Source: Neckera pumila
Lineage: Eukaryota; Streptophyta; Bryopsida; Hypnales; Neckeraceae
Length of the DNA stretch: 64,000 nt
Assembly (NCBI GenBank): GCA_963969595.1
Contig: OZ018418.1
Location: 749,001-813,000, forward strand
Direction of reading: 5' to 3'
Under the pieces are notes generated by a model. It saw nothing but the letters and a program-made list of their open reading frames with translations, searched no databases and was not told the DNA's origin. Position 1 is the stretch's first letter. Every line of letters begins with the position of its first letter. Made by a program: the position numbers and the translations under genes. Shown piece after piece: positions 1 to 64,000 of this stretch.

Positions 1-541
1 AATTCCAAATCCATAGGCGTATTGAAATTTTTCCCCATTTTTTTAAATTTGCCCTATAATCCAAAAAACCCCATTCATTTCTAGTATTTTAGTGAATAAA
101 AAGTTTGTGAGTCATAAAAGAAGACCACCTACATGTTCAAAAAAAGTTTGTAGAAGTTGGAAGTACTGAAATGAGTAATTTCAAATCCATGGGCACATTG
201 AAATCATCCCCCATTTTTTTTCATTTCCCCGTAATCCAAAAGAAATGATTCATTTTCTGTATTTTAGTGAATAAAATAGTCCTGAGTCATGAAAGAAGTC
301 CATGTGGATGTTGAAATTATTTGTGGAGAAGTCGGTAGTATTTAGAGCAATAGTTCCAAATTCATAGGCGCATTGAAATCATCCCCCATTTTTTTTAATT
401 TGTCACGTAATCCAAGTGAAACCATTCATTTCCAGTATTTTAGTGAATCAAAAATTTGTGAGTCATGAAAGAAGTCCGCGTACATGTTGAAATTATTTTT
501 TGTAGAAATTAGAAGCATTTAGAGCAATAGTTCCAAATCCA
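1..541. repeat. ~176-bp tandem repeat, left block
   Basis: Three units and the start of a fourth follow each other, with unit starts near 3, 179, 353 and 530. Each begins with a form of TTCCAAATCCATRGGC, then a CCCCATTTTTTT tract, a GTAATCCAA segment, a TTTTAGTGAATAAAA segment and a GTTTGTAGAAGT segment. The same repeat resumes at 17725, so the sequence in between looks like an insertion into a satellite-like array. The array begins before the window. Confidence 0.85.
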
Positions 542-1460
542 GGGTTGCAATTTGGCGAGCCTGGGAGTAGGAGCTTGTGAGCTTGTGAGCCTGTAAGCGG
601 GAACTTTTTGGGTTGAAAAAATTTGTGCAAAAATTGAAAGTTGATGCGAAGAACCTAAGACCGTGTGCATTGAATGAGCTTAGGTTCTATAATCGTGGAT
701 TTTAGGAAAAATTGTGGTTAAAGAAATTTAGGGTCAATTGTGGACAATGAAGGGTATTCCAATTTGGATGGGATTTTTTGGGCGTATAAATTAGAATTAG
801 GGTGTCTTATCATACACGAAGTGTTCTAAGAAGGGGTAACTAAGTAAATAAGCCGAAGATGTAGGCACTTGATATTTTCACCTATTGATATTTAGTCATT
901 GGAGATTCTTTTGGAGTGGTCCCTTTCTTCTTTATAAATTTCTTATAAAAATCAATACTTTCTCCTTACTAGAAGTACAATTGTGACCTCATGCCACTCC
1001 ATTTTGCTGGACACTACTCAAGTATGACTACCATTGTTTAGAGGTTTAGGGTAATTGTTTTCCCTTCTATTTTTTTTTTATACACAGAGAACTAATTGAT
1101 GGAAGGAGATCTAATTTCATTCCAGTTTCATTCCATTTTAGGGTTTATTTCTAACACTCAGTAGTTTGCAAAAGATAAATGTGTTACTCTCATTACCTCC
1201 AATTTTTGGCCATTACATATCGTTTTTCTTAATTGGGTGGGTTTAGAGTTACAGTATTCAAAAACTCCAAAATTCATCCTCACATTTCTCTAATAGGCAA
1301 ACTTTATCTCTGGGTTTTTTTCATATTGTTTTTCTTAATGTGAGCATATTATCAAACAAGAAGCAGATTGCACCCAAATCTAGCCATAAAACATCCAAAT
1401 CAAATCAACATAAAAGTAATACACATAGTTCAACTCATAAGATATGTCAATCTTATGAGC

Positions 1461-4400
1461 CTAAGTTGCGGTGGACTCGGTAATTGAAACCTCACTGGAA
1501 GATGACTCCAGAGTCTCTTCACCCTCAGAAGCTGAAACATCTAAGAAATGAACAACATTTGAAGCATATTTGGGTTTACGAGGTTTAGGGTCTCTACAAC
1601 CATGTCGTTCATACTGTGATGCCATCTTCTCAGCGTACACTGGAAGATCGTAAGACTTCTCCGGGATCAAGATCAATCTTTGTATCTTCTTCAGCCGGTG
1701 AGTACCGGTCACTCCTTCGCTCCTTTGAATACCACAAATCCAAGGATTAGATCCTTTGAATTCATTATATGCAGCGTATATTAGAAAGAGAAAAAAACAT
1801 GTCATTGCAAAATGGAACTTACTTACTAGGTCTAACATTGCGTGTGAACACCATCGGTTCCACGTGCATGGCATCGAGACCGAGAGTTGCAACAGTTTCT
1901 ACCGGAGCTTCTATCGCTCCTTCCCATGGAGTGGCTATCTTCATTGGTTCAAGAACCATAATGAAGATATTGAGGTCCTTCTCCAAGGCCACAATATGTC
2001 GTCTGGTGCCCCGACATGCAGTAATCGAAGCACCTACAAAACAAACATGTGGAGATCAAACTTTCATTACATCTACAAACAAGTACACATTTCACTTTAG
2101 GAATTTTTTATAAAAGTGGAAACAAACTTGTAGCTGCGATGCAGTCGAGAACTATGTCTTCTTCGTTAGTGCAACCTTCAGTGAAGAACTGGAGGAACCT
2201 TGCATCCTTCTCCGGTGGCCCGCGCCACGGCCATTTGGATTCCGGCTCTATCATCATTGTCTTCTCTGTGATATAATTGATGGCCATGTCCTTCCTCTGC
2301 AAGTTCCAATGTGCTTTTGTCATGGCCGCGGTCTACCTGAATTTGAACTGTGAGATCCCTTTGTCATCCAGATCCTTTACGAACAGGGTGACTCCGAACT
2401 TCACTGTCTGCAAAAATGAAAGCAAAATGGTTAGTGCATGTAAAAATGCCGTCGAGGCAATTCACATTCACTTTGAATATGTAATAAAAAACTCACCGTT
2501 TCGCCGGCTTTCAATCCCGACGCTAGATCCAATTGGTTGAATGCCAACCACTCTTTCTTAAACTTCAACTTCTTGAAAACCTTCTGCAACCCTGCAAACA
2601 TACTCCGCGATTGAACACTATAGGAGTGAAACACCAGAAGGCTGCTGTTGTCTTCTAAATAGTCCTCAGCAAACTGGAATGCACTTTGCATTCCCTTGAA
2701 GTTTGGATCTGAGTTCCACGACGGAACGCGCTTCTCAGAGATGAGTGGAACGGGAAGGTTCTCCGGGCAATCATTGATAATTAGATCCACGACAGGATCT
2801 CGGGTCACCTCACGGTCCAATGAGCGAGGCCTTCCCTGATTTACCTGCAGTGAGAAAATTGTTCACGTCGTTAGACAGTATGACCGTGAAACACCAATTC
2901 GTTGAATAACACATTAAAGCTGCAAAGAGAACTTCAAGGTCTAGTATGTACCCTGCAAATGAAGTCCATGACTTCAATATAACAATTCGGTGATGAATTC
3001 GCCGACTCCTTCATGATATTGGCGATGGAGACGTTCAAGATGAGTTCCTCCGTCTTGACGTCGTCATCGTCAAGCACCACGACTTGCGTGCCTTGCGTCA
3101 CCATATCCTCCGTCCACTCTGCAAGAACAGCCTTCCTCTTCAGCCCGCTTTGGCTTCCCTCAACCAACTGCAAGCTCTGATCGACCGCGGATAACATTGG
3201 AATGACAACTGTGTCACCTTCATCTTTCTTCTTCTCCTTTGCCTTGGCTTTCTCCTCCTTCTCCTTCTCTTCTAACTTGGCCGCACGCTCTGCCTCTTTC
3301 TTCTCTTTGTTCACCAAAGCAACTTGGAGACGAGCCGCTTTCTCCTGTCAGCGTGGTCCCTCTTCGCAATTGCCTTCCTCCTCTTATCGTCAATGAGTCC
3401 TACAAACTCATCCACGTTCAGGTCAATCGCACCGAGGCCCTCCAAAGAATCCCATAGTTGTTGCTCTGATGGGTGAGTGTAGGAAATCGGGCAGTCAATA
3501 TACCATCCTCCGCCGCTGAGATGAGCCGTGGTAAATGTCCGAAGTTGATTCGCCGTGTACATGCAACTCGGAGAACTGCGGTCCAAAAAATTCGAAAGGA
3601 ATAGTGGAAGGTCTGCCCTTGGGATTGCTCCTTTTCCTTCAAGTTCGAATTTGAAGTATCTGCAACAGAAGAGACAACAGACATGAAGGTAGAATTGGGA
3701 GAAATCGACTTAGAGAAAATACAACTTCTTTCTCACATACTTCTACCACAAATCAAGAATTATAATCTATTTAGAAGTTTGAGGTCAGGGAATTACATTG
3801 TGAAACTCTGACGGGACAAAAATGGGGGGTCCGTGGACAACCTCTAGAACATCCATCGGATCCAACGGATGTCCTAGAGTCTCCTTCCGAACCCTCTGGA
3901 TTTGATCCTTCCCTAACTTTTAGCACAACTTTTTTTAAAGAGTATGATTTTTGACAATAAAGAAGGCCCTCATGAATTTAGATAGTCATTTCAAAATGAG
4001 CATTATTAATACCTAGTATTGGAGACATATCGGAAAAGAACTCTTCGCACTGCCTATTGGGACCCCTCTTGACTGCTGAAGTTGTCGCTTTTCTTGAAGT
4101 AATTCGCTCCTCTGAGATGGGGCAAGAATCCTTGATCCCAAATCTTCCTCCTCCAACCTTCTAGATACTCCGTTAAGGTCTCTGGTTGCAGGGGAACCTT
4201 CATGTTGATTATGATGTTGTCCTGCCTAACAACATCATCATAGAAGTGCACAACTGCATCTTCAATCTATGACAAGATAAGAAATGTTAGCGATTACATG
4301 ATACAAAATGCATTGCAATTATTAAAATATTTATATATCCCATTGAAATGAAATATGGCCAATTTTAAAATTAAAAAATACGTCTATAGAGAAGTACTTA

Positions 4401-6584
4401 CCACAGCATACTAAACACAACAATTCAAGAAAGGACCAAGTAATGTCTCTGACACTGGTTTAAGCGGAAAGCATCTAGCCTCACGTGAAGGTTGTGAGGA
4501 ATTCCACCACTTGAGGAACTTGATTTTGTGCTCTGCCGTAGTATTGCATGTGGCAACCATCTGTAGCTTTTCCAGTGTCATCTCCGGGACCTCATTGGAG
4601 CTCCAATGTTTCTCAATTTGACCACAAAAATAACAGCATTGTCATTAGTATTCTGAAATTCAAATGAGATCAATGATAAACAATCAAAATGAAGGCCTAA
4701 AAAGCACCTCTTGTAGAAAACTAGGCGTATTAGCTGGATGGGCCACCGCGACCAGCTTAGACATTTTGATATTGACTTTGCCGGCTTTCTCATTTGTTCC
4801 AGCTCTCATTGCCTTTGCAAGTTCCTCTGGGGTTCTCTCCTCTTCTGGCGTGATCTCGTTATACCTTGGACCCGTTGCATCTGCGGATTGGGCAATCTCT
4901 TGCTGCACAAGTGGAAAAAAAATTTCATATTCAAAATAGTAAAACATGGCCGAAATCAATAGAATAATAAGGAAAGAATGACAGTTCACGTATATTCTTA
5001 CCTGGAAAACAAAGGATGTGAAGACTTGCTGTGGCATAGCATACCAAGTTTTCTTGGGTTTATGGGAACCACACATTCGGACCTCTGACGGCCTCAACAT
5101 TTCCTTGAACCGCTCTATAGGAAGGAGGCCATATTTCTGCACCCTGTATAACGTGTGCACCAAATTGTTCTTGACATGCGAGTCCTCGGTAGACCTGGAG
5201 AGTACACAATAACACAAACCATATTTCTTCAATTTACCTGATAAAAGTTGCAGAATTTCTGAATAACTGAAAATAAGTTGAAAGTGAAGGTTTAACATGG
5301 GGTGATCACTCTCAGGGTCCGCTAGGTACTATGTGCATTCAGATTTTAGACCTTGTATCATATGTTCAACAATTTCAATAAAATGATAAGAAGATAGTTT
5401 GAATAAATTTTCCTCCTTTGACAATTAATGTTCTAAATTATGGATAATATTATTAGGTATTGATAATTGCTGATTAACTCTTGAAATAAATAGACACATT
5501 CTGGAGCTCAAAAACACTTCCACATCTCTATTATATACAAGAAAATATTTTCTAAAAAATATATACAAGAATCTTCTCAAATATATGTCAGAATTGATAG
5601 TTCATATTGTTTAAACATTAATGTTTTAGTCAGCTAAATATTTTCTATAAGTAAATTAATTGAGAAACATGCAATTTCATTTCATTTTAGAACCATCTCT
5701 AGAAATCCCTTGATATGATATTTGAACTTGGATTCTTTGGAATTACAAACATATAGCCATTATGGAACAACACTCAAAATTCTAGGTCAAAATCATAGTT
5801 CATATATAAGTAAATGTATTAATTTTAATTACAAAAAATGCAACAATTTAAATTCAACAAAAACAAGTTAAAAATAAAGTACTAAATGAAGGAAACAAGA
5901 TTCTTACTTGTTTATGTCATGCATTACATGCATGACGAGCTCGGTCTTGCCTTTTGTATCAAGAATGATTGAGTCAACACTATAGTGCCACTCCTTATCT
6001 CTAGGGTGCTTCCTTGTGATGTAGTTCATCCATGCTATGAATCTGTGATTACCATCACAGACATAGAACTTGAGGTTCTTCAAGAACCTCAATTCCTGTA
6101 TGGACTCGACATGGGCATTGAAAATGGCATTTCCTTCCTTCCACAATGGACTCCACTTCTCCATCTCCTCTACCGTGAAGTCTGAGCTTTCACCGCCTTC
6201 ATCTGTGGTGGTGACATAGAATACTACAGCTCCATCTCGGTAACCATTGGTGAACTTGTGCTCCAAGAAATCAAGGTCACAGGAGAGGGTGGGCCTCACC
6301 ATGGGCATTGGTACCATGCGACAAAGCGGGATTTGAAGACGGAATAGGTGATCCGACTTCATCCGCAGTGATGCAATTATGTTGACGGAATCCACCTTGT
6401 GGTACTGTCGTAGATCGTCTTCCAGCAAGTCTTTGCTGTCAGCCTCCAACACATCATCGGGCACAAGTTCCTCCATCTCTTTACCTTCTTCTTCACCTAA
6501 AATATGTGGTTGGGAGGACTCTCCGGTGTTTGGAGTTTCGTGAATGGTATCTTCATGCCAAAGGTTTGTGGGAGTCACATCCAT
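1461..6584 (-). pseudogene. ParB-like plus amino-methyltransferase-like fusion gene (decayed)
   Basis: The exon model on the minus strand is 6584-5908, 5194-5002, 4902-4708, 4611-4402, 4266-4013, 3659-2952, 2844-2497, 2407-2128, 2033-1827 and 1753-1461, about 1,120 codons; most borders have GT/AG signals and compatible phases. Exon 1 has an acidic stretch and then a ParB/sulfiredoxin-like segment centred on CDGNHRFIAW (6062-6030). Exons 7-9 follow the order of beta-class N4/N6 DNA methyltransferases: motif IV VVDLIIND followed by CPE (2793-2761), a strand LLVFHS, then EKDARFLQFF, motif I IVLDCIAAT and the acidic VALEKDLNIF. Motif IV reads DCPE where DPPY or similar is expected, so catalysis is doubtful. 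ParB domains fused to such methyltransferases are common in bacteria and phages. In-frame TAG codons lie at 4413-4411, 4056-4054 and 2335-2333, and a one-base frameshift lies near 3345. The last exon ends in a Ser/Glu-rich tail. The gene could be read together with the exon block upstream (6798-10300). Confidence 0.55.
3824..3895. repeat. 72-bp hairpin element, intronic copy
   Basis: It starts GGGGGGTCCGTGG and ends in the near complement GAACCCTC. The two arms can pair through CTCTAGAACATCC and GGATGTCCTAGAG, with centre ATCGGATCCAACGG. It lies in the intron between exons 4266-4013 and 3659-2952 of the ParB/methyltransferase-like gene. It belongs to the same hairpin class as the units at 8300-8946 and 14788-14861. 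Confidence 0.7.
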
Positions 6585-8299
6585 CTGCAAGTTCAGATCA
6601 AAGAACTAACCGATACCCACATACTTGCATTCATAGAATTGAAGTTTCAAGCAAGAATAAATAAATAAATCCAAGGAAAAATGAATGCATTTAGGTTCAA
6701 TCATTTGAAGGTTCAAGTGTAGGTTTGCAAATTACATGTATTACACATTCAAAGGTCCAAAGCAAGAAATTCCAAAAATGATTCCACTCAAAGAAATTCA
6801 GTCAATTTGGACATCTTCTTCTGAGTTAGAGCTCAAGTGGATGAAAACAGGTTCTCCTATAACCTGAACACTGCTACAAGTGCACTGACAAGTCTCTTCC
6901 TTCATTGGACCATCAATGGTAATGGATACATGACTGCTTGAGCTATATTCCGTTTCCAAACTCTCGGGAGACATAAACTTGTCCGGACGGTTTCTAGCCA
7001 TCTCAAGGATCAAATCAAGACGCCTACGTTTTGCTTTTGGTGTGAGGCTTAGTTTCCATTTTGCTACTCCAGGGTCACTGACACTACTGAGCACAGAACT
7101 CTCAAAAGCATCAAATGCATAGTCAGTTGCGTCCATCACATCCGCAAAGCTTACCAAGTCCTCTTCATCAACTTCATCTTCTTCATCGCCTTTCTCTTCT
7201 TTGGAATCGCTAGGGTCCACGACATTCTCCTGCATTGGTACTAGTGGCTAAGAAAGTCTTGCTTCATAAGTCTCTGTATCAATAGGAGGCATGAGAGTGG
7301 GTGAAGATAGGTCTTGTTCACCTCCAGCCTTTTGTGGATATGCAACATTGCTAGATTCAGAAATCAAGAAAGATTTTCATGTTTTAGAAAACTTAGAAAT
7401 CGCCACACATGGACCTTGCTCTTTACGTTGACAAATCAACTTATATCACATGGAATTTTTTGACAGTCCTCACCAATATTCCTTTGAAATCTTAATAACC
7501 GCTATTAGAAAATTGGAAATGGATTCAAACTTTGTATTATAAGGACATCGCAAACCAAAGCAATAAGAGAATTTTCATCTATGATTTTCTTTAAACATGC
7601 TTCAAAAATATTCAATTGGCTATCAACAAAATTTCATGAAGCACCTCAATTGCCAAATCTAGAGAATTTGTAGATGAAAGATGAAATAATGAGAGATAAA
7701 CTCTTTATCCATAACAATGAAGAACTCAAGTTCTGAAACTAAAAATTCGTCTAAACCTTCAAGAAATGATGATTGCCATGATTTGAAAAATTGATGTCAC
7801 CAATATCTATACTTGTGAAGGATTACTAAGTGCATTTGAATTTATAAAGCTCAAAATGTATTGATAAGAAAGCATTCAAAAAATCTATGATTTCTAGCAA
7901 GCCTTCATAATTGTAGATGCAGTCCTGTAATTTTGTATATTTTAATCGAAGGCTCAATTTCAAATTATTGAAATTTTTTCTAATCCTCCAAATTTTTTTT
8001 TGGTACAGAGTTATAATTGAATCCAAAATTTTTATTCAAATCTCGAAATTCCTTTCAAACCTTTGATATCTACCTCTGAGTTCTACTATGTTTGTACCAT
8101 TAGAATTTACAAAGTTCCTCTAAAATGTCTCTGGAAGCTCTAAAATCTATAGAAATGTACTAAAATCTTCTAAAATCTACAAAGCTGTCTCTAAATCTTT
8201 TGAGAGCCAAAGAAGTCAATTGAAACCTTCAGAAATCTACAGATACTCAAAGTTTTTATTTGAAATCAACAGAAACTTGAAAGGGGTGATCTTAAATCA

Positions 8300-8946
8300 A
8301 GGGGTCCAGCTGAGTCACTCTAAGATACTGTCGGATCCGACGAAGGTGTCGTCTGACTGAGCTGCACCCCCTAGTTTTTGATTAGTTTGAGGAACCCGAT
8401 CAAGAAATAGTGAAACCATAAATGGACGCTGAAATCAAGGGGTCAAGCTGAGTCACTCTACAATACTGTCGGATCCGACAAAGGTTTCGGACGACTATGC
8501 TGCACCCCCTAAAAAGCAAAAAGAATGTGGAACTCGATCAACGAACTGTGAAGCCAACAATATTTTTGAATGCACGTTCAAAAACGGGGGGTCAAGCTAA
8601 GTCACTCTAGCGTATTGTCGAATCCGACGAAGGTTTCGGCGAACTGAGTTGCACCCCCTTAAAAGCGAAAAGAATGAGGAACTGGATCAACTAACTGTGA
8701 AGCCAACAAAATTTCTGAGTGCACGTTCAGAATCGGGGGGTCAAGCTGAGTCACTCTTGCGTACTGTCGGATCCGACGAAGGTTTCGGCTATCTGAGCTG
8801 CACCCCCTAAAAAGCGAAAAGAATGAGGACGAATTATGAAGCCAACAAAATTTTTGAATGCACGTTCAGAATTGGGGGGTCAAGCTGAGTCACTATTGAG
8901 TATTGTCGGATCCGACAAAGGTTTCGGCCGACTGAGCTGTACCCCT
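8300..8946. repeat. Five tandem 72-73-bp hairpins, ~140-bp period
   Basis: Hairpin units lie at 8300-8371, 8438-8510, 8586-8659, 8735-8808 and 8874-8946. Each starts with GGGG(G)TCAAGCTGAGTCAC and ends with ACTGAGCTGCACCCCC, which pair with each other. A palindromic TGTCGGATCCGACGA core is followed by AGGTTTCGG. Spacers share AAAGCGAAAAGAATGAGGA and TGAAGCCAACAAAATTT. Spacing is 138-149 bases. Confidence 0.85.
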
Positions 8947-9099
8947 CCAAAAGCTAATTCAAGATTTCCACAAAACCCAATTACAGAGTACTCATCCAAT
9001 GTTGACAATCCCGTTCGGCGAGCATCCGCAATTTGGATATGAGATTTCGAGGCACAAAAAGATCAATGTCTACTTTAGTATGTAGAAATCAAGCTTACC

Positions 9100-9900
9100 C
9101 TTGCACACTCCCGGTGTTTGTCCTTGCTCGGACCTGCCTGAAACCTGCTTGCTACCGGCGGTTATTGACTCAAATGAATTCGAAAGAGTTTTGAATCATT
9201 ACCTGCGACTTGGACTGTGATCTTTTGGAGCGGTTTTGAGAACCTGAAGTTGCCCCTCTCGCCCTGCTACGCGTACTCCTTGTCATCCTCCTCTGCTCGA
9301 GAAGACAACAAAATTACAAAATGTGGCGAGTTGTGAAGGAGAGACTGAAAAAATTGAAGAGATTAACATGATAATGGAAATGTTAGCCGCGGCCTGGCTT
9401 CACACACCAGTGTTCATTTCGGATAAGCTTAGTTTGAGATCCAGCTTAAATGGCGCAATTACGGAAATCAGCGGATGCTCAAAATAGAATGGAACTCCTC
9501 CAGTTATTGGGCTATCAGGGATACATTAGAGATCGCGATGTTATCCTTCGAATCGACAAAGTCCATGAACGCCAGGTCGGGACCCAGTTAATTCGAAAGT
9601 TACCCAGATTCCTAGCCTGTGCGATTAGGTATTTGCTCGAGATTTACTGAAAAAAGTTTGGTATTCACGCGGTGGCGCGAGCAGGTGGAGCGTCAACTGG
9701 GCAGTCAATCATGGACCGTCAATCCTACAGGGAGGAGATGGACCTTTGCTAGTTGACAGACCCAGCCGGTTGTCCGAGTAGGTGTACCGACCGACCAGGT
9801 GACTGTCACTCGTAGATCCTAAAGCCGTGGCTGAATCATATCTACCCCCAAATACATTGCATCTAAAAGCAATCGACACCTCAGTATGTTGAAAAGACTC
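9100..9900. other. CpG-richer, GC-richer island
   Basis: Compared with the AT-rich sequence on both sides, this stretch holds many CG dinucleotides (for example GAGATCGCGATG, CACGCGGTGGCGCGAG, CGACCGACCAGG). It includes exon 9292-9203 of the minus-strand gene. A plus-strand open stretch at 9450-9650 (66 codons) shows no recognisable domain, and I do not call it a gene. It may be an unmethylated promoter-like or recently acquired segment. Confidence 0.35.
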
Positions 9901-10312
9901 AGTCAAGTTACCACAAACCTTTATTACAATGTTGATCTTTGAGGAACTAATTGGAGAATAGGCTAATGAGATAATGAAAAGCACAAAAAAAAGCTCTTAC
10001 GTTTAGGTTGTCCTCAATCCTTCCTTTGCGGTGTGCATTTGAATTCTCTGCAAACATCTCTTGTCTTGCCTCAACACCATCACTAGGGGCATCCTCTTCT
10101 CCAGCACTAATCTGAGCTTCAAATTGAAGAATTCTTCGAAGATCGCCGGGTGTCGTCTCAGTAGCTTTCGGCGAAACTCTCGGTCCTCTTGTCATCCTGG
10201 ATTGTCTCAAAGCCTTGGTAGATGAAAAATAAAGCGAACCACGTCTCCTTCCTCTCTTTCTTGGTTTTACTCTAATCAACTCAATTACTTTGCAATCTAC
10301 AAGCATGAGCAA

Positions 10313-12471
10313 CCAAGAGAATGGAGGAACCTAGTCGCACTCATTGACAGCAACTGAAGAAAAATGAGAACCATAGGAATGATTTTGAAATGCAAGAGTG
10401 CCCCTTGTTATATTCAGTGAGGTTGTACGACTGACACCGTCACATGAAGTTCAATCGTAATGAGAAACGTGTTAATAGGCTGTCAAAGTAGATGCAGATG
10501 GCAAGTTCATAATCGTGCCGCTCAAATAAAATATGTACAAAACGAAATGACTTTTGGGGGCTATGTCAATATTGAAGACTAAACCACAAAATTAATAAGC
10601 AATGATTTTAATACGTAGTCAGATTCTTTACGCACGAGCTTCTAGAATCTGAAAAATAATGCATTCAACATTGTTGCATTTCATAATGCCCTCAACTCTG
10701 TATTACAATAAATTGTCACAACCTAGGCATTTGTTTATTTCTTTCAAAGAATATGACAAGTTATAGACATATGAGTCTTGGGATTGAAAACATGACCTCA
10801 TTATAATGTTGATTACACTATGATATATGAATTTTTAAGAATGGTACTATCAACAAAATGTTTGTAGTGTTCCAAAGTGCAAAAGAAGTATTGCTTATAC
10901 ACATAATGATATTCCATAATTGAAGTGGTAATGTTTGAAATTCTTGTTGGGAAATGATAGACACATTTATCCCTAAGGTCCACTGTCAAAGTTTTTGCAA
11001 AATAGATTTTGATTTTCTACATATATATCCAGTAAATGAAATAAGAATCATTCCAAAAATTTCTAGAAGAAACGCACTTCATTGTTTTTACATTAAACTT
11101 TCAAGAAGAAAATGTGGGTTCAAAATTGAAGACAAAACTACATTGTTTATAGCTTTTGCAAAAAATTACATCATAGCAGTCTGAATTGTCAAATTTTGCT
11201 AATAAGATATTATAGACTTGTCTAAAATTATTATTGGGAAATTCTAGTGAATGTACAAAATAATGAATTCTAGAAGTTTTAATTGTATGAAGATGCTTAT
11301 ATATCCCAAATAACTTTGAGTGTCCGGGAACTTCTCATTAGCACTCCAAATAAAATTAAACAAAACTTCCCACGTAATGAATAACATTATTTATGAGAAA
11401 GAAATTTGCAGAAGATTTATATTGACTTCCTCACATTTCTTTTGGACTAGTAAGTGCACTCGTATTTTGCTTTCTGTGCCCAAGTACTTGCGCATTTGAA
11501 TCTAGTAAAATTAAAATTTTATATTTGTAGAGCTCTTCCAAATGAACAAAGCCTCAAGAATTTTGAATGATTGTCACTAAAAATTAAAACCGGAAGAGTT
11601 TTCTCAAACTCAAATTGTCTAGCAAAGGTACAAATGTTCCTTCAGGTGTTAGTGCATTTATATATTATGATTTAAAAAATATGTATTTATCTTAGAATAT
11701 GTATATGCGCATTAATTTTTATTTTTTTATAAGTTGAATTGTCTACATATATACAAATTATATACATTTGCATTGGACTAATATATATTACATGTGGTTA
11801 TAATGTGGACCAAATATTAAAGGAATTGCGCAATTAATCCTAGTTGTAAGGAGAATTTCCAAATCTTTAATTCTACAATTTATGATATTGGATTTGAATG
11901 TGCTATGATTTTGAATGTTACCTTAGTAGAATATGAGAAGAAAATTCAATAAAAATTGGTCAATTTTTCTTTGGTATATTATAAGGAATTCGTAGCAAAG
12001 TGATAAAGAAAAGCTGAGGTCATGTTCAAAATTCAAATTGGTTTTTACGGATTAGTTTTTTCCTACTTAGGTCCAGTATACTGTGCATTCGCACGTGTAC
12101 ATATTTATTGTATTTTTTGTTAGAAATGTTGATAAAAAATCCTACTCTACCGTCTCCACTTATTCTCTGTAAAGTATTCTTATTTGATTCCCTAATAATC
12201 AAGGAACATTAATTCATTATATTCCTTTGCCATATAAAGCACTCAATTCAATTCAGAAGAGATATGAAACTTTTGGTAACAATTATAGAATCCTTGCAAT
12301 CAATATCTTCAATAGAAAAATACGGCATTAAAGATTGGCTGCACAATGAATACATAGGACTAGCCAAAATGAAGCTATAGAGGATCTCCAATTATAGAGG
12401 ATTGAAAGTTTGGTTCTTTACCTTATGTATTTGTTGATTGAATTTTTCATGTTGTTGGAGTGTCTCCGCAG
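10313..12471. other. AT-rich divergent intergenic region
   Basis: This gap separates the minus-strand genes from the MULE transposase on the plus strand. It is AT-rich with scattered short open frames only. Promoters for both directions would be expected here, but I see no distinct motif or repeat. Confidence 0.4.
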
Positions 12472-15400
12472 GTTTCAGCAATGGCTTTGCTTAGAGTTGA
12501 TGGTCATGACATTCCTCTTGTGTTTCCAATAGTAGAAGGTGGACGCGCTAGAGTTCCTTGTCACCTTTTGCACGTCCGCTTCAGATTTGTAGAAACCTCC
12601 ATCTATGTTGAGGAAGAAAAAAGGTCGGAATTAGGTGAAGTGGTACAGTCTGTTCCAGTTGCGACATTGGTGGAGGATGGAACGCATTGCTGGTACCTTG
12701 CTCCTGGAAACTATAGAGCATACGGACTTCCACTCTCTATTCTAGATGCATCTACACAAATCCAGAGTCGCCAATCAGATAATTCTACTGTTGATATGCC
12801 GGTCAATCCTCATGCCTTGTCACCCAGTACACCTAGAGGAACTCTATCTATCCTACAGATGCCTGTAGTACTTCTTGTTGTAAAAGAGGAGAGATTAGGT
12901 CCAATTATAGAGTTGTCTACAAAATCTGAAGGAGAGTCTTCCAATGTCAATGCTGAGAATCAGAGTTGTTCTGTCCAAATTGAACCAGGCAAGATGAATT
13001 TTGTGAAATTAGTATCTGGAACCCCGTAAAGGAGTCTCTCTAATTCCTCATTGTCAATATAGCCTTTGCAACCACTTGTACTAGCAAAAGCAAGCATAAT
13101 GGAGTGTCTCAAGAGACTTGCCAGTATGCATCGCTCTCGAAACGAGTTGTCGACAATGGATCTGAGCACTGTGAAGCACCAGCAGGTTCCATTTCTTCCA
13201 CCAGTATTTGACGGGGATGTCATCTTTGAATTGCCTCCTTGTAGGTCGTCTTCATCTTCATTGGGGGCCAAGAACTTGGAAGGAATGGACAAGCGCTATG
13301 ATGGACATCCGTGGTGCAAGCTAGTGACCACGAACATTCACAACGCCGACAACCTCAAATTCCATAAGTCATATTGTGCTGGCCATCTTGTCTGTGAGAA
13401 TGCCAGTTGTAAGTATTTGAAGAGAGCTTCAAAGCAAAACGAAACTGAATGGAGTGGCTATATTGTGTTTCCTTTTATTGTTGGTGGGTGTCCCCCAAAA
13501 GAGTCTACCCTAGTTTGCAAGGTCTGCAAGATCGCACCTACGTGTCTTGGCGCATGCAACGCTAGGATATACTTTGCATACATAGATAACCCAGAAATGA
13601 GTAGGGCTGCTATTCATTTTGGAGAGCATGGTCACCCTGTTGCTAAAGGCATGTACAAAGATTCTACTAAAAGGATTTGCGGACTCATTGCGGAGCAAGT
13701 GGCCAAAACACCCACGGCCACAAATTCCGCAATCACTCTTGCTGCTAGTAAAGACTTTCTTGCAAGCCACTTATTTCACAATGGAGAAGGAGAGAAGAAG
13801 ATGTTGAAAGTGGAAGAAATGGAAGAGGTCATGGACCACTTCCAGTACTTGAGTAGTCCAAGTATTCGCAACATGATCTCTTCTTTTTGTTCTAACAATC
13901 GAGGAGGGATAATCGACAACATCATGACCATAAAGAAAGAGGCAAAGTTTGAGTTCATACATGACAGCCTCTTCCCAGGCCAAGGCAAGGAAAAGGTATA
14001 CATTTTCAAGATGCTTATGGAAGGACCAGGAAGTGGAGTCGACCTCGTAAGGCGCATGCAACCGGGAGGAGATTTGCAAAATGCGTGGTTGATGTTTGAC
14101 CACGTGAAGCGCGTGAAGGAATGGACCACAATGGCCTGCCACGTGTATGATACTGAGTACCAGAAGGTGATGACTATTGCAATGTGTGATATGCAATCCG
14201 AAGATATCGAAGTTCAAGTACAGTTTTGGCGGAGCTTGAACGCCGTCATGGATCGCCACGGAGTGGGAAACCCTAACTTCAAAGGATTTATGGCAGATAG
14301 CGCTATGGCCAATTGGAATGCGGTCCGCATAGTCTATGGTAGTGGTTCCGCCGATGTTGAAATGGAGAATCGTGAGAGGACATGTTTGTTGCATTGGAGT
14401 ACCTCTCTTCACAAGCATACGCAGAAGTACATCAAGGAAGCATTCCAATAGCAACACATTACATTGTGCAAACAATACAAGGATTCAAAGAATATGGACC
14501 AAGCTGAGGTCCGTTACCTTGCAATACGGTCTTGGTGGTTGTCGTCTGGAGCTGCCAACGAAGAAGCTCTACATCACTTAGATCACTGGCTGGCATTTTG
14601 GCATTTCCGCTACCGTCAATGAGGAGGCTTCATGGACATGGTGAGTGAACCTTGAATTTGAATTTGTAGAAGTATTTCAATTTCTAAGGCTCAACTTGTT
14701 GTAGTATGTTCTACCTATTTCATCGAATTTTATTTTATTAATTTTATTTTATTAAATTTTTTTTTTTTTTTTTATGGTACCAAAAACAAGGGGTCTTGGA
14801 AACATTGTTATAGCATCCGTCGGACCCAACGGATGTATTTGACATGTCACCAAGACCCTCTGATTTCTGTTCTTTGAAATACAGAATCCAATTTTGGTAA
14901 TAGAAAATGTTAGAGGGTTTTTTTTTATAGGAGAATAAGATGGGAGAAGTATGCTTTGTTATTTCAGTAGCAATATATTTCTACATGTATTGTCATTATA
15001 AATCCCTTGCCTTATGATACTACAGAACCAATGCACCGAAATATTTCAGAAGTTCCATCTTTCTACAATTCTGAATGTCATTTACTGTTCACTAACTATT
15101 TTACCATCTCCTGTGGATTTTCTAGAAATTGAATTTGGAGGAGATGGCGGACTTGCCATCTTGCAATTTATCCGAAACGGTGCATAACAAGTGGCTACAA
15201 ATGTCCGAAAAGTGAGGAAACAACTTGTTTGATGCTACATGTGATGACAGTATTCGCGCCTGGATGCAAATGACAAACTACCATACATACCTGAAAGGAT
15301 ACACATTGGAGTCAGGGCCGTCAAAGGGGGAGCTTAGGTTGAGAGCTACTAGAAGAAGTGGAGATCCCAAGAAGATTGCAGAGGCATTAAACACCTTGCC

Positions 15401-16514
15401 TGGAGCAGAGGGTGTGGGAAGCAAAGTACCACACTTAGAAGGAGAAGAAATATTCGAGAGCACAAAGAGGAAGTTGGATGTGCCCATTGGTGATGCCGGA
15501 GACTCACACAGACCGGACAAAATTAATTTCTCTCAACCCCGTGTGAGAACAAGGTCCAACACAACTGTTTCTCAGGCTTTTGGAGATAAAGGTAAACAAC
15601 CTCAAACAAATCCTGCTCAACACGTTACGGTAGCATTTGAAAGTGACTGTGATACATCAAAATGGCACATTGCGAGAATCAACCACAAATCTAATGCAAG
15701 ATGTCAAGCTCAACAACAAAGATCCAACATCAAGTGTACCATTAAGATTGCAAAAGGAAAGAAGGAAACTCCAGCTCCTACCTATCGTAGTAGAAAAGAA
15801 GAGTATGGGAGCAAGTGAGAGGTGGTGGTTGATTTCTGGTTCTGCTGAGATGACATTGAACGATGCGTGAAAGGTACAAAGCGGAAGTGGGTTCTGGAGT
15901 GGCCAGAAGTGCTGGAGGTTTGGCCAATTCTATCGGGAACTAACCTAAATTGAGAAGAGACATTGTTGCTGCAACATGCAGGATTTCGCCTCCAGGAACG
16001 ACCCATATTGTCCCCACGTCAACTGTTCAATATGTCAAAGATTTTCAAACCTGTTTTGTGTGACCAACCTCCACTGCGGAACTCGGACGTGTATCCTACT
16101 GTGAGGAACAGCAGAGCCATTTGAAGGATTGCAAACGCACCTACTGCCGAACAACGGAACAAGTGGGAAAGTGCAGGTAATGTTAGAGGGCAAATTATAG
16201 GAGTAACATTGCTCCCTTTTCCAGGCCTTGGTGCAATTGTAGAGTTAGAGATAGGGTCAGCCTTTAACAAAAATGCATACCAAGTTACATTGGGCCAATT
16301 CCCGACGTGCACATGCCCAGACTTTGTGAATATGGCAATTTCTGCTATAGGAGGTCGGCAGCAATACGTGAATTGCAAGCACTTGTACTATTTGTACAGG
16401 TACTTTTGCAAAATGGATGTCAACGAAGACAAATTCATTCATGCACCAAGTTATAGCTTCAATGAATTGAAGCTACTGCTAGTTCGAGCTGGAATGATCA
16501 CACTTCCAGAATAG
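12472..16514 (+). pseudogene. MULE transposase with SWIM zinc finger (decayed)
   Basis: Exon 1 (12472-14640, acceptor CTCCGCAG, donor GTGAGT) joins in frame to exon 2 (15126-16514). Landmarks in order are a Cys/His DNA-binding region (YCAGHLVCENASC, CKVCKIAPTCLGAC, HFGEHGHPVAKG), the transposase core with FDHVKRVKEW and FKGFMADSAMANWNAVR, HWSTSLHKHT, and WLAFWHFRYRQ followed by GGF. After these comes a SWIM finger CTCPDF...CKHLYYLY near 16,305-16,400. This order is typical of plant Mutator-like transposases that bind and cut their own terminal repeats. In-frame stops: TAA 13027, TAG 13060, TAG 14449, TGA 14620, TGA 15213, TAA 15941 and TGA 16122. A TGA at 15868 sits beside a small deletion. 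Frameshifts lie near 15800, 15875 and 16030. It cannot make an active protein as it stands. Confidence 0.85.
14788..14861. repeat. 72-bp hairpin element in the MULE intron
   Basis: The ends AAGGGGTCTTGG and CCAAGACCCTC pair, and the centre is CATCCGTCGGACCCAACGGATG, written here as GCATCCGTCGGACC plus CAACGGATG. It sits in the intron 14641-15125 of the transposase gene, next to a poly-T tract (14759-14773). It is of the same class as 3824-3895 and the array at 8300-8946. Confidence 0.65.
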
Positions 16515-17664
16515 GCATGGCCACATTTTCCAATGTAATTCAATTGTAATGCACTCATTTTTATATATTACAATTGAAATGATTTGATGCATACTATTGT
16601 GGATTTAATGTCCGGATCTATATCCAATCTACTGTTCGTTTTGTCCCTTTTCTTTATAATACTTTCCTTTTTTAAGGGGACCTTAACTCTTGATTCCAGT
16701 CCTCCCTTATTTCAGCTTTTCTTCCATTTCTTTTGAAATCCAGGACGTCTTCTAGTATTTATAGATTTTAATTTTCACAAGGTACCAAGATAATCAAAAT
16801 TGGCAAACACACTATTTGAAACCCACCTAATGCACTTCATAATTTTTTTTTATCAAGTATGTAAGCAGATGAAGGAAGAGTGACAAGACCAATGTTCCAG
16901 GGTTCCTATTCATATGTCCCATAACAATTGGCATTTTGGAACATGCCACTATAAGAGGTTTCATGTTCCATGGTTATATATGGCAGTGGGCCCTTTGGGG
17001 GAATAGCCTTTTTCCGTGATTATGCGGAGAATTATATTCCCCAAGGGTTCTCTACCATTTTGTTTAATATGATAAAACAAAAATGTGTAGATAAAAACAC
17101 GTATAGAATAATAAAAAACATATATAGACTTGGCTTCAATTGGTTTTTGGGCTTTCTTTATTTGCTTTCAAAATCCATTCCAACTGTAATTCCTTAAGCA
17201 TAGTCCCAACAATAAATCACTTGCGGTCTCAACTTCATCTCTCATTTCTTCTTCTATACTTTTTTGGACAATATTGCAAGCACCTATTCACTTTTCTAAT
17301 TTTTTTAGAGCTTACATTTTCTAAATACCTTAACCTCAATGAGAAATGACTCCCGCTCTCAACTTGACCCCTCATTTTTTTTCTATATTTCTTGGGATAA
17401 CATCGTGGTCACCCCCACTTTTTTTTTTTTTTTGGAGCTCAGGTTTCTTAAGAACCCTAAACCCATAAGAAATGACTCTTGGTCTCACAATGTAGTGGAT
17501 TTTTTCTACTACAAAAAATCCAAGAAACACATAAAATATTTAATAATCCACGATCATAGGTTATATAGTTATAGATCCCAATTTTACCATAAACAGCAAA
17601 AAAAAATCATTTTTTTGAATTTTTTTAGCAAAAAAAAAATTTGGAGGCACAAAAAAGGAAATTT
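16515..17664. repeat. Transposon 3' flank with a ~128-bp tandem repeat
   Basis: From 17214 three unit starts of the type AAATSACTYNNGGTCTCA lie at 17214, 17344 and 17470, each followed by a CTCATTTYTTYTTCTATA segment and, in the first two, by GAGCTYA...TTTCT. Before 17214 I see only AT-rich sequence without a gene. Confidence 0.55.
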
Positions 17665-17724
17665 TTTTCTTTAGGCTCTAGGCTCACAGGCTCACGGCTC
17701 CAAGCTCGCACGCTAGCGTCATTG

Positions 17725-18000
17725 GTTCCAAATCCATGGGTGCAGAAATCATCCTCCATTATTTTTAATCTGCCCTGATAATCCAAAAGGAACCATGAAC
17801 TTCCAGTATTTTAAAGATTCAGTAATTGCAAAGTTATGACAAAAGTCCACCAACATGTTCAAATTTGTTTTGTAGAAGTTAAAAGTATTTAAAGCAATGG
17901 TTCCAAATCCATGATTGGACGCATTGAAATCATTCCCCATTCTTTTTAACTTGCCACGTAATCCAAGAACATCATATTCATTAAAATGAGAGATTTTCAG
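17725..18000. repeat. ~176-bp tandem repeat, right block
   Basis: About one and a half units of the repeat seen at 1-541 are present here, with unit starts at 17725 and about 17898. They include GGTTCCAAATCCATG, the CATTCCCCATTCT tract and CCACGTAATCCAAGA. From 18001 to 18590 the sequence is AT-rich and holds nothing I can name. Confidence 0.8.
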
Positions 18001-18590
18001 ATAAATGGGAGTTTTAATAAGCACCACAAACTATAAATTGAAGAGAACTTTGAAGAGAATTTATAAATTGAAGAGAATTTGATCTCTATAAATTATAAAT
18101 AAGGCAATACAGTTTCACCCATAGCACACATGTGGTACCAAAATTCCCAAATATCCTGTAGTAATAATAAAGTATATAGATATTTAATAAAAATAATCAT
18201 AGAAGTTCTTTTATTGAATCAATGAATGCACAATCATTACAAAATGTGACTTTATGAAAGCACCAAAATTTACAAATTTTTACATTATTTGTAACAAAGT
18301 ACAAGTTATTTGGTAACTAAGCTGGAGACATTACCACCATTGCAAGTTGATAGTAAAATCATTTATGCTTTTCTATTCTCTTGAAGAAAACTCTATCCTA
18401 CACAGTCTACGAGTTTCTCCTAATCTTCTACTTCTACATTGTAGCAAATATTTTTGATCCACGATTGTACCTAGTATATTTGAGCATCATCCAACATATG
18501 ATTATTTCCTACCTACATAATATTAGCTCTATATCACTCACTGAAATTTGAACAAGATCGGTATCTATCCCACCACCACCAACTTATGTG

Positions 18591-19233
18591 CTACGAGTGT
18601 GATCTACTCTTCAACATCTCAAGTGCCTTCAATATCTTAGGTCCTCGACTGTATCTGTTATTTGGTGCGGTTTTTTGGTTGGCAGTCTCCCGCCTTTGCT
18701 TTTTCAAAGATCTCTGCTCCCAAGCATCCCATGGACGAGGATTACAGTGAAGTCTACATTGCCTATCATGTGTCATGTACTTTCTTCTTAAGTCAAGCCG
18801 TTTCTTGAATGGAGGCAAAAGAGGCCGCACAACTGCTGATGCAGGAATTTTCTCCATGTACTTGCAAGTATTTCGCGGCAGTTCCTCTGACGCATTTCCT
18901 TTGATGACAATTGGCTCTGGTACTTTTGCATCCTCCTACATAGACAAGTAGAAATCAAACATTTGCATTTCATAGGACAAACAAGCATTAAAATATACTT
19001 CAAATCAGGAATTTAGAGTAATACTCACTTACCTCAGTGGCGACTAGATGGTTGAATTCGTCATTGTACAGTTTTCGTTGCGCCATGGCGTTACCCTCAC
19101 TACAATCCCGTGGTGAGAGTGATTGGAAACCACATTTGAGTGGCGAAGGAGAGCTAACAAGGTTAAGGCGCTTTCCACCATTTGGCAGATAGTCCATTAC
19201 ACCATCATCAACGGGCATCATTGAAAAATCCAT
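18591..19233 (-). CDS. Intact two-exon gene, 181-residue basic protein of unknown family
   Basis: Exon 1 (19233-19033, starting ATG) ends at a consensus donor GTAAGTGAG. Exon 2 (18935-18591, acceptor TGTAG) joins in phase 0 and ends with TAG, giving 67 plus 114 codons with no interruption. The N-terminal half is mixed and carries a SSPSPLKCGFQSLSP stretch. The C-terminal half is strongly basic (KKRLDLRRKYM, RSLKKQRRE) with two nearby tryptophans in PWDAWEQ. I recognise no domain; nucleic-acid binding would fit the charge but is only inference. It is the only complete gene model in this part of the window, while the genes upstream on the same strand are riddled with stop codons. Confidence 0.6.
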
Positions 19234-19535
19234 TGTTGACTGCTTGGTTGACTGCCCAGTGGCAGCAGAATATTTGATGTGCCGGAAGTTACTTTTGATA
19301 AGGGAAATTGTCTACAGTCTGAGAAGGAATCAATGGTTTTAGCACACTTGCTCCCAAAGCCAATTTTAAAACTGGTGCCTGTGACCAATCAACCTTGGCA
19401 ACTCAGAAACATACATATACACAACAACAAGGGAATCATTTGATGACCACTACAAATAGTCATATATTTAATGTTGACCAAGTGACATACAATTGATTAA
19501 GTCAAAAACTAATGACAACGTAAAACCTCTAAATC

Positions 19536-21970
19536 AACTATTAAGGACCCACTTCAGCATTTGAACACGGATGGATGCTATGTTTTCTATCCATCATGAT
19601 CTCCGTATGTTGTGCTCTGTCCAAACCTTCTAAGTCTTGCCATTTTTGTCTAGGGCAACTCTCACTCCACTTACTATAAAGTGCATTAGAGACGTCAAGC
19701 GCCTCACTAAACTACATGAACTTGGTTTATCCAACTTTTTTGAATGGCTCAAGCGCCCCATAATATTATTAAACCGAAATACATCCAATGCTAAGGGCTT
19801 TGCTACATGCAGGCGCCGTATCCAAGGAATAAGATTTTCAACTAAGAGCTTGTCTGTTGCTCCATACCCTTCATATGACCATTGGTCAAGCAAAACAACA
19901 TTCGCGGGATCATTTGTAAAGTGCTTTGCCGGACTATCATCCACAATAATAGTATTGTCCCTCGAGAACATAGAGTTTGGCAATTTGTACAACTTGCTCA
20001 ATGGTTTTATGAACAAGTCTTTCTTTGTTCCCTTCACCTTGTAATTCACTAACTTTGCAGACCTCCCCTTGCACTTGAGAATGTTGCACTGTTCTTGTCC
20101 TAAGACATAAGTTGGAGGTTCTATGGCACTAAACAAGTGATTGAAAATGCATATGGCTGTGGACCTCTTCATGGAGGTCCACACCGAGACGTTTGCAAAA
20201 GAGGACAACTTCCAAAGAAAGGTCTTGTAATGGGGACGAAGAATGACTCTTTTCAAATTGAAGAAGAAGTGTTCTAATTGAGAGGCAGCCTCATCGGATT
20301 TGATGTATTGTTTCTCTCTTGCAAGATTTTCCTTATCCTCACATACACATAGCACCCCAATCAGATCTAGGATGACATGAAGCCACTTCTGTGCAATCGC
20401 AGACTTGAATGGATGTTCCATGCTCTCCGCTTGAACTATTGTCTCACTACTACCTTGTTCCAAATATATAGCAAAATTTGTAGACAATTAATCAAGTGTA
20501 CTGTCTATAACATTTTGAGTACTGAAGCATGGTGGTGTAAGAACTTTGAGTATATATAAGTTCATAAACCTAAATCTAAGTTCATCACACAAAAGGAAAA
20601 GAGCATAGTGGAAAGAATACGCATTGAGTCCCATGCCACATGATTTGGAGAAGATACGACTATTGTTGCTAGTATTTTGGACGCGGGAATGTGAATCTTC
20701 ATGAGTTCATGGTCTGATATATCGTCTCCACCTAGGCCCACTGATGTCTCCGCAGCATTGACGAGATTCTTCTCGTGGTCGGTTGACTCAAAACTAGTCA
20801 CAACTATGTCTATCAAAGAGTAATCATTTGGATGCAATGAGTCATTGCAGGCAGACTCACAAACAGGGACTTGAGCAAAGCCGACAGCATCCAAAGCTAA
20901 AAGTGGCATACAAGTGGAACCAGAAACTTGGCATGCGAGGTTGGCACTGGACATGAATCAAATAGTAAGAAATATATTTATTACATAAACTCTCACAGAG
21001 AGGTACATCTACAATATGTTTAGCGCATAACCATTGGCCAAAATATTTGCATGAAAATTAGACGTTACCAAAAGACGCATGCAAATAGAAACTGAACTTG
21101 AAACAAGTTGATTGAGAGTCACAGAGTCATAGGGAACAACCTCGGGAAATATCAATCTCAAGGCCCTGTGATTGCTTCACCTCCAAATCCTCAAGGTCTC
21201 AGTCATCCCTCAACATATGGTCATGAATAAGAGATGATGTCTACGGCTGTGCAATAGCAACATCTAATGTGGTCTTCAATCCAGAATGGTTTTTTAAATC
21301 GGCCTAGACATGCCTCGCATTGGTGGCTGTTCCGTGAGGTTGGTTGTCAATCTGCAACTGAGGAGACTGCGCTGTCGGTTTGTGTGTGAGCATAGGCCGC
21401 GCTTGGAAGAAAAACTCTTTCACAAGATCCTTCATCATCTCCTTAGTCTCCATGGCCAATTCCTGATGAGCTCTCTTATCTTCCTTGCGCTGCTCCAGAC
21501 AAAGCCTCTTATTTGCCTCATGATTTTTCCAAAGCAAATCAACTACCCACTACTGGTTTGGACCCGTCTTTGGAGTCGAAGCTGCCTTTCTCTTCTTCTG
21601 AGTCTGCCGTCTTTCAAAGACAGGACTTTGACCACGTTGTGCCGAGGTATCGGAGGAACCTCGCATGCCGCTGGTCTGTACAAAGCCGGCAGACCCTACA
21701 GCATTTGTTGGGGTCAACTCGAGTACAACAGGCTCCGTGTTCTCCAACAGAACAAGATTTTTGGTCAAATCTATAGCATTGTCATCTTCATTGCAAGCCT
21801 CACCGTCATCGATAATGATGGGCCTATGCTCTTTGCCTTTCCAAGAGGAGGAAGCTCCTCTTGAGTTCTTTTGCTCAATACATGCTTTATCAATGAAGTA
21901 TTTTGAGCCCAAAAAATCATCTCTATCCAAGTTCTTGGCTTGCACTACAAGTGCATCAAAGTCGTCATGA
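19536..21970 (-). pseudogene. FCP1/NIF-phosphatase-like gene (decayed)
   Basis: Exon block about 21970-21010 encodes a low-complexity region with a basic patch (QTQKKRKAAS) and a coiled-coil-like stretch (LWKNHEANKRLCLEQRKED). Block 20945-20610 follows after acceptor TGTCCAG. Block about 20450-19536 holds a NIF/FCP1-type HAD domain: HVILDLIGVLC (motif I, second Asp replaced), FNLKRVILRPHYKTFLWKL, VSVWTSMKRST (motif II) and NTIIVDDSPAKHF (motif III). Family members dephosphorylate Ser/Thr, for example in the RNA polymerase II tail. Here motif I lacks its second Asp, a variant found in some plant proteins of this type. In-frame stops: TAG 21552, TAG 21306, TAG 21243, TGA 21201, TAG 19632 and TGA 19596 (first base, minus strand). 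A frameshift lies near 21150. It may be the downstream part of the gene at 22193-24880. Confidence 0.5.
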
Positions 21971-22192
21971 AGTTAACTGCTGTCTATGACAAAATGATTA
22001 AGGGAATTCATTTGCAGTGACCGACAACATTATGTAAGTGCACAATACACAAACTTTGACCCATACCAATTGTAAAGAATCACAAATAGAACGTGTAAAT
22101 GCAGTAGCTACGTCAAGCTGCATTCAGAAACTACGAAGCACAACACTTTAACTTGGTTCGAGTTAAAGCACACAATGAAGGGGCATATGACA

Positions 22193-24880
22193 TACCCAAG
22201 CTGCGTAGACGACTTTCCCGCCAACAAGCATGGAAAGCACATCCTCTCGAGGGGACACAAAAAGGTCAAGCACTTTCAAATAAAACTCCATTCAAAGCTC
22301 AATGGATTGAAACCTATAATCAACCTCAAACGTTTGGCGACGAGTGTTGTGCCTTGCTTTGGGGAGGACTTCAAATGTCCTCGGGATCTTCTTAGTCTTC
22401 ACGGCCGTACCATTCTTTAGCAAAAAAAATAACTGAATGGGATCTTTACCTCGAGCACTTCTTTCAGGAAGGTCTCCAATACGCTCAAAGGCCGCAAGGA
22501 TGTATTCGGCGTAGTGCACAGAATATGTTGCTCCATATGTCAGAGTGTTGATGTAATTTTGGAGGTCCAACTCAACCTCTTTCTCTCCAGAAATTCATAA
22601 CCAGACTTCTGGATTGGTTACTTTGGGATCGATGGCTTTGTCAAGGAGTCCTATGAAGGTGAGGTAGTATTGCTCGCTTGTCTTCTTCTTGTTAATCACA
22701 CCCAAGACATGCCTGAAGTCCATGATGGCCATTTTCAATCTGGACTTTGTGGACTCGTTCCACACATTTAGGCCCCAGTTTCCTAGTTTGTCATCGCTTG
22801 TCTCATAAGGCCAAAAATGAGCTCTAGCAATGGGCTTCGAAAACCTTCCTTGAGTCTCCAAAAAATTCGTGAAGAACTCTTTTGCTACAAGAGACAATTC
22901 TTCAAGGCTTTTGTTCTTGTTTGATGGCATTTTCTAGAGTGAGAAGAAACTCTCACCAAGGGTAGTTAGAAGTGTGTTCTTTGTTGCCTTTGTAACATTG
23001 TAGTCCAACTTGAACTTCTTCCACATGGTCCTCTTCATGTTTCCATTGTGGTCAAACAAGCGCAGACTGGGCTTCAAGAAGTGTAGTTGCCTTCTTACAG
23101 CTTGCTTCCGCTTGCACCTCTCAAGCCAGTTCTTTGCAACATAGCAGTTTGGAAGTACAGCTTTCACCGACTGCATGGTAACTTTTGGGTGCCCGTATGT
23201 TCTAATAGTCGTCTTGGATAGAAGATGCAAGGCCAGCCTCATCAGATCTGCTTCTAAACAATTCCCAATCCACTTGAAAAACTCTCGGGCAATGACTCCA
23301 TCTTTCTCTGAATCCCAGCCCTTTATGTTCTTGAATTGCATCAGCAAATCGAGATCAATGAGCTCTCCATGAGATTGGCTGGAAATGAGTTGACTCCATA
23401 GATCGTAGACATTTTGACTCGTAGTGATTCTTTGGTTTCATTGTGGATGTCGATGTCCTTCTCTTTCTTCTAACTCAGAGCTCCTTGATTCTTCTTGATG
23501 TCGATCATAGCAAACCGTAGCTTTATTGCATCTTTGAAATCCTGCAGAACCAACAAGTAAGAAACTATTCAGCTTACGGGTTGGAAATCGATGACAGAAA
23601 TTAACAGCCAGATATACATTTTCATTCAACTCCAACACTAACTGTGCCTTGAAACAATTGAAGATAGCAAACATAATGAATGCATCTAGCAAACGTCGGT
23701 ATAGGGAATGATTATTAGTACTATAAAGAGTTTTTGGTTTTGTACATACTTCAGCGTCCGCTTTCCTTGAGGAAGAGTCTTCCCTAGCTCAGTGGGTTTC
23801 TTTGGGGGCATTGGCAATCCTGTGGCATTGCGCACAACGTCATCCTTTTGTCTAGATCGGGCATATTAAGTAGAAAGTTTAGACACTTATTCACCCCTCC
23901 CTCTTCAAGACTTTGGATATTTAGATTCTAAGGCGGTGTCTCCAGTTGGTCAATTGGAATCATGAATTTCTGGCCTATGTTGGGCACGTATGAGTCAGTG
24001 CGGACGGACCAATATTCCTTGTAAGTCTTGCAAGACTCTTCATAGTTAATGTCTTTAACACGACCACTAAGATCTTGAGATATGTTCACAATCTCTGAGG
24101 CCATGCTGTCCTCTCCAACGACAGATATAGTTTTTTCTTCTGTAGGCTTCTTACTATATGTCCTCGCTCCTATTGGAGGAGTACCTGATGGTGTCCCCCG
24201 ACCAAACTTCTCAATGTGCTTCATTCGGGTGTGGCTTCTTCTTATTTCAAGTGTAGTGAGAACAAGGGAACCTTGACTCCCGTCTAGACTATTGTATTCT
24301 TTGGCGACAGTGAGAGGAGTCAGCCGTCTTGCTTTGTCAGCCAGGCTCACAGTCATGTGCTCAAATTCCTTGATGAATGTGTTCAATCTTGAAGCTAGTG
24401 TTTTTCCTGTGAGCTGTTGGCCGTCCTTCCTCTGCCAAAGCTTCTCATTGATCTGTTTCCCTAATGCTATTTGAAGGTCTTGAAAGCTGTTGTTGCTGAG
24501 GCTATTGTAATACTTAGAGATTGAGAAGATGGTCTTCTTCGTGTCCACTACATAGGAGAATAAATAATCCTATTTTGTCTCTGGATCTGTCGTTTTGCAA
24601 TAAACCAAGATAACCCCCTTTAGACCCGTTGTGACCTCTCTGATAGACTCCGTCAATGACACTAGAAGGTTTGCTTCACTTTGTTCATATGCTGTCATAA
24701 AACTTAGATTGGTCGCCATTGGAACAATGATAATTGTCCAATACCTGACCATATTAGGGTCTTTCCATTCCCAGCAATCCCCGAGAAGAAGCTTGTCTCC
24801 ATATTTGTCTAAGTTTTCTTCAATTATCTGGAAGCGTTGAAAATGCGTACTGAGGAGTTCCATTTGATCCGCCATCCCTA
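22193..24880 (-). pseudogene. Large gene of unknown family with in-frame stops
   Basis: Exon block 24880-23750 begins with ATG at 24875 and reads through TAG at 24572 and TAG at 23930, with a frameshift near 23850. It ends in a Pro/Lys segment before a donor at about 23747. The block from about 23539 (acceptor TCTGCAG) to 22193 (donor GTATGT) reads through TAG 23472, shifts frame near 23380, then continues through TAG 22936, TGA 22597 and TGA 22294. The encoded sequence is mixed alpha/beta in character, with WKDPNMVRYWTIIIVP near the start and YINTLTYGATYSVHYAEYIL near the end. I recognise no domain. Coding character (balanced composition, no other stops, splice signals) persists on both sides of every stop listed. 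Confidence 0.5.
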
Positions 24881-24889
24881 TATTGTAAA

Positions 24890-25830
24890 TAGTTTATGTC
24901 AACTCGAGTTAATGAATTTAGTTGTATAGCTCGCTCTTTACTTATCTTTGCTATTGACATTTATCTTGATTCGAGATTACTGGTGACTAATATGATCTAT
25001 ACTTTAGTTCTCTATTTCTAATCATCTCGACTCAAGATAAGTGATGACATTGTTTTCCTGATAGTACACGAATGTTCTTTTTACGGTTTAGTTATTGGTC
25101 ATTGATTGTCTAGACTCGATACAAATGATTTACTTTGGTCCCCCTAAGATTCAAATGATTAATCTACGACTACATTCTTGATCTCCGATCATCTCGACAC
25201 GAGATGAACATTGACTATCGTTTTCACCAATAACAAACAGACTTATTATCTACGATTCAGTTCTCGACCTCTAATCATCTCGACTCGAGATGAATGTTTT
25301 CTGCATAATAAACATATTTGCAACTACAATCTGTTTGCAACTACGATCTGTATTTTAGTTATCTTGATTTTTGATCAGTTCATCTCGGATCGTGAGGAAC
25401 TGTCATGAGGGTTTTTTGGATTGTTGTTAGAAGGTGTCATCTTGACCCGAGATGACTTGGGTATCTCCTACTTCTCACATTTTCCTGTTCTATCTAATGT
25501 TCCTTTATAGTTGATTGTTCCTTGACATTCATCTTGGTGTGAGTTGAATATGCAATGCTTCTTTAGTATTGATTGTTTCTCGCCATTCATCTTGGTGCGA
25601 GTTGAATTTGCTACAGGGTTCTGCTTTCTTTGTTTACGGTTATTTTGAATGGCTACTGGTATGGGATTTGTTCTTCTATGCTTTACAGACCCCATTCAAC
25701 TCGATCAAAGATAAATTGTCTATTACGGATCCTATTCTATTCAATCAAAGATGACTGGTCTGTTAGATATTGTGATGTTGAGCTCGGATCAAGTTGAACG
25801 TTAGTTTTTCCCCTATGCTTTTGGTTTCAT
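24890..25830. repeat. Array of short palindromes, ~84-bp period
   Basis: Degenerate copies of CATCTCGANNCGAGATGA recur at about 24900, 24960, 25024, 25108, 25190, 25276, 25361, 25440, 25530, 25588, 25693 and 25736. Those from 25024 to 25361 are spaced almost exactly 84 bases. The best copies read ATCATCTCGACTCGAGATGA (25274) and ATCATCTCGACACGAGATGA (25188). The array lies just upstream of the minus-strand gene starting at 24875. It could be transposase or regulator binding sites. Confidence 0.7.
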
Positions 25831-26026
25831 CTTCTTATATTTTTGGGATTTTTGTGCCCTACATAGCTAGTAAGATAGGGTATAACAATTGTTTCCTTTT
25901 GGTTCTAGAACAGGTTTCTGAACCCTTGGGATAATGACATACCTAACGCCCGCCTAAGCAAATGCATGGCAAAAGAATCACTTGATAACATGTTTTCAGG
26001 GTTTAACATTGATATTAAATACACCT

Positions 26027-26140
26027 GACGTTTTTTGCAACAGAAGCGCAATAAACCAAGAACGCAGTGACGCTCCAACCAAACACTAAGCTCCCTCCAA
26101 ACGCCAAGTGCAACGCAGCAACAGCCCACAGAAGCTTTAG
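26027..26140 (-). other. Possible exon encoding membrane segments
   Basis: On the minus strand an acceptor CTCTCCAG is followed by 38 open codons and a donor CAG|GTGTAT. The peptide is hydrophobic (KLLWAVAALHLAF then SLVFGWSVTAFLVYCASVA), compatible with two closely spaced membrane segments. Its partners are unclear. Other splice-like signals on the same strand lie near 26840 and 27087, and AAACCCTAA-type boxes at 27250-27475 would suit a plant gene's 5' region. No full gene could be assembled. Confidence 0.25.
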
Positions 26141-27200
26141 TTTAACCTGGAGAGAAACATGTACAAATTAAGGTTACATACAATGCATAGCCCACGCTTC
26201 ATGATTGAGCCTGTCAATAGCACGACAGAGCTAAGCATCCTTTGCGACGATAAAAAAATCACAATAGCACAAGCTTAATGCCATATTTGAATCACATTTA
26301 AAGCACAAGATTCAAATCCTAATTCATATCCTAATTCCAACATTAACATCCTAATTGAAGATAGTTGTGTTCTTGCGTGTCTATCTAAGAACTGGCTTGT
26401 AAGTCATTTTGTTTATTTGTGCATACCTAGCTGTTGTTTTCTGCCCCAGGTCTTGTTATTAAAATTGAAGCTTTGCTATGCCCTCTTCAATCTACCTAAT
26501 ACCTCGGAGGACTAGCTAGCTGCCTGCCTTGTCCTTGCTCACAAAATTGAATTATGGCAACATTTGCCAAACCAAAAAGTTGGTTCAACACCGTCAATGC
26601 AGAACATTTTAAAAAAACCCTAAACTGAAAAGGTTGCAGATTTTGTAAAACAAATCGTTCAACAACTTATGGCTCTATAAAAAGACTGAAGAACAAGGTC
26701 AACACTTTGTTCAATGTCCTTTGAAGCTACCTACATTCAAACATGGAACATTCCTAGGTTCTGAATTCAACAAGACCCCTGCGACTTTCTATTCATGCAG
26801 TCAGGGTGTTTAGGGTAGAAAGTTGCAAAGACCTACCTCTCCACTCAGAATTGTCTGACGCTTGGATTGCACCTAGTGAAAGAAGGATGAGCCAAGGCTA
26901 TGAAGTTCATTGACTGCTCTCTCACTCTACTAACAATTGAAGTTGCAAAAATTGTTATAATCAATTGTAAACTCCAAATTGACGACCTCGCAGGCAGCGA
27001 TCCAAGAAGAAAATAAAATGGGACCCCAAATGCAAGAATAAACGGAAGGAACAATAAGCTAGGGTTAAAAATGAACATGACGTACCTGTCTAGAAGTGCA
27101 ATGCCGCCGATTGCCCTCTTAGCTTCTACGCACGCCTCTTTTCTTGTCGACCTCTACTCAATTGAAGAAACCGCTGTGGAAACACAGGACAACCACATCA

Positions 27201-27541
27201 AATCACAGTCTAAAACACCAGACCAAATGCGCTCAAGCAGCTTCCATACCCTAAACCCTAAAGCAATGAATAGCATCTTCAAAGACGTAGGTTCTTCACA
27301 TTGCGATTCCAATTCCTACGCCGTGCTACTTCCAGCTAATTAAATTTGTTTCTTAGAGTGGAGGAATCTCACGAGATCTTTCTTGACGAGCTACAAGATC
27401 AAATCAAAACCCTAAACACCAGACCAAATGCGAGAATGGAACTTGCATTTGCGGAACCCTAAAGTGCATTGAACAGCATTTTCAAAGTGAGATTCAGTAG
27501 ACCCAGGTTCTTCACATTGCAATTCTAATTCCTACGCCGCG
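27201..27541. repeat. Direct duplication of ~125-140 bp, offset ~205 bp
   Basis: Bases 27201-27323 and 27401-27541 share ACCAGACCAAATGCG, ACCCTAAA, AGCATYTTCAAAG, AGGTTCTTCACATTGC and ATTCYAATTCCTACGCCG in the same order. Both copies hold CCCTAAA words. No open frame runs through them. Confidence 0.65.
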
Positions 27542-27779
27542 ACAGATAGGAGCGTTGGAGTTTAGGATTCACAGGCAGGAGAGTCGGATGGTCCCAATCT
27601 TTGTTGGCGCTAGGGTTCTGGGTAGAGGACCGATCCAAAACCGTGGAGCATGACCTGTGACCATGGACCCTGGATAGGCCCAGGACTGTGAACTGGGGAA
27701 TGGTATGCATGAAGGCTTTTGGTGAGGCTTTCTAGTGCCAAATAACACTAGAAAAAAGAATTTGCCTTTAAATGGCACC

Positions 27780-29630
27780 CCCCCAAAAGGACAAAAAATG
27801 TAGATGAAATCTTGAAAAAAAATTCAAAGTCAAAGAAAATACGGGATGAAATTGCTAGAACAAGGATGAAAACCAATTTATAGACTTGTAATATGTGTCA
27901 ATGTGATATTTTATATCTAATATGGATGAATTTTGATATTTGTAGCACCGCTACAAAATTTTATATCGCCATTAGGGCACTTCTTAAAGACTGTTAAAAA
28001 AAGCCCTGTTAAGCATGAATCCCAATTTGTAGCCTAAAGCTACAGTGGTACAAGGAATGTAGAGATATAACCCTTAAATGTTGAGGCGGATGTTTCACGT
28101 TTGATGAATAACATACAAATTCCTATGTAGAAGACAAGTGCAACTATGCGTCTTTGAAATGTTATTCTAAAAAAGGGTTGGGTAGATTTCTTACCATAGT
28201 GTTTTTTTGAATCATTGCTTTTGCTTTTTCTAAATATAACAATTTGACGGTGATGAAAAGGGATTATTTCTAGGGTCCTCCCTCTCATCTTTTATAAATT
28301 ACAAGGACAAAGAAGATGAAGCAAATTATTGTGGAAAACTATAGCATGAGGTTTTAAACATGTCGAATGTACATACTGGGACAATTGAATATCTATTTAT
28401 GTACCGTTGAGGTAAAAATTCATGTAGTGTGAAATGCGAATTAATTAATACAAGTCCCCTATTCAATGTATATGTGGTTTTGCTTAGTTTTCCAAATAAA
28501 AGTGAAGGGTTTGTTTTAGGATTTGGACTCTTCACGTAAACACAAATGATCTCATTCCCAAATTCTACTCTTGCCAAATGAACAAAGAACCCACGATAGG
28601 AGAGACCTTAACATTTGGAAGCTATACATAAAGTATATGGACAAAAAATTATTGGTACCTTAAAAAAATAACATGTATGCCAGAAAATTGTTTTTCAAGT
28701 GTTGTAAATCTCCTATGATTATAGTATTCAATTTTAAAAAGACGTCTAAACATCATGCAAGATAGAGGCATCATTTTCATAATACATGCAGAAGTTAGAG
28801 AGAAAATTAATTTGGTTATAGAAATGTTCATTCAAACCAGGTACATAATTGTTTTTAGAGATGGTGGCTTCCCAATTTCCATACACTTGACAAAGTAGTG
28901 AATAATTTCTAGTTTGTTTATACTTTTTTATGGTTCCCTATTTGTCATGATAATTTTGAATTAACTATGAATATTCTTTTGTTCTCTTATCCCATATCAT
29001 ATTAATTTAATATCAGCAACTATCAACTTCAAAACTGTAAGGCTTTTAGAGAATATAGAATTTCATCTTAGAATTATAAGTTAGTAGAAAATAAAGTGGA
29101 ACAACCTGCACCTGAATGTCAATAACTTTTCCAAAACAATGATTTGTTCTTCCATAAAATTCACAATTAGACATGTTCGCTCAAGTGGATCACTCTATGT
29201 ATATTTTATACCCCCCCTGTGCAGCGAGGGGGTATTTGTCAGGGGGCTATTTACCTCCCACCTAAAAATAAAAGGAACCCTGTAATTACTAAATTTGACA
29301 AAATGGCCTATTTTATGTCCATTTTAAAATCTATGTGAATGCAATTTCTTAGGCTACTTTCTTTATAAAGGAAAAAAGTGAATTAAAAAGCAAAGCGGAA
29401 GCAAAAGTATTTGGAAAAATAGTACAGTCAATAAATACATGCATAGAATTTAGCTTATTTCTATGCAATTTCAAACAACTTTGATTATGCATTCCATTTA
29501 ATTTATAAATAGAAGCCTTGATGCACTATTCTTTGTTGGTGGCTCTTGGTGCCTTTCAGTTGTTTTTTGTAAGAGTAGTGACCTACATAATGTGCATTTC
29601 ATAATTTGCAAGAGATACAAAGAAGCCATG
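27780..29630. other. AT-rich non-coding stretch
   Basis: No gene is seen. The only structure is an inverted repeat at 29207-29235, where ATACCCCC and GGGGGTAT flank CCTGTGCAGCGA-like sequence. Confidence 0.4.
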
Positions 29631-29670
29631 AATGAGAGAAATATTGAAAGAAATGTTTACAAGCGTGCAG

Positions 29671-31789
29671 AATGCAAGGGGCAAAGGAGGACCAGGTTTG
29701 CACATGTTACCGGATCTTTCCTCTTGGGTATTGGAGGAGATTAGACGTGAATATCAATCGGGTATAGTTATCAATGCAGAAATGGTGGACACCAATAGGG
29801 GACCATTAGAGGTGGCTACAATGTATAAGTCTATGTACGCTTACAAAAACCATTTTAGAATTATTAGTGCCGAACAGTCGCTGCAAACAACTAATAGCAG
29901 AGTAGCAGCAACATTTAGGCAGGTATGCAGGAACGGAATTTCTGATGCAAATCAAATAGACGCTGCCATTGAGTACGTGGGCCATATAGAAGAGATATTG
30001 GAGTTAAATTGCAGGCGCCATTGTGTTGTAGTGCTAGTATGTGATTTTGTAGAGGCAAAGTACATGGGAGAAAACGCATCAATGATAAAGGATAAGTGGA
30101 ATTTTATTTTGGCAAACTATAGAAGAAGATTGAGTATTGTTTGTCGGGATAGCTTCACTTTTTGAAGCACTGTGAACAAGTTTTTTATTCAGATGCTAGG
30201 GAGTCTTCTGGTTGGAAAGTGGTTCTCAAGAAAGGAAATACAAGGTAGACAAGTCTTGCTGAATAATGAAGAGGACGCAAGGACAGAGTTGTCTAATATG
30301 AGGGACGACAAAGATTTTGAAGATTTGCGGCCTGAGAGGGAAGTCAGAGAAGATGCACAGGATGCAATTGTCACTGGACATGATGTAGTATTGCAGGAAA
30401 TTCTTGTTCCAGGAAGGCAAAAGAGAGTGCCAATTCGCCCCAAACGAGCTCGCCGTTGCACGGGAGCAGTACAAGCAGACAGAAGTAGTGCAGATGCCAA
30501 ATCTTGTGGCCGTGGCCGTCAACCTCAACAACAAGGTGACAGAGTCAAAGGATGTTGATGTGGCGAGGAAGGGGGCCAACAATCACTTGATGTAATCTGC
30601 GGAGAGAATTAGGGAAGAGGGAGCTCAAGGTGTAGAAGACGAAGAGAAGTCCGTAAAGATGTTGGTTAGCGGAGGGAGCGTTGTTGAACTAAAGTTTCAA
30701 GGAACATTAACCCCTAAAGGACCATTATCCCTTCGGGGGACAAATGGGATTTTGGGCAGGTACCTACGGGCTGAATTTTTGTTGTGATTTTTTGAAACTT
30801 TTTTTGAAGATAGGAAATCTACTAAGCTTCATGGGAATATAATTTTTTTTCAATCGATGCCTGGGAAAAAAATTTATGCCCAAATAAGCTCAAAACAGGG
30901 GACATCGGGCAGCCAAAAAAATTTTGCAATTTATTTTTTAAAATTTTTTAAAATTTTTTTTCTTATAGATTATATTTTTTTTTATCTGGGAAGCTTTGAT
31001 TCATTTCAGTTGGATTTGTTATGAGAAAGTTATGGACGATCCTGTTTTTCGAGCACTTAGAGCATCTTCTTGAAAAAAATAACTTGTAGGATTCATTTCT
31101 GAATGCAATTTTTGCAATTTTTCAAAAAAGAAAGTTCCACAAAGTCTAGTTTTTTTGCTAAAACAGTCTCACCATTGGGATTAGTGTTTTTTAAATCCAT
31201 ATAAAAGATATTAATATTTTAGATTTTCCTTCTATCTCGTACCTACTTCTACTTAATAATTTTTTTAATAATGAAAATTAAGTTTTTTTGGATTCTTTTA
31301 TTTTTCTAGACTCTCAACTCAATTCTCCACTATAAAGTTTAAAAGCTCAAAATTCTATAGTGCAAAAAATTAATGTTAAAAATGTTCAAAGTCATAAAAT
31401 TTAGTCACGCAATGTGCTGCAAAACTTGTTTTTTTCACTTCAAACGCAGATATCTTGCAATCTGTGTGGTCAACATTTCTGAAATTATTTCCACACATTT
31501 TCATACTAGTTAGGTATAAGATCCTACCGTTAGATATGGAAAAAAAACAATTTTCAATTTTTTTACTCTTTGCTATAGAAATGGCGATTTTGAGTGTTTT
31601 TTGGTAGAAAAAAGGTCTTGGTCCTTCAGGGATTAACGACCAGGAAGAGATCATACCTCCCAGTGTCGGCACTGTGCAGAGCTCAAGGAGCACATCTGTT
31701 GAATCAAATGCTAACGGCAATTAGTGTGCACAGGTGCATTATTGATTGAGGGTAGGTGGAATCCAAAAAATGGAATAAAATATGACAAA
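29671..31789 (+). pseudogene. Orphan C-terminal part of a CACTA TNP2 transposase
   Basis: After an acceptor GCGTGCAG the frame encodes LPDLSSWVLEEIRREY, MYKSMYAYKNHFRI, EYVGHIEEILELN, VVVLVCDFV and IKDKWNFILANYRRR, the order of the DUF4216-type C-terminal part of plant TNP2. It is the same exon as 47467-46581 on the other strand, and the two are clearly homologous. A TGA follows SFTF at about 30163. The expected CEQVFYSD and GWKVVLKK continue in another frame, so a base is missing. Further downstream a coding-like frame passes a TAA near 30593 and is split at the TTAA at 30707 by a 922-bp insertion; with the insertion left out it stays open to about 31789. The main body of the transposase is absent upstream. 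Confidence 0.65.
30711..31632. mobile_element. 922-bp TTAA-flanked element, copy A
   Basis: The element begins CCCCTAAAGGACCA and ends with the complement of TCCCTGAAGGACCA. It is flanked on both sides by TTAA (30707-30710 and 31633-31636). It has no coding capacity and is AT-rich inside. The interior (for example GAAATTATTTCCACACATT, ATAAGATCCTAC) is homologous to copy B at 40881-41803. TTAA target duplications and CCC-type ends are the mark of piggyBac-type elements, and with no transposase it would be a miniature non-autonomous copy. Confidence 0.75.
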
Positions 31790-34400
31790 TGGTACCGGGC
31801 TTGCTTAGTGGGTAGGTCAAAGGGATCATAGTTGACAAGGCTTGTCAAGTTGTCACGTCTTCAAAAATTTATAAGAAGATTGTGCACTGGAGAGAAGTGT
31901 AGAATGCTGCGGATAATGACATGCATCGCTAAAAGCTTCACTTTGAATGTGCAGGAAGTGCTAAGTAGTAGAAATTCCATTACTCATGGACGCCATTGGT
32001 CCAGGGATTTGGATTTGGAAAACAAGGTTGTTTGGTTGACTTTGTGCCTTTGTGCTTCAATAGGTCATTGAAGAAGTATTAAGTAAGTAATTGGAGCAAG
32101 TTTCCTGCTGTAAGAGTGACTGCAAGTGCAAGTGCGGACTTTCTTTACAAAGAATCCTGATGTGTATAGTGCATTTGATGGATTGTAGGGAATGGCTGAA
32201 AACATTAGTGTGCGAAAGGAACCAGCATAGACCCAGTGGAATAATTATCTACCATCTTTACGTCAATTGTTGTGAAAGCGCAAGTCACTTCTTCTTTTGT
32301 TCAGTTTTGAGAAGCGGTAGTTTTGCGTTCTGGAGTCGCTCTCGGAGTCAATGCAATCAAGTTGACCTTGTTATTGGGGCTTCAATTTTGAGTTTCACAT
32401 GCCTGGCTCTTCATTAGCGTTAGTTGGAAATGAGGACGGAGGAGAACAAGCGGTGGCAATGAGATCTTTTGTAAGCATGCGTCACTGAAAAAGGTGAGTC
32501 AACAACTTTACAGAGAGGGAGTGAATGAAGAGCAATGTCACCATATTATATACAAAATGGGAAATTTATGAAGAGATGTGAATATGGCTAGCGTGATTTT
32601 TAAAAATAGATGGGGTTACTGTTTTGAAGAGGGCACTTCCATTATGTTCGATAGGCATGTGCAATTTGTTTTGTATGTAGCTAGGTACTGGTCATGTGCT
32701 AGAACCATTGCGCACTGCATACTTTGTTTTGTTATACGCAAGCTCTGCTATGAACATGGCCTCAAAGTCTGTGCAAACTGATCTTAATAATTGTTGTTTA
32801 AGTTCCAACATTCTTCATCTCTTGTGCATAGTTGATGTGCAATTGCTTATTTGTTTGCAATGCTGACTATAAGGACTCTGTGACAAATAGTAAGTGGTTA
32901 GCGGTGGTCAAGTGTATTTTTGCATGACTGGTATGACTGCTTATAAGTGATATTTCAATAAAATGGTGGAATTCTAGGAACTAGACACTTACATGTGTAG
33001 ACGGAACGGTCGGATATTTCCTTGTATGCTAGAAATGAATGGAGAAGTGGCATAAGGAATAACGCCATTTTAACAAAATTTTCCATTGATTTTTAAGCGA
33101 ATCTCAGGAAGTGACTGTGTTGGCAGTCAAAGTCAATGCACTTACCGTGACTATTCTTGCAGCCGGACTTTCACATGTCCTATGTTCTGTGTGCCTCTTA
33201 TCATCCATGATAGGTAGTGTGCATGTAGAAAGTGCTCAATTAAGGGCAGGCTGTCTGAGAAGGCACGGCAAAAAATGATGCAATATTCAAGAACATTAAT
33301 AGAAATGGAAGTGCCATGAGAAGCTTCTGCATTGAAGACAAATTTCAAGTGGAACGGGAATTTGGGGTCCTGTCCACAACGTGATTTGAATTGGGAGTGC
33401 AGCATTGAATTAAAAGCTGTTTTTGGATGAAAGAGCATGAGAATGGTAAGTAGTGCATTTTGAGGAACTCCAGTTTTTTAACTTCTTTGTCGTAAGTGGA
33501 TCTGCAGGTGGTTGTTGTAGTAATTTGTTATTCTATTGGGTGGAAATTAAAGCGTTAAGCATGGTAATGTTCCCACTGAACAAAAGCAATACACTGTTAC
33601 AAGAGCATTGCTCACTCTCACTAATGTTTGTCCTGTCTTTGTCATTGCCAGGGGATATATCTTCTTCTAGAGATGTCCTATATGTGTGGTTAGTTTTCAA
33701 TCTTTGTACTATTTTGTTGTTTGGAACCTTACTGAAAGGAGAAAGTGTTAGCATTGACTGCACAGTTAAGCGGTAATTTCATTGGATCGTTATGGAAATA
33801 GCTGCTGCATTTTTGTGTGTTGTGGTGTAAAGTCGAGGGATTTTCAAGTCTTTGAGGACCAAGTGATTGAAAATGTGCATGAAGGTGGTGTGTATGCAGT
33901 GACTTTTGAGGATGTGCTTGAACTTGGAATGCCAATGCCGTTGCTACAGGAGCCACATAAGAAATAACGCAGTTCAAGACTTTTGTGGAGGAGATCTCTG
34001 AGTTCTAGTCAAAGCTCTATGAATAGGTGTGCAGTTTTCCACGTACTCTACACTTGGCCTATGAGCAAAGGAGTAGGCCTTTGTTGTAGACAGGTTTACA
34101 ATAAGGAAATTCAAATGACTGATTTTGTCAATGAGGTTTTTGGTCCTGCTTTTTATGCTGTGGACATATGAATTTCATCATTTTCATACATGACTTATTA
34201 CATATATTGTAAATGAAAGATGAAGCATTGGACGTTCATGAGCTTCAAAAGATACTCAGTGGTACAATCACAATGCGTATTTGTGGATAGCTATGGTCTT
34301 CACAAAATGTAGGCAACATAGTGCACAATTCAAGGCAGCAATGAATGTGCTTGACATTTGAATAGTTGTTGGGTGTGGTGCATGGTAGGTCTGTGTGTGC
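31790..34400. other. G/T-leaning region without a gene
   Basis: The plus strand is richer in G than C, as in the transposase remnant before it. Only short open frames occur, the longest at 33453-33776, a hydrophobic composition without any recognisable domain. I see no convincing exon chain. Confidence 0.35.
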
Positions 34401-34710
34401 CATTAGATGATATTCGGGGGTCTTGGAGGGCCGTTTCAGTCCCATTCCCTAATCTGCCTAGATTCAATGAACGTCGATACGAGTGTGTCAGAGTTTTTTT
34501 TTTCAAAAAAAAAAAAAGAATTTTTTTTTTACCAAAATATCATTTTAAGCAAAATTTATTTATTTATTTATTTATTTATTTTTCAAAAATTGACGTGGTA
34601 GTCGCTATGCCACGTCAGCCAGTTGCTGCTACTGCGTTCTCGCAATCTAGGAACGCAGCTAAGAGCAGGGGAACTCGAAGCCCTCCAAGACCCCCGAATC
34701 TCATCTAATG
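34401..34710. mobile_element. 310-bp miniature inverted-repeat element
   Basis: The 31-base ends are inverted copies with one mismatch: CATTAGATGATATTC then GGGGGTCTTGGAGGGC at 34401-34431, and the complement at 34680-34710. Inside are a (TTTA)n microsatellite (34557-34583) and two smaller palindromes, TGACGTGG...CCACGTCA (34592-34618) and TGCGTTC...GAACGCA (34632-34656). The inner part of the ends (GGGGGTCTTGG) resembles the 72-bp hairpin at 14788. No clear target duplication is visible. Confidence 0.75.
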
Positions 34711-35761
34711 ACAATAGGTTCTTAGAGCTCTTCTATTGTCTACAAGAATGTTCTATATACGTGAATTTGAAAAAACATGTCAATGTTAGCGTGCTCATTG
34801 AAATGCTACTCTATTCACCAGAAATATTAACTAGTCTGCAAACTGCTTTGAAGGAGAAGTACTTGTTCTTCTAGAACGGTGACAAAGTAAAGGGAGAAGT
34901 GTCCACGTCATATTTGATACAGAATTTGAATGAGAAGGCTAGATGAAGACTGCAGTATGACTTTTTCAACCATCCATGTGGATTCACTAAACATAATGAA
35001 GATGACAAAAATTGAAAGAAAGTTCACAAGAACTAAGAAAATTGGCCGAATCAACAAAGCTAACAAAGTCCACATTCCAGTTTGTTGATTTCAATCAAAA
35101 ACTGTCAATTTTCTGTCAAATAGGATAGCATCTCCTTATAGTGTTTGGGTTATAAACCATCGGAATTGGAATTCTTCAACTGTGGATTCCCGCCCTGAGG
35201 TTTGAAATTACCAAGCGTTCCTTGTTTTCAAATGTTGGATGCATTCTTGATTGTCGAGCCGCAATCAAGAAGTGGAGTACATGCGGTTCTTCACTTTGAA
35301 AGTAGACTATATTCTCAATTTCTGCGCTGTTCCAAACAGAAAGAAGGAGGGCATGGGGCTCTTGACTTTGTGATTAGAAATTTGCAACTCCAGTCTTCAT
35401 TGCAATTCCGGATCTTCATTGACATTCTAAAATTCCCCGCATTCAAGGATGGTATCGTTGCACGGTTTCATAAAAGTCAATGATGCATTGAGCAAAGCGA
35501 ATTAAGTCTTGAAGACTTTCATTTCACCGGATTTCACATGTTTCTCCGATCAATACTCGAACAAGTAACACTGTGTCCCTCCACTTCAAGCCAATCTAAC
35601 AACCTGAATACCAATCTAATGGCCCCTCAATTACTGTGCCCCGATCTATTCCGTGCTCTATAGTCAGGGTGCTTGTCAATTCAATCTGTCAGTGTTGGGA
35701 ATTGAGAAGCAAGGATTTGTTTTCTCATCCCCAGACCGCCTGCAACTGGTTCGTCTATACT
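34711..35761. other. No gene seen
   Basis: Mixed-composition sequence with a 93-codon open stretch at 35202-35483 that lacks recognisable motifs or splice context. I do not call a gene. Confidence 0.3.
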
Positions 35762-35765
35762 TTAA

Positions 35766-36689
35766 CCCCTAAATGTCCAAGGCACCAGATTCTTTTTTAT
35801 TTATTTTTGGAGAAGTGCTGAAGTGGCAACAAACAAGAAAATGATGTAGCCAAATATTTTAGGATTCATCTGTATTTTGGATAGAAATATCTTTTCATTC
35901 ACATATTTGAATGAGTTTCATTTATATTTAGCATTTTCATCAAAAATTTAAAAAACAATTGGAGCAATTTCACATTATCATCCTATTTTTCTTCAAATAG
36001 GCTTGATGCAGCCCATTTATTTTTGAGGCATTTGGGCCTCATAAGGCCCAAAAAAACACATTGCAAGGCATCCAAATGTGGTGTCCAAGAAACTTTGAAG
36101 TTAATTAAAACCTTATCAAATTGCTATTTTTAGTAGATTATATTTTTGAAAGATTTTTTTTGAAGTCTAACCCTAAATCCAAAATCTGACTTTGAAAATG
36201 AATGATTATGATTTTTCTATTCAAGATTTTGAGCAAAGGTACCCATTGCAACCTTGACTTTTTGTAGTGCTCAAGGCTCTTGGAAATTAGCCTCAAATAG
36301 CCTCAGATCTTAGAGAAAAAATCACACTAGAAATTCATTTAAAAAATTTGTAGAGTAGATTTTGAGAAGTCATAAAATGATTGATGTTTTGTTTTTTTTA
36401 GGCCCTTCAACCTCATTTTTTGGGGGTCTTGAATGTTTTAGATTCGACATGCAAAAGGAGAGCTCAAAGATTTTCATAGTTTTAACACCTTGATGATCAA
36501 ACACTATAATCTTTCAATCTTTATATGATATTGTTGTGATTTCTTTTCCTATGTGATCTTTAACATGTCTAGTTTGAATTTGTAAGGTTACAATTAAAAA
36601 AAAACTGATTAAATTTATCAAATGTTGGCTTTCAGTTCAATTTATAGTAAATTCCAAGAGGCTAAAAACAAGCCTTGGGCATTTAGGGG
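35766..36689. mobile_element. 924-bp TTAA-flanked element, copy C
   Basis: It starts CCCCTAAATGTCCAAGG and ends with the complement of CCCCTAAATGCCCAAGG, between TTAA at 35762-35765 and 36690-36693. Length and ends match copies A and B almost exactly, but the interior is different sequence. It has no coding capacity. Confidence 0.7.
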
Positions 36690-36696
36690 TTAACGT

Positions 36697-36793
36697 TTCC
36701 AATGAAATTCCGTTTCATTGGAACTTAGAAGAAAAACAAACTCTAAAAAAAAGAGAGCTATAGAATCCTTCATTTTTTATTAAATGAAGGATT
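36697..36793. repeat. Two adjacent short perfect hairpins
   Basis: TTCCAATGAAA (36697-36707) pairs with TTTCATTGGAA (36713-36723) around a 5-base loop. AATCCTTCATTT (36764-36775) pairs with AAATGAAGGATT (36782-36793) around a 6-base loop. They directly follow the right TTAA of copy C. Confidence 0.7.
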
Positions 36794-36889
36794 TCACTTG
36801 AACCCCCTCATTTGCAAAGAGAATTTGCACTAATTTTAAATTCAAAGCTGTTCATACTTGAGATTTTATATTTCAATGATTGAAGTCTT

Positions 36890-37250
36890 AAGGTCTAGGG
36901 TCCACGGTTATAGGATGCAAGGTACACAATTGTAGGGTTGAAGGTTCACGGTTGTAGAGTCATGGTTCTTGATTTCAGGGTTTAGGGTTCTTTGTGCTAG
37001 GATTCATGACCAATAGTGCTAGGGCTTAGGATTAAAAAATTTCAAGGTCGTGGTTCTCAGTTTCAACTAAAGGTGTACGGTTCATGGTTTAGGATTGTCA
37101 ATTCTAAAGTCTTCAATTTTTAGGTAGACGATTTTAGGATTCCTAGTTCTAGGTCTTTTCATTCAGGATTTCTAGTTAGATTCAGGCTTCAAGGTTTTGA
37201 GATCTGTCACGGTTTAGGGATTACATTCAGTTCAGGGTTTAGGGTTTATG
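36890..37250. repeat. Degenerate TTTAGGG-like low-complexity tract
   Basis: Words such as GGTTTAGGG, AGGGTTTAGGGTT, GGTCTAGGG and GGTTCATGGTTTAGG recur without a fixed period. They resemble the plant telomere unit but form no regular array. Sequence from 37260 to 38190 is AT-rich without a gene. Confidence 0.5.
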
Positions 37251-38199
37251 GATTTTGTATATATTGTAGAATGAATTTGAAGTTCAATGCTTGCAATATT
37301 TTTCACTTATTGTGTCCTCTCAAACTTGTAACATAGAAACTTTTAATTCAAATTCAAAATAGTCCCAGGCTACTTGTGGCTAAACTGTTGTTGATTTTCT
37401 TTTGCAATAAAATTCCATTTCATTTGTGCCCTCCAAAAAAAAATCCAATAATTATAGCTAAAATTTTAAGTTAACAAGCTTCTTTTATTGTTATAGTAAA
37501 GATCCAATGGTTATATATTGGACTTTATGCATTAAACAATCACACACTTTATAATTCATGAAAATAAATTCTAAATGAAAGACTTTTGATCTACAATCAA
37601 TTATGGAAGTCAACAAAAAACAAACAGAACCACTTGATTGTATTTCTAATATTTGAATATGAGTTTATTCTTTTAAATCAATGCACTTTGACTTCTTGTG
37701 GGTGGTTGAATATGTCATTATTTCATTCCTGAAAACATTGTAGGTTATGCAATCTTTCATCTTCATTTTATAGTTGATTGTACATGGTATACATTTACAT
37801 TGTTATTTGATTATGATGATTGTACATAATTGTTATTTAAAACACAACCCATTGATTTGGAACAATCATATCTATTACGGACATTCAAGATATTATTCTC
37901 AATAAGGCAAACTTAAAATAAACCACTATGATCTCTAGTTAGTACCAAAATCGCCTATTTCTTGATTATAGACTTCATCTGTACTTGTAATTTTATACAA
38001 GAATAATTCTACACTAGGAAACTTTGTGGAAATTAAATTCATAACAAAATAGACTTTTGTTTAAAAAAATACTATACAGTCTGTAGACAAAATAATCCAA
38101 AAAAAAACTTGTAAAATAATAAATGTCCGACTAAGAATTTTACAGTTTCAAGCATTAAGAAATTATACTAGTTCTTGTGTGACTTTCTAAATATATTTA

Positions 38200-40050
38200 C
38201 CATGTAACCTAAAAAGAAGACACGTCCATAAAGTACTAGACGTCATTGACCCAAATCTATTAGTCATACTCCATGTATTATGTTGGTATGGAATAAAAAT
38301 GTAAAAGTTGTAAATACTCCGCTCATGAAGTTAAGATTCATGAGTAGAAACAGTCTATTGTTACTTTTTCCAAAATAGACTACGTAATTCAAAAATGCAA
38401 CCTTGGTCTTGCGGTTCAAAGAATTGTCATTCTATAAATCCTACTCAAAATAGTACACGTTGGTAAGAAAAAAAATGTAGAAGTTGTAAATACTCCGCTC
38501 ATGAAGTTAAAAGTTATGAGCAGAAATAGTCCATGCTAGTTTTTCAAAATTGACTACATAACCTAGAAGAAGTATTTGGTCTAATAACAATTCAAAGAGC
38601 GCTCATTCTAGAAGTCACACCAAAAAAGTAAACATCATTGTGGAAAACCAGCACTCCAACGTTTAAATTATTATGCTCATGAATTTAAGATTCATGAGTG
38701 GTTTAATAACTGTCCATGCTAGTTTCTTTAAATTTTACCATATAACCCAGTTAAAGAACGTCCCTGGTCATGTACTTAGTTTAGTAATCTCTCTTCTATA
38801 AGTCATACTAATAGTAGTGCACACAAATAAAAATAAATAATGTAAAGCTTGTATTATTTGTCATTCAAATTACTTTCAAGGAAATAGACAGTATAGACTT
38901 GTAAAATATAATAATTGATATAGAAATACACAAAACATCATTATTACGGGTCTTGGATATAATTACATTTCAATATAGAAAATCAAATTGCAATGGTGTG
39001 AAGGGGACAAAATATCATAGCTCACCTATTCTACAGTTGTTGTGTTGCAATCATTTTGTAAGTATAGACAACTATTTAATGATTGTACAAAAATTTGTAG
39101 GCATATTTAGTATTCAATTTTTTGAGCTTCATTTTTTGGATTTTTGACAAATTGACAGTGAAGACAATTCTCCAAAGTATAAACCAAGCTTTGTCCCTTA
39201 GTCTCCTATGCTTATGTGCTGAATATTGAAAACAAAGCATTATATAATGACTGACATTTATAAATCTTCAATTCATAAATCAATTAATATAGATTAAGCT
39301 ACAACTTCTATATTTTTTTTATACCAACGTGTACTATTTTGAGTAGGACTTATAGAATGAAAATTCTTTGAACCGCAAGACCGAGGTTGCATTTTTTAGT
39401 TATGTGGTCCATTTTAAAAAAATAGCATGGATTGTTTACGCTCATGAATCTTAAATTCATGAGTGAAGTACTTACAACATCTACATTGTTTTTCATATGA
39501 ATATGTACTATATTGAGTAGGACTTACAAAATGAGGTCTTTTTGAACCGCAAGACTGGGATCCCATTTCTTAGTTACAAGGTCAATTCTAGATAAAGTAA
39601 CTAGACTGTTCCCACTCATGAATCTAAACTTCATGAGTGGAGTATTTACAATTTCTACATTTTTTTCATACCAACGTGTACTATTTTGAGTAGAATTTAT
39701 GGAATGAGTTTTTTTTGAACCGTAGGACCAGGGTCCCATTTCTTAGTGACGTGGTCTATTTTGGAAAAAGTAGCATGAACTTTTTCAGCTCATGAATCTT
39801 AACTTCATAAATGGAGTATTTACAACTTCTAGATTTTTTTTCCATATCAATGTGTACTGTTTTGAGTAGGACTTATAAAATTAGAATTCTTTGAACTGCA
39901 GAACTAAGGTCGCATTTCTTAATTATCTGGTCAATTTTGGAAAAATAAGTATGGACTTTTTTTGCTCATGAGCCTTTATATCATGAGCAAAGTATAGTTT
40001 TACAACTTTTATATTTTTTTCTATACCAATGTGTACTATTTGAATTGTTC
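38200..40050. mobile_element. Foldback-like element built of ~175-bp repeats
   Basis: The left arm holds three units in one direction, with core palindromes at 38322-38344, 38498-38520 and 38676-38698. The right arm holds four units in the opposite direction, with cores at 39441-39463, 39616-39638, 39789-39811 and 39965-39987. The core is CTCATGAANTTNANNTTCATGAG, itself a hairpin. Spacing within arms is 173-178 bases. Around each core the units share ATACCAACGTGTACTATTTT, TAGGACTTATAGAATGA and TTTGAACCGCAAGAC or their complements. The loop (about 38800-39300) is AT-rich and codes for nothing I recognise. Confidence 0.75.
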
Positions 40051-40880
40051 TTGTTCAATTAAGTTGAATTCTTAGAACGTCAATACTGCCTTCCAATTTG
40101 GTGTTTCAGTATAAATCCTCCGATGTCCCTCTGCCAATTCAATTCAGATGCAAGCACTTTTCTTTGTCAAGGCCTAAAAAATGTGAAATTTATTTTTGGA
40201 AGCCAAAGAAATTTATCATTGATTTGGGATGCAACTAAAGATTTTTGTAGACCGCAAAAATGCAGGACCTTGAATTGGTAGCGAGAAGAATTAATTTTAT
40301 CATAAAGTTGGAATTCACACTTCAATTCCTAATTAATAGCACTAAATAAACTGAGGAAGGTGTTTCAAATTTTTTTTCTTCCAATATGATGAAAGCATCT
40401 TGCAGTTTAAGTAATCCAATATATTTAAATCCGTTCTTATAGTCGCTTCTAGAGTTGTTATATTAGAACAAGGTCAATTTGCAATGCTTAAAAAGAAATT
40501 TCAATTTGGGGGCGTGAAAAATGTTTGTTTGAAAGATTCTTTTATAGGAATGAAGGCTTTGAACTTCATGTTCTTTTTTACCTAATATCGCTAAACCCTC
40601 TTATAGTCTTATAGTATCACCTTCTAAGTGAAGGTTTTATATATGATGCGAATCATTTCTTGAATTTATATTCTAATTGATTTCATTAAGAGAATATTTT
40701 GTTTTTTCATTTAAGAGAAAATTTTATTTTTTCAGTTAAAAAAAAAAATTTATTTTCTTGGCATTTAGACTTTGATATTTGAGGCCTATAACTAATAGAG
40801 GAATTCAAGACATGCAAGTAACTATGACTATGACTATGAATGGAAAAGAGAGTAACTTAATTTACACTTATGGTAGTTAA

Positions 40881-41803
40881 CTCCTAAAGGACCAACATGC
40901 GTTTTTTGGCAACATAGAAATTTTGGGTAGGTACATGTGACTAGAGATTTGCATATTTTGGGCTGAAATTTTTATAGAAGGTGGAGACAACAAATATCTT
41001 TCATATGCACCAACTTTCATGACATTCTAAAATACGAGTCAAAAGTTATGGCCAAATATGTTATTTGTTTCTCAACTCGGGCAATTTTGGGCAGATAAAA
41101 AAAAAAATCACTTTTTTCAAAAGTAAAAATTTGAAATTGGTTTATTAGATTTATACATACATGGAACGCTTTGAATCTTTCCATTTTGATCAATGAGTCA
41201 AATGTTACAAGGCTTTTTAGTTTGCGGGTAGTTATGGATTGTCTACTCTAAAATAAACTTTGAAGTCATTTATTTCACTCAATTTTCAATATTTAAAAAA
41301 AAAAAATTGCAGGATGTAAATTGTTTATTACAACATTGTATACATTGGAATTTACATTTTTCAATTCCATAATTAACTTCTTAACAATTTAGTATTTTGA
41401 ACCATTCTCTACTTCTTTCTATTTACTATTTTTTTCTTATATGTTGTACAGTTTCAAATAATCTGAAAATTTTCAAGCATATAGCCAACTTGCCCTGAAG
41501 AATGAGTTTAAAGAAGCACAACCATTTTAGAATTTTTTTTATAATAATTTGACCTTGTGAAGTGCAGTTGCCCGGTTTTTTGCAGGGCCAAAAAAAAGAC
41601 TTTTGCAACTTCAAACGCTAAAATCTTCCAGTCTACGTGATGGAAATTTCTGAAATTTTTTCCACACATTCTCAAACCAGAATACTACAAGATCCTATGA
41701 TTACATATGTCTAAAAATGATTTTTTCAAAAATTTGGTACTTGTTTTAGAAATGGCAATTTTGGAGCATTTTTGGTGAGAACATAGTCAAGGAACTTTAG
41801 GGG
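40881..41803. mobile_element. 923-bp TTAA-flanked element, copy B
   Basis: It starts CTCCTAAAGGACCAAC and ends with the complement of CCCCTAAAGTTCC, between TTAA at 40877-40880 and 41804-41807. The interior aligns with copy A along much of its length (for example GGGTAGGTAC, ACTTCAAACGC, GAAATTTTTTCCACACATT, AAGATCCTA). It has no coding capacity. Confidence 0.75.
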
Positions 41804-41957
41804 TTAATTTTGGGTCATGAGTGATCAAAACCCGTAGACTTCTAATCATCCCCCCTCATCATGTCAGTAAATTGACAAGGGTTGGCAGTCCATTCCTTCG
41901 CCGCTTCTTCCACTAACAGCGCCGCATCAGTTGGATTTCCCTTCCTTCATTTCTTAC

Positions 41958-42522
41958 AATGTCTTGTATTCTCCCTCTTCTCCCGATGTTGTGTGCAGCT
42001 TCACTAGACGCATGTTGTCTTTCCTGTGTGCATTTAGCGAGTTCCTTGTTTCCTGCACTCAATGAGTTCCATTGTGGAGTGTGTTCAACTGGATTTTACA
42101 AAGCGCATGTAGAAGTTTTGTTGGTAAAGCGTTCAAGTTGTATGCACGAAGTGCGTCGTCTTTCATGGAGGGCGGGAGGGTGTTCAAATTCATAGAAAAG
42201 TAGAAGGTGGAAGTTTTTACTAGTGGAAGTGTTTACTGGTCGAGACAGGGTCAAGATTCTGGAGTTTGGTGACCCACCATTTGCTAGCGGAGACAAGCGT
42301 GCAAGATTGTGGAGACGGGCGCACAAAATTCTAGAGTTTTGCGGCCTAGTGTTTGTCAAAAAGGACGTTGTGCAAAGGATTTTTTGGAGGAGACTTTGCG
42401 CGAGCTTGTCGAAGACGTGCGCAAAGGATTTGAAGGCTCAAACTGTGTACAAGCTTGACTCGACAGGTGAGTGTTTTGTGAACGTCCTTCCTTCTAATTC
42501 CGTAGATGGCCGCCTATTATGA
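41958..42522 (+). other. CpG-richer, exon-like stretch of unknown nature
   Basis: Open frames run at 41959-42195 and 42223-42522. The second repeats a KILEFGD / KILEFCG motif and ends near a donor-like GACAG|GTGAGTG at about 42471. The opposite strand is also open at 42359-42096. No family is recognised and no neighbouring exon found, so this may be chance. Confidence 0.2.
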
Positions 42523-42539
42523 GCTCCCAATGTGTCACT

Positions 42540-44276
42540 TGGGATTCATTTTTTTTTTTTTTTTTGTAATTGTGCAATTTAAATTATAAAAAGATACAAA
42601 AAGACCAAAAAAGAGTAAAATATCAAATTAGAGTTGTTACATACCAATGTCGCATTTGGTCAATAATAGGGATTTTTTCCTAAAAGATCTCTAAATCCCA
42701 CTTGTAAATAAGTTAGAAACCAAGAAGTAGCGGGAATACAAAGGTTTGAGGGTTTTTACCCAAAATAGCCTAAAATACCGTGCATGTAACTCTACCTGGC
42801 TAAAAGTGGTCCGGGGGAAGTCTAGATAAGTCCTTGAATAGATTCCCCTAGAGATGTTTCAGTTTCCTCATCTCATCGATGAAATAGTAGAAATCCCAAA
42901 TGTTAGCCTACAAGAGTTATTTTCTCAAGATGGACCAGCGGAGGAATCTGTGGCCGCCGGATTCTGCTCTTAGTTTGAAAACATGGCAGGAGGTCAAAAG
43001 TAAAATCCATTTGCCAAGATTCCCTTGCATGTGGAAGATTTCCTGACTACCGGTTACTTCAAAAGAGGTGGAATTTCCATCTTGAGCAAAGTGTGCGGGG
43101 TGAAGAATTATGAACTTGCACATCTCTTGGGAAACTCCATGAGAGGTTCCCTGAATAGTTTCGGAATTTTCCGACTTAGGAAAATACCTCTTTCGGACAG
43201 TCGACCACTTAAAACGACATAGAGAAATTCAAGGAAATTCTTTAGGTTGCAGTAAAATCTTATAAAAAATTAGGATACCTTTTTTTATGTTAATAATGCA
43301 ATCCGACAAGTTTCATGGCATTCCAATATTGGGAGGTGGCCCAATCAGTGACATTCCTCCAAATTAACCACGTGTCAAGATTTGCGTGAAGTTGACCGGC
43401 GTCTTGGGAGTTTACAAAGTCGAAATTAAGCCAAAAAAAGGTCTTTTCTTACTTTCTCAAACTTTTTTGATAATCCTAGCTAGTAACTTTAGTTAGAAAA
43501 GGTCAACTTCAAAATCTAGATTTTTATTCTTTACTGGCCTCAGTTAGCGCTAACCTAGGATAGGTTTTAGATGTTGGAATAGGAGATAAGGGGATCCTTG
43601 GACTAAAAATGTCCTTCTAAAGCCATTGGTGCAATCCATTTGAAGTCTCAAGGCAAAAGATACAATGTTGGATCAGCGTAAAACTCAAATGTTGTGAAAA
43701 TCTTAAAGATAAGGATGAAAATCTAAATTGATAAGGTTACTAAAGTTACTTGAGGGAGGTGGGCATCTTAGGAAACCTATAAAAGGATGACATTTTCCTC
43801 TCACACCACCCCCATTCTTGTTTTGGATCTGTAGGTCCAACTTATGTTGGCTTTTTTTTGGCATTTTTGGCAAAGAGACTTTTACGGTGTTTTGAGCACT
43901 TTGTGCTCCGTTCTCGTTTAATTTGAAGGTCTTGGGGGTCCTTCTACCTTGTTGTGTGTTGTTTCTTATGAGTATTTGGCTTCATTTTGAGTCATTTTAG
44001 TCATTAACATGTGAGTTGAAGGATTTGTGTTGAAATACTAACTAGTGTTTGAGAGTTCTTTTAAGTGTTGTACTAATCCTAAAGCCACCTCCCATTGTAC
44101 CTTGGCAATGCCATTTTAGGGGCCCTTTAGTATCTAAGTTGTCTTGTACTAATCCACCTAATTGTACTAACTTCCGTAGTTGCGTTCCCTCAAATTGGGG
44201 TCTTTTGTGTCTTCTTCTAATGTGTCTTCCTTTGTGTGGCTTACCCTTTGGTATGGTGAAGCTTTGACCCTCCTAG
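42540..44276. other. No clear gene; promoter-like TATA box
   Basis: A poly-T tract (42549-42565) is followed by mixed sequence. An open stretch at 43025-43222 has no recognisable domain. TATAAAA at 43778-43784 before a pyrimidine-rich leader could be a promoter, but no gene follows convincingly. Confidence 0.25.
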
Positions 44277-44450
44277 CGCTAGTAGAAAATCAGTGCCCAA
44301 ATTAACAAAACATCAACATTTTTTTGTTGATTTGGGTATTGCATCTCCTTCATTGACCACAACATCAATTTTTTGTTAATTGTATTAAAAATTAACAAAA
44401 ACTTTTGTTAATCTTAGCACTATATTTTATGGTATGACAAGATCTTGACC
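44277..44450. mobile_element. Candidate left end of a CACTA element, with hairpins
   Basis: CGCTAGTAGAAAATC at 44277 is one base from CACTAGTAGAAAA, a common start of plant CACTA elements. It is followed by AT-rich inverted repeats made of AACAAAA words: CATCAACA...TGTTGATT (44311-44335) and TTTTTGTTAATT (44370-44381) pairing with AATTAACAAAAA (44390-44401). Such subterminal repeats are usual in CACTA elements. The right end must lie beyond the window. From 44451 to 46580 the sequence is C/A-leaning without a gene. Confidence 0.4.
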
Positions 44451-46580
44451 TGTACATTAAGCCACAGTTTTTGAGAAGTTTGTCAATCTATTCTGCAGTT
44501 ATTGCCATCTCTTGCATATATACAATAATACATTTCTATGATTTCATTTATTTCTGTCCACTTCATTTAAGTTGAAAACACCTTCACATACATTCTACTG
44601 ACATCTGCAATATGCATTTTACATTCTTCATTCCCCCTACACTGCAAGAAAAGGACTAGCTACTTAATCAACATTTGAGCACAAATTCAATTCTTCACTT
44701 CATACAATGCCTTGCTTCTGTATTTCTAGTAAATTCCTCAGTGCCTGTGGATCCACTTCTTAATTAATGAAGACACCAATCCCACATATGTACTTTTCAT
44801 GCAAACGTGCAGCTACGGCACTCCTCATACAAGAAAAAGAATTCAAACATGTTCTCGACTTCAACTACTGTCACTAACACCACTGACATGTAGATTTCAA
44901 TTCTTTTCCGAAACTCAGAAAACAAAAACTACCGCAACAGAAGGGCATAAATGTAAACTTTCATATGCAATGGCACACGAGTGACATACTGAAGGGTAAA
45001 AAAGTGTAATCTTGCACCATGGTGTATCACAAGCAGCCACAGATTTCACGATACTGAATGAAAATGCCATTTCAATGATATTCAATGCTTCAGTAAATTG
45101 CATTTCTGATCAACTAAGAAATTTGCGTACTCTTCTCCATGCTAAAAATGCTTGCTTGGATGGATCTAATTGCAGAGAATGGAGTATAACAGAAGATTAT
45201 TCAAAATGTACTTCACCTTTGAATTTCCATTGCTCCAAGGACATTTCATTGTATGAAGGCATTCCCGGCTTCATTCCTATATAATCAACTGCATCATTCT
45301 TCTTCTTGGACTGTTCCTGCACTACAGCAGTCCTCCCCTCATCACATGTGAACTTTGTTCTAATTTGCAATTTCCCTGAATCACAGAAGCCATCACAACA
45401 AGTTCCTGAATGTCAGTTCTAACTTGCAATTTCCCTGAATCCCAAAAGCCAGTACTACAAGTTCCTGAATGTCAGTTACCAACATACTCCAATTCAAACT
45501 CATAATTCCATTGAATATATCTCACGTAATGCTCTACCGCACATATACAGTCACTTCTTCTTCTTCCCCCCTCAGACAATACCTTTTTTTTTAATTTTTT
45601 TCGGATCACAATTCAAGTCCCAAACAGTCTTTCACATGGGCATCGCAATATTTAATATCAACTCCCTTATTTGTTTGCATGACTATTTCCCCCTTTGTCC
45701 TATAGTTAATCTACATTGCACATGTCAACAGAAATGAAGTAAACACTGCTAATTTTTATTACACTCATCAACAGTTACAGGACACTTCCAACATACATAA
45801 ACTTCCACAAACTCTTGCACATTCATTCATCCACAAAAACACATACCCATTCATGAATAGAAATTCCTTAGTTAGCATATGTCACCTTTGTCAACTCTAT
45901 TTTTTTTAGAAGCAACACACTCAGATCATCAAGAAACTTCTACCTCTTTGCATGATCTCAAAGCTTTACTACCATCTCTAGTGTACAAAAGTAGGGTTTT
46001 CATATTGCGATGTACTTACTACTGCACGCAATTTCATGTGTTACACTCACTGATTAGAAACTGTATATTCATTTCTCGTGACAAAACACGTGAATTATAT
46101 GTACAGCTCATTCAAAACTTGTCTCCCAATATTCACTCCTCCATTTTGCATTTGTATGCACTCAAAATATTGTTGTACATCTGTTCTTCTCAAAGGATCA
46201 TGTGTTCACGGCACACACCGTTCTCTGCAACACTTCTTGGAATGTTGTACTCACATTGTACCTTCGTTTACACCAATACACTCTGTACCTTTCCCTTCAC
46301 CACAAAACTCAGTACAAACTACTAGAAGTTTTAATCTGTCTCACAATTTCAGCTTCCTACCACCCTTAAGCTCTACAAAAAGAGGTTCCAAACACTCTCC
46401 AGAATACTACATCACTCCAACCTTCTTTAGACTCATTTCCACATACAATTGTTTTTTCAACAACTACTTCAATTACATGGCTAGAATTTTCAGCAATTAC
46501 TTCATTTATAAAAGTCATACTTCAATATTGAAAACAAATCATCATTTCTATTTCTTACCTTCGTAATTCACTGTTGTCCA

Positions 46581-49500
46581 TTACTGTTCATCTTCAGAGG
46601 ATTCCCCTACATCCCTGTCAAAAAGACTGGGACCTTCTTGGATAGGCTCATTCACCACTTCATTCAATGTTATGACTCTACCTCCTATGGATTCTTCAGT
46701 TACGCCTTCTGTACCTTCATTTGGCATTTGAAATCCCTCGTTGTCTGCATCTCGACCCATGGCAAACATTTCAGGCTCTTCTTCCTCTTCAATATGAATG
46801 TCAACTCTCCTACCCCTGACTTCAATTTCCAACACACTTTCCAACTTGGCTCATCTTCATCATCTGAAAAAAAAACTTGACGACAGTGAATGGGAAATGC
46901 AAATGACTCATAGCCAAAAGGGACTCTTGCTCTGAAATTTGCCATGGTGAAACCCCATTCATCCTTCTTCACAGTAGCATTTTGGCCTCTATAATTTGCT
47001 TTCACGAAATCACATATTAGGAGCACAACGCAATGCCTTCCATAATCCAGCTCCACAATCTCGTCGATTTCACCTATGTATTCGAGATGTCCGTTGACAA
47101 TGTTGCGGTCTTCTCTACCCGAACGACATGGTTGTCGGAACACTGCTGCCACTCCAGAGTCACAATTAGTATTTCTGCTCCGCTCGGCACTCTTCACTCG
47201 GAAATGGTAACCATAAGCATACATGCTCCTATAACTTCTCGCTTGCAAGGACGGCAATTTTGCTGAGTCCTCCACATTCTCCGGAACCAGTTCTCCTTCA
47301 GAGATTCACTTCTTCACGTACTCTTCAAGCCACTTTGGAAAATCTGGAAGCTCTTCAATACCAGGGGGAAAAGGAGCTCCTCTTCTTCCACGTCTATGGG
47401 GATGTCTTTGACGAAAAAAGCTTCTTGCTTCTGTCTTCTCCTGGGAAATTGCATCATACCCCCTGCAATGTCATAAAATTATATTCCCATTGTATACCGC
47501 ATTTTCCATGAACCTAATGACTTTGGTAGCACAAATAAACAATGGGGCATCATTCAAATGTCATAGCACATGACCCAAAACAACTTTTCCTTCAATTAAT
47601 CATATTACATGGCTGCTTCTACAAATTTTAAAACATGAAACTTTTATTTTCATTCATAAATACCATGCTCTCCTAAATATATCAATCTCTTATAAGCCAC
47701 ATTCAGTTCAAGAAATAGCCTACTCTCCCAATGAAATTAATAAAACAGGCTACTATCATTCTTCCATTCATCCTCTTCATGCTTACTGTTAAATTTACCA
47801 TAAAACAATACCTTGCACACTTCAAGACCAACTTGTTAAATTAGGTACTATGGCAGTTCCTGTTCAATGTATTAACTCTCAACATTCAATAAGAAGTTAT
47901 AATACGTTATTTTCTCTATTCTAACACAACATTTAACACAGCAGAGAAAATTAACTTCGTACAAGTACTGCTCCGTTTTGTTTTCCTGACAATACACACA
48001 ATTTCTTTGAATGGCTCTAAACTCTATAATGAAATCCACTTCAAATGTCCCCTTCAAAACTGAAATGCACTGACAGGAATCCTTGTAGTTCTTATTGAGA
48101 AACCACTTATGAGACTTGAAACATAATTACATAGTAAGTCAACATACGGCTCAAACAAAGTTTCCCACAATGACAACCACCTATACTTACTTCATACTTG
48201 CACATGCTAATTAGTGAACCAAAAACTGATATTTAGACTCATTCCCATAAGGACATTAATTATGCACTTCATCTTCAACTAATCCTAGCATTCCCTATGA
48301 TCTACTGAAGGACTTGCAAAAAATTCCTCCCACTCAAAAAATAAATCAATTGCTTTTGTGCCCTTCCGTTCAGCCCTCTTCATAAAATTTGCATAAAGGG
48401 TCTTTGTTTTCTTTCATGACATTCACTGTAGACCACAAATGATTTAAAAAACTATGAGAAGGAAGGTCTCCTTCATTAACACTTCACAATGTAGCCCCTC
48501 ATCCCTTTGCAAATCATGCAATGCATACCACATATGCTGAATTTGCCAAACTTATTTCTGGCCTCTCACTCTAAATCTAAGGTTCCCCTCATTTTCAAGC
48601 ACTTAACAAGACAACAATGGAATGCAAATGTATCTAATGAACTTATCATTTTTTAATTCTCACAACAATGACTACTGCATTACCATCACAACCTCTGTAT
48701 AAAAAACTCGTCACTTCCTCATTTGTAATGAAAGTGCATGAGGATTTGAACGAGTTTCCAATCTGGTACTAAGATTTGACTCTTCTGTATGTCATGCTAC
48801 TGATTATTTACACTGTAAGCACCCTGCACTCCAAACTCATTTTCATTATATTCTTTCTAAAACCAAATCACGATTTTCCTCTGTGCAATTTTTAGAACTT
48901 CAGTTAGAAAAAATCTGTTTTTGTTTGCATGTCCACCTTCTCTTCAGTTCCTGCTCTCTTCTATTGACCACACTTTGGTAAATCCTGCTTCTAAAAAAAA
49001 AAGAATAACAATACACCACAAAACAGACAAAAACTACCTACATCAACATCCATGCAAAATATCCAACCATACAACAACTCAACAAACATGGACCAATTCC
49101 TTTAAATGACCCAACTCATTAAAAAGGAATACAAAGTTCAGACATACAATTTGCTGTCTTCATTGCATATGTCCACAATACTTCATAATTCCCTATCCAG
49201 TTGAGATTCTCAATAAACTACCATAGCTTGGCACTTACTGTGAAATGGCTATGAAGATTGACAATCTCTGAAATTCCTTTGTGAACTCATTATCTGATTA
49301 TACAAGTTTTGTTCCTTAAGGATTCCTTCAATTACTAATTCCACCATGCTTCACTACATGGAAATTAAAAACACTGCTATAGCGATTTTGCTGTTGCAAT
49401 TAATAAGTAATGAGAAACTACAGTACTGCCAAAAAATAAAAAATTAATATGGTCCAATACAGTCTGGAATGTTTAATAGTTAATTTAGTAAAACTCACTC

Positions 49501-52500
49501 GCGGTATGGTTGAATGTGGGATGCATTGTCCAAAAAGAATGCATGCATTGCTCCTTGTAATTCTTCTGATAGAAATTTGGATTTCCCTTTCCCTTCCAAA
49601 ATCTCGTCCACCATGCTTGGCTCTTCTTTATCATCCCAGACTCTTCGAGAAGTCAATTTGTATTCCGTCATGTACTCAGTTATGAAACCGAGTGCTTCTT
49701 CTGCTTCATAACCTTGGGCTATACTACCTTCCGGTTTAGCCAAATTCTGAACATACCCTTTCAAATTTTTGAAGTACCGTTCGTAAGGGTACATCCACCT
49801 CGTATGAATGAGACCACACAAATACAATTCCTCCACCAAATGATTGGGCAAGTGTGACATAATATCAAAGAATGTAGGTGGCATCTCCTTTTCTAACATA
49901 CACATTGTCTCTGCTGTATCTGCTTGTAGTTCCTCTTTTTCATTTCGATTCACAGTCTTCGCACACAGCTTCCTAAATACCCTACCCAAACGTATGATTC
50001 TCAGATTCTTCAAGATACGTAGAACCTTGGCTTTATCATTTGCTGTTAATACATAAGATGCATTTGGCATCCGCAGTTGATCACCATTTACGCCATGCGC
50101 TTGCAAATGCAAGTGAGGTCGGATGCCACGGGCTTGCATATCTGCTCTAACAACACGACTATCCTTCTCGCCCATGAAGGTCCTCAGTATATTCTTGGAT
50201 AAATTCTTCTCGCAATGCATTGCATCCAACACATGACGGACACGAAGATTCTAAAATTCATAAACCACATGAGCATGGCATCAGCTTCTTTAACATTTTT
50301 CAAACTACATATACAAACATATTCACACATGACAACATCCCTCCTAAATACAGTAATCATTCAATCCTTTCTCCCACACCAATCTACCAATTCAACATCA
50401 GAGATACATTGATACTGCATATGAAAAAATGAAGTACTGGACATCACCTCATATTCCATGTTAGTTTACGGCACATGTGTACCATTGTTCCATTGCAACA
50501 TTCCGTGAACTCAAAACATACTCTAAGTTCATTAAAAATTCATTGCTTCATGCCCTACCTTCAGTCTACTCTGGATAGCCTCTCATATGAGGCAAATGAC
50601 ATCATTCTCCACTCTTTAAGTAGTCCAAGAATGAGTTAACTTTTTATTCTTTCAAGAGAAATGAAGTTGTACATTCAGAGTTTCCATGTGAAATCCAGAC
50701 AATCAATTTTGAACAAGTTAAAAAAAACTTAATATCAAAAAACTAGTCTTCTCGACAGGAATTTCCATTTTTGTTGGACAAAAATTCTTGTTCTCACAAT
50801 AATCACTTCCACTGACTTCATTATACCAACATCAGAATTTCATGTGCTGCAAAACATTCCTTATGCTTTAAACATGCAGCCTTGCAAACAGAAAAGACAG
50901 TGTGCAAATCATACCATCCTACATTGAAGTCAGTGTCAAAGACTGAACACCTAATCTGCCTTACTCATTTCAAAAAATTACTTGACAGTAAAGAACATCA
51001 CAATCACTCTGTTGCTTGCAATTGAAAAAGAATGACATAGACTGAAAGATATTTGACGACTAGCCTTCTTTACTTTCTAGTTCCCAAGATTAGCTTACAA
51101 ATTATTCTCTTTCTCATTGAGAAAATGTTTATTCATAGGGGAAATAAAAAAGGAAATAGTGCTGCCTTCACCCTCTCTAAATACATAGTGCTGGACCTAA
51201 AATGCTTTTGACATACAAAATATCAATGTCAACCACCTCTATGTGCTAAGAGGAAGATATTTAGTAATGTTAATACAGAACTTTGTGTGTCACTGTTCCT
51301 AACTTCATAAATAAGTTCTGTTCCAGCTCACTGAAATGGAAATTACTCAATCAGTAAATTTAGAAGACCACACAAGTTAGACGATGATGAAGTATTTCAA
51401 TGTTTCAAAAATAAAATAAAAACAGAAGAATACTTACCTTCCAATAAGGGAGCAAAAAAAAAATACTACAACATTTAACGCCATGCAGCTTCACGGGGTC
51501 ATCATCTCCATTCTCCACTCTTCCATTTGATATAAAAGATTTATGCTGAGTATCCCAACGATGTACTTCTTCCCCTATTGGTCGTGCTGGTGGTAATTCT
51601 CACTCTTGATGGTTGTTGAAAGATGCCCTTGCTCTACAAAAACTATGATTTTTGTGCAAGAACCGTCTTCCCCCTAAGTATATCATTTTTCCTACTAACA
51701 GTGCATATTCACTGCAAGTTTGCGGTCCACAAAGAGGACAACCTTTGTACCCGTGCACTTGTTGTCCTGATAGAAGTCCGTACGCTGGAAAATCGTTCAC
51801 AGTCCACAGCAACAAACCTCTCAAAGTGAAGTTCCTCTCTCCCTCTGGCTTTGACATGTCCACTACAGGTACTCCGTCCCACAGCTTCAACAAATTGCAA
51901 ACTAAAGGAGCTAAAAATACATCTATATTCTCAGCTGTGGGTGCTTTTGGAGCTAGGATTAAAACAGCTAGGGAAATAAAGAATTTCTTAGTTAACAACC
52001 ACGGAGGGAGGTTGTATATTGTTATCAATAGAACCCAGGTGGAATGCTTCATAGCATTATTCTTAAATGGTACGACTCCATCACCTACTAAGCCTAGTCT
52101 CAAATTGGTTAGTACTGAAGCAAAGTCGGGATAAGCTTCATCTATTGCCTTCCATTGATCATTGTCAGCTACAGAAAACATTTTTCGACTGTGGGATTTG
52201 TTCCTACTGTACCAGGTCATATGCTTAGCTAATTCTGGACATCTAAACAATCGGAGCATGTGCTTCAAAATGTCAAAGTAACGAACAATACGGACAGGAA
52301 CTTTTTTCGTGCCTTCAACATACCGTGAACTACCACATGTAGGACAGCTGTTCAAGTTCTCATTATCTTCTTCATACAAAACATGTCCATCAGGGCAACA
52401 GTGGACTTGCCTATGTTTTAGACCCCATTTCATGAGAATGCTTCTCACTTCGTATGCTGTTCTTGGAAAACAGTTCAAAGTGGGCAACAGATCCCTAGCG

Positions 52501-53367
52501 AGCCAAGTCAGCAATGCATCTACAAACGTGTTCGGCACCAAGTATAGACTGCAGAGGGAGAATAATAAAATTGCGCACTGAAGGCGATTAACCTTACTTT
52601 CGTCAAAGACTTTCTCTGTTGATTGTCGTAGAAGGCTTTCCATAATGACTTCGTTGACATCCTCCTCTTCAAAATGATTCTCAGCATTGCCACATTCTTC
52701 TTCACTATCGTTGAGAACTGAATCATGAATCTGATCTACACGAGCAAACGCATCGCGGGCCATACTCTCTATGTCAATGTCATTTGTTTGTGGCCACGTA
52801 TATGCACCCTCTTCTTCGTCTTCCTCGAGGTCCCGGTATGCTTCCTCTTCTTTGTGCGGATGAGGAGCTGGACCCCTCACATTTCGACCATCCATAGTCT
52901 GTATGTTTTAGATTAAAAATTAGATCTTCCATTTCATTCTCTTGCATACAGTCAATTTAAACCAACAATAAGTGGGTAGGACTTCAATGTGCAATGTTCA
53001 GTCTAACAATTAAAAAAATACACATGCTGTATTTGTTAACTTAGAAAAGAGTGATGACATGCATAAGACAAGGTACATATTGAATTTGCATGCGGATTAC
53101 ATCTTTCAATTCAAAACCTTTGAGAAAAAAAAAGGTACTTCATGTATTCTGAACCACGCTTCTTCAAAAAGTACTAAAAATTCTTACCATTATTGGAAAA
53201 ATAAGGTAAGGATCGCGTCCATTCCTGACATGATGTTGAGCGACCCTCTCCATTTTCTGGACTCGTCCACCCCGGCATCGAGTGCAAGCACATGGGTACT
53301 CTGCCAATCCAAGACAACTGGCAATGGAACGTTCTATATGGTAAGCCGAGCTCAAATTTCCTGCCAT
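46581..53367 (-). pseudogene. CACTA TNP2-type transposase (nearly complete, decayed)
   Basis: The exon model on the minus strand is 53367-53188, 52898-51438, 50250-49499 and about 47467-46581. Exon 1 holds the transposase-associated zinc-binding start (YPCACTRCRGG...VAQHHVRNGR). Exon 2 carries an acidic linker, CCPDGHVLYE, CPTCGSSRYVEG, MLRLFRCPELAKHM and YKGCPLCGPQT. Exon 3 carries VRHVLDAMHCEKN, PPTFFDIMSHLPNHLV, RWMYPYERYFKNLKGYV and KPEGSIAQGY. Exon 4 is the DUF4216-like end (YRSMYAYGYHFR, VVLLICDFV, DEWGFTMANFRAR). This is the element's cut-and-paste transposase. Defects: TGA at 51602-51600, TGA at 47308-47306, a one-base deletion near 46850, and an apparent loss of about 45 residues after ILKNLR (near 50012), where most relatives carry a GLKSHDCHVLMQ-type block. 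Introns are long (1.2 and 2.0 kb). Confidence 0.8.
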
Positions 53368-53499
53368 CTCATAACACTCTACAAAAACAAATGCATTTCA
53401 CGTCAATTCCACATCTTCAAATGCCTAATAGAAGTTTAACCTGTTTGCCAATGTACTATTGCTTCGGATCATCATGCATGCGTGTAATTTTGTTTAATT

Positions 53500-54680
53500 A
53501 TCAGCAGAACACATATTCATGTCATTGACATTAAACATCAAATTGGAAATCATACATTGTTAAAAGACAATATGGAGCACTAGTAACTGTCAGCAAGCAG
53601 TCGATGAAGTTAGCAGACAGAAAGTATTAAACCTCTCCAACTACAACTTCAGTGGCATTCTTAATTATCAACGCAATTCTAAGTTTCAGTACACATTCCA
53701 CATACTTGCTTCAAGGGAAATTGTCTTAGACTCAGAGGTCTAACATTCAATACAACTTTGTATTTATTGCAATGAAGAGTACATTTGAACTCAGTAAATT
53801 GAAAACTCTCCACATTCTAGTTGATGTAAAAAATGTTTAGTCAAAATTTTCATTTCAAATAAAAATTTAATCAATGCAATTTTAAAATAAAAAGGGCTAC
53901 CATTACTTCTTTAATTGATATGCAAACCATTTCAAGTTCACATTCACACAGACTATGACTTCTACATGTCACAATTGCATAACATTTGCATTAGTTTTCA
54001 CTATTTTTTCCTTTTTAGACTTCTACGTGTCACCATTGCAAAACATCTGTATTAGCCTTCAGACCTTTACTATGTTTTCTTTCATTTTTTCAGTGTGGAA
54101 CTTCATTTCAATACATGCACAATAAAACAAAAAAAAGGATGTCTTGAATTTTCAAGTTCAATACCTGGAATAATGCTGAATACTCACGTTCAAGGGAAAA
54201 AAAAAGTGTTTAGAAAAAAAAAAAAAATGCATTTCCCTTATTTCTATCCTAATCATCCATGAGACATTGACAATTGCAAACTCTTCACTAATCCAATCAT
54301 ACTGAAAACTTTAGTATCTCACATGAGGATCTTGCCACTTTTTCAATCTTCACGGAACCCAATGTTTCGTTGCAATTTCCATCACATTATTCAAATTTCC
54401 ATGACTGTTAGGTCATGAAGACTTTTCGGTGTGTGACTTGCAGTAATGAATATTTATTTGAAAAATCAACATGATAAATAACGCAGACAATTCAAACGGT
54501 GCTTGCATGAGATGAAAAAGCCAGCAAGCGCTGCTTCTGGAAAAAAGAAATGCAATGCGGTCGTTCTTCATTTAGCAACACCATGCCAAAAGGTAATGTC
54601 AAGTGCAGACCAAAAATTTGTGAATGCCGTTCTGCTATCATTGAAATCCAACATTACTTCTCAAATAAAGAATTGCTTAC
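53500..54680. other. Spacer between the two minus-strand CACTA genes
   Basis: AT-rich, with short open frames only on either strand. No exon with both splice signals and coding character was found here. Confidence 0.35.
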
Positions 54681-57600
54681 CTCGTGTGATCTCCTAAACA
54701 GGTGCACCCAGACCTCCACCTCCTATTGCAGTTTAAGCGACTAAATACTCTCTGAAAAAATAAAAAGACCCGCAATAGTCAACAGTCATGTACATTCACA
54801 AAGAAATATCAAATGCACATTGCATGTCCACTTTCTTCAATGAAACAAACAATATACTTTAAGAGCACTAAGTGTACATTCCAATTCACTGCAGATGCGA
54901 CGTACGTCAATACGCATGACATTGGTTTCCTGCACTGCGACTGGAGTTGACATCTTCCTCATCACTCTGCTTTACTAGAAAAGAAGGCTGCTCTTCCAGA
55001 GTCTTTGCCTTTTCCAGAATTACTTTGGAATGCTACAACATCTGCACTACTTGTTTCTTCAACTTCACCTTTTTACTGTTTTTAAAGTCATCCCAATGGG
55101 GGCGAGCTAACACTCCTATCATGACATGCTGCGTGAAAGCGCAATTGAAGTGCACTTTAGCATATTGAGAATGCAAAACGACAATGTAAATGCCAGTGCA
55201 GTTCTAGGTTTGCATGCTCTCATTTCCATTTTTTCCAACTTCTTCTATTCATGCGTTTTGGTATTAATCATTCCAAAAAGTAGATTCCACGAATCTCAGA
55301 TCTTAATTAACATTCCTTGCACCACAGATTACGATTGAAAAGCTCATGAAGAGCACGTTCCAGCCCTTCTGGGGGCTCTGATCGAACACTATGACATCTG
55401 AGACTATCAGTTCAAAAAAAGCAAAAGGACTCTTGCAATGACATGTACCTGTACATGATGAAGAAGAATTCATTTACATGATTGTATGTCCTCCAAGTGA
55501 CACAATTCACAAGTCTGTTGCCTTTTGAAGAGATAATGGAATTTCCCCCAATATCATGAATGTGGTTGGAGAAAGGTTATGAACCAACTGACTTGAAATG
55601 TACAGAAAAGTATATTGAATACTCTCCTTCACTGACGTAAAGGTTCTTCAAATTTTTTTGACAATTCTGCATGAACCAGTCCTAGAATTCAGTAGTGTCA
55701 CATCCATACAGTGCGGATTCAGTGGCATGAGTTCCAACAACTCAATGTACAAGTATCAACTATGACAAATGAAGTGCCAGCAATCTTCTGTGAGTTTCAT
55801 CTTCAAGGCCTTCATCATGTGCTGCATCATATGTGCAATGTACATAAACCTTAACTACGTGCTTCCAAACTGCAAGAAAGCATACAGCGGACACTGAAAA
55901 AAAATTTTGAACATTGAAGAAGGACCACGGAAAGCAAAGAATTGATGACCACATATTAATGCCACCAAGAATTTTTACAGCAAACGCTGTCCTAAACAAC
56001 TTTCTTCTTCAAGGACTTCAAAAATGCCTTCAATCACTGTTAGAATTTCAAATTCCAAGTACGTATGGCGTCGCTCTCAGAAAACAGCAAGTACACAACA
56101 GTAGAGCAATTGAAGATGAACTTCGCACATGAACAACTAGAAAATTGAGTTTTTCTTGTTAACATTCACTTAATCAATGAATGTAATATAAGAGCATTGG
56201 ACAAAACTGACATGAGGATGCTGGACTTAATTACTTAGACTTCTACTTAAAAAAAAAAAAAAATTCATGCAATTTTTAAACGGATGTTCCTGGGAGATGT
56301 GTTCTCCGCCCTTGTACTTTGAGTAAACCGGAGAATTATAACTACGTCCAGTGATAAGAAAAACATAAGAATACAACTTATAAATTTATTCAATGACTTT
56401 TACAAATCTAATATACTGTAGAAATGATTAATACCTAAAAGAGGATTAATCAATTGCATTCCATTTAAAATTTAAAGTTCCGGAAAATTCCTTGAATTGG
56501 CATCAGCAAGTAAGAATAAGTTGTGGGCAGTATCCGCTAACTCTGTTTCCCAAAATAACTATGTATATGCATTTCCACTCATTCTCTTCAGGCGTTAAGA
56601 AGAATCATCTCTTTTCAAAAAAAAGATGTCATAGTTTTACTGTACATAACCAAACTCTGTAGTCTTGAAGTCACAATGCCTCTAGGTTCAATAGACCTTT
56701 CCACTTCATTGGTAAGGTAAAATCTATGAATTACACCAGAGGTCTGAAAAGAATTCACAAGTTCCGTTCAATTTTTCAAGGCAGGTAATTGACTCAAACA
56801 AACCAATGCCCACAATCACGTCATTTGCCTAGCAAATGATTTTGTTGCTCCTACATAAAAGAAAAAGAAGACTAAGGCAACATATTCTTTTAACCTGCAC
56901 TTATACATTAACTTTCTGTTGAATTGAGAAAAACATTTCCAGAAACAATCCTGACGGATGTAGTCGAACAACTTAACAGTTTCGACTTCGTGAATTGACA
57001 TTGACTGCTAAATGTAACTACAATGCAAATGAATGCTGCATTTTTCCATAAATGTAGAAATCACAAATGCAATCAAAACTAATCACAAATGGACTCAAAC
57101 ATATCAAATCACCAATCATTGTAACGGCTTCATAAATAAGCATCAAAACCAGGTATCAAGAACATCACTATATTGTATTTTGAGCTTCGAAAAGCATGCT
57201 ATCATCTTGTTGCAATTGTCCGTAAACCAAAGTACACGATAGCACTCCTACGTTGTAGAACTTATGAGTAAATCATAGTGCACAACAGGACTCTTACCTC
57301 ATATAACTTGAGCGGAAACCGAAGTACAGGGTAGGATTCTATTGTTTTTGTGTAGAAAAAACAGTAGTGCCAAATCAAGTCAATTTCTCCTCGTGGAACA
57401 CACTGAAAGTAGTACTCTTTGCTGTACAGATGCCGATTCCGACCCCAAACGAGGTTCTCCGCCTGAAAATCATCAAACACAATGCTCAGCGTTTACAAGA
57501 CGCACTCCACCACAAGCACTCAGTGTGAGTTTTACAAAACACCACCTTCGACACCTTCTAAAATCCTAGCTTCATTACCTACTTTGTTATAGCGCAAACA

Positions 57601-58120
57601 AGAGCAATAGAAAGTTACAGCACAACGTTTAATTAGAGAGGAGGTCTGCAACAATTTTCGTGAAAGCAATGTTGCGTACCTGTAGAGTTTTGAAATGTCT
57701 TTTGGCACCGCCTGATACACCGAAAGTCTCGCTGTCGTCCATGTTCTCATTCATTGACTACAAAACGAAACCAAAATTAGTGCACGCCACATGAAGCCAT
57801 CTGTTAGAACTAACTGTGAAAACGGCTTAGAAAAGGAATACCTTTCGTTTTTTCTACACAAAGAAGATTATGTTTCAGTAAGGCGAAAGTTATAGACAAA
57901 GCAGTGGGAGAAGGTAACTTACATTCGTAAGATGTTTGCAAGGGTTTGGAAGCATTGGAACACCTTGCACTAGAGCAGGTGAAAAGTCCTCAATGCGATT
58001 GAAGCTTCCTCTGCCACATGCATTGTTTAAAATAGAGTCTTTCTTCTTCGACCCTCGGAACATGTGCCTTGTTGGCAACCCTAAATTGGGAGAGGTGGAT
58101 GAAAAAGGGAATAGTACCAT
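54681..58120 (-). pseudogene. Second minus-strand gene of the CACTA-like element, unknown family
   Basis: Exons 58120-57923 (ATG start), 57757-57680, 57462-57298 and 57004-56895 have good splice signals and matching phases, and together give 183 codons with no stop. Features include MFRGSKKKDS, IEDFSPALVQG, LVWGRNRHLYSKEYYFQC and IHEVETVKLFDYI. One or two exons near 56780-56650 are uncertain in frame. Exon 55893-55449 stays coding-like through TAG 55762, TGA 55744, TAG 55684 and TAA 55579 and ends in VTWRTYNHVNEFFFIMY. Exon 55106 to about 54938 has TAG 55035. Exons 54929-54858 and 54751-54681 follow. No family is recognised. It starts back to back with the rightward gene, so an accessory transposition protein is plausible; it could also be spliced to TNP2. 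Confidence 0.5.
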
Positions 58121-58394
58121 ACTTGCGTGTTCCTCTACTTAATTTCATGCTCACAGCCGCCTTGTCCCCATACGTGCAATATTGTAGTTTTTTGTCTGCG
58201 CTGAACTTGTAATTACTCCAATTTTGTTAAGTTTGGTTTGTAGTCGTGAAGGTAATGTGTTTTGTCCGTTGAAATTGCTTCAGTTCTACGCAGTGGTCTA
58301 CATGCCACTATCGGAAGACAATATATCAACGGTTCACTGGAAGTCACCCTGTTTTTCCGTATTGTATGACGATTGTATGTTTGTCACATTGCAG
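58121..58394. promoter_or_regulatory. Probable bidirectional promoter
   Basis: This ~275-bp gap lies between the leftward ATG at 58120 and the first coding exon of the rightward gene (acceptor at 58394). A donor GTAATG at 58252 suggests a short non-coding first exon to the right. Strand composition also switches here, from C-leaning on the left to G-leaning on the right. No TATA box is obvious. Confidence 0.45.
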
Positions 58395-61300
58395 TTACGA
58401 GCAGCTGAATAGGCGGGCACTAGAGGACGCTGAACTATACTTTTGGACTAGTCGAGTCAAAACTCCTTCTCCACCGCCCTATTCCGATTCAGAGCAGGAG
58501 GAGAGAGACCTATAGTCTCCACACAATGAAGATGAAGGGTGAACTTCTATTGAACGTGCACAAACTCGAGGAGGTTCTCGTGAAAAGGCACCCAAAGAGC
58601 CTTGCTCGGTAGTGGTAGCCGTTGTTTCGAGCGACTCTGAAGAAGATTTTTGTACATGTGATGACAGAGTACAACACTTGAAGAAGGATGATTTCTAAGT
58701 TACTTCAACTGAGGACACCTCCCAAGACTCAGACTCAAACTTCCATGCAAGCGACGCCAGTAGTGATATTGACAGCACCGTAAGTGCGAGTTCAACAGAG
58801 TTGTTACAGAGTGACAAAGACTCCTAGGTGCCCAATAGCGTGAAGGAATCAACCAAAAAAGATTTTGGCTTCATGCGTAGGATTACAAGAAACACATTGA
58901 AGACCACAACGAACACAACCAACGACGCAGTTCCTGAAGAGGTAAATGATTCTTAGACTTTGTTTGCATTGGTTAAAGTTCAAGTTGTCACTGCAGTTGT
59001 CGTTATTGCAGCAGTGACTTCTTTGTGTTGTCGAGGTTTGCTATGCCTGTGTGAAGTTCTCAGTCGCCCAACTGCAAATATCACCCCACCTGACGAGTGT
59101 TGAGATTGAAGAGTGTAGGGTATATTGGATTCATGACGTCTGATACCCACGAAGTTTTTTATTGTAGACACTTAGTTATATAGTATTCTGTTTTCAATTC
59201 AATGGCGCCATGCTAAATTATCTTTTGCAAAGTTTGTTTAGGTTGTAATCATTGAGTACTTGGTTGGCAGACCAATGCAATAATTTGTAGGTCCTTTAAT
59301 TCTTTTCAATTCAGAATTTCTAACTACAATTTCCCTTATATACACTCCATTTCTCCAGTCTGGAAAATGTGAAGGAAGACTTTATTTCTTGCAAATCATT
59401 TGCTTGAACATTAGAGTACCATATTGCTGGTGTAGGAAAATTACATAGTATATATGAGATGTGCTCAAGATCGCCTTCTGCTTTCATAGGGAAGCCGACC
59501 GATAAGTGTGAAATGTATGAATGTACTTTCAGTGTAGTAGAATTGTGCTCATTTTTCCATTATTGTTTATGGTCAAGGATGGACCCTGATTCAAAAAGAA
59601 GGTTTCTTATTGTATTGAAAGTTTGCACTAAATTGGCGAAACTAAGACAAGGTTTCCCGAATACAAGAATGAAGTCTAATCTTGTGGTCTATAGTAGGAC
59701 GTCCTTGATATTCTTTGTGCTCGTCTTGGTGATTAATTGTTTCACTCTCACTGCAATTTCTTGTAGTTCTTTCATATTCAGTGTTAGACTTTGAAATCTT
59801 GAACTTCCTCGTGTATTTTGTTGTCCTCCAGGTTGAGAACGTAGAAATCATGACTTCTGCGGAAGAGGCTACTGCGACGGAACCGTTTTCCGGAGGAGGT
59901 CAAAACTTTGCTTTGAGGAGGAGACGAACGGGAGCAAGTGCTGAAATCCAAGTTCGTGGAAGGAAAAATTCAGACCAGAGAGCTCCTGCAATTCTAATTG
60001 GGAGTTCAGGAAAACAGAAGTTAGTGGGCAAGCAAGTTGACGGTGTTACATTCAAGAAAAATGGGAAAAAATTGTCGCCTGCAGTGGAGAAGTTGGTTTT
60101 TGGCAAATCACCGATCTCTGTGCCAAACGCAGAGGAACTTCGTCGCAAGAGAGAAGAGGACACACTGAAATGTGGAAGAGCAATGCAAACTGTGAAAACT
60201 ACCTCCAACAAAGGCCGTCCTCTTGGAAAGAAAAACATTGACAAACAAAACATTTCTTCGGAGAAGGAGGGAAAGTCAGCATTGCCAGAGAAGTCTGCAG
60301 ACCCTTCTCGGAACTTGTCATTACTTCATAAATCGCCTAGTGAGTCATTAACCTTTCATTTGTTATTACCTTCATTGTATGTGCATGACCTCTTTCAATT
60401 ATGAATGCTTGAATGCTTGAATTCCTTCATTTTGCAAGTTTTGACAGCAGCGGAGATAAAAATGAAGACGACTTTGGTGGCCAAGAAAGCAAAGAAGAGG
60501 GAACTCGAATGCGCCAGACGGATGCAGAAGACAAAGAAACAACACTATTGAATCAACAGTCCAAGCAAACATCAAATGGGTCGAAGAGAATACTCTCACC
60601 GGTCATGGTAGACAAAGCTTTGGAAAAGGACCTTAACTTCCAACCCGTCAATGCTTCTCCAAATTTGAGAGGAAATGCAATTATCCAATCCCGCAATCCA
60701 TCTCCAATGTGGGACCCACGCGAGAAGTTACAGGTCAGTGTTTTTACTGGTAGCTTGATTTGGTCAGTACCTTCTCTGCTTTGCTAAAACTAGATGTGGC
60801 ATTAATAAGCTACAGTTTCAATTCAGTCTGTTGCCGTCCATTGAATGAAACTATCGTGGAAGTGAGGTGATTGACAACCTCTGCATAGCATGTTCTCATT
60901 TTTGAAGACAGAAGCGGAAATAAATTTGGTTTCCAACCAAAGACTATGACAATATCTACTTCATGATAATGATGAATTCTATATGGAGGAATTTGTGTAG
61001 CAAAAAAACACTGAGGATGAAGGTGAAGTGATCTTGTTGTCTTCAGGATTATGCACTGGCCATTATTTTTTGTCAATCGCAGGATTATACAAAGGAAAAT
61101 CCCGTGTACATTTGATGTAGACCATGTGGACGTAAATGCAAAACAGATTGAAAGATATGGAGATGCGCATGTATGAGTTCACTCATGAAATAGACAGTGT
61201 TTAAGAGATGTAAGGCATGTCAGTAACTTTTGCTTCTGTCAAGTATTTGCCTTACTTGCCCTGTGCTCTTGCAGAGTTTTTCAAGAAGTAGAGGAATGTG

Positions 61301-63498
61301 ATATGCCTCAAACGGTCATGCTTATGCAGAGCAGCGTGCACGGTTAGACAACTCCATGTCGAGGAGTGAGTGGGAGAAGGGGAAGACAACAGATGCAGCA
61401 CGACGTCAACATAGCCCTGCTCGGAGACCTTCAAGAAGCCCCGTACATCGAAGAGGAGAGGACGAGTCCAGGAGATTCAAGCATTTCGACGAAGAGAAGG
61501 ACTTCCATCGTCTGCACCGTAGCAGTCCGCATGGTAAGCCTTTCTGCAAATGAACAGAGGTCATACAATGGGCGTTCTTGTTTTCAAGTAACTGCATATT
61601 GATGTACATTATTTACTAATACAGAACATAGAAGTTTTGAAACAAAAACTTTATTGATGGAATTCATAGTGTGGGAGACTGCAACAAGGGTCCCCGTATA
61701 TGAGCAAGACGTGAACATTAGCATGGGCTGAAGCATGTAGTATAAGTTAAAGCTACATGCAGGATGATACATTGCAAATAAAGGAAACGCTGTATTTGTT
61801 CAAGTTCGTCATATTGAATTGAAAATCGTAGTTACTTTCAATAATAATTACAGTGGACTATATTCTTGATTGATTGAACGTTTCAAATTCTACTGGCAGA
61901 TGCAGACGTAGTACACATGGGGAGACAAAGCGGTCAAGGTTGTTCGGAAATCCAAATTCCTTATTCAACTTCCAACGATGGAAGCTACAGAGTTCAGAGG
62001 TCAAATGTTCAGCGAATACCATATAGAAAGAGTGATACTTATGAGAGTCGGAGGTCCCCCTCAGTTCCCTTGCGGTCACCGTCAGAGGAAGCTGCATTTG
62101 AATTACAAAGTTATCAGGAGAACCTGAGAACAGCAGATCTTGCGTTACAGTCGCCTTCAGCAGACAGGAGAACAAGACGGTATAAGGAGGCATTCCGTGA
62201 AGCGGAAAGATGTGAACGAACAAAAGGAGGGAAGAAACCATTTTATATTACCCTAAATGGTCAAGGAATACCATACGGACCCGGAAAACCATCTTGGATA
62301 GCCGAAGTAAATAAGCTAGCCATTTGGCTAGATCCCTCATGCACGCACATTAGAAAGCAAACTCATGAATCTATGTGTATATTGAAGAGTCGGCTGATGA
62401 TCACTTTGATTATTTGGGAGAGCTCAATCAGGACCCTTTGAGGCAAATGCTTAGAAAAGCAGTGACAAGGAGGTGGACGGAACTCATTGGTATGATCAGG
62501 AATGGCAGAGACCATCCGTTGACTTTGGACATTGAAATCTGGAAGAGATTGCAGAAGCTCTCAAGCAGTAAACAATGGGAGGGTAGGAGTGAATTAGGAC
62601 ATTATGCAAATGCATGCAAACGAACTATGGAAAGGGTAGGTGCACTTGGGGAGGCCGGAGTGCGTGACAAACTCGTTGAAATTTATGGGCGGTCTCCTGA
62701 CCCTGACAAGGTGACAGAAGAAATGGAACGGGACAAAGGATATGGTAAGAAAGACTTGAAGAGAGTTGGAGTTCTGAAGGGACAGTCAAATGGAAGTGAC
62801 GACGACGAAATAGGAGAGCAGTTGGTTCGAAAACGCTCAAGAGGACTTCTGCTTGAAGTGAACAGCAATGCCAGTGCTGAAAGCGAGAAGAGGACAATGT
62901 TCCAGACATCAGACTCCCAAGTCTTTATTTATGTCTTCCCTCACGTTTCTTACAGTTGTAGGATATCAAAGATGGAATGCATGTGTCATATAGTTTTCCC
63001 TATGATAGTATTGAAGTGGCATCTATTGGAATGTAGGGAATCATGGACCATGGTGCAGTACGTAGTGCTTCTCACAGGCCAGCGGACTCTCTTCCGAAAA
63101 CAAACACGGAATCTGTGGAAGAATATATTGCCAGACTGGAATCTGAACTCCAACGATATAAAGGTGAAAAAGGAAGTGCGTCTTCATCTCGTGCACTTCC
63201 ACGCTTTGAGTCTGCAATTGCTGAACGTGAACACAATCATGCAAGGACGGTAAGAGACTATTACTAAACACAGTGTTATGTGAATATGATTACATAGCAA
63301 GCCGTTCACGTAGTTTCTATTAGAAGTACCATGCTAGTAATTAAGTACAATCCAATTTAGATGTTTACTTCTTGCTAGTTCATTTATTGTTCACTGAGCT
63401 GTCAAACGCACAGGGAATGTATGCCGAAGAACCGGCAAGGCGAGAAAGAAGATGCAGATCTGGAAAGAAAATGCAGAGTGAATCATATGAACGATGAA
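58395..63498 (+). pseudogene. Coiled-coil, Ptta/En-Spm-like gene of the CACTA element (decayed)
   Basis: Exons: 58395-58941, 59832-60339, about 60448-60732, 61330-61533, 61900 to about 62928, 63037-63249 and 63413-63498. Exon 1 is 182 codons, Ser/Asp-rich (VVSSDSEEDFCTC), with four in-frame stops: TAG 58513, TGA 58540, TAA 58696 and TAG 58825. It splices in frame into exon 2, which is intact and basic (FALRRRRTGAS, RGRPLGKKN-type). Exon 4 is Arg/Ser-rich. Exon 5 contains KPFYITLNGQGIPYGPGKPS, WLDPSCTHIRKQ and, after a frameshift near 62375, LRKAVTRRWTELIGMI and KRTMERVGALGEAG. This region resembles the Ptta/En-Spm plant transposase family. Exon 6 adds a short coiled coil (EEYIARLESELQRYKGEK). 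In such elements the second protein usually binds subterminal repeats. The frame of exon 3 is uncertain. Confidence 0.5.
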
Positions 63499-64000
63499 GG
63501 TGAAAGCGCCAGAATTTGACGTTCACTGTATACAGTCAAGAATGTCATTTATGCCATGTGACGTTGTTGTAGGGATTAATGTAGTATGTACTAAGTCCGT
63601 GGAGGTAAATTACTCAAATCCTGGTTGAAGTTACTATATTTTCATGTCTTGAAGTGTGAAGTAGTATTTTTCAATTTTATTCAGCGTGTAGTAGTTTCAT
63701 AAATAGGTCTTCAATGGAACCATAATTAATTTCTTCTGTTGTACTTGTTCCCCAACAGTTTGATGCAATATGTCAGTAAAGTATGCGTTGACTTGAGCAA
63801 TGAACATCATGCAAGCTTCTTCCAGTTTATAGATTAGCTGTTTACGTAGCTGGTGAAACAATTTTTGCTTGGAGTGTATTAGTTACTTTCACTGTTTCCC
63901 TTACCTCATTCTCCTTGAATATACTAAAAGCATCATGCATTGCAATATTCTTGCATGGTGTCATACTGTAGGAATGTTATTTCTGCAGTTGTTTGTCCGC
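63499..64000. other. 3' flank, no gene seen
   Basis: G/T-leaning sequence after the last exon of the rightward gene. No element end of the CACTA type is reached before the window closes. Confidence 0.4.

Follow-up and report, generated by a model that had tools for sequence, protein, structure and literature searches.

The transposon and its two genes

The window, a 64,000-nucleotide stretch of the Neckera pumila genome, carries a transposon with two divergent genes, one predicted to join a ParB-like domain to a methyltransferase (MTase) fold and the other likely to encode a transposase. The limits of the element were the same in other copies.

530-539: left target-site duplication, GTTCCAAATC (10 bp)
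540-17724: whole transposon (17,185 bp), with the ends CAGGGTTGC... and ...ACGCTAGCGTCATTG
12442-14652, plus strand: first large coding block of the transposase, broken near 13030-13062 and near 14450
15126-16514, plus strand: second coding block of the transposase, ending in the motif CTCPDF...NCKHLYYLYRYF (by eye)
17725-17734: right target-site duplication, GTTCCAAATC (10 bp)

The window copy was compared with ten other copies from the same genome. Among these 11, all six copies with both ends were flanked by target duplications of 9-10 bp (one with a single mismatch), a size typical of Mutator-like elements (MULEs), which duplicate 8-11 and usually 9 bp. The 17.2-kb transposon is likely to be Mutator-like, and the ParB-MTase gene lies within it as initially annotated; the element extends beyond the interval first described. 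The gene divergent from ParB-MTase is likely a MULE transposase; it has a CLLHW motif and a SWIM-like terminal motif (both by eye). The transposase core of copy C9 matched 102 of 102 scored genome places. Several transposase frames gave no meaningful match in Pfam, the MULE transposase profile included; matches to IpgD, FERM_M and similar families were taken as chance.

The ParB-MTase gene occupies 1461-6584 on the minus strand and consists of ten exons with a spliced length of 1121 codons; the nine introns between them, with GT..AG borders, agree with the "about nine" of the initial annotation.

6813-7235, minus strand: likely extra 5' exon, acidic (MQENVVDPSD...SNSEED)
5908-6584, minus strand: exon 1, ParB/Srx-like domain, DGNHR at 6056-6042 (CDGNHR at 6059-6042)
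5002-5194, minus strand: exon 2
4708-4902, minus strand: exon 3
4402-4611, minus strand: exon 4, TAG at residue 422, where five sister copies have Trp
4013-4266, minus strand: exon 5, TAG at residue 496, common to copy C11_177k (Gln in four sister copies)
2952-3659, minus strand: exon 6, Lys/Glu-rich linker, frameshift near residue 614, common to C11_177k
2497-2844, minus strand: exon 7, motif IV region of the methyltransferase, with DCPEN at 2772-2758
2128-2407, minus strand: exon 8, TAG at residue 887, motif I at the end, VLDCIAAT (DCIAAT at 2146-2129)
1827-2033, minus strand: exon 9, HIVALEKD, presumably the acidic position of motif II
1461-1753, minus strand: exon 10, C-terminal tail, with the stop codon at 1461

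Save for the three in-frame TAG codons and the one frameshift, the frame of the window copy is continuous. Six of the ten other copies yielded the full set of ten exons with both borders; C11_177k and C9 each had nine, C10 had seven, and the fragment C11_11M had four. In some copies individual splice sites were damaged. A further 5' exon at about 7235-6813 is likely on sequence grounds: the first Met of exon 1 is missing in copies C3_37.4 and C10, and the divergent element L042 has a similar frame whose end carries a GT in the aligned position (by eye).

Folds, relatives and selection

By sequence profile, the C-terminal half is a predicted beta-class amino-methyltransferase fold. Five copies were given to the PF01555 profile, which matched C3_37.4 (E 3.2e-5, 24.4 bits, 190 of 221 profile positions) and C8 (E 2.5e-4, 21.5 bits, profile positions 111-219 only), both below the curated cut-off of 26.7 bits; this profile search found no match in the window copy, C10 or a divergent member, and the window copy had no Pfam match above chance. 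CcrM was matched at E 9e-4, and a Ceratodon relative (P0022) carries a precomputed PF01555 assignment. A tblastn search of phages with the MTase region from one sister copy gave a phage DNA methylase as best match (E 6e-4), and 18 of the 20 phage matches listed were annotated as methylase or methyltransferase. The order of motifs claimed initially was recovered: motif IV (DCPEN, exon 7) precedes motif I (VLDC[IT]AAT, exon 8; DCIAAT in the window), which is the beta-class order. The same order was seen, weakly, on the alignment with the DpnA-like enzyme 5hek, a weak profile match (E 0.04) in which DCPEN was aligned to DPPYN.

The catalytic [DNS]PP[YFW] occurred in none of the 33 sequences with a readable motif IV, 12 of them from the same genome and 21 from among 44 database matches; the aromatic position is mostly occupied by Glu. 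DCPE is thus ancestral, since DPPY was found in 0 of 33 sequences, and the loss of DPPY is old, since the aromatic residue was absent from all 33, including relatives at 31-47% identity. Copies with DPPY, which the initial annotation had proposed to look for, were not encountered among these sequences. Its hint at decay applies to the window copy overall, which is decayed, and not to motif IV: decay as the source of DCPE was rejected, as D-[CV]-x-[ED/N], with no aromatic residue, is found both in database relatives and in the divergent member. Nor was the idea of a transposon that once methylated DNA borne out, given this absence and a domain under purifying selection without DPPY. A whole-genome PF01555 search for a canonical copy returned no matches, the search having been run exon by exon, so that split domains would be missed.

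The N-terminal half resembles ParB/sulfiredoxin folds, as suggested by its motif and by weak, one-sided structure matches, with no Pfam match. DGNHR, which is of the G-x-H-R type known as the active-site motif of the ParB/sulfiredoxin superfamily, was kept in 104 of the 120 relatives of exon 1 among the database matches listed, and its N and H were invariant in 91 aligned rows (the window exon and 90 of those relatives). Of the structure matches listed by VIA-align, 18 of 19 were Noc, ParB, sulfiredoxin, SbnI or SerK, with weak scores. A solved-structure profile search with the ParB alignment gave chance rows only, single-sequence structure prediction of exon 1 (mean pLDDT 41.2) was of no use, and the NCBIfam matches of the divergent element's ParB exon to BlaEC (E 0.064) and GogB (E 0.1) were taken as chance. 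The fusion first proposed is supported as one predicted gene, its ParB part by motif and weak structure matches.

With the full-length broken product as query, none of the 7980 candidates scored in a protein search matched at E 0.001; alignments of the separate halves did reach relatives. Pattern and tblastn searches confirmed no relative of the MTase half in GTDB species contigs, and none of either half in IMG/VR viral contigs.

Dozens of divergent loci of the gene were present in the same genome among those listed. The ParB exon lay upstream on the same strand at 45 of 67 MTase loci, and a transposase, which the initial annotation had proposed to seek beside gene copies, was found divergent upstream at 30 of the 67 and divergent downstream at none. 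Gene, orientation and layout were the same in elements whose MTase is approximately 40-55% identical, and dN/dS between subfamilies was 0.185-0.227 for the whole gene (0.19-0.23 when rounded) and 0.27-0.32 for the MTase exons, with upper bootstrap bounds of 0.42-0.50. The divergent loci, the 45/67 linkage and dN/dS speak for a long-kept component and not for a one-off capture.

This shared layout and low dN/dS make it very improbable that the gene is a passenger, captured from host or bacterium and of no use to the element. For a passenger speak the stops or frameshifts found in all 11 close copies, window included, and the one stop and one frameshift that the window copy shares with C11_177k although their right flanks differ, so that an element whose gene is broken could still be mobile in trans; moreover, gene fragments are often captured by MULEs, according to parts of PMC13317346. 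Private substitutions were C>T or G>A in 61-75% of cases, and substitution rates at CG and CHG were 2.4-7.6 times those at CHH, a pattern that would speak for host methylation.

Palindromes and proposed function

Each gene has, in one of its introns, a palindrome of approximately 76 bp centred on GTCGGATCCGAC, and five more stand as iterons in the spacer between the genes; these palindromes are a new observation beyond the initial annotation.

3823-3898: palindrome in intron 5 of the ParB-MTase gene, core ATCGGATCCAAC
8298-8373: spacer iteron 1, core GTCGGATCCGAC
8436-8511: spacer iteron 2, core GTCGGATCCGAC
8585-8660: spacer iteron 3, core GTCGAATCCGAC
8734-8809: spacer iteron 4, core GTCGGATCCGAC
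8873-8948: spacer iteron 5, core GTCGGATCCGAC
14787-14862: palindrome in the transposase intron, core GTCGGACCCAAC

The element holds seven palindromes against a mean of 0.08 in shuffles, and exact cores numbered 90 genome-wide against 9 for the reversed control. As many as 41 of the 50 listed cores lay within 10 kb of listed element genes, surroundings that make up 1.3% of the genome. Substitutions in the arms were compensated (91 two-sided cells versus 35), and the most constant letters across 74 sites, many of them close copies, include the central GATC and the A at +5. Motif arrays in an element's own introns and upstream regions, the VANC-type arrangement, are what these palindromes form.

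The anatomy of gene and element is well supported, whereas the function of the product is what we infer from it. The reading that we tentatively favour, at somewhat less than an even chance, is that this selected gene, with its predicted ParB/Srx fold and DPPY-less MTase fold, encodes a product that would bind the element's own palindromes and prevent silencing. The methyltransferase fold would no longer methylate, because another residue, mostly Glu, stands at the aromatic position of motif IV, and would still read DNA; it may still bind the cofactor, since part of motif I and the acidic residue of motif II remain. The ParB-like domain would aid loading or spreading; ParB-like relatives bind nucleotides, and some assemble on DNA. 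By occupying the palindromes of the introns and of the spacer that holds the shared promoter, the protein would exclude or reverse host cytosine methylation, as with VANC, and copies lacking its protection would become methylated and then decay, the state in which the present copies are found. A version in which a clade of plant DNA transposons turned a bacterial ParB-MTase fusion into a 'parS-like' identity system, the dead MTase reading GGATCC palindromes in spacer and introns and ParB-like spreading from them shielding the element from silencing, appears doubtful.

We consider it improbable that the domain, for all its noncanonical motif IV, is still active as an amino-methyltransferase whose 6mA or 4mC on the element would mark self or block host silencing: position 4 of motif IV is non-aromatic in 33 of 33 readable sequences, and motif I reads CTAATG instead of the usual PFxGSG. 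Still, both the fold and the partial cofactor motifs are conserved and under selection; GATC, which DpnA-type enzymes have as their site, lies within the core GGATCC, and the closest solved structure is named DpnA. Eukaryotes do use bacterial-type N4 methylation, as described for rotifer N4CMT in parts of PMC8885841, and Marchantia 4mC is recounted in a portion of PMC8566409; N4CMT, however, was inactive once the Ser and Tyr of its SPPY were replaced (PMC8885841, same parts).

The palindromes could instead serve transposase binding, replication or hairpins (or intronic RNA hairpins giving small RNAs), with ParB-MTase acting elsewhere, e.g. on the chromatin of the host, or helping transposition as a ParB-type nickase. 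Palindromes do persist at transposase places where no partner was detected, in a partner-gene test that is blind to which protein binds, their arms are kept as palindromes and not as fixed sequence, and Bacillus cereus ParB-methylase nicks DNA, as stated in a section of PMC5512222. This role is nevertheless unlikely, the constancy of GATC and of the A at +5 being expected of a sequence that is read, and the placement of sites in introns and spacer being VANC-like.

Comparison with known systems

Transposon-encoded anti-silencing is already known from VANDAL elements. To our knowledge, none of the known cases has a methyltransferase fold of bacterial type as its presumed reader of DNA, and among the matches listed from the open-licence PMC literature no report of a ParB-methyltransferase gene in a plant transposon was found. 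If the anti-silencing reading is true, a DNA-modifying enzyme would have become a self-recognition device whose sites and protein travel together; the repeat family is large, and its plant lineage is one for which DNA methylation other than 5mC is already being discussed. The GTCGGATCCGAC palindrome could be used directly as the DNA motif in a binding assay.

VANC of the Arabidopsis VANDAL MULEs is likewise an accessory gene beside the transposase, with short, tandemly repeated motifs of varying copy number that are concentrated upstream of genes and in introns; two genes have VANC21 sites in their introns, and a third has them upstream (PMC5735166, in part). Its motif YAGTATTAY has one orientation, in contrast to the 76-bp palindrome here, and these parts of PMC5735166 describe no ParB or methyltransferase fold; anti-silencing was demonstrated there and is proposed here, the likeness being one of presumed mode of working. 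The Bacillus cereus ParB-methylase and phage polyvalent proteins combine ParB/Srx and adenine methylase in one polypeptide, as covered in sections of PMC5512222, but they are prokaryotic, whereas the present gene is a eukaryotic, intron-bearing transposon gene without DPPY.

Retrotransposon C5 methyltransferases and the Dam-like enzymes of DIRS are also transposon-borne genes of the DNA-methyltransferase type on which purifying selection acts, with Ka/Ks below 0.2 in the case of KnitGypsy-Dnmt3, according to portions of PMC5890265; those elements are retrotransposons with C5 or Dam-like enzymes, unlike the present DNA transposon with a beta-class fold, an altered active site and its own palindromes. 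Rotifer N4CMT is another bacterial-type amino-methyltransferase resident in a eukaryotic genome, but it belongs to the host, has SPPY and a chromodomain, and works against transposons (PMC8885841, in part), whereas the gene here belongs to a transposon and lacks the motif. Finally, fungal DNA transposons with TET/JBP carry an epigenetic accessory gene with proposed anti-silencing, in their case a dioxygenase acting on 5mC, of unrelated fold and in other transposon superfamilies (PMC12730594, in part).

Gene, element and family

The genome comprises 339.5 Mb in 18 contigs (window, C11:749001-813000), and comparison with ten copies fetched from it gave common limits of the element. The main blocks were 90-97% identical in eight copies, among them C11_11M, a 3-kb fragment, with lower identity in C3_37.4 (81-85%) and C10 (74-86%). 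Both ends were present in six of the eleven copies, and all six carried a duplication of 9-10 bp, one with a mismatch.

Features of the window (positions in the window)
540-17724, element, window copy, 17,185 bp, GTTCCAAATC flanking both sides
1461-6584, minus strand, ParB-methyltransferase gene
12442-14652, opposite to that gene, transposase coding block 1
15126-16514, opposite to that gene, transposase coding block 2
19630-20487, minus strand, just beyond the element, NLI-interacting-factor-like phosphatase domain (PF03031, E 7.9e-13)
29632-30165, plus strand, and 46700-47305, minus strand, two frames with alike stretches seen by eye, SMYAYKNHFRIISAEQS / SMYAYGYHFRVKSAERS; a second repeat family in the window
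51600-52907, minus strand, CACTA-type tnp2 transposase fragment (PF02992, E 6.9e-55)

The transposase was recognised by no model in a Pfam search; the label MULE was given because of the duplication length together with a SWIM-like C-terminus and a CLLHW motif, both found by eye and taken by us as marks of MULE transposases. Approximately 660 bp at 10168-10825 were missing from the same place in C1_49, possibly a nested insertion. The left edge adjoins a tandem array of 175-bp units (3-541), and the right flank resembles that unit.

Once spliced, the ten exons of the ParB-methyltransferase gene, with GT..AG borders, give 1121 codons. The window copy is broken by one frameshift and three TAG codons, at positions where several sister copies have Trp (residue 422) or Gln (496 and 887), so that each TAG is one transition away. 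All ten exons, each with both borders, were found in six of the ten other copies, nine in C11_177k and C9, seven in C10 and four in the fragment C11_11M; splice sites were damaged here and there in single copies. An additional 5' exon at 7235-6813 is likely, since a divergent element of the same genome carries a comparable frame and two copies lack the first Met of exon 1. The ParB-like and methyltransferase exons are predicted to encode one protein; no single frame joining them was found among the sequences compared, and in the database relative P0029 one frame of 444 residues holds the linker, motif IV and motif I, but not the ParB exon. Another relative, KC19_5G032000 (P0022) of the moss Ceratodon purpureus, is the only named one among the matches listed; its alignment spans 66% of the query at 38% identity, and the genome studied here is accordingly taken to be probably that of a moss.

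The family is large and its layout fixed. There were at least 167 matches to the C-terminal 376 residues in the genome, at least 186 to the ParB part, and at least 102 places with the transposase core (102/102 scored, from 715 candidates). The comparison of places took 68 listed methyltransferase matches (67 loci), 107 of ParB exon 1 and all 102 of the transposase, and excluded those of other exons at loci already included. Among the matches listed, 45 of 67 methyltransferase loci had a same-strand ParB exon no more than 12 kb upstream, and a divergent transposase lay within 25 kb upstream at 30 of 67 and downstream at none, with one same-strand transposase on either side. The corresponding counts for ParB loci, among the matches listed, were 36 of 107 and none (same strand, 1 and 2), and 41 of 102 transposases had a partner gene. 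The misses (22/67, 37/67, 71/107 and 61/102) may be truncated elements, partners outside the matches listed or true absence.

It should be added that contig C11 (12.3 Mb, 3.6% of the genome) holds 10 of the 67 methyltransferase loci among the matches listed and may be a repeat-rich chromosome, perhaps sex-linked. Furthermore, a ParB-like subfamily of ~50% identity has open frames of ~400 residues with few stops (e.g. C3:43.46 Mb, C2:7.75 Mb), which may be younger or host-retained copies.

Motif IV, selection and silencing traces

Motif IV was readable in 12 own-genome sequences (window, ten copies and the divergent element). Of 44 database hits, a script read it in 20 and inspection by eye added P0014, which makes 21. 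The initial annotation had noted that DPPY is lacking; this holds for the window copy and for every other readable sequence, none of the 12 and 21 having [DNS]PP[YFW], so the change is an old one that they share. DCPEN and DCQEN were common, beside DCEED, DCWEN, DCPNN and DVPDG, and the decayed copy C1_49 has NCLKN. Motif I, wherever present, is DCTAATG or close to it, differing by single changes.

Between subfamilies, whole-gene dN/dS was 0.201 (window and C3_37.4), 0.185 (C10 and C3_37.4) and 0.227 (window and C10); all pairs with C10 or C3_37.4 fell within 0.185-0.254, the fragment C11_11M excepted (0.276, 0.378). The ParB exon gave 0.10-0.17 and the methyltransferase exons 0.27-0.32 (95% bootstrap upper bounds 0.42-0.50); the methyltransferase half is thus under weaker constraint, yet not free. 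The short C-terminal exon was noisy (up to 1.35), and the 0.44-0.56 of three close pairs is expected from post-insertion decay on top.

Among private substitutions of seven close copies (window 600-7400), 61-75% were C>T or G>A, with per-site rates at CG and CHG 2.4 to 7.6 times that at CHH, the trace left by deamination of methylated cytosines. Stop 496 and the frameshift are common to the window copy and C11_177k (C11:175400-195399), which lie 0.57 Mb apart with different right flanks, and a copy with a broken gene is therefore probably still mobile with help in trans.

Palindromes of the element

Seven sites in the element lie within two mismatches of GTCGGATCCGAC (100 dinucleotide shuffles: mean 0.08, maximum 1); the remaining 46 kb of the window have one similar site, in a context unlike the element sites. 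One is in intron 5 of the ParB-methyltransferase gene, one in a transposase intron and five in the intergenic spacer, as iterons with a period of 138-149 bp. All three placements recur in six of ten copies (C11_177k, C8, C5_16M, C7, C3_37.4 and C1_49); C1_30 and C9 have those within the fetched stretch, or part of them, and C10, with no core at up to two mismatches, has only the intron-5 palindrome, with core CTCGGCTCCGAG. In the divergent element, where the sites were placed by hand on transposase and ParB matches, intron 5 contains three, and the transposase intron and the spacer contain one each.

Every site centres a palindrome of ~76 bp, the arms outside the core pairing at 12-30 of 32 positions (n=74, window and copies; one C8 match outside the element dropped, the C10 site added). 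The arms of 15 representative sites paired in 315 of 450 cells, where re-dealing the right arms 1000 times gave 214 (sd 13, maximum 273); two-sided changes were present in 91 cells, with 35 expected from the re-dealing (sd 8, maximum 68). The most constant letters include the central GATC and A at +5. Genome-wide, exact cores numbered 90, against 9 for the reversed pattern; of the 50 listed among these 90, 41 are no more than 10 kb away from a listed element gene and 9 are farther off, and such surroundings make up 1.3% of the genome.

Proposed function and known systems

Methyltransferase folds read short palindromes, the core has GATC, and selection acts on the fold even though its catalytic motif was abandoned; we therefore propose that the ParB-methyltransferase protein is the reader of the palindromes. 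The main doubt is that the transposase might use them instead: palindromes are kept at transposase places without a detected partner, and their occurrence on C1-C6, at 11 of 23 transposase places with a partner versus 2 of 36 without, tracks clade as much as partner. The ParB-like part of the ParB-methyltransferase protein may serve loading or spreading with the help of a nucleotide, and the benefit to the element would be counter-silencing.

ParB-methylase fusions of bacteria and phages are described in passages of PMC5512222, in agreement with the initial annotation, which had called the architecture familiar from there. Retrotransposons with methyltransferase genes (PMC5890265, in part) and DNA transposons with epigenetic cargo (PMC12730594, in part) exist. 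A 2026 review on plant transposons that capture genes mentions VANC, the anti-silencing proteins of Arabidopsis VANDAL MULEs; word counts in its text gave no 'ParB', 'methyltransferase', 'moss' or 'bryophyte' (PMC13317346). Among the matches listed from open-licence PMC literature, no description of a ParB-methyltransferase gene in a plant transposon was found, and the gene adds a new variant to the transposon-borne epigenetic accessory genes. According to sections of PMC5735166, Arabidopsis VANC21 binds a short motif and lowers methylation there; the motif is tandemly repeated within its own element, inside the introns of two genes and in the upstream region of a third. As far as those sections describe it, this motif layout, introns plus upstream or spacer, is the same as in the element studied here.
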